Of a DNA stretch of 64,000 bases, positions 1 to 64,000 are shown one piece after another (positions within the stretch are counted from its first letter, which is position 1; every line of letters starts with the position of its first letter). The stretch spans positions 1 through 64,000 of the forward strand of contig NZ_JFKC01000018.1 of the NCBI RefSeq assembly GCF_002115805.1, given 5' to 3'. The notes beneath the pieces were generated by a model. It was given only the letters and a program-made list of their open reading frames with translations. It was not told where the DNA came from and made no database searches. Both the position numbers and the translations under genes were made by a program. Origin of the DNA: Marivita geojedonensis (GTDB lineage: Bacteria > Pseudomonadota > Alphaproteobacteria > Rhodobacterales > Rhodobacteraceae).

Positions 1-545
1 ATCCATCGGCGTAAGCACACTGTGTAAATTGCCCAAATAAATGAGCCAGCTAATAGTAGCGACGGTCCCCAAATACTTGTATCGACTATGGCCCACTTAA
101 CATCCTGCCAAACCATTAGAGTTGCACCCGAGAAAGCAATTACAGCGCCAAGTATCTCACATGCTTGCAGCCGCCGCCCGTGCCAGACTTGGGAGATGAA
201 CAGTATGAGTAGTGCAGAGAGGGCAAAGATCGCGCCACCAGTAGAGGCGGGGCTATGATGCAACCCGGAGTAAACGAGCCAATTGAACAGCGTTACAGAC
301 AAGAACCCGAGTGCTAGCATCTGTAGAGGATGGCTCGCCCAAGCGGCGGCGATTTGCGGCCAATTGCGTACAGTGAACGGCAACAAGACAATTCCGGCAA
401 CGACCCAACGAAGATAGTTCAACTGGAATGGTTCGATAGCTTCATGAAGGGCGCGCGCTACGACAAAATTTCCAGCCCACATTAGCGGACCCAAAGCCGC
501 AACAAGAAACACACCAACGCTGTTCAATCGAGGCGATTTAGGCAT
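1..545 (-). CDS. EamA/DMT-family transporter, partial (C-terminus outside window)
   Basis: Reading the minus strand from the ATG at 545 gives 181 codons open to the window edge. The protein starts MPKSPRLNSVGVFLVAALGP and is a run of hydrophobic helices separated by short charged loops. The early MWAGNFVVARAL helix and the later GAVIAFSGATLMV helix are typical of EamA (drug/metabolite transporter) repeats; about half of a usual 280-300 aa member is visible. It should be an inner-membrane exporter or permease of a small metabolite, substrate unknown. Codon use is AT-richer than the genes after 23.7 kb, so the gene may belong to another acquired segment lying left of the tRNA-Cys island. Family assignment is firm; substrate is not predictable. 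Confidence 0.8.
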   Translation of the reverse strand, partial: MPKSPRLNSVGVFLVAALGPLMWAGNFVVARALHEAIEPFQLNYLRWVVAGIVLLPFTVRNWPQIAAAWASHPLQMLALGFLSVTLFNWLVYSGLHHSPASTGGAIFALSALLILFISQVWHGRRLQACEILGAVIAFSGATLMVWQDVKWAIVDTSIWGPSLLLAGSFIWAIYTVCLRRW

Positions 546-786
546 AGGTTTCCCCCACGTAAATATTGTTCAAGCGGAGGCGTTCATCAAGTGATTTCAA
601 TAGTGTGACGGTTGTAGATCAGGACCTGCACAACCTGTTTGCAAGTGCGTTAAATTTGAGCGTGCTGTCTTGGATGCCCGGGGCTGACACTGCCGATGGC
701 CGAATGAATTCCCGCCGGTTGAAGCAATTCGACCGTTCGCACAAAGAGCCGTGAATGCTCGCTTCGAACTTAAGCTTCCCAACAGT

Positions 787-828
787 CTTCCGACGCGTGT
801 CTTCAAACTTCCCACGCGTGTCTTCAAA
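787..828. repeat. Tandem 21-bp direct repeat (2 copies)
   Basis: Two adjacent copies, 787-807 and 808-828, differ at one base (CTTCC then G or C, followed by ACGCGTGTCTTCAAA). Each contains the ACGCGT palindrome. Function unknown. Confidence 0.85.
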
Positions 829-866
829 CAATGTGTTGCAAGAACTGTGTTTGCGTCACTGTTCCA

Positions 867-891
867 AATCACTGTGTTCAACACAGTGATT
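867..891. repeat. Perfect 12-bp inverted repeat with 1-nt centre
   Basis: Left arm AATCACTGTGTT (867-878), central C, right arm AACACAGTGATT (880-891). Such a symmetric dyad is typical of a dimeric DNA-binding protein site. A related AACTGTGTTT word occurs just upstream at 843-852. Confidence 0.85.
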
Positions 892-912
892 CAGCCCCAA
901 TACGCACAGCAG

Positions 913-944
913 CACACTTTCAAAAGTGTGTATCAAGTGTGTAT
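913..944. repeat. Cluster of AAGTGTGT words in inverted and helically phased direct orientation
   Basis: CACACTTT (913-920) faces AAAGTGTG (923-930). The word AAGTGTGTAT then occurs at 924-933 and again at 935-944, exactly 11 bp apart, one helical turn. The cluster lies 43 bp from the att core at 987, so a recombination or excision-factor site is possible. Confidence 0.7.
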
Positions 945-986
945 GGCGATTTTGGAGGGTGAAAGTGGTGTTAAGTACTTGATTTT

Positions 987-1036
987 AATGGAGGCGAGTA
1001 CCGGAATCGAACCGGTGTACACGGATTTGCAATCCG
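987..1036. repeat. attL: 50-bp copy of the tRNA-Cys 3' part
   Basis: These 50 bases are identical to 23465-23514. They carry the 3' part of a minus-strand tRNA-Cys gene, from the anticodon stem-loop through the T arm to the encoded CCA. Beyond 1036 the sequence departs from tRNA, so this copy is only a fragment. Outside the perfect repeat, 970-986 also resembles 23447-23464 with a few differences. This is the classic product of site-specific integration into a tRNA gene. Confidence 0.93.
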
Positions 1037-1388
1037 GCGCTTCGCTCTGTAACTACGTAATAATATTGTAAACGTACTACCTTTGTTCACGGCCTTATCT
1101 CAAAGGCTTACGTAGAGGCTGTAAACTGAAAACTCTGTTTTCGGCTTTGTTGGTGCCATCCAGTTTCCTTGGAAATGAAGTTTCTCGTCTTTGTGTTTCG
1201 AATTCCCACCTCTCCCAGAAGACTACTTGGTTCGTATGCGTCTCCCAGCATTCACCGGATAAATGCGATACAAATAGCACGAGGGGAAAGATGTCATCTC
1301 GGTTTCGCGAAGCGGCAACTCCTCAAAAGCCGCCGCTTCCTATTCTGTCAAATTGCGGACACTAAATGACACTGCGACGCTACAGCCC
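1037..1388. other. Left end of island, no supported gene
   Basis: No convincing coding region was found. TGTAAACG occurs at 1067-1074 and CTGTAAAC at 1119-1126, matching words repeated beside the right att site at 23399-23419. The convergent end of the dehydrogenase gene begins at 1389. Confidence 0.5.
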
Positions 1389-2867
1389 TTAGACGGAGGT
1401 GCAGATGTATTTCATCTCCATGAATTCATCCATGCCGTGGTGGCTGCCTTCCCGGCCCAGTCCGGATTGCTTGACCCCGCCAAAGGGCGCCACCTCGGTT
1501 GAGATCAACCCAGTGTTCACACCCACCATGCCATATTCCAGCGCCTCCTGAACCTGCGTGACGCGGCTCAGGTCGCGGGCATAGAAATAGGCGGCGAGGC
1601 CAAATATCGTGTCGTTGGCCAGATCGATAACCTCTTCGACAGTGTCGAAATTGAATAATGGTGCCAGCGGGCCGAAGGTTTCCTCCTGCGCGAAGGCCAT
1701 TTCACGTGTTGCGCCCGTGACGATGGTCGGCTGAAAGAATGTGCCGCCTAGATCGTGCCGCTTGCCGCCGGAGATGACGGTGCCGCCCTTGGCGATAGCG
1801 TCCTCAACATGTTCTTCGACCTTGGCAACCGCTTCCTCGTTGATCAGAGGGCCAAGCTGTACCCCGTCAGAGAGGCCGTCGCCTACCGGCATCGCTTCTA
1901 CCGCGTCCTTGAGCTTGGCGGCGAAGGCATCATAGACGCCGGCCTGCACGTAGATGCGGTTGGCGCAGACGCAGGTCTGGCCGTTGTTGCGATACTTGGA
2001 GATCAGCGCGCCCTCGACCGCGGCGTCCAGATTGGCGTCGTCGAAGACAATGAATGGAGCGTTGCCGCCCAGTTCCATCGAGCATTTCATGACCTGATCG
2101 GCAGCCTGTTTCAACAGGATGCGCCCTACTTCCGTGCTGCCGGTGAAAGTCAGCTTTCGGACTTTTGGGTTCTCGCAGAATTCCTTGCCGATGTCCGAGG
2201 ACCGGGACGAGGGGATGATCGACAGCACGCCTTTAGGGATACCCGCACGCTCCGCTAGTTCCCCCAAAGCCAGCGCCGAAAGGGGCGTTTCTGCTGCTGG
2301 ACGGGCCACGAAGGCGCAGCCCGCGGCCAGCGCCGGGCCTACCTTGCGGGTGATCATTGCGTTGGGGAAGTTCCACGGCGTGATTGAGGCGGCGACTCCG
2401 ATCGGTTGCTTGATGACGGTGATGCGCTTGTCGCGCTGGTGACCGGGGATGGTTTCGCCATAGGTGCGCTTGGCCTCTTCGGCGAACCATTCGACAAAAC
2501 TCGCCCCATAGAGGATTTCGCCACGGGCCTCGGCGTGTGGTTTGCCCTGTTCTGCGGTCAGGATCGTGGCGAGATCGTCGGCATTCTCGACCATCAGATC
2601 GAACCACTTGCGCAGGACGGCAGCGCGTTCCTTGCCTGTCCATTTGGACCAGTCCTTCTGCGCTATGTAGGCGGCATCGATGGCTAGGGCGGTCTCGATG
2701 CGGGTCACGTCAGCAACCTCGGCGATGGTATCGCCGCGCGCGGGGTTCGACACCGAGAAAGTGGCGCCGTCATCGGCGTCCACCCATTCGCCGGCAATAT
2801 ACGCCTGGGTCCTGAGGATCGCCGGGTCCTTGAGAAGGTCTTTCAGTCCGGTCACGGATTTCAGCAT
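1389..2867 (-). CDS. gabD: NAD(P)-dependent succinate-semialdehyde-type dehydrogenase
   Basis: A 492-aa aldehyde dehydrogenase. It oxidises an omega-carboxy aldehyde, most likely succinate semialdehyde, to the acid in the cytoplasm. Visible signatures are the TPWNFPNAM stretch, the FTGSTEVGR nucleotide-binding loop, MELGGNAPF with the general-base Glu, and NNGQTCVCANR with the catalytic Cys near residue 299. The ending KYICTSV fits the GabD/DavD group. It is the last gene of a leftward run that also holds two class III aminotransferases, so it fits the final step of GABA or related aminocarboxylate breakdown. Glutarate semialdehyde is an alternative substrate. Confidence 0.88.
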   Translation of the reverse strand: MLKSVTGLKDLLKDPAILRTQAYIAGEWVDADDGATFSVSNPARGDTIAEVADVTRIETALAIDAAYIAQKDWSKWTGKERAAVLRKWFDLMVENADDLATILTAEQGKPHAEARGEILYGASFVEWFAEEAKRTYGETIPGHQRDKRITVIKQPIGVAASITPWNFPNAMITRKVGPALAAGCAFVARPAAETPLSALALGELAERAGIPKGVLSIIPSSRSSDIGKEFCENPKVRKLTFTGSTEVGRILLKQAADQVMKCSMELGGNAPFIVFDDANLDAAVEGALISKYRNNGQTCVCANRIYVQAGVYDAFAAKLKDAVEAMPVGDGLSDGVQLGPLINEEAVAKVEEHVEDAIAKGGTVISGGKRHDLGGTFFQPTIVTGATREMAFAQEETFGPLAPLFNFDTVEEVIDLANDTIFGLAAYFYARDLSRVTQVQEALEYGMVGVNTGLISTEVAPFGGVKQSGLGREGSHHGMDEFMEMKYICTSV

Positions 2868-2909
2868 GGGTCACCTTTCTATGTATGAGGTGTTTTTGGT
2901 CAGACGCCG

Positions 2910-3470
2910 TCAGTGGCCGCCCGGGTTCAACGGGGTCTGGCGCAGCACCTCGGCGATGTCGTCGTCGAGGGGGACGTCGAAGGAATTCAGCTCGTAGCCG
3001 AGCACGGAATAGAAGCCGACGGTGGCGATCAGGTCGAGAACCGCCAGCTTGCCCAAGTCGCGGGCGATGCCGTCGATGCTGGCCTGCGACAGCCTGTGGT
3101 CCGTCATCAGTTCGTCGACCGCGCGGGCGATCAGCGCGTCCTGCAGCGCCATGTCTTCGCACGGTCCGGCGATGGAGGCAATGCGCGCATCGCTCAGACC
3201 GCGACGGCGGGCCCGGTCAATGTGCTGCTGCCATTCGTAGGACGATCCAAGCCGGTGGCCGGTGCGCAGGATGGCGACCTCGGACAGCTGCGGGCCGAGC
3301 GTCGTCTGGTTGACGATGTGCTCGCGCAAAGGGGCCCAGGCGCGCAGCAGGGCCGGGTGGTGCGCCATGACGCGGTAGACGTTGAGTGCCCCGGCAAAGC
3401 CGTCGCGCAGGTCAGTGACCTCGACAGGCCAGGCCGCGTCCGTCATGGGCGTAAAGTCGAAATCGGTCAT
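2910..3470 (-). CDS. Carboxymuconolactone decarboxylase/AhpD-like family protein
   Basis: A 186-aa protein with the all-helical AhpD-like layout: HPALLRAWAPL, then LSEVAILRTGHRLGSSYEW-QQH, then two further helices. The redox CxxC of true AhpD is absent; the equivalent place reads YEWQQH, as in the carboxymuconolactone decarboxylase-like branch. The start codon overlaps the stop of the upstream FMN gene by four bases (ATGA), so the pair is probably translationally coupled. Enzymatic role unknown; a hydrolase, decarboxylase or accessory role in the island's catabolic pathway is inferred only from position. Confidence 0.75.
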   Translation of the reverse strand: MTDFDFTPMTDAAWPVEVTDLRDGFAGALNVYRVMAHHPALLRAWAPLREHIVNQTTLGPQLSEVAILRTGHRLGSSYEWQQHIDRARRRGLSDARIASIAGPCEDMALQDALIARAVDELMTDHRLSQASIDGIARDLGKLAVLDLIATVGFYSVLGYELNSFDVPLDDDIAEVLRQTPLNPGGH

Positions 3471-5095
3471 GCGCCGCGCCTAGTCTCTGTATCGAAAGGC
3501 TGGAAGCTGTCGGCAGAGGAGCGCCGCCAGCGTTTGCGGTATCCCTGCGGATCCTCGTCACCCGAGTTCAGCAGGAAGCCGACCGGCATGTAGGGATAGA
3601 TCTCGTCGCCCGTCACCATGGTGCGATCGCCTTCGCGCAGCAGCAGGTGGAAGGGTAGGAACTCGCCCGGGTGCAAGAGACCTGCGGCGCTGGTTAGCTC
3701 GCCGATGGCATGCATGGTGTTCTTGTGGAAGCGCGCCACGCGCTCGGCCTTGTCCGGCACCACCAGCGCGCGCGAGCGATGCGGGTCCTGCGTGGCCACG
3801 CCGACCGGGCAATGGTTGGTGTGGCAGGCCTGCGCCTGGATGCAGCCGACGGCGAACATGAAACCGCGCGCCGAATTGGCCCAGTCGGCGCCGAGCGCGA
3901 TGGCTTTGAGGATGGCGAAGGACGAAACCAGCTTGCCCGAAGCGCCGATCTTGACCTGGTCGCGGAGCCCGGCACCGCGCAGGGTGTTGTGGGCAAAGGT
4001 CAGCCCCTCGACCAGCGGCATGCCCATGTGGTCGGCGAATTCCACCGGCGCGGCGCCCGTGCCACCTTCCTTTCCGTCCACCACGATGAAATCGGGAGCG
4101 ATGCCCGTCTCCAGCATGGCCTTGACCACGCACATGAATTCGCGCCGGTGACCGATGCACAGCTTGAAGCCGACGGGCTTGCCGTCCGACAACTCGCGCA
4201 GCTTGCCGACGAACTCCATCATCTCGATGGGGGTCGAGAACTCGGGGTGCGAGGCGGGCGAGACGCAATCGATTCCCATGGGGATGCCGCGCGCCTCGGC
4301 GATCTCCGGGGTGATCTTTGCGCCGGGCAGCATGCCGCCATGGCCAGGTTTGGCGCCCTGGCTCATCTTGAGCTCGATCATCTTGACCTGCGGGTCGGCG
4401 GCCTGCTCGGCAAAGCTCGCGGGATCGAACCTGCCGTCCTTCGTGCGGCAGCCGAAATAGCCCGAGCCGATCTCCCAGATCAAGTCGCCGCCGCCTTCGC
4501 GGTGGTAGCGACTGATGCTGCCTTCGCCGGTGTCATGGGCAAAACCGCCCATCTTGGCGCCCTTGTTCAGCGCGAGGATGGCGTTGCCCGAAAGCGCGCC
4601 GAAGCTCATCGCGGAGATGTTGAACAACGAGGCGTTGTAGGGCTGCTTGCAGGCCGGGCCACCGATCGGAACGCGAAAGTCGAAATCATCGATCTTCTTG
4701 GGCTGGGCGGAATGCGTCAGCCATTCGTAACCCGCGTCGTAGACCCGGCGGCGTGTGCCGAAAGGGCGTTTGTCCTCTACCCCTTTGGCCCGCTGGTAGA
4801 CGAGGCTGCGTTGCTCGCGGGAGAACGGTTCCTCGTCGGCGTCGTTTTCGATCAAGTATTGTCGGATCTCCGGGCGGATGCCTTCAAACAGGAAGCGCAT
4901 GTGGCCCAGAATGGGATAGTTGCGCAGTATGGCATGTTTGCGCTGCGTGACGTCATAAATGCCCAAAGCCGTTAGGCCACCGAACAGAGCTAGTGGCAGC
5001 CGAAACCACCCGTGGAACGCGAGACCCAACAAGGACACAAGCGCTATGACCGAGCATCCCACCAAGGTTGCATAGCGCTGTTGTTCGCGGAGCAT
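3467..5095 (-). CDS. FMN-binding glutamate-synthase-family protein, membrane-anchored
   Basis: A 542-aa protein. Residues 10-50 form one or two membrane segments; the rest is the FMN/iron-sulfur synthase domain of glutamate synthase large subunits. The [3Fe-4S] motif is seen as C-x5-C-x4-C in CIQAQACHTNHCPVG, and the FMN/2-oxoglutarate barrel shows GGTGAAP and KVGASGK-like stretches (KIGASGK here). The glutaminase domain is missing. Stand-alone members often catalyse amination or transfer with unusual amines or work as oxidoreductases. Its start overlaps the aminotransferase stop by one base (TGATG). It may recycle glutamate or amine nitrogen released in the pathway. Confidence 0.85.
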   Translation of the reverse strand: MLREQQRYATLVGCSVIALVSLLGLAFHGWFRLPLALFGGLTALGIYDVTQRKHAILRNYPILGHMRFLFEGIRPEIRQYLIENDADEEPFSREQRSLVYQRAKGVEDKRPFGTRRRVYDAGYEWLTHSAQPKKIDDFDFRVPIGGPACKQPYNASLFNISAMSFGALSGNAILALNKGAKMGGFAHDTGEGSISRYHREGGGDLIWEIGSGYFGCRTKDGRFDPASFAEQAADPQVKMIELKMSQGAKPGHGGMLPGAKITPEIAEARGIPMGIDCVSPASHPEFSTPIEMMEFVGKLRELSDGKPVGFKLCIGHRREFMCVVKAMLETGIAPDFIVVDGKEGGTGAAPVEFADHMGMPLVEGLTFAHNTLRGAGLRDQVKIGASGKLVSSFAILKAIALGADWANSARGFMFAVGCIQAQACHTNHCPVGVATQDPHRSRALVVPDKAERVARFHKNTMHAIGELTSAAGLLHPGEFLPFHLLLREGDRTMVTGDEIYPYMPVGFLLNSGDEDPQGYRKRWRRSSADSFQPFDTETRRGA

Positions 5096-6414
5096 CAGAT
5101 CGCCGCCGAAATCGCGCCGGCCAGCTTGTCGACCAACTCATCCAACTGGCCGTCCTCGATAATGAACGGCGGGGCCAGGAGGACGTGATCGCCAGTCTTG
5201 CCGTCGATTGTGCCCGACATCGGGTAGCAGATCAGCCCGGCCTCGAAGGCCGACTTCTTGACCTTTCCAGCGACGCCTTTGGCGGGATCGAACGGTGCCT
5301 TTGTATCTTTGTCGTCCACGAGTTCGATGCCGCGGAAGAGGCCGCGCCCGCGCAGGTCTCCCACATGGGGGTGCTGGCCAAATCGGTCTTCGAGCCGTGC
5401 GGCCAGTTTGTCGCCCTGTTCACGCACCCGCGCCACGAGGTCGCGCTCCAGGATCGAGCCAACGACAGCCAGCCCGCAGGCAGCGGCGGTGGGATGTCCC
5501 ACATAGGTGTGCCCGTGCTGGAAGAACCCGGACCCTGCCTCGATGGCGCCGTAAATCTCGGAGGTGCAGAGCATGGCTCCGATCGGTTGATAGCCCGCGC
5601 CGAGGCCCTTGGCGATACAGACGATATCCGGCGCAACGCCGTCTTGTTCACAGGCGAAGAGGCTGCCCGTCCGGCCCATGCCGCACATCACCTCGTCGAG
5701 AATGAGCAGCACGCCGTACTTGTCGCAGATCTCGCGGATGCGTTTGAAATATCCGGGGGCTGGCGCCAGTGCGCCCGCCGTGGCACCGACGACGGGCTCT
5801 GCCATGAATGCCATGACGGTTTCCGGGCCGAGGCGCAGGATTTCTTCTTCTAGCGCCTGCGCCGCGCGCAGCCCGTAGTCCTCGGCGGTTTCATCGTCGC
5901 GCCTGTGGCGATATTCGTAGCAGGGATCGATATGGCTAACGTCCAGCAGGAGCGGTCCGAACTGCGCGCGGCGCCATTCATTGCCGCCCGCGGAGAGCGA
6001 GCCGATGGTGTTGCCGTGGTAGCTCTGCTTACGGGCGATCAGGCGGCCGCGTTTCGCCTCGCCCTTTTCGACCCAGTACTGCCGGGCTAACTTGATAGCG
6101 GCTTCGGTCGCCTCGGACCCCCCGGAAACGAGATAGACTCGGTTCAGTTCCCCCGGGGCATTGGCGATGAGTAGATCGGCCAGTTTTTCCGCTGGCTCCG
6201 AAGTGAAAAAGCCCGTGTGGGCAAAGGCCAATTGGTCGATTTGGGTCTTGATCGCATTGACCACGGTACGGTCGGAATGGCCTAGGCAAGACACCGCCGC
6301 CCCGCCGGAGGCATCGAGGTAGCGTTTGCCATTGTTGTCGATCAAGTAGCATCCATCCCCGCCCACGGCGACCGGCGGTTGCTGACGTGTGTGACGGGGA
6401 AAGATGTGCGACAT
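5095..6414 (-). CDS. Class III (omega) aminotransferase, PLP-dependent
   Basis: A 439-aa fold-type I aminotransferase. Recognisable parts are the substrate/PLP loop SGGSEATEAAIKLA, YHGNTIGSLSAGG, the PLP-pyridine Asp in LILDEVMCGMGRTG and the Schiff-base Lys in CIAKGLGAGYQP. It moves an amino group from an omega-amine, beta-amino acid or similar substrate to 2-oxoglutarate or pyruvate. It differs clearly from the second aminotransferase next door, so the two probably act on different intermediates. A gap of about 100 bp separates them, and the FMN protein follows with a 1-base overlap. Confidence 0.87.
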   Translation of the reverse strand: MSHIFPRHTRQQPPVAVGGDGCYLIDNNGKRYLDASGGAAVSCLGHSDRTVVNAIKTQIDQLAFAHTGFFTSEPAEKLADLLIANAPGELNRVYLVSGGSEATEAAIKLARQYWVEKGEAKRGRLIARKQSYHGNTIGSLSAGGNEWRRAQFGPLLLDVSHIDPCYEYRHRRDDETAEDYGLRAAQALEEEILRLGPETVMAFMAEPVVGATAGALAPAPGYFKRIREICDKYGVLLILDEVMCGMGRTGSLFACEQDGVAPDIVCIAKGLGAGYQPIGAMLCTSEIYGAIEAGSGFFQHGHTYVGHPTAAACGLAVVGSILERDLVARVREQGDKLAARLEDRFGQHPHVGDLRGRGLFRGIELVDDKDTKAPFDPAKGVAGKVKKSAFEAGLICYPMSGTIDGKTGDHVLLAPPFIIEDGQLDELVDKLAGAISAAI

Positions 6415-6519
6415 GAGGCATCTCCTGCGGGGTTGTCGAATGATAGCATCCGCAGTCTAGGGGGGAAAAGTGATGTTGCAAAAGGCGCGAGACCGGAGCC
6501 TCGCGCCTGTCGTGTCATG

Positions 6520-7902
6520 TTACTCCGCGGCGTGGCGGATTTCGTCAGCCATCGCGTCGGCCAGCGCCGCCTCGAAGATAGCAAGACCCTCTTCGATGAT
6601 CGCGTCGGACGCGGTCAGCGGTACCATGATGCGCACGGCGTTGCCATGCATGCCGCAGGACAGGAGGATCAACCCGCGTTTCAGCGCGTGAGCGATGACT
6701 GACTTGGTCAGGGCAACATCGGGCGTGGCTGTGCCGAAATCGGTCACGAACTCAACGGCCAGCATCGCACCAAGGCCACGGATATCCCACATCCGGAAGG
6801 GGGCCACGCGGGCGCCAATGTCGGCGAAGCGCGCCCGCATGGTATCACCAAGCGCGGTCGAGCGGGCCAGAAGATCCTCGGACTCGATCGCTTCGATCGC
6901 GGCGAGAGCCGCCGCACAAGCCACCGGGTTGCCACCATAGGTGCCGCCCAGACCACCTGGTTCCAGCGCGTCCATTACCTCCGCGCGGCCAATGACACCA
7001 GCGACAGGATAGCCGCCTGCCATCGACTTGGCACAGGTGATGAGGTCCGGCGCGACACCGGAATGCTCGATGGCGAACCACGTGCCGGTTCGGGCAAAAC
7101 CCGCTTGGATCTCGTCGGAAATCAGAAGGATGCCGTGCTTGTCGCAGATCGCGCGCAGCGCCTGCCACATTTCGGTCGGAACGGGGTGGTAGCCGCCTTC
7201 GCCCAGGACCGGCTCCAGAATGATTGCTGCCACGCGGTCGGGCTGTGCATCGGTCAGGAACAGGGTTTCCAATGCGCGCAGGCTGTCACTCACCGTGAGT
7301 CCGGCGCGCGTGTCCGGGAACGGGGCGCGGAAGATGTCGGACGGGAAAGGGCCCACGTCCTTTTTGTAAGGATTGACCTTGCCGGTCAAGCCGAGCGTAA
7401 GCAGTGTACGGCCATGGTATCCGGCGGTGAACGCGATCACGCCGGGGCGCCCAGTATGGGCGCGGGCGATCTTGACGGCGTTTTCCACGGCCTCGGCACC
7501 AGTGGTGACCAATAGTGTCTTCTTGGCGAAATCGCCCGGCGCCAGCGCGTTCAGCTTCTCGGCCAGGGCGATATAGGGCTCATAAGGCACGACCTGGAAC
7601 GAGGTGTGCGTATACAGGTCTTCCTGTGCCTTGGCCGCGGCGATCACGCTGGGGTGGCGATGGCCGGTGTTCAGCACAGCGATGCCACCTGCGAAGTCAA
7701 TATAGCGTTTGCCCTCGACGTCCCAGAGCTCGGCGTTTTCGGCGCGGGCGGCAAAGACCGGCGCAGCCGATCCCACGCCACGGGCGACAGCGGTCTCACG
7801 GCGGGCCCAGAGAGCGGCGTTGTCCTGCTGTTGCGCAGCAGCACGGGCCTTTGCGTTCTTCTTTCGGGGGCTGGATTTGGTGGGGGTTTTCTTTGCGGGC
7901 AT
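6520..7902 (-). CDS. gabT: 4-aminobutyrate aminotransferase-type enzyme
   Basis: A 460-aa class III aminotransferase of the GabT group: TTGAEAVENAVKIAR, AFTAGYHGRTLLTLGLTGK, SDEIQAGFARTG with the PLP Asp, and CAKSMAGGYPVAGVIGR with the Schiff-base Lys. The first 25 residues are a Lys/Ala-rich extension absent from most relatives; the methionine at 7902 is kept because no better-placed start is obvious, but a start nearer the QQQDNAALWARR stretch is possible. It is first in the leftward operon, divergent from the HTH-cupin regulator, and with the dehydrogenase at 1389 gives a complete GABA to succinate route. Confidence 0.88.
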   Translation of the reverse strand: MPAKKTPTKSSPRKKNAKARAAAQQQDNAALWARRETAVARGVGSAAPVFAARAENAELWDVEGKRYIDFAGGIAVLNTGHRHPSVIAAAKAQEDLYTHTSFQVVPYEPYIALAEKLNALAPGDFAKKTLLVTTGAEAVENAVKIARAHTGRPGVIAFTAGYHGRTLLTLGLTGKVNPYKKDVGPFPSDIFRAPFPDTRAGLTVSDSLRALETLFLTDAQPDRVAAIILEPVLGEGGYHPVPTEMWQALRAICDKHGILLISDEIQAGFARTGTWFAIEHSGVAPDLITCAKSMAGGYPVAGVIGRAEVMDALEPGGLGGTYGGNPVACAAALAAIEAIESEDLLARSTALGDTMRARFADIGARVAPFRMWDIRGLGAMLAVEFVTDFGTATPDVALTKSVIAHALKRGLILLSCGMHGNAVRIMVPLTASDAIIEEGLAIFEAALADAMADEIRHAAE

Positions 7903-8077
7903 GTCTGGTCACTCCGGTTCATGCGGGCGTTAAAAATATTTACCGTCTGGCGAGTATATTTGTCAATCTCAACTTCGAGTGCGAATAATTCTCGCAAAAA
8001 CAACAATTTATAAAAGGCTTGACGAGGCATACATTCACAAGTCAAGTTTTCTTATCGACCCTTAAGGGGAATCGCAG
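7903..8077. promoter_or_regulatory. Divergent control region between gabT-like gene and HTH-cupin regulator
   Basis: An AT-rich 175-bp interval between divergently read genes. It contains TGCGA-N7-TCGCA (7980-7996) and CTTGAC-N17-GTCAAG (8018-8046); the TTGACG within the latter could also serve as a -35 element. These dyads are candidate binding sites of the adjacent PuuR-like regulator, an inference from position only. Confidence 0.45.
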
Positions 8078-8647
8078 ATGGATATTGGCGGCAGACTCAG
8101 AGCGATACGTGAGGCCAAGGGCATGTCACAGCGTGACCTTGCCAGCCGGGCTGGCCTGACGAGCGCGGCGATTTCCCTAATCGAACAAAACAAGTCCAGC
8201 CCGTCCGTTGCGTCTCTGAAAAGCCTGCTGGACGCAATCTCGATGACTATGTCGGAGTTCTTCATTGAGGTTGAGGATGCCGGCACGCCGAAATATTTCT
8301 ACACCGCCGACGAGCTGATCGAGCTTTCGCCGCAGGAGCTTGGCCTCGGGAGTGGGTCGGAGCGCGTGTCGCTCCGACAAGTGGGGGAGGCGTCGCGCCA
8401 CTCCCTCCAAATGCTCCACGAAGTCTACCCGCCCGGTTCCGATACGGGGCCAGACATGTTGCGCCATGAAGGCGAAGAGGCCGGGATCGTGATTGAGGGC
8501 ATTATCGAGGTAACCGTCGGCGATGTCGTGCGAGTCCTGAACCCTGGTGATGGGTATCTGTTCGACAGCACGATTCCGCACCGGTTCCACAATATTGGAG
8601 ATAAAAAGTGTGTTGTAATAAGTGCTTGTACGCCGCCCAGTTTTTAG
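8078..8647 (+). CDS. XRE-family HTH regulator with C-terminal cupin (PuuR-like)
   Basis: A 189-aa regulator. Residues 1-60 form an XRE helix-turn-helix (RLRAIREAKGMSQRDLASRAG, then TSAAISLIEQNKSSP). Residues 105-189 form a cupin sensor with GSDTGPDMLRHEGEEAG and LFDSTIPHRFHN. This architecture is that of PuuR and related regulators of amine and amino-acid catabolism. It is transcribed away from the gabT-like operon and toward the TAXI-TRAP genes, so it probably controls both arms in response to the imported substrate or an intermediate. A ribosome site (AAGGGGA) precedes the ATG. Confidence 0.86.
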   Translation: MDIGGRLRAIREAKGMSQRDLASRAGLTSAAISLIEQNKSSPSVASLKSLLDAISMTMSEFFIEVEDAGTPKYFYTADELIELSPQELGLGSGSERVSLRQVGEASRHSLQMLHEVYPPGSDTGPDMLRHEGEEAGIVIEGIIEVTVGDVVRVLNPGDGYLFDSTIPHRFHNIGDKKCVVISACTPPSF

Positions 8648-8812
8648 GCTTGCCGCGGGGTGCTGACTTTTTGAACAGCTGGCGCGACGTCGCAAACGTG
8701 GCATGTTCGGTCGGTTTTCTGCATTTGGCTTGAACAACATTTCTAAGTTGTTAGCCTGCGCAGGGTAGCGCTTTGCCAGACTAGTATACGAAAGCGCAAG
8801 AAAGGGAGACAC

Positions 8813-9775
8813 ATGAACAAGTTTATCAAGGCTGTTGTTGCAGTCACATTTGCAGTATCGGCCACCGCTGCGGCCGCACAAGAGCGTTTCATAACCATCG
8901 GGACGGGTGGTCAGACCGGCGTTTACTTCGTGGTGGGACAGTCGATCTGTCGCCTAGTCAACCGCGGGTCGGCCGATCACGGGCTGAAATGCACGGCACC
9001 CTCCACCGGCGGCTCGATTGCCAACATCAATGCCATCGCGGCGGGCGACATGGATATGGGTGTCGCGCAGTCGGACTGGCAGTACCACGCCTATAACGGA
9101 TCTTCTGAGTTCGAGGGCAAGCAGGTCGGCGATCTGCGCGCCGTGTTCTCGGTCCATCCCGAGCCGTTCACTGTCGTGGCGCGCACCGACAGTGGCGCGA
9201 CTGACTTCGACAGCCTCTTTGGCAAGCGTGTAAACGTGGGCAACCCGGGCTCCGGCCAGCGTGGCACGATGGAAGTCGTGCTAAACGCCATGGGCAAGAG
9301 CATCGACGACTTTTCGCTCGCCTCAGAGCTGAAGTCGGCCGAGCAATCGGCAGCTCTGGGCGACAACAAGGTGGACGCAATCGTCTTCACTGCGGGTCAC
9401 CCGAACGGCTCCATCCAGGAAGCGACCACCACTACCGATGCCAAGCTGATCCCGGTGACCGGCCCGGCCATCGACAAACTGGTGTCTGAAAACCCGTACT
9501 ATGCCAAGGCGACCATTCCAGGCGGCATGTATAAGGGCAATGACGCAGATATCGAAACGTTCGGAGTGAAGGCGACCTTCGTGACCAAGGCCAGCGTGCC
9601 CGACGATGTTGTTTATACCGTTGTTAAGGCCGTGTTCGATAATTTCGATCGCTTCAAGGGTCTGCACCCGGCGTTTGCTAACCTGCAGGAAGCGGACATG
9701 ATCTCAGGTGGGCTGAGTGCGCCGCTGCACCCGGGTGCCGAGAAATACTACCGCGAGAGAGGTTGGATCCAGTGA
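8813..9775 (+). CDS. TAXI-family TRAP transporter substrate-binding protein
   Basis: A 320-aa periplasmic binding protein. Residues 1-22 form a signal peptide ending AAAAQ, followed by FITIGTGGQTGVYFVVG, the hallmark N-terminal strand-turn of TAXI (TRAP-associated extracytoplasmic immunogenic) proteins. Later parts include GNPGSGQRGTME and the EKYYRERGW C-terminus. It captures the substrate for the fused permease encoded after a 108-bp gap with a hairpin. A strong GAAAGGGAGA ribosome site precedes the ATG. Known TAXI ligands include glutamate-like and other carboxylates, which fits the catabolic genes, but the ligand here is unknown. Confidence 0.92.
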   Translation: MNKFIKAVVAVTFAVSATAAAAQERFITIGTGGQTGVYFVVGQSICRLVNRGSADHGLKCTAPSTGGSIANINAIAAGDMDMGVAQSDWQYHAYNGSSEFEGKQVGDLRAVFSVHPEPFTVVARTDSGATDFDSLFGKRVNVGNPGSGQRGTMEVVLNAMGKSIDDFSLASELKSAEQSAALGDNKVDAIVFTAGHPNGSIQEATTTTDAKLIPVTGPAIDKLVSENPYYAKATIPGGMYKGNDADIETFGVKATFVTKASVPDDVVYTVVKAVFDNFDRFKGLHPAFANLQEADMISGGLSAPLHPGAEKYYRERGWIQ

Positions 9776-9803
9776 TCCATCATCTGGCGTGACGACAAGG
9801 GGA

Positions 9804-9822
9804 GGCCCCGCGCGACGGGGCC
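9804..9822 (+). promoter_or_regulatory. Intercistronic stem-loop between binding protein and permease
   Basis: GGCCCCG (804-810) pairs with CGGGGCC (816-822) around a CGCGA loop. No T-run follows, so it is more likely an RNA-stabilising or attenuating hairpin that favours the abundant binding protein over the permease. Confidence 0.6.
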
Positions 9823-9883
9823 GCCCACCAGAAAATAGCACCGTCGCATGGTGTACGAGCGGTGCCGACACGGGGGACGTGCC

Positions 9884-12622
9884 ATGACAGATCAGGATCA
9901 GACACAGGCGGCAGGGCAGGTCGCTCTGAACCAATCCGAACTCGACGAACTGGTTGCCTCTTCCGACACAGGCGGCCGCAGCCCGTCTCTACCGGTTGCC
10001 CGGTTCATCACCATCGTCGCGATCTTCTGGTCGCTATTCCAGCTTTGGATCGCCTCGCCCATTCCATTCATGGTGGGCTTTGGCGTTTTCAACGATACCG
10101 AAGCACGGGCCTTCCACCTGGCATTTGCTCTTTTTCTCGCTTACGCCGCTTATCCGGCGGCACGCACACCGTTCCAGCTCTTGCTGGGGATCGGAATTCC
10201 GATTCTGCTGGCGTTTCTCTTCATCATCGGGATCGGCGGTCTGGGCGCGGGGTGGTGGATCATTCTGGTCGCAGCCGCCGTGGTGGCAGCTATTGTCATG
10301 GGATCACCAAAGCATTGGGTCCCGCCCTGGGAATGGGCGCTCGCCATCGTGGGCGCAATCACCTCACTCTACATCTTTTTCGCCTATGATGGCATCGCGA
10401 GCCGGGTAGGTGCTCCAATTACGCAGGACCTTGTGATCAGCGTCATCGGCATGATCTTGCTGCTGGAGGCCACGCGGCGCGCGCTCGGCCCTGCGCTGAC
10501 CATCGTGGCATCAGTCTTCCTAGCCTACACGTTCCTCGGGCCTTACATGCCCGGCATCATCGCCCATAGCGCGAAGTCGTTGGGCGTGGTCGCCAACCAC
10601 CAGTGGATCACCACGGAGGGCGTCTTCGGTATCGCGCTGGGCGTGTCGACCTCATTCGTCTTCCTGTTCGTCCTCTTCGGCTCGCTCCTCGACAAGGCGG
10701 GGGCGGGTAATTACTTCATCCAGGTCGCGTTCTCGCTTATGGGTCATATGCGTGGGGGACCGGCAAAAGCGGCGGTCGTTTCCTCGGCCATGACCGGGCT
10801 CATCTCGGGCTCTTCCATCGCCAACGTGGTGACCACGGGGACGTTTACGATTCCACTGATGAAGCGAGTGGGCTTCTCCTCCGAGAAAGCCGGCGCGGTA
10901 GAGGTCGCATCTTCCGTGAACGGGCAGATCATGCCGCCCGTCATGGGTGCCGCGGCCTTCCTGATGGTTGAATACGTCGGCATTCCTTATTTTGACGTGG
11001 TCAAGCACGCATTCCTGCCTGCGGTCATTTCCTACGTCGCGCTCGTCTACATTGTGCACCTTGAAGCTATGAAGGCGAACATGCAGGGGCTGCCACGCGC
11101 GGTCGAACCCAAGCCGCTGGTCGCCTGGTTGATCAGCCTCGCCTTCACTATAGCGGTCATTTGCGCGCTGTCCTTTGGGGTCTACTACACAATGGGCTGG
11201 ATTCGTCCTGCCTTCGGGAAAGCTGCTCCTTGGATCGTGTTCGGCGGCTTGACGGTCGTATATATCGCGTTGCTCTACGTTGCTTGCAAACAGCCGCGCC
11301 TCAAGATGGAAGACCCTAACGCGCCGGTGACCAAGCTGCCACCGCCGGGGCCGACGATCCGCGCGGGCCTGCACTTCCTGCTGCCGGTGGTGGTGCTGGT
11401 CTGGGCACTCATGGTGGACCGCAAGTCGCCGGGCCTGTCGGCCTTCTGGGCGGCGGCCTTCATGATTTTCATCCTCGTAACACAACGCCCGCTGGAAGCG
11501 ATGTTCCGCGGCGAAGGCAGCGTGGCCGGTGCCGTCTCGCGCGGCGTTCGCGAACTGTTAGAAGGGCTGGAAGCCGGCGCGCGCAATATGATCGGGATCG
11601 GCATTGCGACCGCGACCGCCGGCATCATCGTGGGCGCTGTCAGCCAGACCGGAGTCGGCTCGGCGCTGGCGGACGTGGTTGAGGTGCTATCGGGCGGCAA
11701 CATCATGGCGATTCTCGTGCTGACGGCGATCTTGTCGCTGATCCTCGGCATGGGTCTGCCGACTACGGCGAACTACATTGTCGTCTCGGCCCTACTTGCC
11801 CCGGTCATTGTGACCTTAGGCCAGCAGAACGGGTTGATCGTTCCTCTAATCGCAGTGCACCTGTTCGTCTTCTATTTCGGCATCATGGCGGACGTTACCC
11901 CACCGGTTGGCCTGGCCAGTTTCGCGGCCGCCGCCGTTTCGGGCGGCGACCCTATCCGCACAGGGGTGGTCGCATTCTTTTACAGTCTGCGGACCGCCGC
12001 CCTGCCGTTCCTCTTTATCTTCAACACTGATCTGCTGCTTATCGATGTGGGCTGGGCACAGGGGATATTCGTCTTTATAACGGCAACACTGGCGATGCTT
12101 CTCTTCGCGGCTGCGACGCAAGGCTGGTTCCTTGCGCGCAACCGAATTTACGAGACCCTCGCGCTTCTCCTAATAGCCTTCACCCTGTTCCGCCCGGGTT
12201 TCTGGATGGACATGGTGGCACCGCCCTTCAACAATGTGCCGCCAGCTCAGATCGAGCAGGCGATGGCCGCCACGGAGGTGGGGCAGGACATCCGTCTGAC
12301 CATCGACGGGCTGAATGCTGTGGGAGATCCGGTGACCTTTACTGCCGTTCTTGCTGTGCCTGAGGGCGATACCGGAGCTGACAGGTTGATGACGGCGGGG
12401 ATCGAATACCTCGACAACGGCGGCAAGATCATGATCGACAACGTCGCTTTCGGTAGCGCGGCGCAGGCTGCTGGGCTCGACTGGGATCAGGAAATCGTCG
12501 CGGTACAGACACCAGCATCGCAGCCGACCAAGTACTTGATGTATCTGCCCGCGCTGCTGCTTCTGGCCCTCGTGGTGGTGCTGCAGCGCCGTCGCGCGTA
12601 CACGCAACCTGCCAAGGCATGA
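9884..12622 (+). CDS. TRAP transporter fused 4TM-12TM permease (TAXI type) with C-terminal DUF3394-like domain
   Basis: About 912 aa from the ATG at 9884, chosen because GGGGGAC lies before it; an in-frame ATG at 9848 lacks a good ribosome site. The N-terminal half carries the small-subunit helices, then the large DctM-type domain with GLISGSSIANVVTTG and GMGLPTTANYIVVSA. The last 150 residues form a soluble insert (residues about 785-885) with a GxAAQAAGLDWDQEIVA PDZ-like stretch, then one helix, matching the DUF3394 extension of fused TAXI permeases. It works with the binding protein as a sodium- or proton-driven importer in the inner membrane. Confidence 0.92.
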   Translation: MTDQDQTQAAGQVALNQSELDELVASSDTGGRSPSLPVARFITIVAIFWSLFQLWIASPIPFMVGFGVFNDTEARAFHLAFALFLAYAAYPAARTPFQLLLGIGIPILLAFLFIIGIGGLGAGWWIILVAAAVVAAIVMGSPKHWVPPWEWALAIVGAITSLYIFFAYDGIASRVGAPITQDLVISVIGMILLLEATRRALGPALTIVASVFLAYTFLGPYMPGIIAHSAKSLGVVANHQWITTEGVFGIALGVSTSFVFLFVLFGSLLDKAGAGNYFIQVAFSLMGHMRGGPAKAAVVSSAMTGLISGSSIANVVTTGTFTIPLMKRVGFSSEKAGAVEVASSVNGQIMPPVMGAAAFLMVEYVGIPYFDVVKHAFLPAVISYVALVYIVHLEAMKANMQGLPRAVEPKPLVAWLISLAFTIAVICALSFGVYYTMGWIRPAFGKAAPWIVFGGLTVVYIALLYVACKQPRLKMEDPNAPVTKLPPPGPTIRAGLHFLLPVVVLVWALMVDRKSPGLSAFWAAAFMIFILVTQRPLEAMFRGEGSVAGAVSRGVRELLEGLEAGARNMIGIGIATATAGIIVGAVSQTGVGSALADVVEVLSGGNIMAILVLTAILSLILGMGLPTTANYIVVSALLAPVIVTLGQQNGLIVPLIAVHLFVFYFGIMADVTPPVGLASFAAAAVSGGDPIRTGVVAFFYSLRTAALPFLFIFNTDLLLIDVGWAQGIFVFITATLAMLLFAAATQGWFLARNRIYETLALLLIAFTLFRPGFWMDMVAPPFNNVPPAQIEQAMAATEVGQDIRLTIDGLNAVGDPVTFTAVLAVPEGDTGADRLMTAGIEYLDNGGKIMIDNVAFGSAAQAAGLDWDQEIVAVQTPASQPTKYLMYLPALLLLALVVVLQRRRAYTQPAKA

Positions 12623-12635
12623 AGGAGGCCTGACC

Positions 12636-13061
12636 ATGTTCGACAATGTGCTTTTGCCAATCGATCTGAACCATCAGGCGTCCTGGGAGAAGGCGCTGCC
12701 CATGGGGCTCAAGCTTTCCGGAACCAACGGCACGCTGCACCTGCTGGGCATCGTTCATGACCTTGGCGCAGCCGCAATTGCCTCTTACCTGCCTGATGGG
12801 TTCGAAGAAAGGGCACTCCAGAAGATGAAGGCGGATCTCGATGCCTTCATCGCCGAAAAGCTCCCGGCTGGGGCGAAGGCAGAGGCCCATGTGGGTCACG
12901 GCCATGTGCCGGAGCATATCCTGTCCGCCGCCAGGGACCTAGGTGCAGATGTGATCGTCATGGCCTCGCATCCGCCGGACGAATTGATGACCTTCCTCGT
13001 GGGATCGCACGCCGACCGGGTCGTGCGCCACGCGGATCGTCCCGTGCTCGTCGTGCGCTAG
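12636..13061 (+). CDS. Universal stress protein (UspA family), TRAP-associated
   Basis: A 141-aa protein with the Usp fold: FDNVLLPIDLNHQASWEKAL at the N-terminus and the ATP-binding loop DVIVMASHPPDELMTFLVGSHADRVVRHADRPVLVVR at the end, which matches G-x2-G-x9-G-type nucleotide binding with small changes. It starts 13 bp after the permease with a GGAGG site. A Usp gene directly after TRAP permease genes, as with TeaD, is a known arrangement and suggests ATP-dependent control of transport. Confidence 0.88.
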   Translation: MFDNVLLPIDLNHQASWEKALPMGLKLSGTNGTLHLLGIVHDLGAAAIASYLPDGFEERALQKMKADLDAFIAEKLPAGAKAEAHVGHGHVPEHILSAARDLGADVIVMASHPPDELMTFLVGSHADRVVRHADRPVLVVR

Positions 13062-13218
13062 CGTGCGGCGATCAGTTATGCACTTAGTCGCGCACAAGTT
13101 GCTGTAGTACGCTTACATGCACGAACCCACGCATCGCGGGCCATTGCGCGCGACGCTCCACCATGAACCAAGCCGCAGGGGTGCTGAGCAGTCCCTCTGC
13201 CAACGGAGAAAGCAAATA

Positions 13219-14187
13219 ATGACCCCTTTCGCGATCGCCGGTGTGCAAATGCACGTCGCGGCCCTTCATTCGAACGTAGAGGCGATGCGGCACAGGATCG
13301 ATGTGCTAATGGCGCGGTTTCCCTGGACTCAGATGGTCCTGTTCTCGGAGCTGGCGCCCTATGGCCCGCTGGATAAGTTCGCCCAGCCCTTCCCAAACGA
13401 TGCCCTGTCGCAGTTCCAGGAAGACGCGCGGCGCTACGGGATCTGGCTAATCCCCGGTTCGATGTTCGAAAAGACCGAAGACGGGCGCATCTTCAACACC
13501 TCCGTGGTGATCAATCCCGACGGCGATATCGTCGCGAAATATTCCAAGATGTTCCCTTTCCGGCCATACGAGGCTGGGATCGCCGCGGGGACCGAGTTCT
13601 GCGTTTTCGATGTGCCCGAGATGGGTCGGTTCGGCCTGTCGATCTGCTATGACATCTGGTTCCCCGAAACCACACGCCAGTTGACCAGCCAGGGCGTTGA
13701 AGTCCTTTTGCATCCGGTTCTGACAGGCACAACTGACCGCGATGCCGAACTGGCCATAGCACGGGCTACGGCGGCGCAATTCCAGTGCTATGTCTTCGAC
13801 GTGAACGGTCTGGCCGCAGGCGGGGTGGGGCGGTCCATAGTGGTGGATCCGGCGGCGACCGTGTTGCACCAATCGGCGGGACAGGAAGACATGTTCCCGA
13901 TCGAGGTCGACCTCGACCAGGTGCGTCGCCAACGCGAGACCGGAATCAAGGGTTTGGGGCAGGTTCTGAAGAGCTTCCGCGATCGCGATGCGGAATTCAG
14001 TGTCTACAACCGGGCAAGCGGCATCGACGGCTATCTGCACACGCTGGGGCCGCTTGAGATGCCCCGCAAGGGTTCCGGCCGGGGAATGCAGGCGGGGGAT
14101 CCGCGAACCGCGCTCGGTTATGTAGAGACGCCGTCGGTCCCACCGAATAACTTTTCCGTTTTCCACGGCAAGACGGGAGCTGACTGA
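13219..14187 (+). CDS. Carbon-nitrogen hydrolase (nitrilase superfamily amidase)
   Basis: A 322-aa protein from the ATG at 13219, preceded by CGGAGAAAG. The catalytic Glu-Lys-Cys triad is visible: Glu in LFSELAPYG, Lys in YSKMFPFRPYE and Cys in LSICYDIWFPE. The family hydrolyses or condenses carbon-nitrogen bonds in amides, carbamoyl compounds or nitriles in the cytoplasm. An N-carbamoylputrescine amidase-type or omega-amidase-type role would fit the amine-catabolic setting. The C-terminal 50 residues after YLHTLGPLEMP are an extension. It lies 46 bp before the decarboxylase gene. Confidence 0.85.
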   Translation: MTPFAIAGVQMHVAALHSNVEAMRHRIDVLMARFPWTQMVLFSELAPYGPLDKFAQPFPNDALSQFQEDARRYGIWLIPGSMFEKTEDGRIFNTSVVINPDGDIVAKYSKMFPFRPYEAGIAAGTEFCVFDVPEMGRFGLSICYDIWFPETTRQLTSQGVEVLLHPVLTGTTDRDAELAIARATAAQFQCYVFDVNGLAAGGVGRSIVVDPAATVLHQSAGQEDMFPIEVDLDQVRRQRETGIKGLGQVLKSFRDRDAEFSVYNRASGIDGYLHTLGPLEMPRKGSGRGMQAGDPRTALGYVETPSVPPNNFSVFHGKTGAD

Positions 14188-14233
14188 AGAGGGCGGCCGG
14201 GCAAAAAGCCTGGGCCGTTGGGGGAGGCAATAA

Positions 14234-16996
14234 ATGAAAACGCACGCGAACGATTCGAAACTGGGCTCTATCCGGGATTATTACAGCGCGACGCAGCTGA
14301 GGTCGGATCGATGGAGCGCCTTGCGAGAGGCCGCAGAAGGCCTGCACAGGCATGGTGTCGATGGCCGGCAGGGCAAGAAGCTTATTGCAACGGCCGAAGC
14401 CCTGTTTGAGGCGCTGGAGCCAATTGAACGGTACTGGGCTTTCCCCGGCGCACATGCCTTCGACCATCTGCGACGACTGCTGCATGCGGGTAATATCGAG
14501 GACCTTTCGATCGCCGTCCGCCGGGTGGCACGTGCGCTGACCTCGGGGGCCTACCGGCGGCGGAGCATTCCGCTCGGCGCGGATGAGGTCGACTCGGAGG
14601 ATTTCGAAGACGAATCCTCGCTAAGCCCGGAGGCGCGCTCCCTTGGGCGGCCCTATTTCGAAGTCCTGATAGTTGATGACGTCAACGAACATCAGGACCG
14701 CTTCCTGCGCCACAGTCTCATGCGTATGCGCCGACCTGAAGACCCCTTCATATACGAGCCGGTTGTGGTGCCCTCGCTCGAGGATGCTTTGATCGGAATT
14801 CTCTTCAATTACAACGTGCAAGCGGTCGTTGTTCGGCCGGGTCTGACTCTGAAGTCCCGCAATGAGCTGCCCATTCTTAGCCAGTACCTGAACCACTTCC
14901 GGGAGGACGAGGAAGTTGACGCGATCGAGCCGCACGAATACGGGCCAGAGGCCTGCCGCTTGATTGCCAAGATTCGTCCCGAACTGGACGCCTACCTGAT
15001 CACAGACCGCTCAGCGGAGGATATCGCCGGTCTTGATCTGGGGCGGTGCCGGCGGGTGTTTTACAACCAGGAAGACTTCCTCGAACTTCACCTGAATATC
15101 CTGCGCGGTGTGAACCGGCGCTACAAGACGCCCTTCTTCACTGCGCTCAAAGAATATTCGCGTCAGCCGACCGGCGTTTTTCACGCCATGCCGATCAGCC
15201 GGGGTAAGTCGATCTCGCGCAGTCACTGGATTCAGGACATGGGGGCCTTCTACGGACCCAACATCTTCCTGGCCGAGACCTCGGCTACGTCCGGAGGCCT
15301 CGACAGCCTTCTGGAACCGCGAGGCCCGATCAAGGAAGCGCAGGACATGGCCGCGCGTGCGTTCGGCTCGAAGCACACTTTCTTTGCCACCAACGGCACC
15401 TCGACCTGTAATAAGATAGTCGTGCAATCGCTAGTGCGGCCGGGAGACATCGTGCTGGTCGACCGGGATTGCCACAAATCCCATCATTATGGGATGGTTC
15501 TGGCAGGGGCAAATGTCGTCTACATGGACAGCTACCCGCTGCACGAATATTCGATGTACGGCGCCGTGCCCGTGCGGGAGATCAAACATCACTTGCTGAA
15601 GCTTAAAGCAGCCGGGAAGCTTGACCGCGTCCGAATGGTTCTGCTGACGAACTGTACCTTCGATGGGCTGGTTTACAATGTGCAGCGCGTCATGGAAGAA
15701 TGTCTCGCGATTAAGAAGGACCTGATTTTCCTTTGGGACGAGGCATGGTTTGGCTTCGCGCGTTTCAGTCCGACATACCGTCAGCGCACGGCCATGGGTG
15801 TGGCCAATACTTTGCGGGAAACCCTGCGCCTGCCGGAAACGGCTGAGACCTGGGAGCGCCAGCAGGCCGAGCTGGAGGGCGCCGACGAGGAAACGATGCT
15901 CAACACCCGGCTGGTCCCACCGCCGGATGCAAGGGTGCGGGCTTATTCCACCCAATCGACGCACAAGACCCTGACGTCGTTGCGGCAAGGCTCGATGATC
16001 CACGTTAACGATCAAGACTTCAAAGGAGAGGTCGAGCAGGCCTTCCACGAGGCTTACATGACCCACACCTCTACCAGCCCGAACTATCAGATCATAGCAT
16101 CGCTCGACGTGGGACGGCGGCAGGTCGAATTAGAAGGGTTCGAGTTCGTACAGCGGCAAGTGGAAAGCGCGATGGCGATCCGCCGGGCGATCATGACGCA
16201 CCCGCTTCTGAAGAAGTACTTCCGCGTGCTGACGGCGGGCGACATGATCCCTGATGGCTATCGCGAAAGCGGGATGGAGAGCTATTACGACCCGGCGCAG
16301 GGCTGGACGGACAAGTGGTCGGTCTGGAATCAGGACGAATTCGTCCTCGACCCGACCCGCATCACGCTGGCCGTGGGCGGCACGGGTTGGGACGGTGATA
16401 CGTTCAAGACAAAGATCTTGATGGATAAATATGGGATCCAGATCAACAAGACCTCACGTAACACCGTGCTCTTCATGACCAATATTGGTACGACGCGCAG
16501 TTCCGTTGCCTATCTGATTGAGGTTCTCGTCGAGATTGCCAATGAGCTGGACGATCTACTCGACGATGCGTCGAAGATGGAGCGGCGATCATTCGAGAAC
16601 CGCGTCGCGGCGCTGATCGAGCATGTGCCGCCACTGCCCGATTTCAGCCGGTTCCACGACGCTTTCCGTGCAGGCAAGGACACGCCCGAAGGCGACATCC
16701 GGGAGGCGTTCTTCCTCGCCTACGACGAGGACAATTGCGATTACCTCGATCTGGACGAGACGCTGATTGAACGCCTTGAGAAGGGCGATGAACTGGTTTC
16801 GGCCAGCTTCATCATCCCCTATCCACCGGGGTTTCCGATCTTGGTACCGGGGCAGGTGATCAGCCCCGAGATTATGACGTTCATGCGCGCACTGGACGTG
16901 AGCGAAATTCACGGTTTCCGACCGGATCTGGGCCTGCGTGTGTTCACGCCGGACGCCTTAGCCGGAGTGATAAAGAAACTCAAGGGAGAGGAATGA
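14234..16996 (+). CDS. Orn/Lys/Arg-type PLP decarboxylase, long form
   Basis: A 920-aa protein, longer than E. coli CadA/SpeC/AdiA (710-760 aa). Residues 1-140 are an extra helical domain, 150-300 a receiver-like wing domain (FEVLIVDDVNEHQDRF), 310-760 the fold-type I core, then the C-terminal domain. In the core, ATSGGLDSLLEP, FFATNGTSTCNKIVVQ, FLWDEAWFGFARF (PLP Asp) and YSTQSTHKTLTSLRQGSMIH with the Schiff-base Lys578 are clear. It should release CO2 from a basic amino acid to give a diamine or agmatine, although the distant sequence means that the substrate could be unusual. It sits 3 bp before an ATP-grasp gene and is probably cotranscribed with it. Confidence 0.88.
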   Translation: MKTHANDSKLGSIRDYYSATQLRSDRWSALREAAEGLHRHGVDGRQGKKLIATAEALFEALEPIERYWAFPGAHAFDHLRRLLHAGNIEDLSIAVRRVARALTSGAYRRRSIPLGADEVDSEDFEDESSLSPEARSLGRPYFEVLIVDDVNEHQDRFLRHSLMRMRRPEDPFIYEPVVVPSLEDALIGILFNYNVQAVVVRPGLTLKSRNELPILSQYLNHFREDEEVDAIEPHEYGPEACRLIAKIRPELDAYLITDRSAEDIAGLDLGRCRRVFYNQEDFLELHLNILRGVNRRYKTPFFTALKEYSRQPTGVFHAMPISRGKSISRSHWIQDMGAFYGPNIFLAETSATSGGLDSLLEPRGPIKEAQDMAARAFGSKHTFFATNGTSTCNKIVVQSLVRPGDIVLVDRDCHKSHHYGMVLAGANVVYMDSYPLHEYSMYGAVPVREIKHHLLKLKAAGKLDRVRMVLLTNCTFDGLVYNVQRVMEECLAIKKDLIFLWDEAWFGFARFSPTYRQRTAMGVANTLRETLRLPETAETWERQQAELEGADEETMLNTRLVPPPDARVRAYSTQSTHKTLTSLRQGSMIHVNDQDFKGEVEQAFHEAYMTHTSTSPNYQIIASLDVGRRQVELEGFEFVQRQVESAMAIRRAIMTHPLLKKYFRVLTAGDMIPDGYRESGMESYYDPAQGWTDKWSVWNQDEFVLDPTRITLAVGGTGWDGDTFKTKILMDKYGIQINKTSRNTVLFMTNIGTTRSSVAYLIEVLVEIANELDDLLDDASKMERRSFENRVAALIEHVPPLPDFSRFHDAFRAGKDTPEGDIREAFFLAYDEDNCDYLDLDETLIERLEKGDELVSASFIIPYPPGFPILVPGQVISPEIMTFMRALDVSEIHGFRPDLGLRVFTPDALAGVIKKLKGEE

Positions 16997-16999
16997 AGA

Positions 17000-18451
17000 A
17001 TGCCGAAGAAGACATTGAAAAACATATCGGAAATCCGCCGGTATTTCCACACGAATGCCGATCCGATCTACTTCGTGTCCGCCACGAACTTCAATCTTCT
17101 GGGCCTCGACGAGTGGGTCAAGAACTTCAAGTACATCTGTTACATGGATTGCTTCGACGGGCGGCATCCCAATGTCCTGTGCCCCTCGGAGATGCCCCAT
17201 GACGAATTCCAGTCCATTGAGGACATCAACAACTACCTGCTGCAGCACAAAGAAGTCGTCGACTATGTTAAGTCGCGCGGTGGCAAGCCGAAGTTCGTCT
17301 TCCTGATGTTCGACCAGACCACCGAGAAATTGGTCAAGGAACTGGGCGGCGAAGTCTGGTTCCCCAAGGCCAAGCTGCGGACGCATATGGACAACAAGAT
17401 AGAAACGGTCCGTGTCGGCAACAAGGCGGGCGTGCCGTCCGTGCCCAACACGCTCTCCAAGGTCGAAAGCTACGAGCATCTGCGCGAGATTTGCGAGGAG
17501 TCCGGTCTTGGTCATGACCTCGTGCTGCAGTCCGCCTTTGGCGACAGCGGACACACGACGTTCTTCATCAAGTCTGAGGCCGACTTCCGCAAGCACGAAC
17601 ACGAGATCGTGGGTGAAGGCGAAATCAAGATTATGAAGCGGATCGACTGTCGCGGGTCGGCCATCGAAGCCTGCGCCACATCCGAAGGCACTATTGTCGG
17701 CCCATTGATGACCGAGCTTGTCGGTTTCAAGGAATTGACTCCTTATCGCGGCGGCTGGTGCGGCAACGAGATCTTCTCGACAGCCTTTCCCCCGAAGACT
17801 CGCGAGGCGGCCCGCGACCTGACCTTCAAGTTCGGGGAGCAACTGCGCAAGGAAGGATACCGAGGTTATTTCGAACTGGACTTCCTGATCGACAAGAAGA
17901 CTGGCGAGATCTGGCTGGGCGAGTTGAACCCGCGGATTACCGGGGCTTCGTCAATGACCAACCATGCGGCATTCGCCCATGCGGATGCGCCGCTCTTCCT
18001 ATTCCACCTGCTGGAGTTTTCGAAAAAGCCCTTTCAACTGAGTGTCGAGGAGCTGAACGCCCGCTGGGCGGACCCGGACATGATCGACTCCTGGAGTCAG
18101 ATGGTGATCAAGCATACCGAAGACAGCGTCGACATCATCACGCAGGCCCCGCAATCGGGCATCTACAAGATGCTGCCAGATGGCAGCGTGGTCTATGACC
18201 GGTTCGACTATCACCGCCGTGCCGTTGAAACTGAGGACGAAGCTTTCTTCCTGCGGATTTCCAATGTTGGCGACTATCGCTATGAGGGTGCTGACCTCGG
18301 GATTCTGGTGACGCGCGGGCGGTCGATGACGAAGAGCTTCCAATTGACCGCGAAATCGAAGAAATGGATCGAAGGGATTAAGGCATCCTATTCGGCCCGG
18401 TCGCTGCCGTCTGCACAGGCTTTCGAGGACCCGGCGTTCAAGATAATGTAG
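17000..18451 (+). CDS. ATP-grasp carboxylate-amine ligase-like protein
   Basis: A 483-aa protein. Residues about 115-330 carry ATP-grasp features: DNKIETVRVGNKAGVPSVPN, DLVLQSAFGDSGHTTFFI as the glycine-rich loop, IKIMKRIDCRG, and YFELDFLIDKKTGEIWLGELNPRITGAS with the metal-binding Glu/Asn. It lacks the biotin carboxylase lid arrangement and a biotin partner gene, so the common biotin carboxylase label is probably misleading. The family joins a carboxylate to an amine via an acyl phosphate. The gene starts 3 bp after the decarboxylase stop and ends 5 bp before the C45 gene, suggesting one tightly coupled unit. Confidence 0.82.
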   Translation: MPKKTLKNISEIRRYFHTNADPIYFVSATNFNLLGLDEWVKNFKYICYMDCFDGRHPNVLCPSEMPHDEFQSIEDINNYLLQHKEVVDYVKSRGGKPKFVFLMFDQTTEKLVKELGGEVWFPKAKLRTHMDNKIETVRVGNKAGVPSVPNTLSKVESYEHLREICEESGLGHDLVLQSAFGDSGHTTFFIKSEADFRKHEHEIVGEGEIKIMKRIDCRGSAIEACATSEGTIVGPLMTELVGFKELTPYRGGWCGNEIFSTAFPPKTREAARDLTFKFGEQLRKEGYRGYFELDFLIDKKTGEIWLGELNPRITGASSMTNHAAFAHADAPLFLFHLLEFSKKPFQLSVEELNARWADPDMIDSWSQMVIKHTEDSVDIITQAPQSGIYKMLPDGSVVYDRFDYHRRAVETEDEAFFLRISNVGDYRYEGADLGILVTRGRSMTKSFQLTAKSKKWIEGIKASYSARSLPSAQAFEDPAFKIM

Positions 18452-18456
18452 GATGT

Positions 18457-19467
18457 ATGTCACTCACTTTCAGAGCGATATCGGAAGACGAGCCTGGCCC
18501 GAAATGGGCCGGGCTCTTTGCCGAGTATCGAACGGCCTATCTGGACTGGTGGGCCAGCGAAGGGCTCTCCGGCCGTCCGACCTACCTCGAATGCCGGCGG
18601 GCGTTCAAGAAGTACATGCCTGAGCTTCTGTCTGTTTACGATCAGCTGTGCGCATTGGCCGGCGGAGGCGATATGGAGGCGCGATTTCTCAGCTTCTATT
18701 GCCCGCCCCGATACCTGACTGGGTGCAGCCAGGCGGTCTGGTCCGGGGATGAGCCGCTGCTGGTGAGGAACTACGATTACAACCCGCACGCGGTCGATGC
18801 GGTGCTGTTGCGCACCAATTGGCAAGGTCGGCAGGTTATAGGCATGTCGGATGGCCTCTTCGGTCTCATTGACGGCATGAACGACGCGGGGCTGGTCGCG
18901 TCGCTGACCTTCGGTGGACGGCAGGCGACAGGCGTCGGCTTCGGCGTGCCGGTGATCTTGCGCTACATCCTACAGACCTGCACCACCGTGGCCGAGGCCT
19001 GCGAGGTTCTGACCAAGGTGCCCTGCCATATGAGCTACAACGTGACGGTTCTGGATGCCAAACGGCATTTCCTGACCGCCTATCTGGCGCCCGACCGGCC
19101 GCCGGTGATCTCACGCGCGGCCGTAGCGACCAACCATCAGGAGCGAGTTGAATGGAAAAGCCACGCAAGGCTGACTGCCACCGTCGAGCGGGAGCGTTAT
19201 CTTCTCCAACGGCTGACCCTGCATCCTGAAACGCAGGATCGGTTCATCGCTGCGTTCCTGAAACCGCCGCTCTATTCGCTGGCCTTCGATCGGGGGTTCG
19301 GGACGCTTTTCACTGCCGCCTATGCCCCGTTGCGCGAGCAGGTGGAACTGCTCTGGCCGGGCACGAAATGGGTCAAGACCTTCGGCGATTTCATCGAGGA
19401 TCGTATCACGGTCACCTATCCGATCGGCGGCACCTTTGAACGGCGGAGTAATACTCGGCCATGGTAG
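18457..19467 (+). CDS. C45-family autoproteolytic acyltransferase/hydrolase
   Basis: A 336-aa N-terminal-nucleophile protein. In this family the precursor is cut before a Cys that becomes the nucleophile; here the site is TGCSQAVW with Cys90, giving an 89-residue propeptide. NYDYNPH after it and GLIDGMNDAGLVASLTFGG are typical of the acyl-CoA:6-aminopenicillanate acyltransferase-like branch, which also includes amide hydrolases. Directly after an ATP-grasp ligase, it could remove or transfer an acyl group the ligase installs. The gene ends 100 bp before a broken IS6 transposase and its last residues (ERRSNTRPW) could have been changed by that insertion. Confidence 0.83.
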   Translation: MSLTFRAISEDEPGPKWAGLFAEYRTAYLDWWASEGLSGRPTYLECRRAFKKYMPELLSVYDQLCALAGGGDMEARFLSFYCPPRYLTGCSQAVWSGDEPLLVRNYDYNPHAVDAVLLRTNWQGRQVIGMSDGLFGLIDGMNDAGLVASLTFGGRQATGVGFGVPVILRYILQTCTTVAEACEVLTKVPCHMSYNVTVLDAKRHFLTAYLAPDRPPVISRAAVATNHQERVEWKSHARLTATVERERYLLQRLTLHPETQDRFIAAFLKPPLYSLAFDRGFGTLFTAAYAPLREQVELLWPGTKWVKTFGDFIEDRITVTYPIGGTFERRSNTRPW

Positions 19468-19566
19468 CGGCGGCGTTGTGCTGTCGCGGGCGGCGTGAAG
19501 GTCGTCCATGGAATTGTCAGAGCAAACTTGGTTGAACCGGGCAGAGTGCTTTCGTAACCTCGTTTC

Positions 19567-20225
19567 ATGATCAGACGTTCGCCTTTTCGCTACTTCAAAA
19601 CCAGCCAGGAGGGTCTTGTCAGAAGAACTTTGCTTGAGCGAGGCATCGACGTGAGCCACGAAACTGTCCAATTTTTTGGAACAGGTTTGTCCCGATGTTT
19701 GCTGCTGAGATCAGACGGAAGCGTGTTCAGCAGCGGCGCGCGTCATCGAAATGGAAGTGGTACGTGGACGAGGTTTTCGTGAAGGTAAATGGCAGGCGGG
19801 ATTATCTTTGGCGGGCTGTTGATCACGAAGGTGAGGTGCAGGAAGCCGTTGTCACCAAACGCCGAAACAAAACTACAGCGCTGAAATTCCTCAAGAAATT
19901 GACGAAGCGCCATGGTTGTTCGGAAGAGATCATCACTGACCGTCTTGAGTCTTGGAAAGCAGCGCTCCGCGAGCTCGGCGCGTTGGACAATCAGCGCACA
20001 GGCAGATTTTTCGACAACCGAGTTGAGAACTTGCACCTGCCGTTCCGACGAAGAGAACCCGCCATGCAGCGATTCAGACGCATGCGAAGTCTGCAGAAAT
20101 TCGCCGCCGTCCATGCCTCCGTCTACAACCACTTCAACCAAGAAAAATCGCTCACGAGGCGAGACATCTTCAAGCTGACACGTAGTTCCGCACTTGCCGA
20201 GTGGCGCGAACTTGGCGTGGGATAA
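19567..20225 (+). pseudogene. IS6-family transposase remnant, frameshifted
   Basis: The N-terminal part (from 19567) reads FRYFKTSQEG and LLERGIDVSHETVQF; the second part, in another frame from 19695 on, reads MFAAEIRRKR, KWYVDEVFVKVNG (first Asp), EIITDRLESW (second Asp) and NRVENLHLPFRRRE (Glu) then MRSLQKFAAVHASVYNHFN. These are the DDE parts of IS6/IS26-like transposases. The frame break falls at a six-T run (19672-19677), and around 20 residues between FKTS and LLERG are missing relative to the family. Terminal repeats are not clear: CAAAC with TTGAA words occur on both flanks but only imperfectly. The element is probably dead. Confidence 0.85.
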
Positions 20226-20320
20226 AGGACAGGGTCACTGGCCGAACAGAGACGAGTTTCAATTCGTTTGACAGCAACATCATAACCGCTGCGTGTTGAG
20301 AAACCCGGGAGACCAGAGAA
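20226..20320. other. IS6 right flank and dadA-like upstream region
   Basis: Short interval with the imperfect right flank of the IS6 remnant (TTGAAAC/GTTTGACAG words in reverse) and the GGAGACCAGAG ribosome site of the next gene. No further feature was seen. Confidence 0.4.
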
Positions 20321-21574
20321 ATGAAAGTCGTTGTCATGGGAGCGGGTGTCGTCGGTGTCACTACGGCGTGGTATCTGGCGCGCGGGGGGGTGGAGGTCAC
20401 CGTGATCGACCGGCAGCCGGGCCCCGGGCTTGAGACAAGCTATGCAAATGCCGGTGAATTGTCCTACGGGATGACATCGCCATGGGCCGCGCCAGGCATT
20501 CCAATGAAGGCGCTCAAGTGGCTCTTTATGAAACGCCGACCACTCTTCATCTGGCCGCTCATTAGCCCGACCATGTGGGTCTGGGGTCTCCAGATGCTCC
20601 GCAACTGTAACGAAGGGAGTTACCGGATCAACAAGTCTCGGATGGTGCGGATTTCGAGCTACTCGCGCGATTGCCTGCCCGAGTTGATCGCCAAGACCGG
20701 GGTTGAATATGACGGCCGCGAGCAGGGGACTTTACAGCTGTTCCGCACCGAGAAGCAGCTCAAGGCGTCAAAGGCCGATCAGGAGATCCTGGCCGAATAC
20801 GACTCTCCCTTCGAGGTTCTCGACCGGGACGGGTGTGTCGCCGTCGAACCCGCGCTTGCGCATGTCCGCGACAAGTTCGTCGGCGGCCTCAGACTGACAT
20901 CCGACAGGACCGGCGACTGCAGGATGTTCACCGTCTCGCTGGCCGAGAAATGCGCTGAGGCCGGTGTCGAGTTCCTCTATGGCCAGACGATTCAAAGCAT
21001 CGATGTCGAAAACAATCGTGTCGTCGGAATAGAAACGGAGCCCGCCGGGCGGATTACGGGGGACAAGTACGTCTGCGCCATGGGCAGCTATGCGCCACGC
21101 GTGCTGAACCCGATCGGTATCCGGCTCCCAATCTATCCGGTGAAGGGCTACTCGGTCACGTTGCCCGTTGTGGACGATGAGGGCGCGCCGCAGTCGACGA
21201 TCATGGACGAAACCCACAAGGTGGCGATCACACGGCTTGGCGACCGCATCCGGGTTGCTGGACAGGCCGAGATCGCAGGCTACTCAGGGCGCTTGGGTCC
21301 GCACGCGACCGATACGGTACATTACGTCGTCAATGATCTCTTTCCAAAGGGCGGCGATCTCTCGAAATCCGAGGGTTGGACGGGCCTGAGGCCGATGACG
21401 CCAGACGGCACGCCTGTCCTCGGATCGACCCGCCTGAAAAACCTTTTCCTGAATACGGGGCACGGCACGCTTGGCTGGACGATGGCGGCTGGGTCCGGGA
21501 AAGCGGTGGCCGACCTTGTGCTGGGTCATAAACCCGCAATCGATTTTGATGGCCTCACAGCTGAGCGATATTGA
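20321..21574 (+). CDS. dadA: D-amino acid dehydrogenase-like FAD oxidoreductase
   Basis: A 417-aa DAO-family flavoprotein. The FAD dinucleotide motif VMGAGVVGVTTAWYLARGG is at the N-terminus, followed by ETSYANAGELSYGMTSPWAAPG, a DadA signature. The C-terminal GLRPMTPDGTPVLGSTRLKNLFLNTGHGTLGWT closes the flavin site. It oxidatively deaminates D-amino acids or similar amines, passing electrons to the membrane quinone pool. It lies after the IS6 remnant in the same direction as the ligase cluster, so it may once have been the last gene of that operon; alternatively it handles the D-form of the imported substrate. Confidence 0.86.
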   Translation: MKVVVMGAGVVGVTTAWYLARGGVEVTVIDRQPGPGLETSYANAGELSYGMTSPWAAPGIPMKALKWLFMKRRPLFIWPLISPTMWVWGLQMLRNCNEGSYRINKSRMVRISSYSRDCLPELIAKTGVEYDGREQGTLQLFRTEKQLKASKADQEILAEYDSPFEVLDRDGCVAVEPALAHVRDKFVGGLRLTSDRTGDCRMFTVSLAEKCAEAGVEFLYGQTIQSIDVENNRVVGIETEPAGRITGDKYVCAMGSYAPRVLNPIGIRLPIYPVKGYSVTLPVVDDEGAPQSTIMDETHKVAITRLGDRIRVAGQAEIAGYSGRLGPHATDTVHYVVNDLFPKGGDLSKSEGWTGLRPMTPDGTPVLGSTRLKNLFLNTGHGTLGWTMAAGSGKAVADLVLGHKPAIDFDGLTAERY

Positions 21575-22029
21575 ATGGTAGCCGACAAAGCGGAAAGAGT
21601 TTGAAGTCACTCCGGCATGGTCGGGAATAACTGCTGGGGTCGCCCTTCACGCGTTTTTTTAGAGGCATCCTAGGGAATACTTCGTGGCGTGGCCGCAGTG
21701 AATGACGGGCTTGATGAGTTGCGCAGCAGCTTCTTGGAGGCCGGTCTTGAGCGTGATGAGATCAGTTTGAAGCTTACCCGGCGTTGGTGAGGTAGTATTC
21801 TATCTCTTGCGAGGCGAAGCGGTCATCGTCTGCTCGCGCGAACCCTATGAGTATCATCAAAATATGAGCGCAAATGGGGCTTGTATCGGGTTCTTTCTGT
21901 ACTCAGCTGATGCGACGCTTCGCGATCTGATAGAGGCAGCGACGGATCTGCCTTGGCTAAAAGCGGAACTTGTACATCTGGAGTCCGCCGAGAAGGGCCC
22001 GTGCCGAGATGCGTGCGCCTTAAATAGTT
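21575..22029. other. No supported gene
   Basis: A 455-bp stretch after the dadA-like gene with irregular composition and a T-run near 21654. A possible 103-codon frame (21807-22118, +) has no recognisable domain and runs into the opposite-strand winged-helix gene, so I do not call it. The area may be decayed island DNA. Confidence 0.45.
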
Positions 22030-22470
22030 TCAACTCTCCGCATCGAGAGCAGCTTGCGCGTCATTTTGTTGAAAAAGCAAATGACGAGTTTCGTCTGCAA
22101 GGACATTCGCCGCACTAAGTGAAACAGAAAGCTGTCCGTCCGAGCCTCGTGACACCCAGCCCTTGTCTTGTAGAATTTTGACCTTGCGTCTGACAGTTTC
22201 ACGCGGAATTCCGGAAGACTGAGAGACTGACTGGAAATTACATGATTTCGAACTCTCATCTTTATGATGCGTGTTAGTCATGTCTGGCGACGATGCAAAC
22301 TCAGTTGGCCGCGGAGCTGGCCTAGACTGGCTTCCGATCACTGCAAGAACGAGCATAAGGTCAAGATCCCCATCAAAGCGTTCGCGAAGTTGGACAAGAA
22401 GTCCGGTCAATCCGGTCAAATGGTCCGGCCAGATCGAACCACGGATTTCCTGGCCTCGGTCCATTTGCAA
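22030..22470 (-). CDS. Winged-helix DNA-binding protein, small
   Basis: A 146-aa protein. The C-terminal half has a clear winged-helix layout: QSVSQSSGIPRETVRRKVKI as helix-turn-helix, then LQDKGWVSRGSDGQLSVSLS as the wing. The N-terminal half contains LLVQLRERFDGDLDLMLVLAVIG, a long helix seen in small MarR/IclR-like regulators of Rhodobacterales. It sits between the cargo and the integrase gene and reads away from it. It could control excision or integrase expression, which is an inference from position. Confidence 0.65.
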   Translation of the reverse strand: MQMDRGQEIRGSIWPDHLTGLTGLLVQLRERFDGDLDLMLVLAVIGSQSRPAPRPTEFASSPDMTNTHHKDESSKSCNFQSVSQSSGIPRETVRRKVKILQDKGWVSRGSDGQLSVSLSAANVLADETRHLLFQQNDAQAALDAES

Positions 22471-22504
22471 TACTCCAGTTGGCTTTTGAAAACGCCTGCC
22501 CAGT

Positions 22505-23392
22505 TTGGGCGTCTTACATGTGGCAGGTCAATCAACTTGCCCCTGTGGTGTGCCTGGATCGTTCACTTGTTTTTGTTTGGCACATTCGATCAGCATTTGG
22601 GCCAACAGTACTGGAACCAAAAATGCGTGGTCTGCTTGCCTCGCACCAAAACGGTTTGGGTCCACCGTATTGGTAGACCCGTTAGCGTTCTGTGCCAATC
22701 AGGCGTCGAGGAAGCACTCTCCAAAACAGCACGACATGGCCGGAACGCATGCTGTGCGAGTGTTGAATTGGGCCGTTGAAGAAGGACTTCTATCAGAGCA
22801 TCACTGTCATCGACTACCCAAACTATATGAGGTTGATCGCTCCGAAGTCGTTTGGACGCCATCCGATCGGCAAGCCGTTAACGCAATAGCACCAGAATGG
22901 ATCCAGCGCATTCTGTGTGTTGCCTGTGAAACAGGATTGAGACCAGGTGACCTCATCAAGCTCACCAAGGCATCTGTCGAAAACACACCTCTCGGGCGTC
23001 GTCTGAGAGTGCGGACGAGCAAACGTGGACGTGTGGCTCACATTCCTATCACTCAAGCACTCGCAGAGGTCATCGATGCAACGCCAAATGACCGGCTTCT
23101 GATCCTGACAAACGCCAGTGGGGGACAATTGACTGAACATCGCGCCTCAGAAGGCTTGCGGCAATGGCGTGACAAGGCAGGGCTAAGCCAGGAACTCCGT
23201 CTGCAAGACTGCAGAGGAACAGCGGCGACTAGGCTACTCAATGCGGGTCTCAGCTTATCTCAGATCGCAAGTCACATGGGTTGGTCACTGCGTCATGCCG
23301 CCAATGTCATTGAGCACTACGCGCGTGTTTCGCCGAGTGAAACCGATGCTGTTCTGGTCAAGCTGGCTGAGTCCAGAAAGACCGCAAAGTGA
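22505..23392 (+). CDS. Tyrosine recombinase (phage-type integrase), N-terminal part doubtful
   Basis: The C-terminal 220 residues are a tyrosine recombinase catalytic domain: CETGLRPGDLIKLTK (Arg I), RTSKRGRVAHIPIT (Lys), CRGTAATRLLNAG (Arg II), HMGWSLRHAANVIEHYARV with the Tyr nucleophile. The usual HxxR box reads QDCR, so the His is replaced by Gln. LYEVDRSEVVWTPSDRQAV and HAVRVLNWAVEEGLL match the end of the core-binding domain. Upstream of about 22720 the frame no longer looks like an integrase, so the N-terminal arm-binding domain may be lost, frameshifted or read in another frame; the given start is only the longest frame. It lies 74 bp from the intact tRNA, the normal place for an island integrase. 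Confidence 0.72.
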   Translation: MGVLHVAGQSTCPCGVPGSFTCFCLAHSISIWANSTGTKNAWSACLAPKRFGSTVLVDPLAFCANQASRKHSPKQHDMAGTHAVRVLNWAVEEGLLSEHHCHRLPKLYEVDRSEVVWTPSDRQAVNAIAPEWIQRILCVACETGLRPGDLIKLTKASVENTPLGRRLRVRTSKRGRVAHIPITQALAEVIDATPNDRLLILTNASGGQLTEHRASEGLRQWRDKAGLSQELRLQDCRGTAATRLLNAGLSLSQIASHMGWSLRHAANVIEHYARVSPSETDAVLVKLAESRKTAK

Positions 23393-23398
23393 ATAAAA

Positions 23399-23419
23399 CT
23401 GTAAACGGTGCTGTAAACG
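23399..23419. repeat. Paired CTGTAAACG words near attR (possible integrase arm sites)
   Basis: CTGTAAACG occurs at 23399-23407 and 23411-23419, 12 bp apart. Matching words (TGTAAACG, CTGTAAAC) stand inside the left end at 1067-1074 and 1119-1126. Repeats shared by both ends and close to the att cores are typical arm-type sites; this role is inferred. Confidence 0.5.
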
Positions 23420-23464
23420 ATGTCTTCCGCGCGCCGCAATATTTGGGTTAAGTGATTGATTTTA

Positions 23465-23514
23465 AATGGAGGCGAGTACCGGAATCGAACCGGTGTACAC
23501 GGATTTGCAATCCG
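23465..23514. repeat. attR: 50-bp direct repeat overlapping the intact tRNA-Cys
   Basis: Identical to 987-1036 over 50 bases. The repeat covers the tRNA from the anticodon stem to the CCA end and two bases beyond it. Distance between the two copies is 22,478 bp, the size of the integrated unit. Confidence 0.93.
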
Positions 23515-23540
23515 CTGCGTCACCACTCCGCCAACTCGCC
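23467..23540 (-). tRNA. tRNA-Cys (GCA)
   Basis: The 74-nt minus-strand sequence begins GGCGAGTTGGCGGAGTGGT and ends with the CCA encoded. The acceptor arm GGCGAGT pairs with ACTCGCC, the discriminator is T as in tRNA-Cys, the anticodon loop carries GCA, and the T arm has GGTTCGATTCC. It is intact although it serves as the integration site of the island to its left. Confidence 0.97.
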
Positions 23541-23702
23541 AGAGTGGCGTTCTGATTAGGCGGTTGGGCGGGGCGGGTCAAGCGGATATCGGCGACTTTG
23601 CGTACTGCGTGATGTGGCAGTATTTCGCGCGTTCTGCACATTGCTGAAAGCGGCCAGCTGTGGCAGAAGTCCCGCAATGAACTGAACGGACGAGTTTAGC
23701 CC

Positions 23703-24356
23703 ATGACAGACTTTGCTGCCCGCCGGACCATGATGGTCGACACCCAGGTGCGTCCCTCTGATGTGACCAAGTTTCCGATCATCGATGCGATGCTCTCCGT
23801 CCCGCGCGAGGTCTTCGTCCCGCGCGAGCAGGTTGAGGCCGCCTATGTCAGCGAGAATGTCCCGCTGGCGCCGGGGCGGGTGGTTCTTGAGCCGCGCACT
23901 CTGGGCAAACTGCTGGACGCAATGAACATCGAAGGTGACGAACTCGTTCTCGATATCGGTGCGGGCTATGGATACTCTTCCGCCGTCGTGGCCCGGATGG
24001 CCGAGGCTGTGATTGCCGTTGAAGAGGACGAAACGCTGGCCTCCGAGGCGCAGGGCATCCTGTCCGAGCAGGGGGCCGACAACGTTGTCGTTCATCAGGG
24101 ACCGCTGACCGACGGAGCCGCACAGCACGGCCCGTATGACGCGATTCTCATTCAGGGTGGCGTGGAAACCGTCCCGGACACACTGATCGACCAGCTCAAG
24201 GAAGGTGGACGGATCGGCTGTGTCTTCATGGAAGGCGCGTTGGGCGTTGTCAGAATCGGCTACAAGATTGATGGTGAGGTGACCTGGCGCTTTGCGTTCA
24301 ATGCGTACGCGCCGGTCATGCCGGGATTTGCCAAAGAGGCAGCCTTCGCGCTGTAA
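23703..24356 (+). CDS. pcm: Protein-L-isoaspartate O-methyltransferase family protein
   Basis: A 217-aa class I SAM methyltransferase. The PCMT layout is visible: N-terminal [11 protein letters not shown] and [25 protein letters not shown]-binding motif [20 protein letters not shown], then [10 protein letters not shown] as post-I and [21 protein letters not shown] as motif II. It methylates isoaspartyl residues in damaged cytoplasmic proteins; some alphaproteobacterial relatives lack firm proof of this activity. The TolC-type gene follows after 54 bp in the same direction, so the two are probably an operon. Confidence 0.88.
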
Positions 24357-24410
24357 AGGTCCCGCTGCCGAAACAGATAAAAACCGACAGGGTCTTGGGG
24401 GAAAGCAGGA

Positions 24411-25820
24411 ATGGCAAAACGAACGAAACTGGCGGCCCTTGCTGTGGCTCTGGGTCTTGCGGTCAGCGCGTCTGTGGCCAAGGCCGAAACACTCGCCGAT
24501 GCGATGATCGGCGCCTACAACAACAGCGGCCTGCTTGAACAGAACAGGGCGGTTCTGCGGGCGGCGGACGAAGATGTGGCTCAGGCCGTCGCGGCGCTGC
24601 GCCCGGTGATTTCTTGGTCGGCGGATGCGACCCGCCAGTTCGGCACGACCCGCAGCGCGACCACCAACAATCTGATTTTGCCAACGGTGTCGAACACGGC
24701 TTCGGCGAGCCTGATCGCAGAACTGACGATTTTCGACAACGGTCAGGGCAAGCTTGCCATCGAAACCGCGAAAGAGGCGGTGCTGGGGACGCGTCAGTCT
24801 TTGGTCGGGATCGAACAGCAGGTGCTGCTGGCCGCCGTCGAAGCATTTCTCGAAGTGCGCCGGGCCATCGAGAACGTTGCGCTGCGTGAAAACAACGTTC
24901 GCCTGATCACACAGGAACTGCGCGCGGCGCGTGAGCGGTTCGAGGTCGGCGAGGTCACCCGCACCGATACATCGCTTGCAGAAGCCCGTCTTGCCGCCGC
25001 CCGCAGCCAGCTGGCCGCGGCGCAGGGGGCGCTGACCATTGCGCGTGAACAGTATCTTGCCATCGTTGGCCGCCTGCCGGGCGCGCTTGAACCCTTGCGC
25101 AGCCTGCCGAATCTGCCCGGCTCGGTCGAGTCGGCCAAGGCCATTGCCGTGCGCGAACACCCGCAGGTCAAATCGGTGCAGCATCAGGTTGCAGCGGCCG
25201 AACTCAGCATCCTGCGTGCCGAAGCCGCAATGAAACCGACGGTCCGTCTGGCCGGGCGTCTGAACGTGACCGAAGGGCTCAACACCGACCGCTTCACGCG
25301 CGGAGGTTCGGTCGGCGTCGAGGCCGGTGGACCGATCTACCAGGGGGGGCGTCTGACCTCGCTGGTGCGTCAGGCCATGGCCAACCGCGACTCCTCGCGG
25401 GGGCAGCTCCATCAGGTGATCGATCAGGTGTCGCAGAATGTCGGCAACGCCTACGCGCAGCTGCGAATCGCCCAGGCCAGTCTTGAGTCGACGGAACGGC
25501 AGGTCCGCGCCGCAACCGTGGCCTTCCGGGGTGTCCGCGAAGAGGCGGCATTGGGTGCCCGGACAACGCTTGATGTCCTCAACGCCGAACAGGAGCTTCT
25601 GAACGCCCGATCCGCCCGGATTTCCGCGCAGGTCGATGAAAGCATCGCTGCATACCGGGTATTGTCGACGCTGGGGCGCCTGACGGCGACGGATCTGAGG
25701 CTGAACGTTCAGCAATACGACCCGATTTCTTACTACAATCTGGTGAAAGATGGCCCGATCCAGAAAAGTAAGCAGGGTCAACAGCTTGACCGTGTTCTCA
25801 AGTCACTAGGAAAAAACTAA
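24411..25820 (+). CDS. tolC: TolC-family outer-membrane channel protein
   Basis: A 469-aa protein with a signal peptide (residues 1-25, ending ASVAKAE). Two repeats of long amphipathic helices follow with typical TolC phrases: LADAMIGAYNNSGLLEQNRAVLRAADE, FDNGQGKLAIETAKEAVL, RERFEVGEVTRTDTSLAEARL, YQGGRLTSLVRQAMANRDS and REEAALGARTTLDVLNAEQELL. It forms the trimeric exit duct for type I secretion and efflux pumps. No pump genes are adjacent, so it is likely a shared housekeeping channel. Long frames exist on the opposite strand but are shadows. Confidence 0.93.
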   Translation: MAKRTKLAALAVALGLAVSASVAKAETLADAMIGAYNNSGLLEQNRAVLRAADEDVAQAVAALRPVISWSADATRQFGTTRSATTNNLILPTVSNTASASLIAELTIFDNGQGKLAIETAKEAVLGTRQSLVGIEQQVLLAAVEAFLEVRRAIENVALRENNVRLITQELRAARERFEVGEVTRTDTSLAEARLAAARSQLAAAQGALTIAREQYLAIVGRLPGALEPLRSLPNLPGSVESAKAIAVREHPQVKSVQHQVAAAELSILRAEAAMKPTVRLAGRLNVTEGLNTDRFTRGGSVGVEAGGPIYQGGRLTSLVRQAMANRDSSRGQLHQVIDQVSQNVGNAYAQLRIAQASLESTERQVRAATVAFRGVREEAALGARTTLDVLNAEQELLNARSARISAQVDESIAAYRVLSTLGRLTATDLRLNVQQYDPISYYNLVKDGPIQKSKQGQQLDRVLKSLGKN

Positions 25821-25829
25821 GTTTTTCCT
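25808..25829. terminator. AT-rich hairpin overlapping the tolC stop
   Basis: AGGAAAAA (808-815) pairs with TTTTTCCT (822-829). The hairpin includes the stop codon and ends in a T-run, so it may act as a weak terminator between tolC and the next gene. Confidence 0.5.
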
Positions 25830-25889
25830 CATCGGTTGTGCCGATTGTTCCTCCAAGCTACTCTGTAGCCGAGGAAGCAGTGGTGAACC

Positions 25890-27107
25890 ATGTCTGATCC
25901 TGTGACAAACGTGGAAATTGAGGACGTCCTGTCGTCAATTCGCAAGCTTGTGGCCGAGGAAACCCGGGCACCCGCGCCTGCGCGCAAGCCGACCTCGGTG
26001 GGGCGTCTTGTGCTGACACCAGCGCAGCGGGTGCATGTGGACGAACCCGCGACGGAACCGGTTCTGCTCACCCAGCCGATTGTCGAAGGCACCCGCCCGA
26101 GACCGGTCGAAGACACCGCTTTCGAAGACATTCCCGGCGATGCCCGGCTGGCCGATTTCGGTGATGTCGAAGCGGCATTTCCCGATATCGACAGCTATGA
26201 ACAAGGCAGCGCCGCTGAGGACGAGGCCGCGCAGGAAACCGCTTGGGAGCCGGAGCAGGAACCGGATGCCGAAGACCTTGCGCTTGCCGAAGACGAACAG
26301 GAGCAGGACGCGTGGACGCCTGAACCGGATGACACCTCTGCCCGGAGTGACCTCAGCCGCCTGATCGAAGAAGAGCTTGCTGCGGCGCTGGGGGTTTCCG
26401 ACGCCGCGGACACCACGCACGACGCAAGCTCCGGCTCTGATGACGAAGACGAACGCGCCTTCGACGAAGAGGTGGGTTGGGACAGCGTGGATCCCGTCGA
26501 AGACGGGTACGAGGAAGACAGCGCCTATCAAGAGGTCGCGGACACCACGGAAGAGGCCTGGGCCGTCGAAGTGCCGGAACCCGTCGAAGCTCGGGAACCC
26601 GACATCCCGCCACAACCGGCGCCCCCGCAAACCCTTGAGGACAAAGTCGCGGCGCTGAGTCGGCTTGTTTCGCGCGACACTGAAGAGTTCGAGGAAGAGC
26701 GGGATCAGCCCGATGCCGACGAACTCACCGCGACTGCCGAACCGATGGAATGGCCCGACCCGGCCCCGTTTGTCGAGGTCGAGGAAGAACCGGTCGAGGC
26801 GTCATCGAATGTTCTGCACGCACCTGATGTCTGGCCGCAGGCCACCCGCTCGATGCCGATACCAGAACCCGAACCCCAGCCTGAGCCGGAGGTCGAAGCG
26901 CAGTCTGATCTGCCCGTGCCCGCCGAACATACGCCGGAACACGCTGCGCCGGCCCTTTCCATCGACGAGGCCGAGTTGCGCGACATGGTTGTCGAAATCG
27001 TGCGCCAGGAATTGCAGGGCGCCTTGGGCGAACGCATCACGCGCAACGTGCGCAAACTGGTGCGCCGCGAGATTCACCGCATGCTGATTTCCCAGGATTT
27101 CGAGTGA
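25890..27107 (+). CDS. PopZ-like (DUF2497-type) acidic polar-organising protein candidate
   Basis: A 405-aa protein with three parts. Residues 1-20 form a short conserved helix (NVEIEDVLSSIRKLVAEE). Residues 45-345 are low-complexity, very rich in Glu, Asp and Pro. Residues 350-405 form a conserved helical tail (EAELRDMVVEIVRQELQGAL, then ERITRNVRKLVRREIHRML). Short N-helix, acidic proline-rich linker and oligomerising C-terminal helices are the plan of Caulobacter PopZ, which builds the polar scaffold; Rhodobacterales versions are much diverged and longer. The assignment rests on architecture, not on close sequence identity. Confidence 0.6.
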   Translation: MSDPVTNVEIEDVLSSIRKLVAEETRAPAPARKPTSVGRLVLTPAQRVHVDEPATEPVLLTQPIVEGTRPRPVEDTAFEDIPGDARLADFGDVEAAFPDIDSYEQGSAAEDEAAQETAWEPEQEPDAEDLALAEDEQEQDAWTPEPDDTSARSDLSRLIEEELAAALGVSDAADTTHDASSGSDDEDERAFDEEVGWDSVDPVEDGYEEDSAYQEVADTTEEAWAVEVPEPVEAREPDIPPQPAPPQTLEDKVAALSRLVSRDTEEFEEERDQPDADELTATAEPMEWPDPAPFVEVEEEPVEASSNVLHAPDVWPQATRSMPIPEPEPQPEPEVEAQSDLPVPAEHTPEHAAPALSIDEAELRDMVVEIVRQELQGALGERITRNVRKLVRREIHRMLISQDFE

Positions 27108-27153
27108 TCCGCCAGGCGGACCGGACTGCCCCGAACCCCTGAAATCCCATAGA

Positions 27154-27182
27154 AAAACGCGCCCCGATACAGGGCGCGTTTT
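27154..27182. terminator. Bidirectional terminator between PopZ-like and DUF6280 genes
   Basis: AAAACGCGCCC (27154-27164) pairs perfectly with GGGCGCGTTTT (27172-27182) around a 7-nt loop. It has an A-run on one side and a T-run on the other, so it can end transcription of both convergent genes. Confidence 0.85.
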
Positions 27183-27202
27183 CTGCATTCAATAGCAGAG
27201 AG

Positions 27203-27526
27203 TTAAGCGGCTTCAGCCTGCTGTGCAGCAGCGTTGCGGCGTTCGCTTTCCTCGCGCGACAGCGCAACGGAGGTGCGAACACCCTTGCCGACAAATTCCA
27301 TCAGCCCGGCAACGACACGTTCGTTCGGGTCGATCCCGGCGCAGCTCAGAACCTCACGGCCATCGCGCGACCGTGCCCAGCGGGCGATCTGCTCGGGGCC
27401 ATTGCCATATTTCTTGTCGTCTGCGATTGCATCGTCCAAAGCAGCAAGAACCACGGCAGCAAACAGCTTGCGCGCGCGATTGCCTTGCTCTGCGTTGAAG
27501 GCGGTACCGTCAACGAAATCCTTCAT
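27203..27526 (-). CDS. DUF6280-family small protein
   Basis: A 107-aa, mostly helical protein beginning MKDFVDGTAFNAEQGNRAR and containing VLAALDDAIADDKKYGNG and ALSREESERRNAA. It closely resembles a family conserved in Rhodobacterales and annotated as DUF6280. There is no signal peptide or membrane segment, so it is probably cytoplasmic. Function unknown. It is divergent from efp across a 215-bp region with a strong dyad. Confidence 0.8.
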   Translation of the reverse strand: MKDFVDGTAFNAEQGNRARKLFAAVVLAALDDAIADDKKYGNGPEQIARWARSRDGREVLSCAGIDPNERVVAGLMEFVGKGVRTSVALSREESERRNAAAQQAEAA

Positions 27527-27607
27527 GATCCGTCCTGTGATTATTGCTCTTGTGTTTTCCGGCGTGAAGCTGCTTATGACCTATTCGTGTCGATTCGGAT
27601 ACCCTAG

Positions 27608-27630
27608 ATTTGCATACCTTTTATGCAAAT
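27608..27630. promoter_or_regulatory. ATTTGCATA dyad between DUF6280 and efp
   Basis: ATTTGCATA (608-616) faces TATGCAAAT (622-630) across a 5-nt spacer. The perfect 9-bp arms between two divergent genes suggest an operator for one or both. Confidence 0.55.
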
Positions 27631-27741
27631 ACTGCATGGCTTACCCCGTGCCCGGCACGATATCTGGTCATCTGGACAGCTTCCCATCACCCAGATATAG
27701 GGGCCTCCAAAGTCTGATCAACCTTTGAACAAAGTTTTGCC

Positions 27742-28305
27742 ATGCCCAAAATCAACGGTAACGAAATCCGCCCAGGCAACGTACTGGAACATAATGACGG
27801 CCTCTGGGCCGCCGTGAAGGTCGAGCATGTGAAGCCGGGGAAGGGCGGCGCTTTTGCCCAGGTCGAAATGAAGAACCTGCGCAACGGCTCCAAGCTCAAC
27901 GAACGCTTCCGCTCGGCGGACAAGGTCGAGCGTGTGCGTCTGGAACAGAAGGACATGCAGTTCCTCTATGAAACTGACGGGATGCTCGTGTTCATGGACA
28001 CCGAGACCTACGATCAGGTCGAACTGCCCGCCGACATTCTGGGTGACCGCCGCCCCTTCCTTCAAGACGGCATGACCATTGTGGTCGAATTCTACGAATC
28101 CGAGGCGCTCAATGCGACGCTGCCGCAGAAGGTCACCTGCCAGGTGACCGAGACCGAACCTGTGGTGAAAGGCCAGACAGCCGCCAACAGCTTCAAACCG
28201 GCGATCCTCGACAATGGCGTCAAGGTGATGGTTCCGCCCTTCATCGCGCAGGACGAGATGATCGTGGTGAACACCGAAACCATGGAATATTCCGAGCGCG
28301 CCTGA
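27742..28305 (+). CDS. efp: Elongation factor P
   Basis: A 187-aa translation factor with the KOW-like N-terminal domain, OB domain and C-terminal OB domain. [38 protein letters not shown] holds the loop with the modifiable Lys (about residue 33) typical of EpmA-type bacteria. The C-terminus reads [22 protein letters not shown]. It relieves ribosome stalling on polyproline stretches, which are abundant in proteins encoded nearby, such as the PopZ-like protein and FtsY. Full length. Confidence 0.97.
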
Positions 28306-28318
28306 TCTCGGGAGCTGT

Positions 28319-28408
28319 GACAAGCCCGGTCGACCGGGCTTGTCCGCATTTTCGAAAATGCGGGTCAGAGCCTTTGAAGGCTCTGGCAAGACCTTTCGAA
28401 AGGTCTTG
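28319..28408. repeat. Array of four palindromes after efp
   Basis: Four near-adjacent dyads: 28319-28344 (26-bp perfect), 28344-28363 (20-bp perfect), 28366-28385 (9-bp arms, TG centre) and 28387-28408 (22-bp perfect). Two are centred on TTCGAA or TTTTCGAAAA. The first could terminate efp transcription, but the array as a whole resembles a mosaic REP-like element. A relative is at 55016-55056. Confidence 0.85.
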
Positions 28409-28717
28409 GCACCGCGCGCAGGTTTTCCAAATCCTTAACGTCTGACACCGCATACCCCCGCCCACGATGCGCATCGAGCGGGAAGGGTCACTCCCATGCC
28501 GCGACACATGAACTGACACTCTCTTGATCCCCGACAGGGGCGACCATGAGAAACCGGTTTCACGAAGGCCCCAAGGGGCACAGGTCCCGGGAACACCCGG
28601 CAGTTGAGAGAACCGTCAGGCTCAAAGGGCGGCGCCGCTTCTTCTCCGAATTCAAATGGGATCCTCGGGTCAGACCCGAGGACGACACGCACGCATGTAC
28701 GGTTGAACGCCTCGGCG
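28409..28717. other. Gene-free interval with a dispersed-type hairpin
   Basis: No gene was recognised. TCCTCGGGT (28662-28670) pairs with ACCCGAGGA (28674-28682), a hairpin of the kind scattered between alphaproteobacterial genes. Other small GC stems occur, for example around 28555-28600. The ygfZ gene ends at its right edge. Confidence 0.5.
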
Positions 28718-29461
28718 TCAGCCTTGCTCGGTAACCAGCGACACCTCAGCATCCCCGGCCATCATTGCCCCCTGCGCCCGGTCAAAGCGTAGATAGGCCA
28801 GACCACGCCCGTCCGCTTGGGTAAAGAGCGTGCCTGCCGGTTTGCCCTCGACCTCGATCTCTGTTCCAACCGGCGCAGCACCGGTGACAGCGACCTGCGC
28901 CAATCCCTTGCGCAGTTCGGTCTTGTGCTTCATCCGCGCGGTGACTTCCTGTCCGACATAGCAGCCCTTTCGGAAATCGACCCCGTTCAGCCGTTCGAAC
29001 CCCATTTCCAGGATGAAACTGTCGGGTGTCAGTTCGACCCCGCTTTGCGGCACGCAGGCTGCCACGCGCAGCGCCTCCCAGTCGACGCTGTCATCCCCCG
29101 GCTGCCCGTCATAGCCGCGCCAGCCCAGCGACGGATCGCGCGGATCGGCGAACGCCCCGTCCGGCGCATCTCCAAGCCCGCGCGTCACCACGCGGTCTGT
29201 CTCTTCGATCTCGACCTTGGAGCGCAGCTTGTACATCGTCAGCGCCTGCCTGAGGCCGGGGGCCAGACCGCTGTCCACGTCCAGCAGGATGTCGTCGCCC
29301 ATGGGGACAAGGAAGAAATCCGCGCGGTACTTGCCCTGCGGGGTCAGCATCGCGGCATAGAGCAGGCCCTGATCCAGCCGTTCGACGTCATTGGTCACAA
29401 GCCCCTGAAGAAAGTGCCTCGCGTCCGCGCCGCTGATCCTGAGAACTGTCCGGTCCGTCAT
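28718..29461 (-). CDS. ygfZ: YgfZ/GcvT-like folate-binding protein
   Basis: A 247-aa protein from the ATG at 29461, chosen because AGGGGG lies 6 bases upstream; an in-frame ATG at 29482 has no such site. The signature KGCYVGQEVTARM with the conserved Cys is present, together with LQGLVTNDVERL and an aminomethyltransferase-like fold. YgfZ proteins bind tetrahydrofolate and assist maturation or repair of some iron-sulfur enzymes in the cytoplasm. Full length for an alphaproteobacterial member. Confidence 0.9.
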   Translation of the reverse strand: MTDRTVLRISGADARHFLQGLVTNDVERLDQGLLYAAMLTPQGKYRADFFLVPMGDDILLDVDSGLAPGLRQALTMYKLRSKVEIEETDRVVTRGLGDAPDGAFADPRDPSLGWRGYDGQPGDDSVDWEALRVAACVPQSGVELTPDSFILEMGFERLNGVDFRKGCYVGQEVTARMKHKTELRKGLAQVAVTGAAPVGTEIEVEGKPAGTLFTQADGRGLAYLRFDRAQGAMMAGDAEVSLVTEQG

Positions 29462-29519
29462 CTGTGCCCCCTGCCGTTGCACTGACAGAGATAACGGTCA
29501 TCGGGTGGCGTGCAAGGGG

Positions 29520-30092
29520 TCAGGCGGCGGCAGCCTGACCAAGAATCTGCCGCGACAGGATCCGGTCGAGCGACAGGGCACCGGCCCCTTTGATCACCAG
29601 CGTGACGAGGACCAGCATCCAGAACGCGCGCTGGTCGAGGATCACGCTGTCCGGCACCTTGTCAAACCACGCGCCCAAAGTCTCGGGATGCGCGATCCCG
29701 CCGTGCCCGTAGAGGTCGGTCAGGGATTGCACGACGACGAACCCGATCATGCCCAAAGCCGCGAGGCGGGTGAACAGCCCGATTACAATCAACAGCGGCA
29801 GGATGAATTCGGCCCAGGTCCCCGCAACTACCACGGCCCAGTGAAAAACGCCAAGCTGTGACACGTCATAGACAACGGCTTCCATCTGCTTCGGGAAGAT
29901 CTGCGCGTAAGCACCTGTGGAGGGGATGAAAATGCCCATGATCCCATCGCCCAGCTTGGTCAGGGCCGAGGACCAGAAATAGACCAGAAGCGTCGCCGCA
30001 AATACGAACCGCGCAAGCAAAGGAACAAGCCCGTCAAAATGGCGTTCGATCGCGGAAAAGAGAGAGTCGTGAAGAAAAGCGAGGCGGTCCAT
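29520..30092 (-). CDS. DoxX-family membrane protein (bufferin cluster)
   Basis: A 190-aa inner-membrane protein with four helices: LARFVFAATLLVYFWSSAL, FHWAVVVAGTWAEFILPLLIV, LAALGMIGFVVVQSL and FWMLVLVTLVIKGAGALSL. DoxX/MauE-like proteins are common last members of bufferin operons. It follows the partner-protein gene after a 26-bp gap on the same strand. It may support redox or export steps, but its exact role is unproved. Confidence 0.85.
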   Translation of the reverse strand: MDRLAFLHDSLFSAIERHFDGLVPLLARFVFAATLLVYFWSSALTKLGDGIMGIFIPSTGAYAQIFPKQMEAVVYDVSQLGVFHWAVVVAGTWAEFILPLLIVIGLFTRLAALGMIGFVVVQSLTDLYGHGGIAHPETLGAWFDKVPDSVILDQRAFWMLVLVTLVIKGAGALSLDRILSRQILGQAAAA

Positions 30093-30118
30093 GTCAGCGA
30101 TCTTTCGTTTGGGAAATG

Positions 30119-30853
30119 TCAGTGGTTCAGGCCGGTTATCGCCTGTTGTGAGAGCAGGAGATTAAGCAGGGCGGCAAGATCGAACGCTTCACCGCCCTGG
30201 TCGATGGCGGTGCCGAAGGACGCTCCGTTCTGAAGCGCTTGCATCACGTCTCCCGCGCCGGGGCCAAGCACGAAGGGCTTGGGGTCGTATTCGGCGCGCA
30301 GGATCAGCACGTCCTCGGCCTGACCGCTCGGTTTGTCGCCGCCGCGCAGGGTGTAGCGCCAGATCGTGCCGATGGGCCATTGCGACCGAAGCAGGATCAT
30401 CGACGGCGCGAAATCGAACCGTGTGGCGAGCAGCGCCTCTTCGTCGGGCGTCTGCAACGCGGTGGCGTCGATGCCGGTGCTGTCGGCGGCGTGGTAGCTC
30501 TGGCGCATGGCGACATCGATGCGTGCGACATCGGCCAGATATGGCAGGTGCTTCAGCTGATCGAGCGAAGCCACGAACTCCGGCAGGCCAGCCCCGTAAT
30601 GCATCATCAGCGGTGAGGTCGGTGGCGACTGCCGCAGATAGGCACGGGCGACATGGTCGAAATTCTCGCGCCCGATCAGGCCCACAAGCGACGGGAACCC
30701 TTCGGCCAGCGCCTCGCGCAGGGACACGGTGACGTTGTTGCGATAGACGCCGTAACGCCATCCGGCAGGTCGGGCCTGCGCGTCGGTCAACCCGTCTGGC
30801 ACAGGGGCGGCGGGGTTCAACAGTCCGCTGTGAAAGGCGGTTTGATCGGTCAT
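30119..30853 (-). CDS. BufC-like partner protein (DUF2063 type)
   Basis: A 244-aa protein. The N-terminal part matches the DUF2063 putative DNA-binding domain: [40 protein letters not shown] and [22 protein letters not shown]2063 proteins pair with MNIO (DUF692) enzymes and help them bind the precursor peptide. The start codon overlaps the enzyme's stop by four bases (ATGA), a sign of translational coupling. It probably forms the enzyme complex that modifies the 32-kb precursor. Confidence 0.86.
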
Positions 30854-31707
30854 GCCAGCACGCGGGTCAGGGCGGAGGCAGCGCGTCGGGCCTCATCGGC
30901 CAACACGGGCCAGTCGGGTACATCGGTGTCCCACTCGACCAGCAGCGGCTTCGGCCCGGATTTCGCCAGCGTGTAATCCAAGAGCGCCCAGACCGGGTCC
31001 ACGACCTCGCGCCCGTGGCTGTCGATCAGCAGGGGCGCACCGTGGTCGTCTTCGTCCTCGTCATGGCCGCCAAGGTGAACCTCGCCAACGGCATCGAGCG
31101 GGTAGGCGTCGATATAGCCCTGCGGGGCGTAGTCGAGATTGGTGGCAGAGACGAACACGTTGTTCACGTCCAGCAGCAGACCGCATCCGGTGCGGCGGAC
31201 GATCTCGGCCAAGAAATCGGTTTCCGACCATGTGCTTTCCGCAAAGGCCAGATACGAGGACGGGTTCTCGAGCAGCATCCGGCGGCCCAGAACGGTCTGC
31301 ACCTCATCGATGTGATCAGCCACACGGGTCAGAGTGGCATCGGTATAGGGGAGGGGCAGCAGATCATTGAAGAAATGGCTGTCATGGGTCGACCATGCCA
31401 GATGCTCGGAAAAACTGGCCGGGTTGAGCCAGTCGCAGAGATGTTTCAGCCGTGCGAGGTGGTCGGAGTCCAGACGGCCCTCGCCGCCGATGGAGAGGCC
31501 TACGCCATGCACCGAGATCGGGAAGCGTTCGGCGAGAACGCGCAACTGCGCGATCGGGCGACCGCCATCGCCCATGTAGTTCTCGGCATGGATTTCCAAC
31601 CAACCGACGGGGGAGGGATCGGCCAGAATCTCCGAGAAATGCTGCGGCTTGTAGCCGACACCGGGCAGGTTGGGGAGATGAGGGAAGGCGTGCGTGGCGT
31701 CAGGCAT
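30850..31707 (-). CDS. BufB-like MNIO (DUF692) peptide-modifying enzyme
   Basis: A 285-aa TIM-barrel protein from the ATG at 31707; the longer frame upstream is not protein-like. [78 protein letters not shown] and [16 protein letters not shown] give the His, Asp, Glu and Asn ligands of a multinuclear non-haem iron oxidase. Such enzymes convert cysteines of bufferin precursors to thiooxazole-type heterocycles. The precursor gene lies just upstream, separated by a strong hairpin. Confidence 0.9.
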
Positions 31708-31751
31708 GGCGGTCGTCCTTGGTGCAATGGCCCCGCGGGGGCCGAAGCGCG

Positions 31752-31781
31752 AGGCAGGCCGGGATGTGCCCCGGCCTGCCT
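31752..31781 (-). promoter_or_regulatory. Strong intercistronic hairpin between precursor and MNIO genes
   Basis: AGGCAGGCCGGG (31752-31763) pairs perfectly with CCCGGCCTGCCT (31770-31781). No T-run follows on the minus strand. The hairpin probably stabilises or attenuates the transcript so that more precursor than enzyme is made. Confidence 0.7.
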
Positions 31782-31790
31782 CCGATTTGG

Positions 31791-32093
31791 TTAACCCGGC
31801 AGGTCGCGGTTCAGCTCTTCGAGCGAACCCATGCGCGCGGTGCCGTCTGCCATGGCGGGCAGTTCGATGTCGCCGCAGGTGCCGGCATCGACCAGCGTCC
31901 ACGCGTTGCCCTGGTAGTCAACGGTCGAGGTGCCGGCGCAGGTTGTGCCCGGGCCTGCGGCGCAGTCGTTCTGCCCGGCAAGCGATACGCCAAAGCACTT
32001 TTCCTTGGCTTGCGCGGTTGCGGTGGTGGTGTGTGCGGCAAGGCTTGCTGCTACTGCGCCGACGATGGCAACGGTCTTGATGGCTTTCGACAT
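31791..32093 (-). CDS. Bufferin-type precursor peptide (DUF2282/BufA1)
   Basis: A 100-aa protein with a signal peptide (residues 1-28, ending TTATAQA). The mature part carries four cysteines at residues 33, 44, 52 and 73 in [34 protein letters not shown] and VDAGTC, the standard BufA1 pattern. In the Caulobacter model the two central Cys are modified and the peptide binds copper in the periplasm. The adjacent MNIO enzyme, DUF2063 partner and DoxX protein complete the operon. Copper buffering is inferred from the family. Confidence 0.9.
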
Positions 32094-32275
32094 TGGGTTG
32101 GTCCTTCTCGTTAAACCTGATTGTAAACTCGTTTCGGCACAGCGTCTGCCGCGTCGATATCATTAGCTTGCCTCTGGTCAGCCAATCGCGCCATTCACGG
32201 CGGTGTGTTTCACGCGGGCGTGACGCCGGGTGAGGCTTGGAAGAGCCGGTTTTCCTTTGTTTTCGGGCCAAAAAG

Positions 32276-32305
32276 AAAGGCCCCGTAACAAAACGGGGCC
32301 TTTTT
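32276..32305 (-). terminator. Strong terminator downstream of thrS
   Basis: AAAGGCCCCGT (32276-32286) pairs with ACGGGGCCTTT (32293-32303). T-runs occur on both sides, so it could work in either direction; its natural job is to end thrS before the bufferin operon, both minus strand. Confidence 0.88.
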
Positions 32306-32327
32306 GAAACCATCCAGCACTGGAATG

Positions 32328-34307
32328 TTACAGAAGATCGGGCGGCGTCGCCTCTTTTCCGAGGCTGCTCACGATCTCCGCCAGCGATGTTACAGAGGTC
32401 TGCTTCTCTCCGAGGCGGCGCACGGTGACGGTGCGCTCCTCGACCTCGCGGTGGCCGATGGCGAGGATGACGGGCACCTTGCCAAGGCTGTGCTCCCGAA
32501 CCTTGTAGTTGATCTTTTCGTTGCGGGTATCCGCCTCGGCCCGCACGCCCGCCTTGGTCAGTTCCGCCACGACCTCGTTCACGTAGTCATCCGCCTCGGA
32601 CACGATCGAGGCCACAACCACCTGACGCGGGGCAAGCCAGAAGGGCAGTTTGCCTTCCCAGTTCTCGATCAGAATGCCGATGAACCGTTCGAACGACCCA
32701 AGGCAGGCCCGGTGCAGCATGAACGGCCGGTGGCGATCACCGTCCTGACCGATATAGCTGGCGCCAAGACGCTCGGGCAGGTTCGGGTCAACCTGGAAGG
32801 TGCCGCACTGCCAGACACGGCCAATCGCGTCGGTCAGGTAGAAGTCGAGTTTCGGGCCGTAAAACGCGCCGTCGCCGGGTTCGAGCGTATATTCCCGACC
32901 CACTGCCTTGATCGCGTTTTCAAGCGCGCCTTCGACATAGTCCCAGCTTTCGTCGCTGCCGACGCGCTTTTCGGGGCGAGTGGCAAACCGGATCTCGAAC
33001 TCGGGGAAGCCAAGCTCTTGATAGACATTGGCAAGGAAGTCGATGAACCGGGCACATTCGGCCTGGATCTGGTCTTCGGTGCAGAAGATATGCGCATCAT
33101 CCTGCGTAAAGCCGCGCACGCGCATGATACCGTGCAGCGCGCCTGACGGCTCAAACCGGGCGCACGACCCGAATTCTGCCAGTCGCAAAGGCAGATCCCG
33201 ATAGGATTTCAGACCCTGATTGAACACCTGCACGTGGCAGGGGCAGTTCATCGGCTTGAGCGCGTTGATGCGGGTGTGATCCTTGTTCTTGGCGCTGGCG
33301 TCGTCGTTTTCACCGTCGCGGCTTTCATCAACCTCAACGACAAACATGTGGTGCTGGTATTTCTCCCAGTGACCGGACGCTTCCCAGAGCTTGCGATCCA
33401 CCACCTGCGGTGTGTTGATCTCAAGATAGCCACCCGCGCGCTGTTTGCGGCGCATGTAGTCCTGCAGGGCGGTGTAGACGGTCCAGCCATTCGGGTGCCA
33501 GAACACCTGACCGGGGGCTTCTTCCTGCATGTGAAAGAGGTCCATCTCGCGGCCCAGCTTGCGGTGGTCGCGCTTTTCTGCCTCTTCAAGGAAGGTCAGG
33601 TACTTTTTCAGATCATCGCGGTTCTTGAACGCCACACCGTAGATGCGCTGCAGCATCGGGCGGGTGTTGTCGCCAAGGAAATAGGCGGCCGAGACGTTCA
33701 TCAGCTTGAACGCATCTGCGGGAACCTGACCGGTGTGCTGGAGGTGCGGACCGCGGCAGAGGTCCATCCATTCGCCATGCCAATACATGCGAATGTCCTC
33801 GCCCTCGGGAATGCGGTCGAGGATCTCGACTTTATAGGGTTCATCCGAGTCCGTGTAGTACTGGCGCACCTGATCGCGGGTCCACAGCTCGGTGCGGACT
33901 GCATCGCGGGCGTTGATGATTTCCTTCATCCGCTTTTCGATCGCGCCGAGATCTTCGGGGGTGAAGGGCTCCTGACGGTCGAAGTCGTAGAACCAGCCAT
34001 TGTCGCGGACCGGGCCGATGGTGACTTTGACGTCCGGCCAGATCTCCTGCACCGCGCGCGCCATGATATGGGCAAGGTCGTGCCGGATCAGTTCGAGCGC
34101 CGGTTCATCGTCCTGCATGGTGTTGATGGCGATCTGCGCGTCGCTCTGGATCGGCCATTGCAGATCCCAGTGCGCCCCGTTCACGGTGGCGGAGATGGCT
34201 TTTTTCGACAGCGACTTGGAAATGCTCTCGGCCACTTCGGCAGGGGTTACACCTGCATCGAAATCACGCGCATTGCCATCGGGGAAGGTCAGGGAAATCT
34301 GGCTCAT
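32328..34307 (-). CDS. thrS: Threonyl-tRNA synthetase
   Basis: A 659-aa class II synthetase. In order: TGS domain (residues 1-65), editing domain with [10 protein letters not shown] as the HxxxH zinc motif and LCRGPHL, catalytic core with motif 2 [10 protein letters not shown] and [32 protein letters not shown], motif 3 [15 protein letters not shown], then the anticodon-binding domain ending about residue 655. It charges tRNA-Thr and edits Ser. Full length; standard housekeeping gene. Confidence 0.98.
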
Positions 34308-34615
34308 TGGCCCAGCTCCTCGTCAGTTTGGCGCCCACGGAACGCCCGGTTGCGGGTTATGTATCGTGCGCGGCTTTTGGCAGGGGGGGCGCGGCACGTC
34401 AAGACAGGGCGGGTCGGAAACGCCCCCCTGAGTCGCGGCTTTTGCGGTTGGGCGCGCAAGATTCTTGCGCGGTATACCAATGTATTATTGGAAAGCGTTT
34501 ATTAACAATGGGTTAATCCTGTCTTTCCCTATGGACGAAAGCGACGCAATTGCTATGTATAACGACATTCCACTATCGGAAACTTTTGGCGTCATGCGAC
34601 ACGGGAGAGCAGACA
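34308..34615. promoter_or_regulatory. thrS / small-protein divergent region
   Basis: A 308-bp divergent region without a gene. It contains GCGCAAG-ATT-CTTGCGC (34454-34470), CCAAT-N5-ATTGG (34477-34491) and a TTAA-N7-TTAA box. The latter two precede the rightward gene at 34616. Confidence 0.55.
34502..34516. promoter_or_regulatory. CtrA-type box TTAA-N7-TTAA
   Basis: TTAA (34502-34505), CAATGGG, TTAA (34513-34516) matches the full consensus of the alphaproteobacterial cell-cycle/motility regulator CtrA. It lies 100 bp upstream of the small protein gene at 34616. Functional occupancy is inferred. Confidence 0.5.
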
Positions 34616-34861
34616 ATGCCCGGCTACAACAAGACATTCGAACTGTCCGTCGAAGACATGGAACTGATCGAGGACGCGCTGCGGACCACCAAGCGGTCTT
34701 TGAACTCTACCGTTCTGAGCCAGGATGCAGACCCGCTGCGCCCGTGTGAGAACACCCGCGCGGTGGATGCGTCGATGAAGCGGATCAATGATCTGCTGGG
34801 GCGCCTGCACAACCAGAAGAATTTCTATCGTCCCAAGACCGGCGCCTATATCGGCGGGTAA
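34616..34861 (+). CDS. Small conserved hypothetical protein
   Basis: An 81-aa protein starting MPGYNKTFELSVEDMELIED, with ALRTTKRSLNSTVL and MKRINDLLGRLHNQKNFYRP. The ATG at 34616 follows GGGAGAGC, a good ribosome site. No known domain is recognised; the sequence suggests a soluble two-helix protein. A CtrA-type box upstream hints at cell-cycle or motility-linked expression. Confidence 0.75.
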   Translation: MPGYNKTFELSVEDMELIEDALRTTKRSLNSTVLSQDADPLRPCENTRAVDASMKRINDLLGRLHNQKNFYRPKTGAYIGG

Positions 34862-34965
34862 CAAAATGGCGGGCGTGATGCGCCCGTGTTTTTCCGCGTA
34901 GGTCGGAACCATTTCCAAACACTGTGCGTTTGCCTGCGGTCGTTCACAGCCACAGGATTCGCCCT

Positions 34966-36213
34966 ATGACCCACCCCGCCACCGACGCCTATGAAGAGAT
35001 CACCGGGGCGGACGATTCGATTCGGGACCGCGAGGCGCGCAATGGGCTTCGGCACATGGTCAGCCTGTCGATGACCAAGGTGGCGGACGGGCTGATCGAT
35101 CCCAAACTGGTGTTGAGTTGGCTGGCCGGTGCTTTGGGTGCGCCTGCCGCGCTAACCGGGTTGTTGGTGCCGATCCGCGAGGCGGGGGCGCTCCTGCCGC
35201 AGATCGTGTTTGCGGGTTGGGTGCAATCCTTGTGGCATCGCAAATGGGCGTGGGTCATCGGGTCCGCCGGGCAGGGGATCGCTGCGCTGGCCATCGTGTT
35301 CATCGCTTTGACGATAGAGGGGTTTGCCGCCGGTGTCGCGCTCTGTGCCGCTTTGGCGGTACTCGCCGTCGCGCGTGCGGCCTGTTCGGTGAGCTACAAG
35401 GACATTCTGGGCAAGACCGTCGGGAAAACCCGCCGGGGCGCAGTGACGGGGGTGGCCGGGTCGGTGGCCTCAATTGTGGTGATCGTCTTTGCCGGGTTGT
35501 TGATGTCCGGCCTGTTGCGCGACGTGATGCCGATTGTGGTGGCGATCACGTTGGCGGCGATGCTTTGGGGGGCCGCAGCGATCCTGTTTTCGTTTCTCGA
35601 GGAAAGGGCGTCGGAGGACACCGAGGATACGTCGGTGGATTTCACCCCGTTGCAGGAAGACCGGCAGTTTCGTCTGTTCATCGCTGTGCGCGGGTTGCTG
35701 ACGGTGACGGCTTTGGCCCCGCCCTATTTCGTGCTTTTGGGCGGTGGGCAGTCTGCCCTGCAAGGGTTGGGGGCGTTGCTTCTGGCCTCGGCGGCGGCGG
35801 CGTTTGCGGGGTCTTATGTCTGGGGGCGGTTGTCGGACAAGTCCTCGCGCAAGGTGCTGTTCCTGTCGGGGATGCTGGCCGCCGGGTTTGCCACGCTGGC
35901 CGTCTTGGCCGAACTGAGCGGTTGGGCCGAAACCGCGTGGGTGATCCCGGTGATCCTGTTCTTTTTCATGCTGTCCTATCAGGGCGTGCGCTCGGCGCGG
36001 TCGGTCTATCTGGTGGACATGTCGCCGGAGAAGGCGCGATCGTCCTATGCGGCCTTGGCGAATACGGCGATTGGCGTGCTCTTGCTGATCACCGGGGCGT
36101 TTGGCGGGGTTTTGGCACTGGCGGGGCCGGTGGCCTCGTTGATCGGGTTTGCGGCGTTGTCACTGGCGGGCGGGTTGCTGGCGCTTCGGCTGGATGAAGT
36201 GGAAAACGGCTGA
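34966..36213 (+). CDS. MFS transporter
   Basis: About 415 aa from the ATG at 34966. Roughly twelve hydrophobic segments are seen, for example WVIGSAGQGIAALAIVFIAL, VVIVFAGLLMSGLLRDVMPI, GALLLASAAAAFAGSYVWGRLSD (the conserved loop with GRLSDKSSRK) and LLLITGAFGGVLALAGP. The N-terminal 20 residues are cytoplasmic and acidic. It is likely an inner-membrane exporter or uptake system of the major facilitator superfamily, substrate unknown. A hydrolase gene follows 60 bp later. Confidence 0.85.
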   Translation: MTHPATDAYEEITGADDSIRDREARNGLRHMVSLSMTKVADGLIDPKLVLSWLAGALGAPAALTGLLVPIREAGALLPQIVFAGWVQSLWHRKWAWVIGSAGQGIAALAIVFIALTIEGFAAGVALCAALAVLAVARAACSVSYKDILGKTVGKTRRGAVTGVAGSVASIVVIVFAGLLMSGLLRDVMPIVVAITLAAMLWGAAAILFSFLEERASEDTEDTSVDFTPLQEDRQFRLFIAVRGLLTVTALAPPYFVLLGGGQSALQGLGALLLASAAAAFAGSYVWGRLSDKSSRKVLFLSGMLAAGFATLAVLAELSGWAETAWVIPVILFFFMLSYQGVRSARSVYLVDMSPEKARSSYAALANTAIGVLLLITGAFGGVLALAGPVASLIGFAALSLAGGLLALRLDEVENG

Positions 36214-36273
36214 CGCCTCTTGGGTTCCGGCGGGGTTTGCGTAAAGTCTTGCCAAACCGGAACGGAGGCAGGC

Positions 36274-37014
36274 ATGACAGCAATCAAACACATCGACGGG
36301 CCGAACGGGCACAAGCTGGCCTACGCCAGGACCGAGGGCGAGGGGCCGGTGATCGTGTTCCTGTCGGGCTACAAGTCGGACATGGAAGGCACCAAGGCGG
36401 TGCATCTGGAAGCCTGGGCCAAGCTGACGGGCCGGGCGTTCCTGCGGTTCGACTATTCCGGGCACGGCATCTCGGGCGGTGTGTTCGAGGAAGGCTGCAT
36501 CGGCGACTGGGCGCGGGATGCGCAGGCGGTGATCGAAGCAACCTGCGAGGGGCCGGTGGTGTTGGTCGGATCAAGCATGGGGGGCTGGATCGCGTCTTTG
36601 ATGACGCAGCGCCTCAGGCATGTGGTGGGATTTGTCGGCATTGCCGCAGCACCCGATTTCACCGAGGACGGGTTCTGGGCCGGGTTTTCCGATGAGCAGC
36701 GCCAGCAGATCATGCAGGACGGGCAGGTTGCGCTGCCGTCCGATTATGGCGATCCCTATATCGTCACCCGTCGTCTGATCGAGGATGGGCGCGAGAACCT
36801 TGTCCTGCGTTCGCCACTGCACATGCCTTATCCGGTGCGGTTGGTGCAGGGGACCGAGGATACCGCTGTCAGCCGGGAAACGGCGTTGCGGTTGCTGGAT
36901 CATATCGACAGCCCCGACCTGCGACTGACGCTGGTCAAAGGCACCGATCACCGCTTTTCCGAACCGCAGAACCTGCGCCATATCGAAGAGGCGATCCTTG
37001 AGGTTCTGGCCTGA
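36274..37014 (+). CDS. Alpha/beta hydrolase
   Basis: A 246-aa alpha/beta-fold hydrolase from the ATG at 36274, preceded by GGAGG. The oxyanion and nucleophile stretch is VVLVGSSMGGWIASL, with Ser as nucleophile; the acid lies in LVQGTEDTAVSRETAL and the His in VKGTDHRFSEPQ. YSGHGISGG is also typical. It resembles the palmitoyl-thioesterase/carboxylesterase group. Its gene sits right before the first LacI-type dyad. Confidence 0.88.
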   Translation: MTAIKHIDGPNGHKLAYARTEGEGPVIVFLSGYKSDMEGTKAVHLEAWAKLTGRAFLRFDYSGHGISGGVFEEGCIGDWARDAQAVIEATCEGPVVLVGSSMGGWIASLMTQRLRHVVGFVGIAAAPDFTEDGFWAGFSDEQRQQIMQDGQVALPSDYGDPYIVTRRLIEDGRENLVLRSPLHMPYPVRLVQGTEDTAVSRETALRLLDHIDSPDLRLTLVKGTDHRFSEPQNLRHIEEAILEVLA

Positions 37015-37021
37015 TCGCAGG

Positions 37022-37043
37022 TTTTTGCAATCGTATGCAAATA
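37022..37043. promoter_or_regulatory. Candidate LacI-family operator 1
   Basis: TTTTTGCA (37022-37029), six-base spacer, TGCAAATA (37036-37043). The core TTTGCA-N6-TGCAAA is the same as in the dyad at 40611-40638 beside the lacI operon. It lies 62 bp before the HisD-like start. Confidence 0.6.
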
Positions 37044-37105
37044 TCGCTTGAGAGGCCCGCGCGCGCCGCTATGCTGATCCGGACAGAAGATCCGGGGAGG
37101 TGGCG

Positions 37106-38431
37106 ATGGCCGAGTATCTCAAGCGGGGGAAACCCGAAACCGAACGTGCCGAAGACGATGCGAAGACCCGCGCGGTGGTCGAGGCGACGCTGGCCGATAT
37201 CGAAGCGCGCGGCGATGCGGCGGTCCGCGATCTGGCTGCGAAGTTCGACAATTACACGCCCGAGAGTTTCCGCCTGACGCAAGACGAGATCGACGCTCTG
37301 ATTGCGGAACTTTCGCCGTGCGAGTTGGCGGACATCAAATTCGCGCAAGAGCAGGTGCGCAACTTCGCGCAGGCGCAGCGCGACTCGATGCTGGATATCG
37401 AGGTCGAAACGATGCCGGGGGTGATCCTGGGCCACAAGAACATCCCCGTGCAGTCGGTGGGCTGCTATGTGCCGGGCGGCAAGTTCCCGATGGTCGCTTC
37501 GGCGCATATGTCGGTGGCGACGGCGTCTGTCGCTGAGGTGCCGCGCATCATCGCCTGTACACCCCCCTGGCAGGGCAAGCCGAACCCGGCGGTGATCGCC
37601 GCGATGCATCTGGGCGGGGCGCATGAGATCTACGTTCTGGGTGGGATTCAGGCGGTTGGGGCTATGGCGATCGGGACCGAGACCATCGACCCGGTGCACA
37701 TGCTGGTGGGCCCGGGCAACGCGTTTGTGGCGGAGGCGAAGCGGCAGTTGTTCGGGCGGGTGGGGATCGACCTCTTCGCCGGGCCGACCGAGACCATGGT
37801 CATTGCCGACGACACGGTGGATGCCGAGATTTGCGCGACCGACCTGCTGGGGCAGGCGGAGCATGGCTACAACTCGCCCGCCGTGCTGGTGACGAATTCG
37901 CGGAAACTGGCGGAGGAGACGCTGAAGGAGGTTGACCGGCTGCTGGAAATCCTGCCCACGCGGGACACCGCCTCGGTGTCGTGGCGCGATTACGGCGAGG
38001 TGATCCTGTGTGCTGATCATGATGAGATGCTGGCGGTCGCCAATGACATCGCGTCCGAGCATGTGCAGGTGATGACCGACCGGGACGACTGGTATCTCGA
38101 GCACATGACCTGCTACGGCGCGCTGTTCCTTGGGGCGCGGACCAATGTCAGCAACGGCGACAAGGTGATCGGGACGAACCACACCCTGCCCACCAAGAAG
38201 GCGGGGCGCTATACCGGTGGGCTTTGGGTGGGCAAGTTCCTCAAGACGCACTCCTATCAGCAGATCACCACGGATGAGGCAGCGACGCTGATCGGCGAAT
38301 ATGGCTCACGGCTTTGCATGCTGGAGGGGTTTGTCGGGCATGCCGAGCAATGCAACGTCCGGGTGCGGCGCTATGGCGGGGTGAACGTGCCCTATGGGCA
38401 GGGTGCGCCCTATCGGGATGCGGCGGAGTGA
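37106..38431 (+). CDS. HisD-family (histidinol/sulfopropanediol-dehydrogenase-like) NAD-dependent dehydrogenase
   Basis: About 441 aa from the ATG at 37106, which follows GGGGAGG; a GTG at 37100 falls within that site. [63 protein letters not shown] with the catalytic Glu-His pair and [18 protein letters not shown] are clear HisD-family marks. The context is not histidine synthesis. Related enzymes oxidise other alcohols, such as sulfopropanediol, to acids in catabolic clusters. The paired dyads suggest control by the LacI regulator encoded 4 kb downstream. Confidence 0.87.
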
Positions 38432-38485
38432 ATTGCGGCGCGGGGCGATGCGGTGACGCATGGTCTGGTTCCTGCGGCGGAAACA

Positions 38486-38520
38486 CTGGGGCTCCGCCCC
38501 AGACCCCGGGATATTTTGGG
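38486..38520. repeat. Dispersed-type intergenic hairpin element
   Basis: CTGGGG-CTCCG-CCCCAG (38486-38502) followed by ACCCCGGGATATTTTGGG. This motif type is frequent between genes of Rhodobacterales. Its presence argues that the SnoaL-like gene starts after it, at the GTG at 38543. Confidence 0.6.
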
Positions 38521-38542
38521 CAAGAAGAAGCAGGGGAGCCTC

Positions 38543-39544
38543 GTGTCTGAGGTCGAGCGCGCCAAAGTGGTGATGGCGCCGGTCTTTGCGGCGATGCGGG
38601 ATGGCGTTTTTGATGCGCTGGCGCAGGTCGCGCCGGGTGCGCGGTTTCGGATGTGCCATCCGTTTGGCGACCTGCAAGGCGCGGACGCGTTCGTGCGGGA
38701 GTGCCTTGCGCCGTTGCAGGTGGCGTTGCCGGATCTGGAGCGGCAGGAGTTCATTCGCATTGCGGGCTTTGATGCGGATGGGGCGCTTTGGGTTGGCTCG
38801 GGTGGGTCTTATGCCGGGCGGTGGGTCGCACCCTGGCTGGGCATCCCGCCGACCGGGCGCAGCGCGGTGATGCGGTTTCACGAGTTCTACCGGATCGAAG
38901 GCAACACCTGCGTCGAGATGCAGGCGATCTGGGACATTCCAGAAATGATGATGCAGGCCGGGGTCTGGCCCATGGCGCCCCAATTGGGGCGGTTTTGTCA
39001 TGCGCCCGCGCCGATGACGCAGGACGGGTTGGGGCCGCATGATCCGGCTGTGTCGGCGGTCAGCGCGCGCCATGTGATCGACATGCTTACCGCGATGGTG
39101 CGGCACCCGTCGCAGGGCGGGCCGGAGGTGATGGAGCTGGAGCGGTTCTGGCATCATGACTTCATGTGGTACGGGCCTGCGGGCATCGGCACGGCGCGCG
39201 GGGTGGAGGAGTTTCGCCGCTTCCACCAGATTCCGTTCCTGAACGCCATGCCGGACCGGGGGCAGCACCCCCAGGGCACGGTACATCACTTCATGTCGGA
39301 AGGGGCCTATGTCGGTGTGACCGGCTGGCCCAACATGCAGCAGACGCTGACGGGCGATGGATGGCTCGGCATGCCGCCAACGGGGCAGAGGATCACCCTG
39401 CGCAGCCTCGATTTCTGGCGGCTGGAGGATGGGTTGATCCGGGAAAACTGGGTTCTCGTGGACCTTCTGGATGTGTACGCTCAGCTCGGGGTGAATGTGT
39501 TCGCCCGGATGAAGGAACTGGCATGGAGCAGAGGATTTCGCTGA
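38543..39544 (+). CDS. SnoaL-like (NTF2-fold) polyketide cyclase-type protein, two domains
   Basis: About 333 aa from the GTG at 38543, preceded by AGGGGAGCC. An ATG at 38453 would force translation of an intergenic hairpin element and is less likely. Two NTF2-like halves are seen: residues 1-150 with HPFGDLQGADAFVREC, WVGSGGSYAGRW and IPPTGRSAVMRFHEFYRIEG, and residues 180-320 with FWHHDFMWYGPAGIGTARGVEEF and GMPPTGQRITLRSLDFWRLE. The IPPTG(x)8-FxRxxxG pattern marks SnoaL-type ester cyclases. The catalytic role is not known. It overlaps the VOC gene by 22 bases. Confidence 0.82.
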   Translation: MSEVERAKVVMAPVFAAMRDGVFDALAQVAPGARFRMCHPFGDLQGADAFVRECLAPLQVALPDLERQEFIRIAGFDADGALWVGSGGSYAGRWVAPWLGIPPTGRSAVMRFHEFYRIEGNTCVEMQAIWDIPEMMMQAGVWPMAPQLGRFCHAPAPMTQDGLGPHDPAVSAVSARHVIDMLTAMVRHPSQGGPEVMELERFWHHDFMWYGPAGIGTARGVEEFRRFHQIPFLNAMPDRGQHPQGTVHHFMSEGAYVGVTGWPNMQQTLTGDGWLGMPPTGQRITLRSLDFWRLEDGLIRENWVLVDLLDVYAQLGVNVFARMKELAWSRGFR

Positions 39545-39951
39545 TCACGCTGGGCGTGGCGGATGCGGAGAAAGCGGCGGCCTTCTATGATGCGCTGGGC
39601 TGGGTGCGGGTCGAGGCGCAGGAGGGTGTGATCGCCTATGATCTGCTGGGGCAGACGCTGGGGCTTTATCCGCTCGACAGGCTGGCCGAGGATATCGGGA
39701 TCGACGTGGCACAGCTTGGGCGCGGGGCGCTGACACTGGGCTACAATGCGCGGGACCGGGCTGGCGTGGATGACGTCATGGGCCGGGTCGAGGGCGCGGG
39801 TGGCACCGTGTTGAAAGCGCCGCAGGAGGTGTTCTGGGGTGGCTATCACGGCTATTTCAGCGACCCCGAGGGCCATATCTGGGAAGTGGCGCACAATCCG
39901 TTTTCGCCTTTGCGCGAGGGCGATGGCGCTTTTCGCTGGCTGGGATATTGA
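39523..39951 (+). CDS. VOC (glyoxalase/bleomycin-resistance fold) protein
   Basis: A 142-aa protein with the beta-alpha-beta-beta-beta repeat: ISLITLGVADAEKAAAFYDALGW, then GGTVLKAPQEVFWGGYHGYFSDPEGHIWEVAHNP, with the metal-site Glu. It may bind or convert a small carbonyl or dihydroxy compound. The ATG at 39523 lies within the end of the SnoaL-like gene, which suggests coupled translation and a shared pathway. Confidence 0.87.
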   Translation: MEQRISLITLGVADAEKAAAFYDALGWVRVEAQEGVIAYDLLGQTLGLYPLDRLAEDIGIDVAQLGRGALTLGYNARDRAGVDDVMGRVEGAGGTVLKAPQEVFWGGYHGYFSDPEGHIWEVAHNPFSPLREGDGAFRWLGY

Positions 39952-39965
39952 GACGCCCGCAAAGC

Positions 39966-40574
39966 ATGTGGAGCCTTGAGACGCTGGGCCGGGTCCGGTT
40001 GTCCAGGCATTTCTACATGCGGGAGTTTCTTTATTCCGAGATCGGGAATTTTCACGGACTTCAGAACATCCCCGATAATCCCGATCTCGCCATCGCGCGG
40101 GGGCGGGCGTTTTGCGAGACCCTGCTTGATCCGTTGCAAGAGACCTTTGGCCGGATCGCGGTGCGGTCGGGGTTTCGGTCGGCGGCGCTCAACCGGTTCG
40201 GCAACGAGAACGGGCTGAACTGCGCGCGCAACGATTATCCGCTGGAGTGCCATATCTGGGATTTGCCCGACGTCGAGGTGGCAGGAGCCAGCATCGTGAT
40301 CCCGTGGTTTGCCGATCAATACGATCACGGGCGGGATTGGCGCGATCTGGCGTGGTGGCTCTATGACCATCTGCCCTTTGCCGAAGCGTGGTTTTTCCCC
40401 AAGCTCTGCGCATTCAACATCGCCTGGCGGCCTGACCCGCAGCGGCGGATCGACAGCTATATCGCGCCGAAGGGGACATTGGTGCGGGCTGGGCAGGAAC
40501 CGTCTGAACCGTTGGATCAACGCGCAGAGCGTTATGCGGATTTCCCGCCGTTTCGCGGTATTGATCACCCGTGA
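39966..40574 (+). CDS. Peptidase M15-like protein
   Basis: A 202-aa protein from the ATG at 39966 (a TTG at 39948 is less likely). FYMREFLYSEIGNFHG, AVRSGFRSAALNRFGNENG and HIWDLPDVEVAGASIVIPWF resemble M15A/DUF882-type zinc peptidases, in which SGFRS and HxxD-type stretches contribute the site. The later part LAWWLYDHLPFAEAWFFPKLCAFNIAW is conserved-looking but unassigned. There is no signal peptide. It follows the VOC gene after 14 bp and may simply be a neighbour of the pathway. Confidence 0.6.
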   Translation: MWSLETLGRVRLSRHFYMREFLYSEIGNFHGLQNIPDNPDLAIARGRAFCETLLDPLQETFGRIAVRSGFRSAALNRFGNENGLNCARNDYPLECHIWDLPDVEVAGASIVIPWFADQYDHGRDWRDLAWWLYDHLPFAEAWFFPKLCAFNIAWRPDPQRRIDSYIAPKGTLVRAGQEPSEPLDQRAERYADFPPFRGIDHP

Positions 40575-40610
40575 ACCTGGGGCTGGACAGAGGGGTGTGT
40601 GCGGAGTAGC

Positions 40611-40638
40611 GTGATTTTGCACACCTATGCAAAATCAC
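40611..40638. promoter_or_regulatory. Candidate LacI-family operator 2
   Basis: GTGATTTTGCA (40611-40621), spacer of six, TGCAAAATCAC (40628-40638): perfect 11-bp arms. It stands just before the SDR-lacI-SnoaL-cupin operon and shares core and spacing with the dyad at 37022-37043. An ATG at 40627 lies inside it and is not used as a start. Confidence 0.75.
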
Positions 40639-40650
40639 GGAGTCGCCTGT

Positions 40651-41409
40651 ATGCCCCTGCCCAGAACACCGTCTTTCAGGCTTGATGGCAAGCGGGCGCT
40701 GGTAACCGGCGGGTCGCGCGGGATCGGGCTGGGTTGTGCTGTGGCGCTGGCCGAGGCGGGCGCGCATGTGATCGTTGCGGCGCGGAGTGCGGCGCAGGTG
40801 CAGGCGACCGTCGATGAGATGGCGCAGGCGGGGTTCAGCGCCGAGGCGCTGGTGCTCGACGTGACGGACATCGCGGCGGTGCAGGCGGCGGTGGCAGAGC
40901 TGGCGCCGATCGACATTCTGGTGAACTCGGCAGGGCTTGCCCGGCACAGCCCGGCACTTGAGACCACGCCCGAGGATTTCGATGCGGTGGCGGCGATCAA
41001 CATCAAGGCGGCGTATTTCCTGGCGCAGACGGTGGCGCGGCAGATGGTCGGGCGGGGCGGGTCGATCATCCAGATCTCGAGCCAGATGGCGCATGTCGGC
41101 GGGATCGATCGGGCGGTCTATTGCGGCACCAAACATGCGGTAGAGGGCATGACCAAGGCGATGGCGATCGAATGGGGGCCAGAGCAGATCCGCGTCAATA
41201 CGATCTGTCCGACTTTTATCCTCACGGAACTCACCAAACCGACCTTTGACGACCCCGAAAAGCGCGAATGGATCGCGAGCAAGATCAAGCTGCCGCGCGT
41301 CGGGCAGGTCGAGGATATCATGGGCGCGTGCCTGTTTCTTGCGTCGGATGCGAGCGCGCTTGTCACCGGCACATCGCTGCTTGTCGATGGGGGATGGACG
41401 GCGGGATGA
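40651..41409 (+). CDS. SDR-family oxidoreductase
   Basis: About 252 aa from the ATG at 40651 (CGGAG upstream). The short-chain dehydrogenase pattern is complete: ALVTGGSRGIGLGCAVAL for NAD(P) binding, ILVNSAGLARHSP, IIQISSQMAHVGGIDRAVYCGTKHAVEGM with Ser-Tyr-Lys, and VTGTSLLVDGGWTAG at the end. It probably oxidises a secondary alcohol of a sugar-acid or diol type. It shares an ATGA overlap with the lacI gene and is first in the operon after operator 2. Confidence 0.92.
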   Translation: MPLPRTPSFRLDGKRALVTGGSRGIGLGCAVALAEAGAHVIVAARSAAQVQATVDEMAQAGFSAEALVLDVTDIAAVQAAVAELAPIDILVNSAGLARHSPALETTPEDFDAVAAINIKAAYFLAQTVARQMVGRGGSIIQISSQMAHVGGIDRAVYCGTKHAVEGMTKAMAIEWGPEQIRVNTICPTFILTELTKPTFDDPEKREWIASKIKLPRVGQVEDIMGACLFLASDASALVTGTSLLVDGGWTAG

Positions 41410-42419
41410 CACGGCGTGTCACCTCCTTTGACGTGGCGGCGCGGGCGGGGGTGAGCCAGTCGGCGGTGAGCCGGGTGTTTTCGGGGGCCTCGGCCAGCAA
41501 GGCAACGGTGGAGAAGGTGCGCGAGGCGGCCGAGGCGCTGGGCTATCGGCCCAATGTGCTGGCGCGGTCACTGATCACCGGGCGGAGCCGGATCATCGGC
41601 ATGGTGGTGGCCTATCTGGGCAACCCGTTCTACCCGGATGCGCTGGAACGGTTCAGCCGCGAGTTTCAGGACGAAGGGTATCACACGCTGGTCTTTACCC
41701 TGCCTGAAGGGGCCGAAGATACGGATACGGACCGCATCATCCAGCAGATGCTCGACCATCAGGTGGATGGGATCGTTCTGGCCAGTGTGGGCTTGGGCGA
41801 CGCGCTGGCGGCGCGCTGCGAGGCGGCGGGTATTCCCGTGGTGCTGTTCAATCGCGGGCAGGAAGGCAGCGGTCTGGCGCAGGTCACTTCCGCCAATCGC
41901 GTCGGAGGGGCCAAGGTGGCAGATTTTCTGGTGGCGGGTGGCCATACCCGCATTGGACATGTCGCCGGATGGCAGGGGTCGTCCACCGGGCGCGACCGGA
42001 CCGAGGGGTTTGTCGCGCGGCTGGTCGAGCTTGGGCAGGACTGCGTTGGCGTCGAAGACGGGCGCTATGACCATGCCGAGGCGGTGCGGGTGACGGACGT
42101 TCTGTTGGACAAGGGCGTCGATGCACTGTTTGTCGGCAACGATCACATGGCCTTTGCGGTCATGGACCATCTGCGCTGCACGCTGGATCTGTCGGTGCCG
42201 AATGACGTGTCGGTCGTGGGCTATGACGATGTGCCAATGGCGGCGTTTGCGGCCTATGACCTGACCACGGTGCGGCAGCCCGTGGGGCGCATGGTGAAGG
42301 CGACGGTCGAGGCGCTCATTAACCAAATCGAAGACAAATCCGCGCATGCGGAGGTGACTGAAATCGACGGGCCGCTGATCCTGCGCGGATCGGCCCGCAG
42401 ACCGGAAGGCATGGAATGA
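41406..42419 (+). CDS. LacI-family transcriptional regulator
   Basis: A 337-aa regulator from the ATG at 41406. The LacI HTH is at residues 5-55 (VTSFDVAARAGVSQSAVSRV then GYRPNVLARSLITGRS). The periplasmic-binding-protein-like effector domain follows: IIGMVVAYLGNPFYPDALE, VDGIVLASVG, HVAGWQGSSTGRDRTEGF and VVGYDDVPMAAFAAYDLTTVRQP. Its start overlaps the SDR stop and its stop overlaps the next start, both by four bases. It likely represses its own operon and the HisD-like gene via the two matching dyads. Confidence 0.93.
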   Translation: MTRRVTSFDVAARAGVSQSAVSRVFSGASASKATVEKVREAAEALGYRPNVLARSLITGRSRIIGMVVAYLGNPFYPDALERFSREFQDEGYHTLVFTLPEGAEDTDTDRIIQQMLDHQVDGIVLASVGLGDALAARCEAAGIPVVLFNRGQEGSGLAQVTSANRVGGAKVADFLVAGGHTRIGHVAGWQGSSTGRDRTEGFVARLVELGQDCVGVEDGRYDHAEAVRVTDVLLDKGVDALFVGNDHMAFAVMDHLRCTLDLSVPNDVSVVGYDDVPMAAFAAYDLTTVRQPVGRMVKATVEALINQIEDKSAHAEVTEIDGPLILRGSARRPEGME

Positions 42420-43378
42420 GAGGGTTCGACAACCGTTTCGTGGATTTTCCCGACTACATCCTCGGGATCACCAAGGAGATCTGGGAGGATCGCGGGCTTG
42501 GGGCGCGGATGAAGGATTACTATCACCCCGAGGTGATTGTCCGGACACCTGCGGGGATCGGCTTTGGCGAGCCGGCAATGACGGCGGCGACGATGGCGAC
42601 CTGTCACGAATTCCCCGACCGGCAGCTCTTGGGCGAGGATGTGATCTGGTCCGGCACACCCGAGGTGGGGATGTTGTCATCGCATCGCATCCTGTCCACG
42701 GCGACCCATGTGAAAGACGGCCAGTTCGGCCCTGCAACCGGGCGCAGGATCGCCACAAGGGCGATGGCGGATTGTTATGCCAAGAACAACATGATCAGCG
42801 ACGAATGGCTGATCCGCGACAACGGCGCGATTGTCCGGCAGTTGGGGTTCGATCCAAAGGACTGGGCGCGCGAGCGTGTCGCGGGGCTCGATCCCGAGAC
42901 CCAGCCCTTCCGCCCGGCGGTCGATGTGCAGGGGCCGTATACGGGCCGGGGCAATGACAACCAGTGGGGCGAGGCCTTCGCCGCGCTTCTGACCCGTGTG
43001 ATGGCGGCGGAGTTCTCGGTCATTCCCGATCAGTATGACCGCGCCGTGCAGGCGGAATATCCCGGTGCGCAGACGGTGCATGGCACGGGTGGTGTCGATG
43101 CGTTCTGGCTGGGGCTGCGCTCGGCCTTTCCGTCGGCGACCTTCGAGATCCACCACCAGATCGGGATGGAAGAGCCGAACATGCCGCCACGCGCCGCGAT
43201 CCGCTGGTCGCTGACCGGCAAGCATGATGGCTGGGGCGCGTTCGGTACGCCAAGCGGGGCCGAGGTTCATGTGATGGGCATTTCCCATGCCGAATTCGGC
43301 CCGCGCGGTCTGCGCCGGGAATGGACGCTTTACGACGAAACCGCGATCTGGATGCAAATTCTCGCCCATCAGGGCTGA
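42416..43378 (+). CDS. SnoaL-like (NTF2-fold) protein, two domains
   Basis: A 320-aa protein, the second SnoaL-type member in this region. Residues 1-150 include VDFPDYILGITKEIWEDRG, YYHPEVIVRTPAGIGFGEPAM and ATRAMADCYAKNNMISDEW; residues 180-318 include TRVMAAEFSVIPDQYDRAVQ, FPSATFEIHHQIGMEEP and RAAIRWSLTGKHDGWGAFG. It is translationally coupled to lacI (ATGA overlap) and followed by a cupin gene after 16 bp. A binding or isomerase role on the pathway substrate is possible; no chemistry is assigned. Confidence 0.8.
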   Translation: MRGFDNRFVDFPDYILGITKEIWEDRGLGARMKDYYHPEVIVRTPAGIGFGEPAMTAATMATCHEFPDRQLLGEDVIWSGTPEVGMLSSHRILSTATHVKDGQFGPATGRRIATRAMADCYAKNNMISDEWLIRDNGAIVRQLGFDPKDWARERVAGLDPETQPFRPAVDVQGPYTGRGNDNQWGEAFAALLTRVMAAEFSVIPDQYDRAVQAEYPGAQTVHGTGGVDAFWLGLRSAFPSATFEIHHQIGMEEPNMPPRAAIRWSLTGKHDGWGAFGTPSGAEVHVMGISHAEFGPRGLRREWTLYDETAIWMQILAHQG

Positions 43379-43394
43379 CCAAGAGGACCGACCA

Positions 43395-44363
43395 ATGACC
43401 CCGCAAGAGATGGAAGCCCGCATTGTCCGATACGGCGACCTGCGCCCCTGTCGGACTGCCTTCATCGACGCCCATACGCCCGGAAGCAACCAGAAGGAAA
43501 ACTTTACCATCATCGGCGGCGGAGTGTCGGAAAGTGCCGATCAGCACGTCCACATCACCGAAACGCCGGGGTTCAATATCGGGGCTGCGGGCCAGCCGCC
43601 CAAATGCCGAAACTCGCTGCACAGCCACCGCACGGCGGAGGTGTTCTTTGTGCTGTCGGGGCGGTGGCGGTTCTTCTGGGGGCGCTGGGGAAAGGCTGGG
43701 GAAGTCGTGCTCGAGCAGGGCGACATATTCAATATCCCGACCGGAATTTTCCGGGGGTTCGAGAATATCGGCACGGATTACGGGATGATCATGGCCATCC
43801 TCGGTGGCGACGATGCGGGCGGCGGGGTGATCTGGGCACCGCAGGTGATCGAGGATGCCAAGGATCACGGGCTGGTGCTGGGCGAGAACGGCAAGCTTTA
43901 CGACACCAAGAAGGGGCAGGCGCTGCCCGAGGGGGTCAAGCCGATGCCGCTGCTCACCGACGACGAACTGAAGGCGTTTCCAGAACCCACGACTGCGGAT
44001 GTGATCCCCGGTTATGTCGCCCGCTACTGGGATCTGATGGCGCTGGCCGACCGCCAGCCAGCCAAGGTGATCGGGCCTGAGGGGCGGTTGAAGGACCGTC
44101 CCGGCTTTGGCGTGGATTTCATCACGCGCGGGTCGATCCCTGCAAACCGCTATTCTGTCGCAAGCCACGAGGTGCTGATGCCCGTGCGGGGCCATTGGCG
44201 GCTGAGCTGGGATGGTGGCAACACGGCGTTGAACCCCGGCGACACGGCCGCAGTTCCGCCTGGCCTGCCGCACAGCCTGACGCCCGCGATGACCGGCGAG
44301 GCGTCGATGTACCGGGTGCGATCGACCGACGATCCGGCCGGGCCGACCTGGACCGGCGCGTAG
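43395..44363 (+). CDS. Bicupin protein
   Basis: About 322 aa from the ATG at 43395. Two cupin barrels are seen. The first has NSLHSHRTAEVFFVLSGRWRFFWG with metal His and Glu, and EQGDIFNIPTGIFRGFEN. The second has VASHEVLMPVRGHWRLSW and NPGDTAAVPPGLPHSL. It is the last member of the SDR-lacI operon. Cupins of this sort act as isomerases, dioxygenases or sensors for sugar acids and aromatics; the exact reaction is unknown. Confidence 0.87.
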   Translation: MTPQEMEARIVRYGDLRPCRTAFIDAHTPGSNQKENFTIIGGGVSESADQHVHITETPGFNIGAAGQPPKCRNSLHSHRTAEVFFVLSGRWRFFWGRWGKAGEVVLEQGDIFNIPTGIFRGFENIGTDYGMIMAILGGDDAGGGVIWAPQVIEDAKDHGLVLGENGKLYDTKKGQALPEGVKPMPLLTDDELKAFPEPTTADVIPGYVARYWDLMALADRQPAKVIGPEGRLKDRPGFGVDFITRGSIPANRYSVASHEVLMPVRGHWRLSWDGGNTALNPGDTAAVPPGLPHSLTPAMTGEASMYRVRSTDDPAGPTWTGA

Positions 44364-44452
44364 GCGCTCGCCTCCAGACCGGCCGGCTCGGGCTGGTGCG
44401 ATCATGGCGGCGCGCTACCTCTCGGCCAATGCCATCCTAGGACGAGCCCGCC

Positions 44453-44962
44453 ATGCCTGATGCCACGCTGACCCTTCGCACCGCTGAAGCCTCGGATATC
44501 GAGGCGCTGGATCGGCTGTTCGGGCAAAGCTACCCGGTACTGCTCAAGCCCGATTACCCGCCTTCGGTTCTGGTGACGGCGGTGCCGCTGATCTCGAAAG
44601 CGCAACCGGGGTTGATCGCGTCGGGGACGTATTTCGTCATCTGCGACGGTGAGGATATCGTCGGAGCTGGCGGCTGGACGATGCAGGCTCCGGGCGGTCG
44701 TCCGGGCCAGCGCGGTATCGGACATGTCCGCCATGTCGTCACCGACCACCGTCGCACCCGCGAAGGCATCGGGCGACAGTTGATGGAGTATGTCATCCTG
44801 CACGCCCATGCCTGCGGGATGACACAGCTGCATTGTCAAAGCACCCGGACTGCGGTGCCGTTTTACGAATCCCTGGGCTTTGTCACGGAGGCCGGGATCG
44901 AGGTTCCGCTGCGCCCCGGTATCACCTTTCCCGCAGTGTTCATGCGGCGGCGTCTTGCCTAG
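44453..44962 (+). CDS. GNAT-family N-acetyltransferase
   Basis: A 169-aa protein with the GNAT fold: LTLRTAEASDIEALDRLFG, motif A GHVRHVVTDHRRTREGIGRQLME that binds acetyl-CoA, and CQSTRTAVPFYESLGFVTE as motif B. It transfers an acetyl group to an amine of unknown identity. It stands alone between the bicupin and the SpoIIAA-like gene. Confidence 0.9.
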   Translation: MPDATLTLRTAEASDIEALDRLFGQSYPVLLKPDYPPSVLVTAVPLISKAQPGLIASGTYFVICDGEDIVGAGGWTMQAPGGRPGQRGIGHVRHVVTDHRRTREGIGRQLMEYVILHAHACGMTQLHCQSTRTAVPFYESLGFVTEAGIEVPLRPGITFPAVFMRRRLA

Positions 44963-45030
44963 GTTGACCTGGGTCATGGCACCTGAACGCCTTTTGGTGT
45001 GGACTCGGGCTCCAGCATAAGGAGGGGACC

Positions 45031-45405
45031 ATGCTGACCATCACCAAACCGGAACCGAACCGCGTGGACATAGAACTCTCAGGCAGGGTTTCTTCGGAGG
45101 AAATGGCCAAGGGACTCGATGATCTGCTTGAGCTGTCGCAGGATGTGAACAAGGGCACGATGCTCTATACGATCACGTCTTTCGCCTTTCCTGATCTTGG
45201 CGCCATCGCCGTCGAGATGGCGCGCCTGCCCAAGCTGTTAGGCCTGCTGGGCCGGTTTGACCGCTGCGCGGTGCTGAGCGATGCCGCCTGGCTGCGCACA
45301 GCAGCCGAGGTGGAAGGCGCATTGATCCCCGGTTTCGACATCAACGCGTTCGATCTGTCCGAGCGCGATGCAGCCGAGGCGTGGTTGAAAACCGGCACAG
45401 CCTGA
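45031..45405 (+). CDS. SpoIIAA-like (STAS/SEC14-type) protein
   Basis: A 124-aa protein with the SpoIIAA-like fold: MLTITKPEPNRVDIELSGRV, SSEEMAKGLDDLLELSQDV, YTITSFAFPDLGAIAVEMARL and RCAVLSDAAWLRTAAEVEG, ending with AEAWL. The family is common and poorly understood; it may bind a nucleotide or lipid. AAGGAGGGGA is a strong ribosome site before the ATG. Confidence 0.87.
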   Translation: MLTITKPEPNRVDIELSGRVSSEEMAKGLDDLLELSQDVNKGTMLYTITSFAFPDLGAIAVEMARLPKLLGLLGRFDRCAVLSDAAWLRTAAEVEGALIPGFDINAFDLSERDAAEAWLKTGTA

Positions 45406-45476
45406 TCATCGTGCTTGCCACGCGGGGGTGGACGGGGTCTGGTCGGGTCATGTGAAGACCAACCGTGGATGTCCCC

Positions 45477-45791
45477 ATGCTTGAACTCAGACCGAATTGC
45501 GAATGGTGCGACAAGGATTTGCCGCCCGATGCCGAAGATGCGCGCATCTGTTCCTATGAATGCACCTATTGCTCCGATTGCGTCGAAACCGTGCTGCACA
45601 ATGTCTGCGCGACCTGCGGTGGTGGTTTCACACCACGCCCGATCCGGCCCAAGGGGGCGCATCGCGTGGGCAAGACGCTTGGTCTGGGTCATCAGCCGGC
45701 GAGCACCACACGGGTCCATTCCCGTTGGACCGCCGAAGAGGTCGAAGAGTTGAGCCGGCTTTTGCGCGGCATCGCACCGCAGGATCGGTGA
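45477..45791 (+). CDS. DUF1272 small zinc-binding protein
   Basis: A 104-aa protein. The start at 45477 (MLELRPNCEWCDKDLPP) is chosen since family members begin this way; an in-frame ATG at 45465 is possible. Eight cysteines in CEWC, CSYECTYCSDC and CATCGGGF suggest a structural zinc site. The C-terminal 40 residues end SRWTAEEVEELSRLLRGI. Function unknown. Confidence 0.87.
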   Translation: MLELRPNCEWCDKDLPPDAEDARICSYECTYCSDCVETVLHNVCATCGGGFTPRPIRPKGAHRVGKTLGLGHQPASTTRVHSRWTAEEVEELSRLLRGIAPQDR

Positions 45792-45873
45792 GGGCTTTTC
45801 CCGACCGAGCTGCAAGACTTTCCATTCAACGCAACCGCGTTATTTCAGCCAGAGACAGACAGAGGAGCCTGCC

Positions 45874-46281
45874 ATGAAAATCCACCGCGCCGGGGACCGG
45901 CCTTCGCTTACGCCCAGCCCTGACTATTTCACCGGGACCGTCCGGATGGATCCGGTTGTCTCGGGCGATGACGAGTCCGCCGTCAAGATCCTGATGGTGA
46001 CCTTCGAGCCCGGCGCGCGGACTGCGTGGCACACGCACCCGGCGGGGCAGTCTTTGCATATCGTATCCGGTCTGGGATGGGCCGCGACCGAAGGTCAGCC
46101 GGTGCAGGTGCTGCGCCCCGGCGACACCGTCTGGTTCGCGCCCGGCGAGCGCCATTGGCACGGAGCGTCCCCGGATTGCGCGATGACCCATCTGGCGGTT
46201 CAGACCGCTGTCGATGGCAGGACCGCGGATTGGCAGGAACACGTGTCGGACGCCGATTACAACGGGCCGAGGACGGGGTGA
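45874..46281 (+). CDS. Small cupin protein
   Basis: A 135-aa single cupin: PGARTAWHTHPAGQSLHIVSGLGW with metal-binding His residues and RPGDTVWFAPGERHWHGASP. It matches the carboxymuconolactone-type cupin family often called (R)-mandelonitrile lyase-like. AGAGGAGCC lies before the ATG. Role unknown; possibly detoxification. Confidence 0.9.
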   Translation: MKIHRAGDRPSLTPSPDYFTGTVRMDPVVSGDDESAVKILMVTFEPGARTAWHTHPAGQSLHIVSGLGWAATEGQPVQVLRPGDTVWFAPGERHWHGASPDCAMTHLAVQTAVDGRTADWQEHVSDADYNGPRTG

Positions 46282-46302
46282 TGTCTGGCAAGCGCGGCGC
46301 CC

Positions 46303-47484
46303 ATGTCGATGCTCCATGACCTTGAAGAAATAGAGAGAACGGTCCTTGCGATAGACCCCAGCTTCCGGGCAATCGAACGCGCGGACATAGATCGTCACCT
46401 CAACGAAGCCCGGCAGAATGCACTCGCATGCTCGAAGGATGCGTTCATCCTGTCAGTGATGCGGCTTTTGGCTCTTCCGAAAAACGGGCATACACGTCTG
46501 ATCCCGAATAATGCCATCAGTGTCCTGCCTTTCAGGTTTGTTAGTATCGGCGCAGATATCCGATTGCTTGGTGCCCCATCAGGTTATGCAGGGGCAATCG
46601 GCAGCGCACTGATGTCCATCAATGGCATTCCAGTGATCGAAATCGAGGCCGCCGCCGAGGCATTTCTAGCTGGTACACGACAACGAAGACGCGTTATCGG
46701 GCCGATCCTTTTCGCTTGGCCGGAAGCATTGGTACGATTGGGTGTGTTTTCGGGCAGCGGCACAATCAAATATCAGTTTTGCAATTCGAAAGGACGTATC
46801 AGCGAGCTTGCTCCGGATACAAATGATCGGGTTTCCGGATCGGCGCTTTATCCACGAAACGAGCATGGCAAAGCCGACGCGTTCTGGTCTCCAAAGACTT
46901 ATCTGGAGAAAAGGGATTTCGGCCAGCGCGGGTTGTTGATGGTACTTCCGAGTTTCTTCGATCCCGGTGAAACGGATTTTTCGAACGCGGTTTCCGAGGC
47001 GGCAAATTGCGTGAGCATGCGCCCTGAAACTCCGCTTGTTATTGATGTCCGAGGAAATACCGGCGGCAACTTTCTTAGAACCTTGCCATTGATCGACGCG
47101 GTATCGGAGGGTTCGGACGATCGCCAGGTTTGCGTGCTTGTCGACAAATTCACCTTCTCCGCGGCAATCGTCTTCGTTGCCATCCTCAAGCACCGTCTCG
47201 GAGCGCGGCTTTCGCTTATCGGGGAAGAGATGGGGGACGATCTTACATTCTTTGCAGAAGGGGGAACACTCGACCTGTCGACTGGCCGTGCGGCTGTTCG
47301 ATACTCATCGGCGTTTCATGATTGGGCAGAAGGTCGTATCGACGAGACCACACCAAGAGAGATCGCGGCAGAGATCGTACCTGTCGGAACGATGGTGTTG
47401 GATCGTTACTGGATCGCCCATTCAGACGATATTGAAGCGCGGGATCGGTTTTGCTGTGATCTACTCGGCGGCCTGCATGCTTAG
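46303..47484 (+). CDS. S41-peptidase-like protein of unknown function
   Basis: A 393-aa protein without signal peptide. The C-terminal half resembles the tail-specific (S41) protease core: LVIDVRGNTGGNFLRTLPL, then VLVDKFTFSAAIVFVAILKHRLG with the position of the Ser nucleophile, then SLIGEEMGDDLTFF. The N-terminal half has RLLALPKNGHTRLI, which is like the S41 substrate region. It has lower GC and a looser codon pattern than its neighbours, so it may be a recent arrival. A start at 46309 is also possible. Confidence 0.65.
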   Translation: MSMLHDLEEIERTVLAIDPSFRAIERADIDRHLNEARQNALACSKDAFILSVMRLLALPKNGHTRLIPNNAISVLPFRFVSIGADIRLLGAPSGYAGAIGSALMSINGIPVIEIEAAAEAFLAGTRQRRRVIGPILFAWPEALVRLGVFSGSGTIKYQFCNSKGRISELAPDTNDRVSGSALYPRNEHGKADAFWSPKTYLEKRDFGQRGLLMVLPSFFDPGETDFSNAVSEAANCVSMRPETPLVIDVRGNTGGNFLRTLPLIDAVSEGSDDRQVCVLVDKFTFSAAIVFVAILKHRLGARLSLIGEEMGDDLTFFAEGGTLDLSTGRAAVRYSSAFHDWAEGRIDETTPREIAAEIVPVGTMVLDRYWIAHSDDIEARDRFCCDLLGGLHA

Positions 47485-47535
47485 ACGCATGTTCATATTG
47501 TCCGCACACCAGACACAAGCACAAACCATTCGCCG

Positions 47536-48102
47536 TCAGAATGACCGTCCCACCTCAACAACCTCCCGCTCGGTCACGATCAGGTCTAGCGGTTGGTCTG
47601 TCGGCTCAAGGGGCAGGTCGTCCGCCTCCTGCGCGGCGTAGGCGAAACCGATGGCGAGGGTCGGGCGCTGGGCGCGCAGGCCTTCGAGCGTGCGGTCGTA
47701 GAACCCGCCGCCATAGCCCAGCCGCCCGCCCGCGCGGGAAAATGCGACCAGTGGGACGATCAGCACTTCGGGGGTAATCAGCCGTTCCACCGCAGGTACG
47801 GACACGCCGAAGGGGCCGTCGACCAAGGCGCAGTCGGGTTCCCATTGCGAAAAGACCAGAGGCTGCCCCGCGCCGCGGATCACCGGCACGCCAACAAGTC
47901 CATGCGCTGCGGCTTCTGACATGGCGGGCAGGGGGTCGATCTCGGTCCGGATCGGAAGGTAGCCCGAGACCGGAACGCCCCGATAGCCCGCCAGAACCTC
48001 GCTCAGATGTCCGGCCGCGCCACGGTGCCCGGCCTCGTGCGCTGCCTTGCGGCGGGCAAAGGCGGCTTTGCGGGCGGCGGCCTTGCGCTCTTCCAGCGTC
48101 AC
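47536..48102 (-). CDS. fau: 5-formyltetrahydrofolate cyclo-ligase
   Basis: A 188-aa enzyme. The family pattern is RKAAFARRKAAHEAG at the start, GYLPIRTEIDPLP for substrate, and FSRAGGRLGYGGGFYDRTL, the ATP/Mg signature. It makes 5,10-methenyl-THF from 5-formyl-THF with ATP. It overlaps the mgtE gene by four bases, so the two are cotranscribed. Confidence 0.93.
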   Translation of the reverse strand: MTLEERKAAARKAAFARRKAAHEAGHRGAAGHLSEVLAGYRGVPVSGYLPIRTEIDPLPAMSEAAAHGLVGVPVIRGAGQPLVFSQWEPDCALVDGPFGVSVPAVERLITPEVLIVPLVAFSRAGGRLGYGGGFYDRTLEGLRAQRPTLAIGFAYAAQEADDLPLEPTDQPLDLIVTEREVVEVGRSF

Positions 48103-49493
48103 AGCAGCACCACAACGGCGAGGCCGAGGAAGGCAAAGAACCCGACCACGTCCGTGACGGTGGTCACAAAGGCCCCCGAGGCCAGCGCCGGGTCGATGCC
48201 CAGTTTCTCGAGCACGATCGGGATGCCCGTTCCGGCAAGCCCTGCCACGACCAGATTGATCACCATCGCCGCCGCGATCACACCTCCGAGCGCGGTCGAG
48301 CCGAACCAGACATAGCCGACGATCCCCATGATCACCGCAAAGGCCAATCCGTTGATCAGACCCACCAGCACCTCACGTCGGATCACCCGCCAGACGTTTG
48401 ATCCCGTAAGGTCTTTGGTCGCCAGGGCGCGCACCGCAACGGTGAGCGACTGAGTGCCCGCATTGCCGCCCATCGAGGCGACGATGGGCATCAGCACCGC
48501 CAGCGCCACCACCTGCGCGATGGCTGCTTCGAACTGGGCGATCACAAGGCTGGCCAGAACGGCGGTGATCAGGTTGACGAACAGCCAGGGGAAACGGCGC
48601 TTGGTGGTCTCGGCCACGCGGTCGGACAGGGAACTTTCACTGTCCACACCGGCCAGACGCAGCACGTCTTCCTCGTGCTCTTCGTCGAGAACCGCCATGG
48701 CGTCGTCGATTGTGATGACACCGACCAGCCGTTCGTTTTCATCGACCACGGGGGCCGAGATCAGGTGGTACTGGTTGAACGCATAGGCGACATCGCCTTC
48801 GTATTGCAGCACCGGGATCACGTGGAACGTGTCTTCGACCAGCGATTTGAGCAGCACCTCGCGGCGCGACGCCATCAGCTTGCCCAGCGTGACATTGCCT
48901 ACCGGGCGCAGGCGCGGATCGACCAGCACGATGTGGTAGAACTGTTCCGGCAAATCGTCGGTATTGCGCAGGTAATCAATGGCTTCGCCGACATTCCAAT
49001 GCTCGGGGGCCATCACCACCTCGCGCTGCATCAGACGACCGGCGGAATATTCCGGATAGGTCAGCGACTGCTGCACCGCGACCCGGTCGCTATCCTCGAG
49101 AACGTCGAGGATCGCTTCCTGCTGCTGTTCTTCGAGGTCTTCGAGGAGGTCGACCACATCGTCGCTGTCGAGCTCGCGCACCGCTTCGGCAAGAACCTCA
49201 GGCGACAGGATCCCGATCACTTCCTCGCGGATCGATTCATCGAGTTCCGACAGGATGTCCCCGTCGAATTCCTTGTCATAGAGCTTGATCAGCCGCATCC
49301 GGTCGAATGCGTTGATCTGCTCCAGAAGGTCGGCAATATCCGCCGGGTGCAGCGGGTCCATCAGCTCTACGAGCTGATCGCGGTCTTCCAGATCAACGGC
49401 ATAGAGAATCTGTGCCACCGCCTTGCGGCCAAGGCTGTAGGCGTCTTCGGTCTCTTCGACCTCGGGTGCCTCGATGGTTTGGTCTTCGCTCAT
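48099..49493 (-). CDS. mgtE: MgtE-type magnesium transporter
   Basis: A 464-aa protein with the three MgtE parts: N-domain (residues 30-135, LHPADIADLLEQ), two CBS domains (about 140-265, with ITIDDAMAVLDEE) and five membrane helices (about 290-464, with LPIVASMGGNAGTQ as part of the pore and GLINGLAFAVIMGIVGYVWFG). It is a Mg2+ channel gated by cytosolic Mg2+ binding at the N and CBS domains. The 131-bp upstream interval is too short for a typical M-box riboswitch. Confidence 0.95.
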   Translation of the reverse strand: MSEDQTIEAPEVEETEDAYSLGRKAVAQILYAVDLEDRDQLVELMDPLHPADIADLLEQINAFDRMRLIKLYDKEFDGDILSELDESIREEVIGILSPEVLAEAVRELDSDDVVDLLEDLEEQQQEAILDVLEDSDRVAVQQSLTYPEYSAGRLMQREVVMAPEHWNVGEAIDYLRNTDDLPEQFYHIVLVDPRLRPVGNVTLGKLMASRREVLLKSLVEDTFHVIPVLQYEGDVAYAFNQYHLISAPVVDENERLVGVITIDDAMAVLDEEHEEDVLRLAGVDSESSLSDRVAETTKRRFPWLFVNLITAVLASLVIAQFEAAIAQVVALAVLMPIVASMGGNAGTQSLTVAVRALATKDLTGSNVWRVIRREVLVGLINGLAFAVIMGIVGYVWFGSTALGGVIAAAMVINLVVAGLAGTGIPIVLEKLGIDPALASGAFVTTVTDVVGFFAFLGLAVVVLL

Positions 49494-49624
49494 CCTGCCC
49501 CCTCGCTGTGTTGTGCGGTCATTCTTTACGCAATCGGCTCGGGAGAAAACAGAGCGTCCGCGCGATTTACCAACTCCGGATCACGAGATAGGTTCACAGC
49601 GCACGTGTCAAAAAGAGCGCTTCC

Positions 49625-50914
49625 ATGTCAGACATCACGATTCATCTCGGGCAGACCCTCTGGTTTGCAGGGGACCCTATGGTCGAAGGGCCGGAGGCGG
49701 CGCGATTTGATGCGCGCGGTGGGATCGCTGTGCAGGACGGGCACGTTCTGGCGCGCGGCACGGCAGACGATCTGCGCCGCGACTTTCCGCAGGCGAGGGT
49801 CGATGATCATGGGAAGGCGTTGATCCTGCCGGGTTTCATCGACGCGCATGTGCACTACCCACAGACCGCCATGATTGCGAGCTGGGGCAAGCGGCTGATC
49901 GACTGGCTCAACACCTATACCTTCCCCGAGGAAATGCGCTTTGGCGATGCGGATTACGCTGCCGAGATCGCCGGGCGGTACCTTGATCTGGCGCTGTCGC
50001 ATGGCACGACGACCATGTGCAGCTATTGCACGATCCACCCCGAAAGCGTGGACGCCTATTTCAGCGCCGCCAACGCGCGCGGGATGCGGGTGCTGGGTGG
50101 CAAGACCTGCATGGACCGCAACGCGCCGGACGGGCTGCTGGATACCGCTCAATCGGCCTATGACGACAGCAAGGCGCTGCTTGGGCGCTGGCACGGGCAG
50201 GGCCGGGCGTCCTACGTGATCACGCCGCGCTTCTCGCCCACCTCGACCCCCGAACAACTGTCGGCGCTGGGGGCCTTGTGGGCCGAACACCCCGACTGCC
50301 TGATGCAGACGCATCTGAGCGAACAGACCGACGAGATTGCCTGGGTGCGCGGGCTCTACCCCGAGGCGAGGGATTACCTTGATACCTATGAGGCGCATGG
50401 GTTGCTGGGGGCCAATGGCCTTTACGGCCATGCCATCCATCTTGAACCGCGTGAACGCGACCGGCTGCGCGAGGTCGACGCGGCTCTGATACATTGTCCG
50501 ACCTCCAACACCTTCATCGGGTCGGGTCTTTTCGACATGGCGGGTCTGGCGGCAGAGGGGCAGCGCGTGGGGCTGGCCACCGATACCGGCGGCGGGTCGT
50601 CCTTTTCGATGCTGCGCACGATGGCGGCAGCCTATGAGATTGCCCAACTGCGCGGCGTGGCGCTGCACCCGTCGACCTTGCTGTGGCTGGCGACCGAAGG
50701 CTCGGCGCGGTCTTTGCGGATCGCGGACCGCGTGGGGACTTTGGCCCCGGGATCTGAGGCGGATTTCATTACGCTGGATCTGGGATCAACGCCCGCCATT
50801 GCGCAGCGCAGCGCGAGGGCCGCGGATATCTGGGAAGCGGTGTTCCCGACGATCATGATGGGGGACGACCGCGCGGTGTCGGGGGTTTGGGTGATGGGCG
50901 AGCGGCGGCGCTGA
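49625..50914 (+). CDS. guaD: Guanine deaminase
   Basis: A 429-aa amidohydrolase. ILPGFIDAHVHYPQTAMIASWG carries the metal-binding HxH, then GKTCMDRNAPDG, MQTHLSEQTDEIAWV with the next His, LYGHAIHL with another and GLATDTGGGSSFSML with the Asp; GDARKA-like signature of guanine deaminase is met by LIDWLNTYTFPEE. It converts guanine to xanthine plus ammonia. Divergent from mgtE. An 8-oxoguanine-type deaminase gene lies 5 kb away. Confidence 0.93.
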   Translation: MSDITIHLGQTLWFAGDPMVEGPEAARFDARGGIAVQDGHVLARGTADDLRRDFPQARVDDHGKALILPGFIDAHVHYPQTAMIASWGKRLIDWLNTYTFPEEMRFGDADYAAEIAGRYLDLALSHGTTTMCSYCTIHPESVDAYFSAANARGMRVLGGKTCMDRNAPDGLLDTAQSAYDDSKALLGRWHGQGRASYVITPRFSPTSTPEQLSALGALWAEHPDCLMQTHLSEQTDEIAWVRGLYPEARDYLDTYEAHGLLGANGLYGHAIHLEPRERDRLREVDAALIHCPTSNTFIGSGLFDMAGLAAEGQRVGLATDTGGGSSFSMLRTMAAAYEIAQLRGVALHPSTLLWLATEGSARSLRIADRVGTLAPGSEADFITLDLGSTPAIAQRSARAADIWEAVFPTIMMGDDRAVSGVWVMGERRR

Positions 50915-51026
50915 GGTTTTGACGCGCCGCGTTCGATCGTTCCATTCGGATGCTGGCAGGCATCAGCACAGAGCCGATGCCGCCAACATGATCCCCGGGC
51001 CACCCGCAGGTGAGCGACAGGTCGAC

Positions 51027-51986
51027 CTACGGGCGCCGCTTCATGAACGACGAATCCGGAGTGCCTGAAAAACAGGCCATGACATGCGGGTAGGTCTCGG
51101 TGACGACATAGCCGTAGACGCCATCCTGAGTCATCCCGTTGCACCGATCCAGGTCACCGTATCCGTCGACATATTCCCAATCATCGACAAAGGTTCCGTC
51201 ATATGTCCCTCCGGGGCCACCGGGGCGTGTGCCGATCTTGAGGCGATAGCTGCTTGTCGCTTTTCGGATTGTGCCGCCATCGTCGATGTAAATCCCGAAG
51301 ATCGGAAAGCCATCCGCGGCAAAGCCAATGACCGGAGAGGCAGATGTCGGGTTTTCCTGCTCGAACAGCGCCATCGGATTGCCGTGATAATGATAGGCGC
51401 CATCGGGCTGCGTATGGGCGTTGTGCTCATCGGCACCAAACCCGGCACCCGGCGCCATTGGATCATAGCGATAGGGCGCCGTCATGTCGTTGCACCCGAT
51501 CCGACCGTTGCCCACGCCGAAACACCCTGCCGCAAGCAGGTCGAGTTTCACGCCGTTCAGAAAAACCGCATTGTCATATTGCAGGCTCAAGGCCGTTGGC
51601 TGGGCTGCGAGGGTGGGATTTGCAGGAACCGAGTACGCCTGGTTCTGTTCGGAAAGCGGGGTGACAAACCGCCCTGTGGCGTTGAAGTCATGATTGGGAA
51701 CCGCGTTGGATGTGATGGAGCAGTGGTCGCCGCTCACACTTATCGAGACCGACGCATCGAATTCACGCGCGTTCTGCACGTCCGTGGCCTGGGCCGAGTA
51801 GGTATCGGCATATGCCGTACAATTTGCAGCTCGATCCGTCAGAATGGCGTTTGTGATGTCTTCATGAGCGCTTGCTGGGTCAACAAAAGCTGCAAACACG
51901 GACAGACCACTGATGGCCGCTGTCTGGAAGGAAATGCCGAGCCTTCTGAAAATCCTCGATTTTTTAGCGTTTTTCCCGATAGTCAT
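51027..51986 (-). CDS. YHYH-domain secreted protein
   Basis: About 319 aa from the ATG at 51986, preceded by AGAGGGA; the longer frame upstream is not used. Residues 1-38 form a signal peptide with a long charged start and end near DPASAHE. The mature part shows GAYHYHGNPMALFE, the YHYH motif, and GFAADGFPIFGIYIDDGGT, typical of this family. It is exported, probably periplasmic or surface-exposed, and the His motif suggests metal binding. Function unknown. Confidence 0.82.
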   Translation of the reverse strand: MTIGKNAKKSRIFRRLGISFQTAAISGLSVFAAFVDPASAHEDITNAILTDRAANCTAYADTYSAQATDVQNAREFDASVSISVSGDHCSITSNAVPNHDFNATGRFVTPLSEQNQAYSVPANPTLAAQPTALSLQYDNAVFLNGVKLDLLAAGCFGVGNGRIGCNDMTAPYRYDPMAPGAGFGADEHNAHTQPDGAYHYHGNPMALFEQENPTSASPVIGFAADGFPIFGIYIDDGGTIRKATSSYRLKIGTRPGGPGGTYDGTFVDDWEYVDGYGDLDRCNGMTQDGVYGYVVTETYPHVMACFSGTPDSSFMKRRP

Positions 51987-52151
51987 ATGGTCCCTCTTCG
52001 TATTGGCACAAAACAAGTTGATACTGCGCGGCGGCCCGTTGGTGGGACCATCCACATAGATGAAACGGACCAAGGGCAAGACTCCGTCGCTGACTCTGGC
52101 AGAAAAATCGAAATTTTCAGTTTTTTTGCGAAAATAGCTGCAAGATGCAAA

Positions 52152-52170
52152 AAAGGCCGGCATAAGCCGG
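52152..52170 (-). terminator. Second terminator-like hairpin downstream of rpmG
   Basis: CCGGC-ATAA-GCCGG (52157-52170) followed on the minus strand by CCTTTTTT. It could back up the rpmG terminator. Confidence 0.65.
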
Positions 52171-52251
52171 AGCAATCAATGGTGGTTTTTTCGAAGGGCG
52201 CTTTCACGAAAGGGTTCGGCCTCAGGGGTTGAACCCTTCCGCAAACGAAAA

Positions 52252-52280
52252 AACCGCGCCCGGATCAGCCCGGCGCGGCT
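52252..52280 (-). terminator. rpmG terminator
   Basis: CCGCGCC (about 52254-52260) pairs with GGCGCGG (about 52272-52278), with a TTTTTT tract on the minus strand right after the stem, 30 bp past the rpmG stop. Confidence 0.8.
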
Positions 52281-52309
52281 TTTCTTCACTGTCCGTGTGA
52301 ACGGAAGGC

Positions 52310-52477
52310 TTACTTGATCTTGCCTTCCTTGTACTCGACGTGCTTGCGCGCGACGGGGTCGTACTTCCGCACAGACATTTTTTCCGTCATCGTCCGCGCG
52401 TTTTTCTTGGTCACATAGAAATGACCCGTTCCCGCAGTCGAGTTCAGGCGGATCTTGATTGTGGTAGGCTTCGCCAT
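52310..52477 (-). CDS. rpmG: Ribosomal protein L33
   Basis: A 55-aa protein from the ATG at 52477: [40 protein letters not shown] and [14 protein letters not shown]. This is the alphaproteobacterial L33 form without zinc cysteines. GGAGACGACC before the ATG is its ribosome site. It is part of the 50S subunit near the E site. Confidence 0.97.
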
Positions 52478-52603
52478 GGGTCGTCTCCTGCACCGGGCAA
52501 GGCCTGCCCGTAAATTCCAGTATGAAGGCTGCCTTCTACCCGCGCGCACGGGTGAGTCAACCCTTCTTGCGTCGCTTCTTTGCCGAATGTTCCGAAAAAT
52601 CGC

Positions 52604-52990
52604 GCGGAGGGCCTGTAAGCCGGATTCTGTCCCCCTTGGGTTTCCCCAAGGTTAGATGACCATTCCTCTGGGACCGGTGTCGCCACCGGCCTCGTGCTGC
52701 CAACCCGGGGATCTGGGCTGAAGCGACCCTGCCGACGCGCGGCGCGATCCCCCTATTCGGCATTGCTCCCGGTGGGGCTTGCCGTGCGGGGGCTGTTGCC
52801 AGCCCCCCGGTGGGCTCTTACCCCACCGTTTCACCCTTACCCCGGCGGACCGGGGCGGTCTGTTCTCTGTGGCGCTTTCCGTCGGGTTGCCCCGCCCGGG
52901 CGTTACCCGGCACCGCTGCTTCAGGGAGTCCGGACTTTCCTCCCCCGAGGGGGCGGCCATCCGGCCCTCCGCGCGAGAGGTGGCGTAGGG
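52604..52990 (-). ncRNA. rnpB: RNase P RNA (bacterial class A)
   Basis: On the minus strand the conserved regions occur in order: GAGGAAAGTCCGGACTC near the 5' end (52925-52941 area), the GGTAAGGGTGAAACGGTG and GGTAAGAGCCCACCG elements, AGAGGAATGGTCATC near 52660 and ACAGAATCCGGCTTACAGG at the 3' end. The pairing of the GGCCGGATGG/CCGGC helices closes the fold. It is the catalytic part of RNase P, which trims tRNA 5' ends. Exact ends are estimated to within about 15 bases. Confidence 0.93.
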
Positions 52991-53108
52991 CAAGCGCCCT
53001 GTGCGGTCAATCACCATGCGACAGGGCCACGTGCGGTTTGTCTGCTTTTTCCGGATTTGCGAGGGGCGGGGGCTGCTCCATCGGATCGGCACGCGCCAAT
53101 CCGATGCA

Positions 53109-53819
53109 TCATCGCAGAACATAGGGCTGGTGCAGCCACTCCCAAAGCGCGTCATTGGTCTCGTCCGGGGTTTCAAGGGTCGGCAGATGGCCGGCATCGT
53201 CAAGCACGACAAGCCGCGCATGCGGGATCAGTTCCGCCATGACGCTGTGGCGTTTGACCGGGCACAAGGCGTCATGCGCGCCGCACAGGACAAGCGTCGG
53301 CTGATGGATCCGGCGCAGGGTGCCCTGCTGGTCGCGGCGCCGCTGCAACGCGCGGGATTGCCGGACAAACGCATCCGGGCCCAGCGTGTGCGCCATGTCC
53401 ATCACGGTTTGCAGCACGGCCGGACGGCGCGGACCGGGGGCGAGGTAGTTGGGCTTCAACTCGTCGCGCATCACCTCGGTCAGCTTGCCCGACTTCACCT
53501 TGACGATCTGCGGCTCGCGATTTGCGGCGACCTGCGGCGTTTCCGCAAGGCAATTGGTGTCCATCAATGCCACCCGCAGAACCCGTTCCGGCGCGCGGCG
53601 CAGGATCTCCATCGCCACGATGCCGCCCATGCTGAGGCCCGCCAGTGCGAATTTCGCGGGCAGCAGGGGCAGGAGGCCAGAGGCGATCTCTTCAATCCGC
53701 TGGCCTTGGGTGATCGGTGCCACCATGACCGGATGGGTGGCGGAAAACGCACGGATCTGCGGCTCAAAAAGCCGCGCGTCGCACATCATGCCCGGCAGAA
53801 AGACAACCGGTTCTGCCAT
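53109..53819 (-). CDS. Alpha/beta hydrolase
   Basis: A 236-aa hydrolase. VVFLPGMMCDARLFEPQI forms the oxyanion loop, FALAGLSMGGIVAMEIL has the Ser nucleophile, LVLCGAHDALCPVKR the acid and LDDAGHLPTLETPDE the His. It is similar to esterases of the 3-oxoadipate enol-lactonase/homoserine acetyltransferase type. It lies 3 bp after the MetE-like gene and is probably cotranscribed with it. Confidence 0.88.
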   Translation of the reverse strand: MAEPVVFLPGMMCDARLFEPQIRAFSATHPVMVAPITQGQRIEEIASGLLPLLPAKFALAGLSMGGIVAMEILRRAPERVLRVALMDTNCLAETPQVAANREPQIVKVKSGKLTEVMRDELKPNYLAPGPRRPAVLQTVMDMAHTLGPDAFVRQSRALQRRRDQQGTLRRIHQPTLVLCGAHDALCPVKRHSVMAELIPHARLVVLDDAGHLPTLETPDETNDALWEWLHQPYVLR

Positions 53820-53822
53820 CGT

Positions 53823-54956
53823 CTACAGCCGCTCCGACGCCAAAGCCGCGCCGCGGGCCAGCGTGGCCAGCTTGGCATAGGCGATATTCGGGTCCACCGC
53901 GCCGAAACCTGCAAAGGTGCCGAAACCGCAATCGCTGCCCGCGATCACGCGGTCTGGGCCGACGATTTCGGCAAAGCGTTCGATCCGCTGCGCCACCACT
54001 TCGGGGTGTTCGACGAAATTGGTTGTCGAATCGATCACGCCGGGGACCAGCACCATGTCCTCGGGGATCTCGGATCTGCGGTCGCGGAACACGGTCCATT
54101 CATGTGCGTGCCGGGGGTTCGAGGTCTCGAACAGCACCTGACCCGCGCACACTTTCATCAGCGTCGGGAAGACCGTGTCCATGTCGATATCGCAGACATG
54201 CGGACCTTCGTAATTGCCCCAGCAGATATGCACCCGCACCCGCGCCGGGTCGATCCCGTCAAGCGCGTGGTTCATCGCCTCCACATGGCTTTCGGCGATC
54301 TTGACGAATTCGGCGTCGGTCAGATCGGTAAAGATCATGTGCCGCGACAGCGCAAGATCGGGGCAGTCGAGCTGAAGCATCAGCCCGCTGTCCACGATGG
54401 TGCGGTATTCGTCGCGCATCGCATCGGCCAGCGCTGCCAGATAGGCGTCGCGGGTGGGGTAGAACTGGTTCTGCTGGAAAAGCGAGATCACACCGGGGGA
54501 GGCCGCGTTCATGAACGCCTCCGTTGCGCCATGCGCCGCCATCCCGGCCTTGAGGTTGGCAATATCGGTTTCCAACTCGCCCTGACCTTTGGACTTCACC
54601 TCGCCCACACACATGGGGCGCGCGTATTTCGGCGTGCCGCCATCGTCCTTGAGCCGTTCGAGGAAAGACGGAAACAGCTTGAGATCGGCCGGAGCGTTGC
54701 GCGGGCTGTCGCCGTCGAAACCGGTGTAGCGGTCTTTCACATAAGTGGCGTAGCTGATCTTGGAGGTTTCGCCGTCCGACACGATATCGATCCCGGCCTC
54801 GACCTGTCGGCGCACGGTGTCTGATGCGGCTTCGGTCATCGCGGCATCGAAAGCGGCGTGGTCATAGTCCTGACGATTCTCGCGGGCGAAGATGAAATCC
54901 ACCACTTTCTGCGTGCGCGGCAGCGATCCGACATGGGTGGTCTTGATGCGTGTCAT
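53823..54956 (-). CDS. Cobalamin-independent methionine synthase II-like protein
   Basis: About 377 aa from the ATG at 54956. TTHVGSLPRTQKVVDFI, GIDIVSDGETSKISYATYV, LMLQLDCPDLALSRH, ICWGNYEGPHVCDIDM with zinc-type His/Cys, and VIAGSDCGFGTFAGFGAVDP match the C-terminal half of MetE. The N-terminal MetE half is missing, as in the shorter methyltransferase relatives (core-MetE). It may transfer a methyl group from a small donor to a thiol, but the donor is unknown. Confidence 0.88.
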   Translation of the reverse strand: MTRIKTTHVGSLPRTQKVVDFIFARENRQDYDHAAFDAAMTEAASDTVRRQVEAGIDIVSDGETSKISYATYVKDRYTGFDGDSPRNAPADLKLFPSFLERLKDDGGTPKYARPMCVGEVKSKGQGELETDIANLKAGMAAHGATEAFMNAASPGVISLFQQNQFYPTRDAYLAALADAMRDEYRTIVDSGLMLQLDCPDLALSRHMIFTDLTDAEFVKIAESHVEAMNHALDGIDPARVRVHICWGNYEGPHVCDIDMDTVFPTLMKVCAGQVLFETSNPRHAHEWTVFRDRRSEIPEDMVLVPGVIDSTTNFVEHPEVVAQRIERFAEIVGPDRVIAGSDCGFGTFAGFGAVDPNIAYAKLATLARGAALASERL

Positions 54957-55015
54957 CGGCTCGGCCCCTCGGTCTGCATAGGTTTGCAGCGACACTAACA
55001 AATCAGGCGCGCGGT

Positions 55016-55056
55016 GCCAGATGCTTCGAAGCATCTGGCAATGCTTTTCGAAAAGC
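55016..55056. repeat. Pair of TTCGAA-centred palindromes
   Basis: GCCAGATGC-TTCGAA-GCATCTGGC (55016-55039) is a perfect 24-bp palindrome; GCTTTTCGAAAAGC (55043-55056) follows. Centre and spacing resemble the array after efp. Confidence 0.85.
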
Positions 55057-55065
55057 TTTGGCCGC

Positions 55066-56397
55066 TCATCCCATCAGTGCCCGAGCAAGGGTATTCTGCC
55101 GTTCAACGACGTTGGGCAGGTCAATGGTGGTCACATGCCCATCGCGCACGATCTGGCGTCCTTCGACCAGCAGGTGTTTGACCCGCGTCGGTCCGGCGAG
55201 CAGCAGCGCCGCCGGGTCCCAGCTTCCGGCGCTTTCCACCCCGGTCACGTCCCAGATGGCGATATCGGCGCGCTTGCCAACCGCGATCTGGCCGCAATCC
55301 GGACGGCCCAACACCTCGGCCCCGCCGCGCGTGGCGATGTAAAGCGCCTCGCGCGCGCTCATGGCGTTGGCGCCATTGGCCACCCGTTGCAGCAGCATCG
55401 CCTGACGCGCTTCGGCCACCAGATTGCCAGCGTCGTTGCTGGCCGACCCGTCGACACCCAGACCGACCGGCACACCGGCATCGCGCATGGCACGGATTGG
55501 GGCGATGCCCGACCCAAGCCGGCAGTTGGAGCAGGGGCAATGCGCCACCCCGGTGCGGGATTTGGCGAAAAGGTCGATCTCCTGCCCGTCGAGCTTGACG
55601 CAATGCGCGTGCCAGACATCCGGCCCGGTCCAGCCGAGATCTTCGGCATATTGGCCCGGGCGACAGCCGAACTGCGCCTTGGAATAGGCGATGTCCTCGT
55701 CGTTCTCGGCCAGATGGGTGTGCAGCATCACCCCCTTGTCGCGCGCCAGCAGGGCGGCATCGCGCATCAGGTCGCGGCTGACCGAGAAGGGGGAACAGGG
55801 CGCAACGCCCACCCGAACCATCGCGCCCTCGCGCGGGTCGTGGTGGGCGTCGATCACGCGGATGCAGTCTTCGAGGATCGCCGCTTCGTTTTCGACCAGC
55901 GAATCCGGCGGCAGCCCGCCATCGCTTTCGCCAATGCTCATCGCACCCCGTGTCGGGTGAAAGCGCATCCCGATGTCCTGTGCGGCGGCGATTGTATCAT
56001 CAAGGCGCGCGCCGTTCGGGTAGAGGTAGAGATGATCAGAGGTCAGCGTGCAGCCAGACAGAGCCAGTTCTGCCAATCCGATCTGGGCCGAGATATACAT
56101 CTCTTCGGGGCCAAAGCGCGACCAGATCGGGTACAGCGTCTGGAGCCAGCCGAAAAGCAGCGCGTCCTGCCCGCCCGGCACCGCGCGGGTCAGGGTCTGG
56201 TAGAGATGGTGATGGGTGTTGACCAAGCCGGGCGTAACCACGCAGCCTTTGGCGTCAATGGTCTCTTCCGCGCCGGTCAGCCCGCTGCCGACTTCCGTGA
56301 TGACACCGTTCTCGATGCGGATGTCCGCCTGTGCCAGCTCTGCCAGAGCGGTGTCCATCGTCAGGATGGTTGTGGCGTTCTTGATCAGGATGGCCAT
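55066..56397 (-). CDS. 8-oxoguanine deaminase-type amidohydrolase
   Basis: About 443 aa from the ATG at 56397. TPGLVNTHHHLYQTLTRAVP has the metal HxH, GESDGGLPPDSLVENE and CIRVIDAHHDPREG are typical of the 8-oxoguanine/hydroxy-atrazine deaminase branch, then LHTHLAENDEDI, HCPCSNCRLGSG and LGVDGSASNDAGN with the catalytic Asp. It probably hydrolyses 8-oxoguanine or an isocytosine-like base to the keto form plus ammonia. Complements guanine deaminase at 49.6 kb. Confidence 0.88.
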   Translation of the reverse strand: MAILIKNATTILTMDTALAELAQADIRIENGVITEVGSGLTGAEETIDAKGCVVTPGLVNTHHHLYQTLTRAVPGGQDALLFGWLQTLYPIWSRFGPEEMYISAQIGLAELALSGCTLTSDHLYLYPNGARLDDTIAAAQDIGMRFHPTRGAMSIGESDGGLPPDSLVENEAAILEDCIRVIDAHHDPREGAMVRVGVAPCSPFSVSRDLMRDAALLARDKGVMLHTHLAENDEDIAYSKAQFGCRPGQYAEDLGWTGPDVWHAHCVKLDGQEIDLFAKSRTGVAHCPCSNCRLGSGIAPIRAMRDAGVPVGLGVDGSASNDAGNLVAEARQAMLLQRVANGANAMSAREALYIATRGGAEVLGRPDCGQIAVGKRADIAIWDVTGVESAGSWDPAALLLAGPTRVKHLLVEGRQIVRDGHVTTIDLPNVVERQNTLARALMG

Positions 56398-56515
56398 GCC
56401 GTTCCCTCCACACAAATCGTGCCCTTTTCGGTGAGGATAACCCGCCGGGGCGACAGAAAAGGAGCGGAAGGACTCGCCCGGGCGGAGTCAGGTGTAGCGC
56501 GGATCGGTGCGCGTG

Positions 56516-57316
56516 TCAGCCGTTCAGAAGCGCCATCGCGGCGGCGTGCAGTTCCGGCGTGGCAGCGGCAAGCGTCGTGCCACCGTCATGGGCGGGGCTG
56601 CCGTCCCATTGGGTGACAACACCGCCCGCCGCCTCGATGACGGCGATAGGCGCCTGAACGTCATAGGCATTCAGCCCGGCTTCGATCACGAGGTCGATCT
56701 GTCCGGCGCCCAGCAGCGCATAGGCATAACAGTCGCAGCCATAGCGCGTCAGCTTGACCTCGCGGGCGACACGCTGAAACGCGACGCGCTCGTCGTCGGT
56801 GCCGATTTCCGGGAAAGTTGTGAAGAGCGTGGCATCCGCCAGCGCCGATGTCTGCCTTGTGGCAAGCGTCCCGTCGCGCCCCGGACCCGTCCAGTTGCAG
56901 CGTCCCAAACCACCCATGAAACGTTCGCCTACATAGGGTTGGTCGATCATGCCGAGGACCGGACCCGTGCTGTCGGACAGGGCAATCAGCACACCCCAGG
57001 TTGGCGTGCCGCTGATGAAGGAGCGCGTGCCGTCAATCGGATCGAGCACCCATGTCAGACCGCTGGTGCCCTCCACCGTGCCATGTTCTTCGCCCAGAAT
57101 TCCGTCCTGCGGGCGCAGGTCGGCCAGGACCTCGCGCATCGCAGTTTCAGACGCGCGGTCTGCGATTGTGACGGGATCGAACCCGCCCGCAACCTTGTTG
57201 TCGGCGGTGAGTCCAACCGACCGGAAATGCGGAAGAATCGCATCACGTGCGGCATCCGCCATACGTTCGGCCACCGACCAGAGGTCGGCTGCGTCGGACG
57301 TGGAAAACTGTGTCAT
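56516..57316 (-). CDS. hisN: Inositol-monophosphatase family phosphatase (HisN-like)
   Basis: A 266-aa Mg-dependent phosphatase. GILGEEHGTVEG (metal Glu), WVLDPIDGTRSFISGTPTWG (metal Asp-x-Asp) and YDVQAPIAVIEAAGGVVTQWDG (last Asp) are the family motifs. Length and pattern fit the HisN-type histidinol-phosphatases used by many Alphaproteobacteria lacking HisB; an inositol-phosphatase role is an alternative. Confidence 0.85.
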   Translation of the reverse strand: MTQFSTSDAADLWSVAERMADAARDAILPHFRSVGLTADNKVAGGFDPVTIADRASETAMREVLADLRPQDGILGEEHGTVEGTSGLTWVLDPIDGTRSFISGTPTWGVLIALSDSTGPVLGMIDQPYVGERFMGGLGRCNWTGPGRDGTLATRQTSALADATLFTTFPEIGTDDERVAFQRVAREVKLTRYGCDCYAYALLGAGQIDLVIEAGLNAYDVQAPIAVIEAAGGVVTQWDGSPAHDGGTTLAAATPELHAAAMALLNG

Positions 57317-57372
57317 GGAACGCCTCCTGCAGCAAGCAGCCCGTCAAGGGCTACCGCAGGCAGGCGACGTGC

Positions 57373-57753
57373 TCAAGCGACGTCTGACAGAACGCGCGCC
57401 AGTTCGAACAGGCGGCGACGCTGATTTTCAGGGATCGCATAATACGAGCGGATCAGATCGAGTGCTTCCTTGTCGCCGAGAAGATCCGAAGGGATGGACT
57501 CGTTCGAGGTGGTCGCAGTCTGCTCCTGCTGGTTTTCTTCGATTCCCTCAAAAAAGAAAGCCACGGGAACATCCAGCGCATCGGCAATATCCCAGAGACG
57601 GGACGCGCTGACCCGGTTTGCGCCGGTCTCATATTTCTGAATCTGCTGGAATTTGATTCCAACCTTTTCCGCCAGCTGTTGCTGGGTCATACCCACAAGC
57701 CACCTACGGTGGCGGACACGCTTTCCCACGTGAACGTCAACAGGATGTGCCAT
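57373..57753 (-). CDS. XRE-family transcriptional regulator
   Basis: A 126-aa regulator from the ATG at 57753 (GGGAGC upstream). The helix-turn-helix spans residues 10-65: KRVRHRRWLVGMTQQQLAEK, VGIKFQQIQKYETGANRVSA, then RLWDIADALDVPVAFFFEG. The C-terminal part is acidic with a YYAIPENQRRRLFELARVL helix. Closely related proteins recur across Rhodobacterales. Its targets are unknown. Confidence 0.9.
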   Translation of the reverse strand: MAHPVDVHVGKRVRHRRWLVGMTQQQLAEKVGIKFQQIQKYETGANRVSASRLWDIADALDVPVAFFFEGIEENQQEQTATTSNESIPSDLLGDKEALDLIRSYYAIPENQRRRLFELARVLSDVA

Positions 57754-57807
57754 CTTGCTCCCTTTCGACCGACGCCGTCTTCGTCTTGTTTCGTCGGACA
57801 GGACCAT

Positions 57808-58050
57808 AGTGGCGGCGGTTTAACCGGAGCCTAACGGAAACAACCTATCCGATTATTGATGGACGAACGCTATAGCATGACAGGTATCAGGGCAAGGAAA
57901 TTGGGCGCTGGATTCAGAAAATGGTTAACAAATTTTGACCAAGCCTTTCATGCGGTAACATGTTTTAGCGCTAACGACTCAGTATCGCCGTGACCTTTCC
58001 GTTAACGTAAGCCAAAGTAAGAACATGAGAATTTGAGACTGGGGGTCCCA
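57808..58050. promoter_or_regulatory. Divergent region with TTAAC-type half sites
   Basis: A 243-bp region between the divergent XRE gene and quinone oxidoreductase. It holds GTTAAC at 57921 and 57990 areas, including TTAA-N7-TGAC (a partial CtrA-type pattern). No gene is present. Confidence 0.35.
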
Positions 58051-59022
58051 ATGAAGGCGTTTCAGGTACACAGACATGATGCCGCACTCAAAATCTGCGA
58101 GGTTCCGGTTCCGGTTCCCGCTCCGGGAGAGATTCGGGTCAGGGTCCATGCCTGTGGATTGAATTTTGCTGACCTTCTGATGGTCAAGGGAACCTATCAG
58201 GACACGCCGGACCTGCCCTTTACTCTGGGTATGGAAGTGTCCGGTACAGTCGATGCGCTGGGCGATGGGGTGACGGGGTTTGCACCCGGAGACCGGATTG
58301 CGGTGTTCGGTGGGCAGGGGGGGCTTGCGGAGTACGGCTGTTTCGATGCGCGACGCGCGGTGCGCCTGCCCGACGCGATGCCGATGGTCGACGCGGCCGC
58401 GTTCCAGATCGCTTACGGCACAAGTCATCTTGCACTTGATCATCGCGCGCGGATGCAACCGGGTGAAACGCTTCTGGTGCTCGGTGCAGCCGGTGGCGTG
58501 GGTCTTACGGCGGTGGAAATCGGGAAACTGATGGGCGCCACAGTAGTGGCCTGCGCGCGTGGGGCGGCCAAGCTCGAGGCGGCCAAAGCTGCGGGCGCGG
58601 ACCATCTGATCGACGCGGAAACCCAGGACATCCGCACAGAGATGAAAGCGCTGGGCGGGGCTGATGTTGTCTATGACCCTGTCGGGGGCGAGCAGTTTCA
58701 GGCGGCATTCCGGTCGTGCAAACCCGAAGCGCGCCTGCTTCCCATCGGCTTTGCCAGCGGCGATGTTCCCCAGATCAAAGCGAACCACCTGCTGGTGAAG
58801 AACCTGTCCGTTCTCGGGCTTTACTGGGGCGGATACCTGCAATTCCGCCCGGATGTGGTGACCGACAGCCTTGCAACGCTGCTGGACTGGTATGTGGAGG
58901 GACGGCTGAAACCGCATGTGAGCCACACGCTCGGGTTTTCCGAGGTCGCGGACGGGCTCGAACTGCTGCGCACACGGAAATCCACGGGAAAGGTGGTCAT
59001 CCGGATCCGGGACGAAGAGTAG
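58051..59022 (+). CDS. NADPH:quinone oxidoreductase-type zinc-independent MDR protein
   Basis: About 323 aa from the ATG at 58051. Medium-chain reductase layout: VHACGLNFADLLMVKGTYQ, LPFTLGMEVSGTVDALGDGV, LVLGAAGGVGLTAVEIGKLMGA as NADP-binding loop, AAGADHLIDAETQD and VYDPVGGEQFQAAFR. The catalytic zinc ligands of alcohol dehydrogenases are absent, so it fits the quinone reductase branch. It ends 6 bp from the convergent lysR gene. Confidence 0.9.
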   Translation: MKAFQVHRHDAALKICEVPVPVPAPGEIRVRVHACGLNFADLLMVKGTYQDTPDLPFTLGMEVSGTVDALGDGVTGFAPGDRIAVFGGQGGLAEYGCFDARRAVRLPDAMPMVDAAAFQIAYGTSHLALDHRARMQPGETLLVLGAAGGVGLTAVEIGKLMGATVVACARGAAKLEAAKAAGADHLIDAETQDIRTEMKALGGADVVYDPVGGEQFQAAFRSCKPEARLLPIGFASGDVPQIKANHLLVKNLSVLGLYWGGYLQFRPDVVTDSLATLLDWYVEGRLKPHVSHTLGFSEVADGLELLRTRKSTGKVVIRIRDEE

Positions 59023-59028
59023 TTTCGG

Positions 59029-59907
59029 CTATTCCGCCGCCGCCCGAAGATCGACACCCGAGATCGCAGCGAACTCTCGGCGCAGGAGGTCGCACAGCGG
59101 TTCGATGATCTGCGACCGGGCAGTGCCGCGATACAGTGCCACCGACTGATGACCAAGATCGGGCAGGTTGGCGTTGGCCGGGATCGCCTCGAATTGCGGT
59201 GGCTCGTGGCCTTCGAGAACGGATGTGATGGCCAGATCGGCGCTGACCGCCACTTCGATGGCGCGGTCACTGTCCGATGACAGGACAAGATCCCACGCAG
59301 CGCCGTCCCGTTCGAGCGTGCCAAGTGCCACGGGGCGGAAAGAACAGTGGTTGCAGAAGGCCACGGGCAGGGGGCTGGCTTTCCACGCCTGTCCCCCCGG
59401 TGCCCCATACCAGCGCAGCGGAACCTTCATCAGGATTTCCGCATCCCCATCGGGCTTGGTTTCAGTGGTCAGGATCACGTCCGCGTCACCGCGCGCGAAG
59501 CGTTCCTTGAGTTCGCTGGAATAGGAACTGTGCAGCTGCACTTTCACACGCGGGAAATCGCGCTGCATTGCCTTCATCACGTTCGGAATCGCCGGGTAAA
59601 TGATGTCATGCGGCACGCCGAGGATGATTTCCCCTTCCCAGACGGTGTTCGTCAGCTTGCCGTAGACCTCGTCGTTCAGATCGACGATGCGGCGCGCATA
59701 GGCCAACAGCTGTTCGCCCGCCGCGGTCAGCACCACGCCGCGCCCCTGCCGGTCGAGCAGGGTGAGGTCGAGGCTTTCTTCCAGGCGTTTTATCTGCATC
59801 GACACCGCAGACTGCGTCAGGTTCAGAAACGAAGCCGCCCGCGTCACGCCGCCGGCATCGGCCACGGCGATGAAGGAGCGGAGCGTCGTGATGTCGAGAT
59901 TTCGCAT
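59029..59907 (-). CDS. LysR-family transcriptional regulator
   Basis: A 292-aa regulator. The HTH is at residues 5-60 (LDITTLRSFIAVADAGGVTR, AASFLNLTQSAVSMQIKRLE), and the effector-binding domain follows with ILGVPHDIIYPAIPNVMKA and RFARGDADVILTTETKPDGD. It is divergent from the DUF1127 gene and convergent with the quinone oxidoreductase, so its target is probably one of these. Confidence 0.93.
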   Translation of the reverse strand: MRNLDITTLRSFIAVADAGGVTRAASFLNLTQSAVSMQIKRLEESLDLTLLDRQGRGVVLTAAGEQLLAYARRIVDLNDEVYGKLTNTVWEGEIILGVPHDIIYPAIPNVMKAMQRDFPRVKVQLHSSYSSELKERFARGDADVILTTETKPDGDAEILMKVPLRWYGAPGGQAWKASPLPVAFCNHCSFRPVALGTLERDGAAWDLVLSSDSDRAIEVAVSADLAITSVLEGHEPPQFEAIPANANLPDLGHQSVALYRGTARSQIIEPLCDLLRREFAAISGVDLRAAAE

Positions 59908-60031
59908 ATATCACAATCCATGATGAATGAGTTCAAAAACATTCGTTTCACAAATGCTGATAGCAGCCTCATATGCATCAGGCAATACGATGATTTTGGG
60001 TAAACCCATCACAGATGTGAAAGGAAAAGCC

Positions 60032-60253
60032 ATGATGAGCTTGATGGATACCGTTTTCGGCCGACTGTACGCACCGCGCCACCGGAGCAGCGTGATCAAC
60101 CGCCTGAACAGTGCAATGGCGCTGCACCGCAGCCGCGCGCGGCTGGCCCGTCTGGAGCCGCATCTGCTTGACGATATCGGTCTTGATGCCGAACGCGCGG
60201 CAGAAGAGGCCTCCCGCCCGATCTGGGACGCTCCGTCCTGCTGGACGAAGTGA
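60032..60253 (+). CDS. DUF1127 small protein
   Basis: A 73-aa protein from the ATG at 60032 (an ATG at 60035 also works). SVINRLNSAMALHRSRARLA and RLEPHLLDDIGLDAERAA match the DUF1127 arginine-rich helix and the L-x-DIGL motif. Small members bind RNA and link to phosphate, stress or sRNA control in Alphaproteobacteria. AAAGGAAAAG precedes it. Confidence 0.88.
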   Translation: MMSLMDTVFGRLYAPRHRSSVINRLNSAMALHRSRARLARLEPHLLDDIGLDAERAAEEASRPIWDAPSCWTK

Positions 60254-60418
60254 TTTTGCGGCTGCGCCGACCCTCGGATGCCAAAAAATGCATATCGGAT
60301 GCAGTTTTCGACATTTCCCGGATGGCCGAACGCTTGAAATGTGGGGCGGGAGACCCGATATTCGGGACATCTGTCCCCGCAGTCGCGGGTGACGCCTGAG
60401 TTTTATTCGGAGGGATGA

Positions 60419-61204
60419 ATGGCTGAGTATAACACAATCCGGACGACCGGCGTTGCTGGCGCCCGAGCCGCCCAGATTGATGAGGGTCTGCGCGCGCACA
60501 TGAACAAGGTGTACGGCACCATGTCTGTCGGAACGTTCATCACGTTCCTTGCGGCATGGGCAATTGCCGGACTTGCTGTCACCACAGACCCGAGCGCGGC
60601 GACGACGATGATCCGCGAAGGTCAGTATCTGACCGGTCTCGGCGAGGCACTTTACATGTCTCCGCTGAAGTGGGTGGTCATGTTCGCACCGCTGGCGTTC
60701 GTGTTCTTCGGCTTCGGCGCTGCCGTGAACCGCATGAATGCGGCTGGCGTGCAGCTTGTATTCTACGCCTTCGCTGCACTGATGGGCGTGTCGATCAGCT
60801 CGATCTTCCTCGTCTTCACCGGCTATTCGATCATCCAGACCTTCCTGGTGACCTCGATCGCCTTCGCCGGCCTGTCGCTCTGGGGCTACACCACCAAGAA
60901 GGACATCTCTGGCTGGGGCTCGTTCCTGATCATGGGTGTGATCGGCCTGATTGCAGCGTCGATCATCAACATCTTCCTCGGGTCCCCGGCGATCGCGTTT
61001 GCCGTGTCGATCATCGGCCTGCTGATCTTTGCGGCGCTGACCGCCTATGACACACAGCGCATCAAGGCCGAGTATGTCGCTCATGCGCAGCATGGGGATC
61101 AGGACTGGCTTGGCAAGGCCGCCATCATGGGCGCGCTCAGCCTGTACCTCGACTTCATCAACATGTTCATGTTCCTCCTCCAGTTCCTCGGCAACCGCGA
61201 ATAA
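60419..61204 (+). CDS. Bax inhibitor-1/YccA-family membrane protein
   Basis: A 261-aa protein with seven membrane segments, starting at the ATG at 60419 after TCGGAGGG. Helices include VGTFITFLAAWAIAGLAVTT, WVVMFAPLAFVFFGFGAAV, GVSISSIFLVFTGYSIIQTF, FLIMGVIGLIAASIINIFLG and ALSLYLDFINMFMFLLQFLG. The C-terminal AYDTQRIK with the conserved Asp is typical. It resides in the inner membrane and may leak Ca2+ or protons, or modulate FtsH proteolysis. Confidence 0.93.
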   Translation: MAEYNTIRTTGVAGARAAQIDEGLRAHMNKVYGTMSVGTFITFLAAWAIAGLAVTTDPSAATTMIREGQYLTGLGEALYMSPLKWVVMFAPLAFVFFGFGAAVNRMNAAGVQLVFYAFAALMGVSISSIFLVFTGYSIIQTFLVTSIAFAGLSLWGYTTKKDISGWGSFLIMGVIGLIAASIINIFLGSPAIAFAVSIIGLLIFAALTAYDTQRIKAEYVAHAQHGDQDWLGKAAIMGALSLYLDFINMFMFLLQFLGNRE

Positions 61205-61226
61205 TCCGCGTCGGGAACCAAGAACC

Positions 61227-61254
61227 AAAGGCCGGTCGAAAGACCGGCCTTTTT
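61227..61254 (+). terminator. Terminator of the Bax-inhibitor-1 gene
   Basis: AAAGGCCGGTC (227-237) pairs perfectly with GACCGGCCTTT (242-252) around a GAAA tetraloop, then TT. It follows the stop by about 23 bp. Confidence 0.92.
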
Positions 61255-61319
61255 CGTTTCTGCCTGTTTTCGTTTCTGCCTGTGGGCGTCAGCGGGCGTG
61301 TGGCCGGGTCGAAATCTGC

Positions 61320-61721
61320 CTAGACGCCCACATCCGGACCAAGGCACATCATCGGCTCGTCGTTCTGCTGTGCCTCATAAAGCGTCGTCGCATTCGGGTC
61401 GTTCTCGAAAATCGCCCGGAGGCCATTCGATTCCCGGAAAAACGACCAGCATTGGGGCGTTGGGTTGTCCTCGTAGACAAAACAGATCATGCCCCGATCT
61501 TCGTACCAGACACCATCCTTGCAGTCGCCATCCAGAAAGGACCACCGCACGCGACGGTCCTCAAGGTATTCCTCGACTCCGTAGGCCTGACCATTCTGCC
61601 CGAAATAGAGCGTCTTGCCGGTCACGTAGGCCTCGAACTGCGCACCGTTCATCGGCTCTGCCGCAAAAAGCGGTGCGGCCAGACAGGCGGCGACAGACAG
61701 GGATGGCAGAAGCTGTTTCAT
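61320..61721 (-). CDS. Secreted hypothetical protein
   Basis: A 133-aa protein from the ATG at 61721. Residues 1-20 form a signal peptide (KQLLPSLSVAACLAAPLFA). Cysteines in FLDGDCKDGVWYEDRGMICF, PTPQCWSFF and MMCLGPD could form disulfides in the periplasm. Similar small proteins occur in Rhodobacterales; function unknown. Confidence 0.8.
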   Translation of the reverse strand: MKQLLPSLSVAACLAAPLFAAEPMNGAQFEAYVTGKTLYFGQNGQAYGVEEYLEDRRVRWSFLDGDCKDGVWYEDRGMICFVYEDNPTPQCWSFFRESNGLRAIFENDPNATTLYEAQQNDEPMMCLGPDVGV

Positions 61722-61911
61722 ATCCGGAATCCTAGCCAGTTCCCCGGTTCGGTACAAATGACATCGGCGAAAGATTTCCGAAAATCCGCATTCGTTCTCC
61801 ATGCGCGCCAGCGCTCCGGCGCAGGGGCCATGTGTAAGGTCGTTTTCAGGCTCGTCGGCGCCCACTGCCTGTGCAACTTTGCCGCCAAACGCGAACAGAG
61901 GACGAGCCCGA

Positions 61912-63597
61912 ATGGCATTGGATGAACGCAAAGGTGTCTGGAAATCCGGACGCGGCAAAGGACGCAAGACGCCGAAGGGCCGTCAGTTCACCGATGAGGC
62001 GCTGGCCGAAGTGCAGGCGCTGCTGGGTGACCGTCCGCGCCGCCGCGATCTTCTGATCGAATTCCTGCACCTGATCCAGGATGCCAACGGCCACCTGAGC
62101 GCGGCACATCTGCGTTCGCTGGCCGAGGAAATGCGCCTCAGCATGGCCGAGGTCTATGAGGTCGCCACCTTCTATGCCCATTTCGATGTGGTCAAAGAGG
62201 ACGAAACCCCGCCGCCCGCGCTGACCATCCGGGTCTGCGACTCGCTCTCCTGCGAACTGGCGGGCGCGCAACAGTTGATGGCGGCGCTGGAAGAGGGGCT
62301 TGACCCTGCAGAGGTGCGTGTTGTCCGCGCCCCCTGCATGGGCCGCTGCGACACCGCCCCGGTGCTGGAGCTGGGTCACAACAACATCGACCATGCGACC
62401 CCGGAAAAGGTGCAGGCCGCCATCGCCGCAGGTGACACACATGCCCACATCCCCGACTATCAGGATCTGAACGCCTACCTGAAAACCGGCGGCTATTCCG
62501 CGCTGACCGATCTGCGCGCCAATGGCAACTGGGAGGAGGTACAGCAACAGATGCTCGCCTCCGGTCTGCGCGGTCTTGGCGGCGCGGGCTTTCCGTCGGG
62601 AAAGAAATGGGGCTTCGTACGCGCCAATCCCGGCCCGCGCTATCTGGCAGTGAACGGGGACGAGGGCGAACCGGGCACGTTCAAGGACCGCTTCTACCTC
62701 GAACGCGTGCCGCATCTATTCCTCGAAGGCATGCTGATCGCCGCCTGGGCGGTCGAGGCCGAGACCTGCTTCATCTACATGCGCGACGAATACCCGGCCG
62801 TTCTCGAAATTCTGCGCCGGGAAATCGCCGCCTTGGAGGCCACCGGCATGGTCGCCCCCGGCTATATCGACCTGCGCCGTGGGGCGGGGGCCTATATCTG
62901 CGGCGAAGAATCCGCGATGATCGAATCCATCGAAGGCAAACGCGGCATGCCCCGCCACCGTCCGCCGTTCGTGGCGCAGGTTGGCATCTTCAACCGGCCC
63001 ACCTTGGTGCACAACGTGGAAACCCTCTATTGGGTCGCCCGCGTCTGCCGGGAAGGCCCGGAGTGCCTGAACACGACCGAAAAAAACGGCCGCACCGGCC
63101 TGCGGTCGTACTCGGTGTCGGGCCGTGTCGCCAATCCGGGCGTCTACCTTCTCCCCGCCGGCAGCACGATCACCGACATCATCGAAGCCGCTGGTGGCAT
63201 GGCCGAGGGCCACAGCTTCAAGGCCTACCAACCCGGTGGCCCGTCCTCCGGCATCCTGCCCGCGACGATGAACGACATCCCCCTCGATTTCGACACGCTG
63301 CAACCGCACGGATCGTTCATCGGCTCCGCCGCCGTGGTCGTGCTGTCTGACAAAGACAGCGCCCGAGATGCCGCGCTCAACATGCTGCGCTTCTTCGAGG
63401 ACGAATCCTGCGGTCAGTGCACTCCCTGCCGCGTGGGCTGTGAAAAGGCAGTGAAACTGATGCAGGCCGAGCATTGGAACCAGCCGCTGCTCGAGGAACT
63501 CTGCACCGCAATGGCCGATGCGTCGATCTGCGGGCTGGGGCAGGCGGCGCCGAACCCCATCCGCCTGACGATGAAGCATTTCCCCGACGAGGTCTGA
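61912..63597 (+). CDS. Fused NuoE-NuoF (formate-dehydrogenase FdsB-type) NADH:acceptor subunit
   Basis: About 561 aa from the ATG at 61912. Residues 1-150 are NuoE-like with the [2Fe-2S] Cys pattern IRVCDSLSCELAG ... RAPCMGRCD. Residues 190-545 are NuoF-like: GLGGAGFPSGKKW and NGDEGEPGTFKDR for NADH/FMN, RGAGAYICGEESAMIESIEG, and [4Fe-4S] in DESCGQCTPCRVGCEK plus SICGLGQAAPNP. Such fusions pass electrons between NADH and a partner such as a molybdenum formate dehydrogenase. No catalytic subunit is next to it: ftsY follows. Partner must lie elsewhere. Confidence 0.88.
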   Translation: MALDERKGVWKSGRGKGRKTPKGRQFTDEALAEVQALLGDRPRRRDLLIEFLHLIQDANGHLSAAHLRSLAEEMRLSMAEVYEVATFYAHFDVVKEDETPPPALTIRVCDSLSCELAGAQQLMAALEEGLDPAEVRVVRAPCMGRCDTAPVLELGHNNIDHATPEKVQAAIAAGDTHAHIPDYQDLNAYLKTGGYSALTDLRANGNWEEVQQQMLASGLRGLGGAGFPSGKKWGFVRANPGPRYLAVNGDEGEPGTFKDRFYLERVPHLFLEGMLIAAWAVEAETCFIYMRDEYPAVLEILRREIAALEATGMVAPGYIDLRRGAGAYICGEESAMIESIEGKRGMPRHRPPFVAQVGIFNRPTLVHNVETLYWVARVCREGPECLNTTEKNGRTGLRSYSVSGRVANPGVYLLPAGSTITDIIEAAGGMAEGHSFKAYQPGGPSSGILPATMNDIPLDFDTLQPHGSFIGSAAVVVLSDKDSARDAALNMLRFFEDESCGQCTPCRVGCEKAVKLMQAEHWNQPLLEELCTAMADASICGLGQAAPNPIRLTMKHFPDEV

Positions 63598-63660
63598 GCC
63601 TTCCATCTTGCCCGGATAAGGACTAGGTGAAGGGGAACGACGCAGACACGGACGGTCCCC

Positions 63661-64000
63661 ATGTCCTTTTTCGGCAAGCTGAAATCCAAGCTCTTCAAAT
63701 CCTCGTCCAAGCTGGATGAGGGGTTGGACGCCATCGTTTCCGACGGTGGCGAGGAAACCCCAACCCCCGAAGCGCCGCCCCCCAGCGACCCGAGGCCGCC
63801 ATCTCCGCCAGCGCCGCAAACGCCGCCGTCGGACGTGCCCGCACCCCCAACCCCGGAAGAGGTGCCAGAACCGGCTACCCCTGAACCGGACCTGCCGGAA
63901 CCCGACGCGCCCGCCGAGGTGCCGCAGCCCGATCTGCCGGAGACCGAGCCGGAAGCACCGCAGGAAATCCCGCAGCCCGACCTGCCGCAGGACACTCCGC
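63661..64000 (+). CDS. ftsY: Signal recognition particle receptor FtsY, N-terminal part
   Basis: The first 113 codons are visible before the window ends. MSFFGKLKSKLFKSSSKLDE is the amphipathic membrane-targeting start seen in FtsY of Rhodobacterales. Residues 25-113 are a Pro/Glu/Asp-rich linker with imperfect repeats of PQPDLPE. The NG GTPase domain should follow outside the window. It docks ribosome-SRP complexes at the membrane. Function is inferred from the N-terminus. Confidence 0.8.
   Translation, partial: MSFFGKLKSKLFKSSSKLDEGLDAIVSDGGEETPTPEAPPPSDPRPPSPPAPQTPPSDVPAPPTPEEVPEPATPEPDLPEPDAPAEVPQPDLPETEPEAPQEIPQPDLPQDTP

Follow-up and report, generated by a model that had tools for sequence, protein, structure and literature searches.

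Why should a PLP-dependent decarboxylase, an ATP-grasp ligase that databases call a biotin carboxylase and an amide hydrolase of the C45 type be encoded within a few base pairs of one another? This question is raised by the window analyzed here, the whole 64,000-nucleotide stretch of Marivita geojedonensis contig NZ_JFKC01000018.1 (positions 1 to 64,000), for which a first-pass annotation had suggested a conjugation-deconjugation pathway. The explanation we favor, at a probability of roughly 0.4, is that the operon degrades arginine, ornithine or another closely related amino acid of the arginine type to GABA and succinate via a transient protecting amide. Searches of open-access papers turned up no description of such an operon or pathway.

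Layout of the core quartet and its flanking genes

The ORF calls place the decarboxylase (14234-16996, 920 aa), the ligase (17000-18451, 483 aa) and the C45/AAT-type Ntn hydrolase (18457-19467, 336 aa) on the plus strand with gaps of 3 and 5 bp, confirming the tight spacing given by the first-pass annotation. The interval 14234-19467, taken there as the whole unit, is too short. A nitrilase-superfamily amidase (CN_hydrolase, PF00795, 3.6e-29; 13219-14187, plus strand) sits 46 bp upstream of the decarboxylase, and since it co-occurs in 39/39 ligase-positive genomes, a unit of the trio only was rejected; the functional unit is a quartet with the amidase as its fourth core member.

Further upstream on the same strand lie the genes for a TAXI-family TRAP solute-binding protein (8813-9775; TIGR02122, 348.2 bits, cut-off 84.35), a fused TRAP permease (DctM plus DUF3394, 9884-12622; TIGR02123, 649.3 bits, cut-off 320.65) and, between the transporter and the amidase, a UspA-family protein (12636-13061; PF00582, 6.1e-22). 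These genes are probably also part of the operon unit, which would be co-transcribed. A PuuR-like regulator with HTH and cupin domains (8123-8647, plus strand) scored 136.4 bits against PuuR model NF007408, below the cut-off of 211. The minus strand carries GabT, a GABA transaminase whose gene diverges from the operon (6520-7902; TIGR00700, 546.9 bits, cut-off 506.65), and the class-III aminotransferase PRK07483 (5095-6366; NF005685, 742.8 bits, cut-off 485). Downstream, an IS6-like ORF separates the C45 gene from that of a D-amino acid dehydrogenase, DadA (20321-21574, plus strand; NF001933, 629.5 bits, cut-off 383), whose membership is uncertain. Rfam at gathering thresholds identified one tRNA and nothing else between positions 4000 and 24000, and this interval therefore holds no known riboswitch.

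Families and catalytic residues of the four core enzymes

By its OKR_DC_1 match (1.7e-75), its PLP lysine and its full-length homology to Rv2531c, the decarboxylase is classed at the sequence level as a fold-type I enzyme of the Orn/Lys/Arg type, and His577-Lys578 and Asp502 are invariant in 96/96 decarboxylases. The first-pass annotation had remarked on an extra N-terminal domain; the first ~298 aa indeed have no Pfam match, but they are not special to this protein, as residues 20-911 align with solved Rv2531c (PDB 9n0n, E 7e-251; further structures 9n0o and 9n0p), long N-terminus included. The long form is therefore a known architecture. Scores far under the listed NCBIfam cut-offs for Arg, Lys and Orn decarboxylases were obtained, and the alignments do not settle the substrate. 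The activity of M. tuberculosis Rv2531c is itself described as not clarified in the available text of PMC12910592.

The ligase matched NF005096 (PRK06524 family) over residues 2-470 of 483 with 753.2 bits (cut-off 684). The name of this model, the match above its cut-off and a weak likeness to the biotin carboxylase domains of carboxylases would suit a true biotin carboxylase whose carrier is another protein, the outcome that the first-pass annotation had seen as fatal to its pathway; the matches in PDB sequence searches were weak only, mostly to carboxylases. In biotin carboxylases, the Gln-Val-Glu-His that follows the Asn-x-Arg motif supplies catalytic residues. This motif is absent from all 107 ligase sequences, which carry Thr/Ser/Cys-Gly-Ala/Cys/Ile-Ser instead: NPRIQVEH in 3tw6 aligns with NPRITGAS of the ligase, and position 316 is Ala in 100 sequences, Cys in 5, Ile in 2 and Glu in none. 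Lys133, Glu308, Asn310 and Arg312 are invariant (107/107). At E <= 0.001 no Pfam family was matched in the ligase, Biotin_carb_C, the C-terminal biotin carboxylase domain, included. Among 1542 proteins called in 102 neighborhood stretches from relatives, a single one had a convincing biotinylation motif (L046, 20395-21417), ~8 kb past the quartet of that stretch, and no carboxyltransferase was present among the window proteins scanned. With domain and catalytic motif missing and hardly any carrier encoded nearby, biotin carboxylase was rejected as the function of the ligase, and we give this reading almost no weight; the database name does not fit the family and, judging from these residues and domains, is apparently wrong. 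No function for the family was found in the open-access literature, and in the main text of PMC5320631 the COG numbers searched for and the terms ATP-grasp and biotin carboxylase do not occur. A structure prediction for the ligase, based on an alignment of 38 sequences whose other members share 83-92% identity with that of the window, was discarded at a pLDDT of 56.5, and the pocket could therefore not be read.

The C45 protein exceeded the cut-off of NF040521 (172.6 versus 85 bits) and also matched Pfam AAT (PF03417). Its AF2 model (pLDDT 86.1) best resembled the isopenicillin N acyltransferase precursor 2x1c (TM 0.70, E 5.3e-13), and in this model the enzyme has the isopenicillin N acyltransferase fold with catalytic residues intact. 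Cys90, Arg104, Asn105, Asp107 and Asn142 are invariant in 100/100 sequences, with Asn195 in 93 and Arg238 in 87 of them, while residue 89 is Gly in 89 and Ala in 11. We take Cys90 to be the nucleophile and the Arg, Asn and Asp to be active-site residues; self-cleavage before Cys90 is expected. A second group of C45 paralogues (41-46% identical, e.g., L146-L150) has different neighbors and was left aside. The amidase residues Glu44, Lys110, Glu118 and Cys143 are invariant (97/97), and the protein fell below the cut-off of every NCBIfam model listed, with no characterized equivalog over cut-off.

Co-inheritance and neighboring genes in relatives

The co-occurrence of the trio, which the first-pass annotation had proposed as a check, was borne out in 195 genomes from the order of the window. 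The ligase is present in 39 of them, and in all 39 the quartet genes share one contig, with the decarboxylase and amidase <=3.5 kb and the C45 gene <=0.6 kb from the ligase. The decarboxylase was found in 39/39 ligase-positive versus 1/156 ligase-negative genomes; the Fisher value of 2.4e-40 is merely indicative because the species are related, and the co-occurrence of ligase and decarboxylase is not chance. The gene order is retained in named members of the Alphaproteobacteria and Betaproteobacteria as well as in genomes of other classes, and the conserved amidase-decarboxylase-ligase-hydrolase block occurs in some marine and soil bacteria. The decarboxylase was detected in 99/102 stretches and the amidase in 92/102; C45 was not found in L045 and L117. 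In 95/102 stretches, ligase and C45 are directly adjacent on the same strand (median gap 8 bp), which favors one metabolite cycle. Divergence of the four proteins is correlated (r 0.84-0.94 at 83 loci with all four genes), partly through mere species relatedness. The cluster also holds the TAXI-family protein in 34, the fused permease in 35, the UspA-family gene in 32 and the PuuR-like regulator in 42 of the 102 stretches.

Genes for GABA metabolism recur nearby. In L153 (on the contig of L092), L155, L156, L158 (on the contig of L089) and L159, a PRK07483 homologue directly follows C45 on the same strand; in L161 it lies one gene further on. Succinate-semialdehyde dehydrogenase (SSADH) over the TIGR01780 cut-off was found in the divergent block of 6/6 stretches scanned (L046, L048, L055, L057, L060, L062). 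In C. necator (L133), a PuuC-like aldehyde dehydrogenase (ALDH) scored 656.4 bits, below the cut-off of 850. No amine oxidase or dehydrogenase was recognized among the named recurrent neighbor clusters, which counts against the favored reading.

Additional neighbors suggest arginine metabolism. In L151, whose cluster has the decarboxylase, a ureohydrolase over the agmatinase cut-off and 75% identical to that of Shinella follows C45. In L117, a stretch that fits the favored reading poorly for its lack of C45, a second ureohydrolase over this cut-off lies upstream of the amidase with one gene between. Near ligase and C45, Shinella L095 encodes an amino-acid permease with an AA_permease_C domain, a ureohydrolase, an ALDH, a 2-ketoarginine decarboxylase over cut-off and a protein that resembles ornithine racemase (below cut-off) and has a C-terminus of the arginase family; DadA follows C45 in the Shinella-type stretches L095, L131 and L132. 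The arginine link rests on few loci because the Shinella-like ureohydrolase is rare (4/105 stretches, three of them near-identical Shinella-type, and 1/15 further stretches) and agmatinase-family genes, in 191/195 genomes of the order, are not discriminating in their distribution. Altogether, the agmatinase-type ureohydrolase, 2-ketoarginine decarboxylase, SSADH and PuuC-like ALDH point to catabolism of an arginine-type amino acid to GABA.

The Shinella-type clusters join ligase and C45 to genes of the arginine transaminase/dehydrogenase route (AruI, 4-guanidinobutyrate, GABA), which in its textbook form, to our knowledge, needs neither ligase, C45 enzyme nor nitrilase. In L095, L131, L132 and L133, ligase, C45 and amidase occur with no decarboxylase in the 21-25 kb covered, and what is conjugated may therefore be something other than the product of that enzyme; in the Shinella-type clusters this misfits a tag on its amine. 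The same pathway could operate with the ligase activating an acid, 4-guanidinobutyrate or GABA, instead of the amine. The acid would become an amide, the ureohydrolase would strip the guanidino group and C45 or the amidase would release GABA, while decarboxylase plus aminotransferase would be interchangeable with the Shinella racemase, DadA and 2-ketoarginine decarboxylase in supplying the same aldehyde. The association of ligase, C45 and amidase with the 2-ketoarginine decarboxylase route argues for this version, as does the 75% identity between the ureohydrolases of L095 and decarboxylase-bearing L151. However, neither route is seen in the 21 kb covered for C. necator (L133), and we know of no precedent for amidation of 4-guanidinobutyrate ahead of hydrolysis; we consider acid activation rather unlikely.

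Some contexts differ. A urea-transporter gene lies near the cluster in L128/L129, and in L123 and L124, which come from outside the class of the window, the quartet lies inside an ectoine/2,4-diaminobutyrate catabolic cluster; both sit awkwardly with the favored reading. At the latter two loci the quartet is flanked, on the same strand, by an Lrp-type gene on one side and on the other by an ALDH and an aminotransferase that appear to occupy the doeC and doeD places. The cluster also has doeA, doeB and EhuR, which score over cut-off in L123 and are assigned by homology in L124, as would be expected if the quartet belonged to ectoine metabolism. Among 105 stretches, however, L123 and L124 are the only ones to combine doeA-like with doeB-like genes (a doeB-like gene at 54% is present in L093, a 23% match to doeA in L033), and GABA and arginine genes replace them at other loci; we regard an ectoine role of the quartet as very improbable.

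A proposed tag-process-release route

Gene content, protein families, conservation of catalytic residues, gene spacing, shared inheritance and neighbors are direct observations; from them we infer, for the favored catabolic reading, a substrate, a direction of flow, a tag with the intermediate that carries it and the individual reactions as follows. The TRAP system would import the substrate and the decarboxylase would produce an amine. The ligase may then activate the carboxylate of a putative tag as an acyl phosphate and couple it to the amine, and PRK07483 and an aldehyde dehydrogenase would oxidize the free end of the tagged intermediate. C45, having cut itself before Cys90, would hydrolyze the amide so that the tag is recycled, and the amidase may take off a primary-amide or ureido-type group. 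On the way to GABA the intermediates would be a C4 amine and aldehyde, with GabT and SSADH performing the last steps to succinate. Four-gene co-inheritance (39/39) and correlated divergence support this reading, as do GabT, PRK07483 and the PuuR-like regulator in the window, SSADH in relatives, the guanidino link in L151, L117 and Shinella L095, and the PuuC-like ALDH in L133; the few ureohydrolase loci, the unreadable ligase pocket and the amidase lacking a characterized equivalog weigh against it.

The Puu/Pau putrescine route of E. coli and Pseudomonas offers a similar logic: PuuA, its ligase, has the glutamine-synthetase fold and PuuD performs the release, whereas a ligase of the ATP-grasp type and a C45 Ntn hydrolase would serve here, and the quartet additionally has a built-in decarboxylase and amidase. 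Common to both would be tagging, oxidation and release followed by GABA aminotransferase and SSADH; the PuuR-like regulator of the window and the PuuC-like ALDH of L133, both below their cut-offs, point the same way. No PuuA-type ligase was found among the 14 window proteins scanned. In the relevant text of PMC9397018, the route comprises ATP-dependent gamma-glutamyl tagging, oxidation, hydrolytic release, GABA aminotransferase and SSADH.

A second likeness is the insect enzyme Tan, which is classed under C45. The insect cycle combines a decarboxylase that yields an amine, Ebony, which adds beta-alanine with ATP (products N-beta-alanyldopamine and carcinine), and Tan, which removes it, is similar to isopenicillin N acyltransferase and is self-processed at Gly121-Cys122, according to the portions of PMC5085778 concerned. 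It shares with the quartet a decarboxylase, an ATP-using ligase and an acyltransferase-like hydrolase; Ebony, however, is NRPS-like and eukaryotic, and its role is in pigment and vision, not catabolism. The formation and hydrolysis of beta-alanyl amines by Ebony and Tan (PMC5085778, same portions) is also consistent with a storage or osmolyte cycle, in which the ligase would convert a basic amino acid or amine into a stable amide resembling a dipeptide, for later mobilization by C45, and the UspA-family gene (32/102 stretches) and the ectoine setting of L123/L124 agree with it. With their genes separated by just a few bp, ligase and hydrolase would nevertheless run a futile cycle unless controlled post-translationally, and the transporter, GabT, PRK07483 and SSADH are catabolic neighbors, making storage improbable. 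Conjugate-process-release, as in Puu or Ebony/Tan, is the best reading. The first-pass proposal is partly supported: the PuuR-like regulator, GabT, SSADH and PuuC-like ALDH fit this part of it, but its conjugate is a predicted one, and the decarboxylase it included is missing from some of the stretches.

That adjacent ATP-grasp ligase and C45 enzymes tag and untag an arginine-derived metabolite en route to GABA, as an independently evolved protect-process-release route, is a proposal we hold slightly more tentatively than the catabolic role itself. If true, bacteria would have an equivalent of Ebony/Tan, and a first metabolic role would be in hand for the Rv2531c-type decarboxylases, an orphan family that has solved structures and, in the text available from PMC12910592, a reaction that is not clarified. 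The conserved gene order makes the functions of ligase and decarboxylase directly testable, and the apparently wrong biotin carboxylase annotation, which some hundreds of genomes share (416 relatives were counted and 80 of them examined), could be corrected. Knowing the substrate could also show how marine roseobacters obtain nitrogen and carbon from a polyamine or basic amino acid.

A four-gene unit in the window

Three forward-strand open reading frames encode an Orn/Lys/Arg-type PLP decarboxylase (DC; 14234-16996, 920 aa, family match), an ATP-grasp ligase (GSP; 17000-18451, 483 aa) and a C45/AAT Ntn hydrolase (C45; 18457-19467, 336 aa, family match), with gaps of 3 bp between DC and GSP and 5 bp between GSP and C45, which bears out the tight unit described in the first-pass annotation. 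A CN_hydrolase amidase of the nitrilase family (NIT; 13219-14187) lies upstream of DC, and UspA, a fused TRAP permease and a TAXI binding protein are likewise encoded on the forward strand 5' of the trio. GabT (TIGR00700 above cut-off) and a PRK07483 aminotransferase are divergent from these transporter and quartet genes, with a PuuR-like cupin regulator (score under cut-off) in between. An IS6-like transposase ORF (19695-20225, under cut-off) lies directly past C45, and the end of a phage-type integrase (22505-23392) adjoins a reverse-strand tRNA-Cys (23467-23540); these are mobility marks near an operon that is rare in the genus.

GSP was assigned to NCBIfam NF005096/PRK06524 (753.2 bits against a cut-off of 684), and its best PDB matches were weak alignments to biotin carboxylase domains. 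Lys133, Glu308, Asn310 and Arg312 were invariant among 107 sequences, which carried Thr/Ser/Cys-Gly-Ala/Cys/Ile-Ser at the site of the biotin carboxylase Gln-Val-Glu-His. Given this replacement, the zero matches in Pfam and the near-absence of biotinylation motifs nearby (a similar pattern in 6 of 1542 neighbouring proteins, convincing in one), a true biotin carboxylase with a separate carrier, the alternative set against the first-pass proposal, is close to excluded at the sequence level.

In C45, Cys90, Arg104, Asn105, Asp107 and Asn142 were invariant (100/100), with Asn195 in 93 and Arg238 in 87 of these sequences, and autoproteolysis before Cys90 is expected. The good predicted model (pLDDT 86.1) matched isopenicillin N acyltransferase best, followed by NAAA, acid ceramidase, penicillin V acylase and bile salt hydrolases. 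NIT retained Glu44, Lys110, Glu118 and Cys143 in 97/97 sequences, which correspond to the Glu-Lys-Glu-Cys residues that active nitrilase-type amidases share; it scored far under NCBIfam cut-offs, including that for N-carbamoylputrescine amidase (65.5 vs 410). His577-Lys578 and Asp502 of DC, catalytic by the roles assigned in the family, were invariant in 96/96 sequences, and DC scored far under the NCBIfam arginine, lysine and ornithine decarboxylase cut-offs. The N-terminal domain of DC, singled out previously as extra, is a known architecture, since residues 20-911 align with the M. tuberculosis homologue Rv2531c, whose activity is not clarified according to a 2026 review (PMC12910592).

Linkage and distribution of the quartet

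Scanning genome_contigs with the ligase gave 443 stretches and 416 relatives, the best 80 of which were examined. Genes were called with a codon-usage script and proteins clustered in 102 stretches (the window, L014-L098 and L115-L130), in which two contigs, going by their lengths, occur twice (L031/L115, L034/L125); later stretches also repeat earlier contigs (L145=L054, L153=L092, L154=L094, L158=L089, L160=L072). GSP, the basis of selection, is present in all 102 (fragmentary in L130), DC in 99 (absent from L050, L095, L130), C45 in 100 (fragmentary in L097; absent from L045, L117) and NIT in 92 (absent from L014, L071, L084, L087, L097, L098, L118, L128, L129, L130), and some stretches lacking a member break off at contig ends. 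Immediate same-strand neighbours were NIT-DC in 82 stretches, DC-GSP in 92 (median gap 19.5 bp) and GSP-C45 in 95 (median gap 8 bp). Linkage survives rearrangement, because gene order differs among loci: NIT-GSP-C45 with DC apart in Paracoccus (L054, L063, L065, L067), NIT-GSP-C45-DC in L123, L124 and L126, and DC-GSP with divergent C45 and NIT in L127.

Co-occurrence was also assessed in an unselected set, 195 genomes from the order of the window, where GSP (E <= 1e-60) was found in 39, DC in 40 and C45 homologues (E <= 1e-40) in 42. All 39 GSP genomes carried DC (at least 73% identity), C45 (at least 62%) and, in a search covering these 39 genomes only, NIT (at least 69%, at most 3.1 kb away) on the contig of GSP; the trio is co-inherited, in a unit that is wider than the trio. 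Gaps were at most 300 bp in 38/39 for both DC (3453 bp in G688) and C45 (597 bp in G612), and inner stops are reported for the DC gene in G762 and for C45 in both G832 and G782. Three genomes matched C45 although GSP-negative, each through a 44-45% paralogue only, and the DC of the sole DC-only genome, G794, is a 51% paralogue beside an AspT-type antiporter homologue, a cluster whose L142 member scored above the TIGR03802 cut-off. GSP is sparse in wider samples, being found in 8/289 genomes of a class sample (2/8 from the window's family, including a 255-bit partial match), 11/398 of a phylum sample (4/11 in that family) and 6/194 of another order. It was probably acquired in the window's genus, as few genomes there carry it (2/13; absent from one further genome). 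The quartet is real, strongly co-inherited and patchily widespread.

Several variants accompany this distribution. The Marivita lacus DC (L031:7236-9998 = L115:6832-9594) has one in-frame stop and is broken or mis-sequenced, with GSP, C45 and NIT all called as open genes. The contig of L014, binned as Woeseia, has a 92% identical ligase and is probably a mis-binned roseobacter contig. Rhizobial plasmids (L097, R. leguminosarum; L098, R. beringeri; L134, S. meliloti SM11) hold DC-GSP-C45 without NIT; in L097 the C45 fragment lies beside an IS30 transposase, DC was called as two ORFs and nifA is ~10 kb further, and in L098 and L134 a dipeptide-type ABC transporter follows downstream. In L141, L142 and L143, a second DC clade (about 49-51% identical) is accompanied by either one or two genes resembling AspT-type antiporters, which hints at amino acid/amine exchange; the ligase was not found in these stretches. 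A diverged second module (L144:8498-12972; GSP 46%, C45 41%, NIT 55%) is preceded by a class-I glutamine amidotransferase-like gene, and a group of C45 paralogues (L146-L150; about 42-45% identical) lies near a small conserved gene of 138-140 aa, with an esterase-like gene, identified by eye, in 2/5.

Neighbouring genes and a candidate pathway

The common theme of the neighbours is arginine-type substrates heading to GABA. Among the 102 stretches, class-III aminotransferase cluster members occur in 53, PuuR-like regulators in 42, TAXI members in 34 and one ALDH cluster in 13; all six scanned genes of the latter passed the SSADH cut-off, which the ALDH of L123 misses (595.3 vs 646.35). PRK07483 homologues directly follow C45 in L153, L155, L156, L158 and L159, those of L153 and L156 passing the cut-off; in L161 the homologue is one gene further on. 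In L151, a ureohydrolase gene follows C45; its product scored above the agmatinase cut-off and shares 75% identity with the ureohydrolase of the Shinella plasmid cluster. A Pot/Phn-like ABC transporter (ATPase under cut-offs) is also encoded after C45 there. In L117, where the stretch lacks C45, a single gene separates NIT from an agmatinase-family gene upstream of it. The quartet lies within an ectoine cluster in L123/L124, and a gene joining a urea-transporter domain to an M23 peptidase domain stands two genes upstream of DC in L128 (3483-5657) and, by homology, L129. The window, L091, L092, L094, L119, L152 and L161 each carry, close to the locus, a gene like the one for an FMN-binding glutamate synthase family protein in L094, a possible hint at a glutamyl donor.

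DC and PRK07483 could convert arginine (or ornithine) to a C4 aldehyde. The adjoining GSP and C45 suggest, by analogy, that one pathway may both make and break an amide, as in the gamma-glutamylation route of putrescine catabolism (Puu; PMC9397018) and the insect Ebony/Tan pair (PMC5085778), which share this tag-and-release or make-and-break logic but use enzymes different from GSP and C45. The main difficulty for amine tagging comes from the Shinella-type clusters (L095, L131, L132), which combine NIT, Lrp, an amino-acid permease, Usp, a ureohydrolase, a 2-ketoarginine decarboxylase (737 bits vs 500), ALDH, GSP, C45, DadA, an ornithine-racemase-like protein (393 bits vs cut-off 480; C-terminal arginase-family match) and RidA, and in which DC was not found. 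Racemase, DadA and keto-acid decarboxylase would there lead to the same C4 aldehyde, and this arrangement keeps alive the first rival, that GSP tags an acid rather than an amine. DC was likewise not found in the C. necator stretch L133, with a PuuC-like ALDH (under cut-off), NIT, GSP, C45 and, by eye, an oligopeptide-like ABC transporter.

As far as full-text searches of an open-access library could show, the quartet is undescribed. The protect-process-release pathway put forward in the first-pass annotation, with its chemistry inferred from genes, is unproven but stands as the best single explanation of the quartet.
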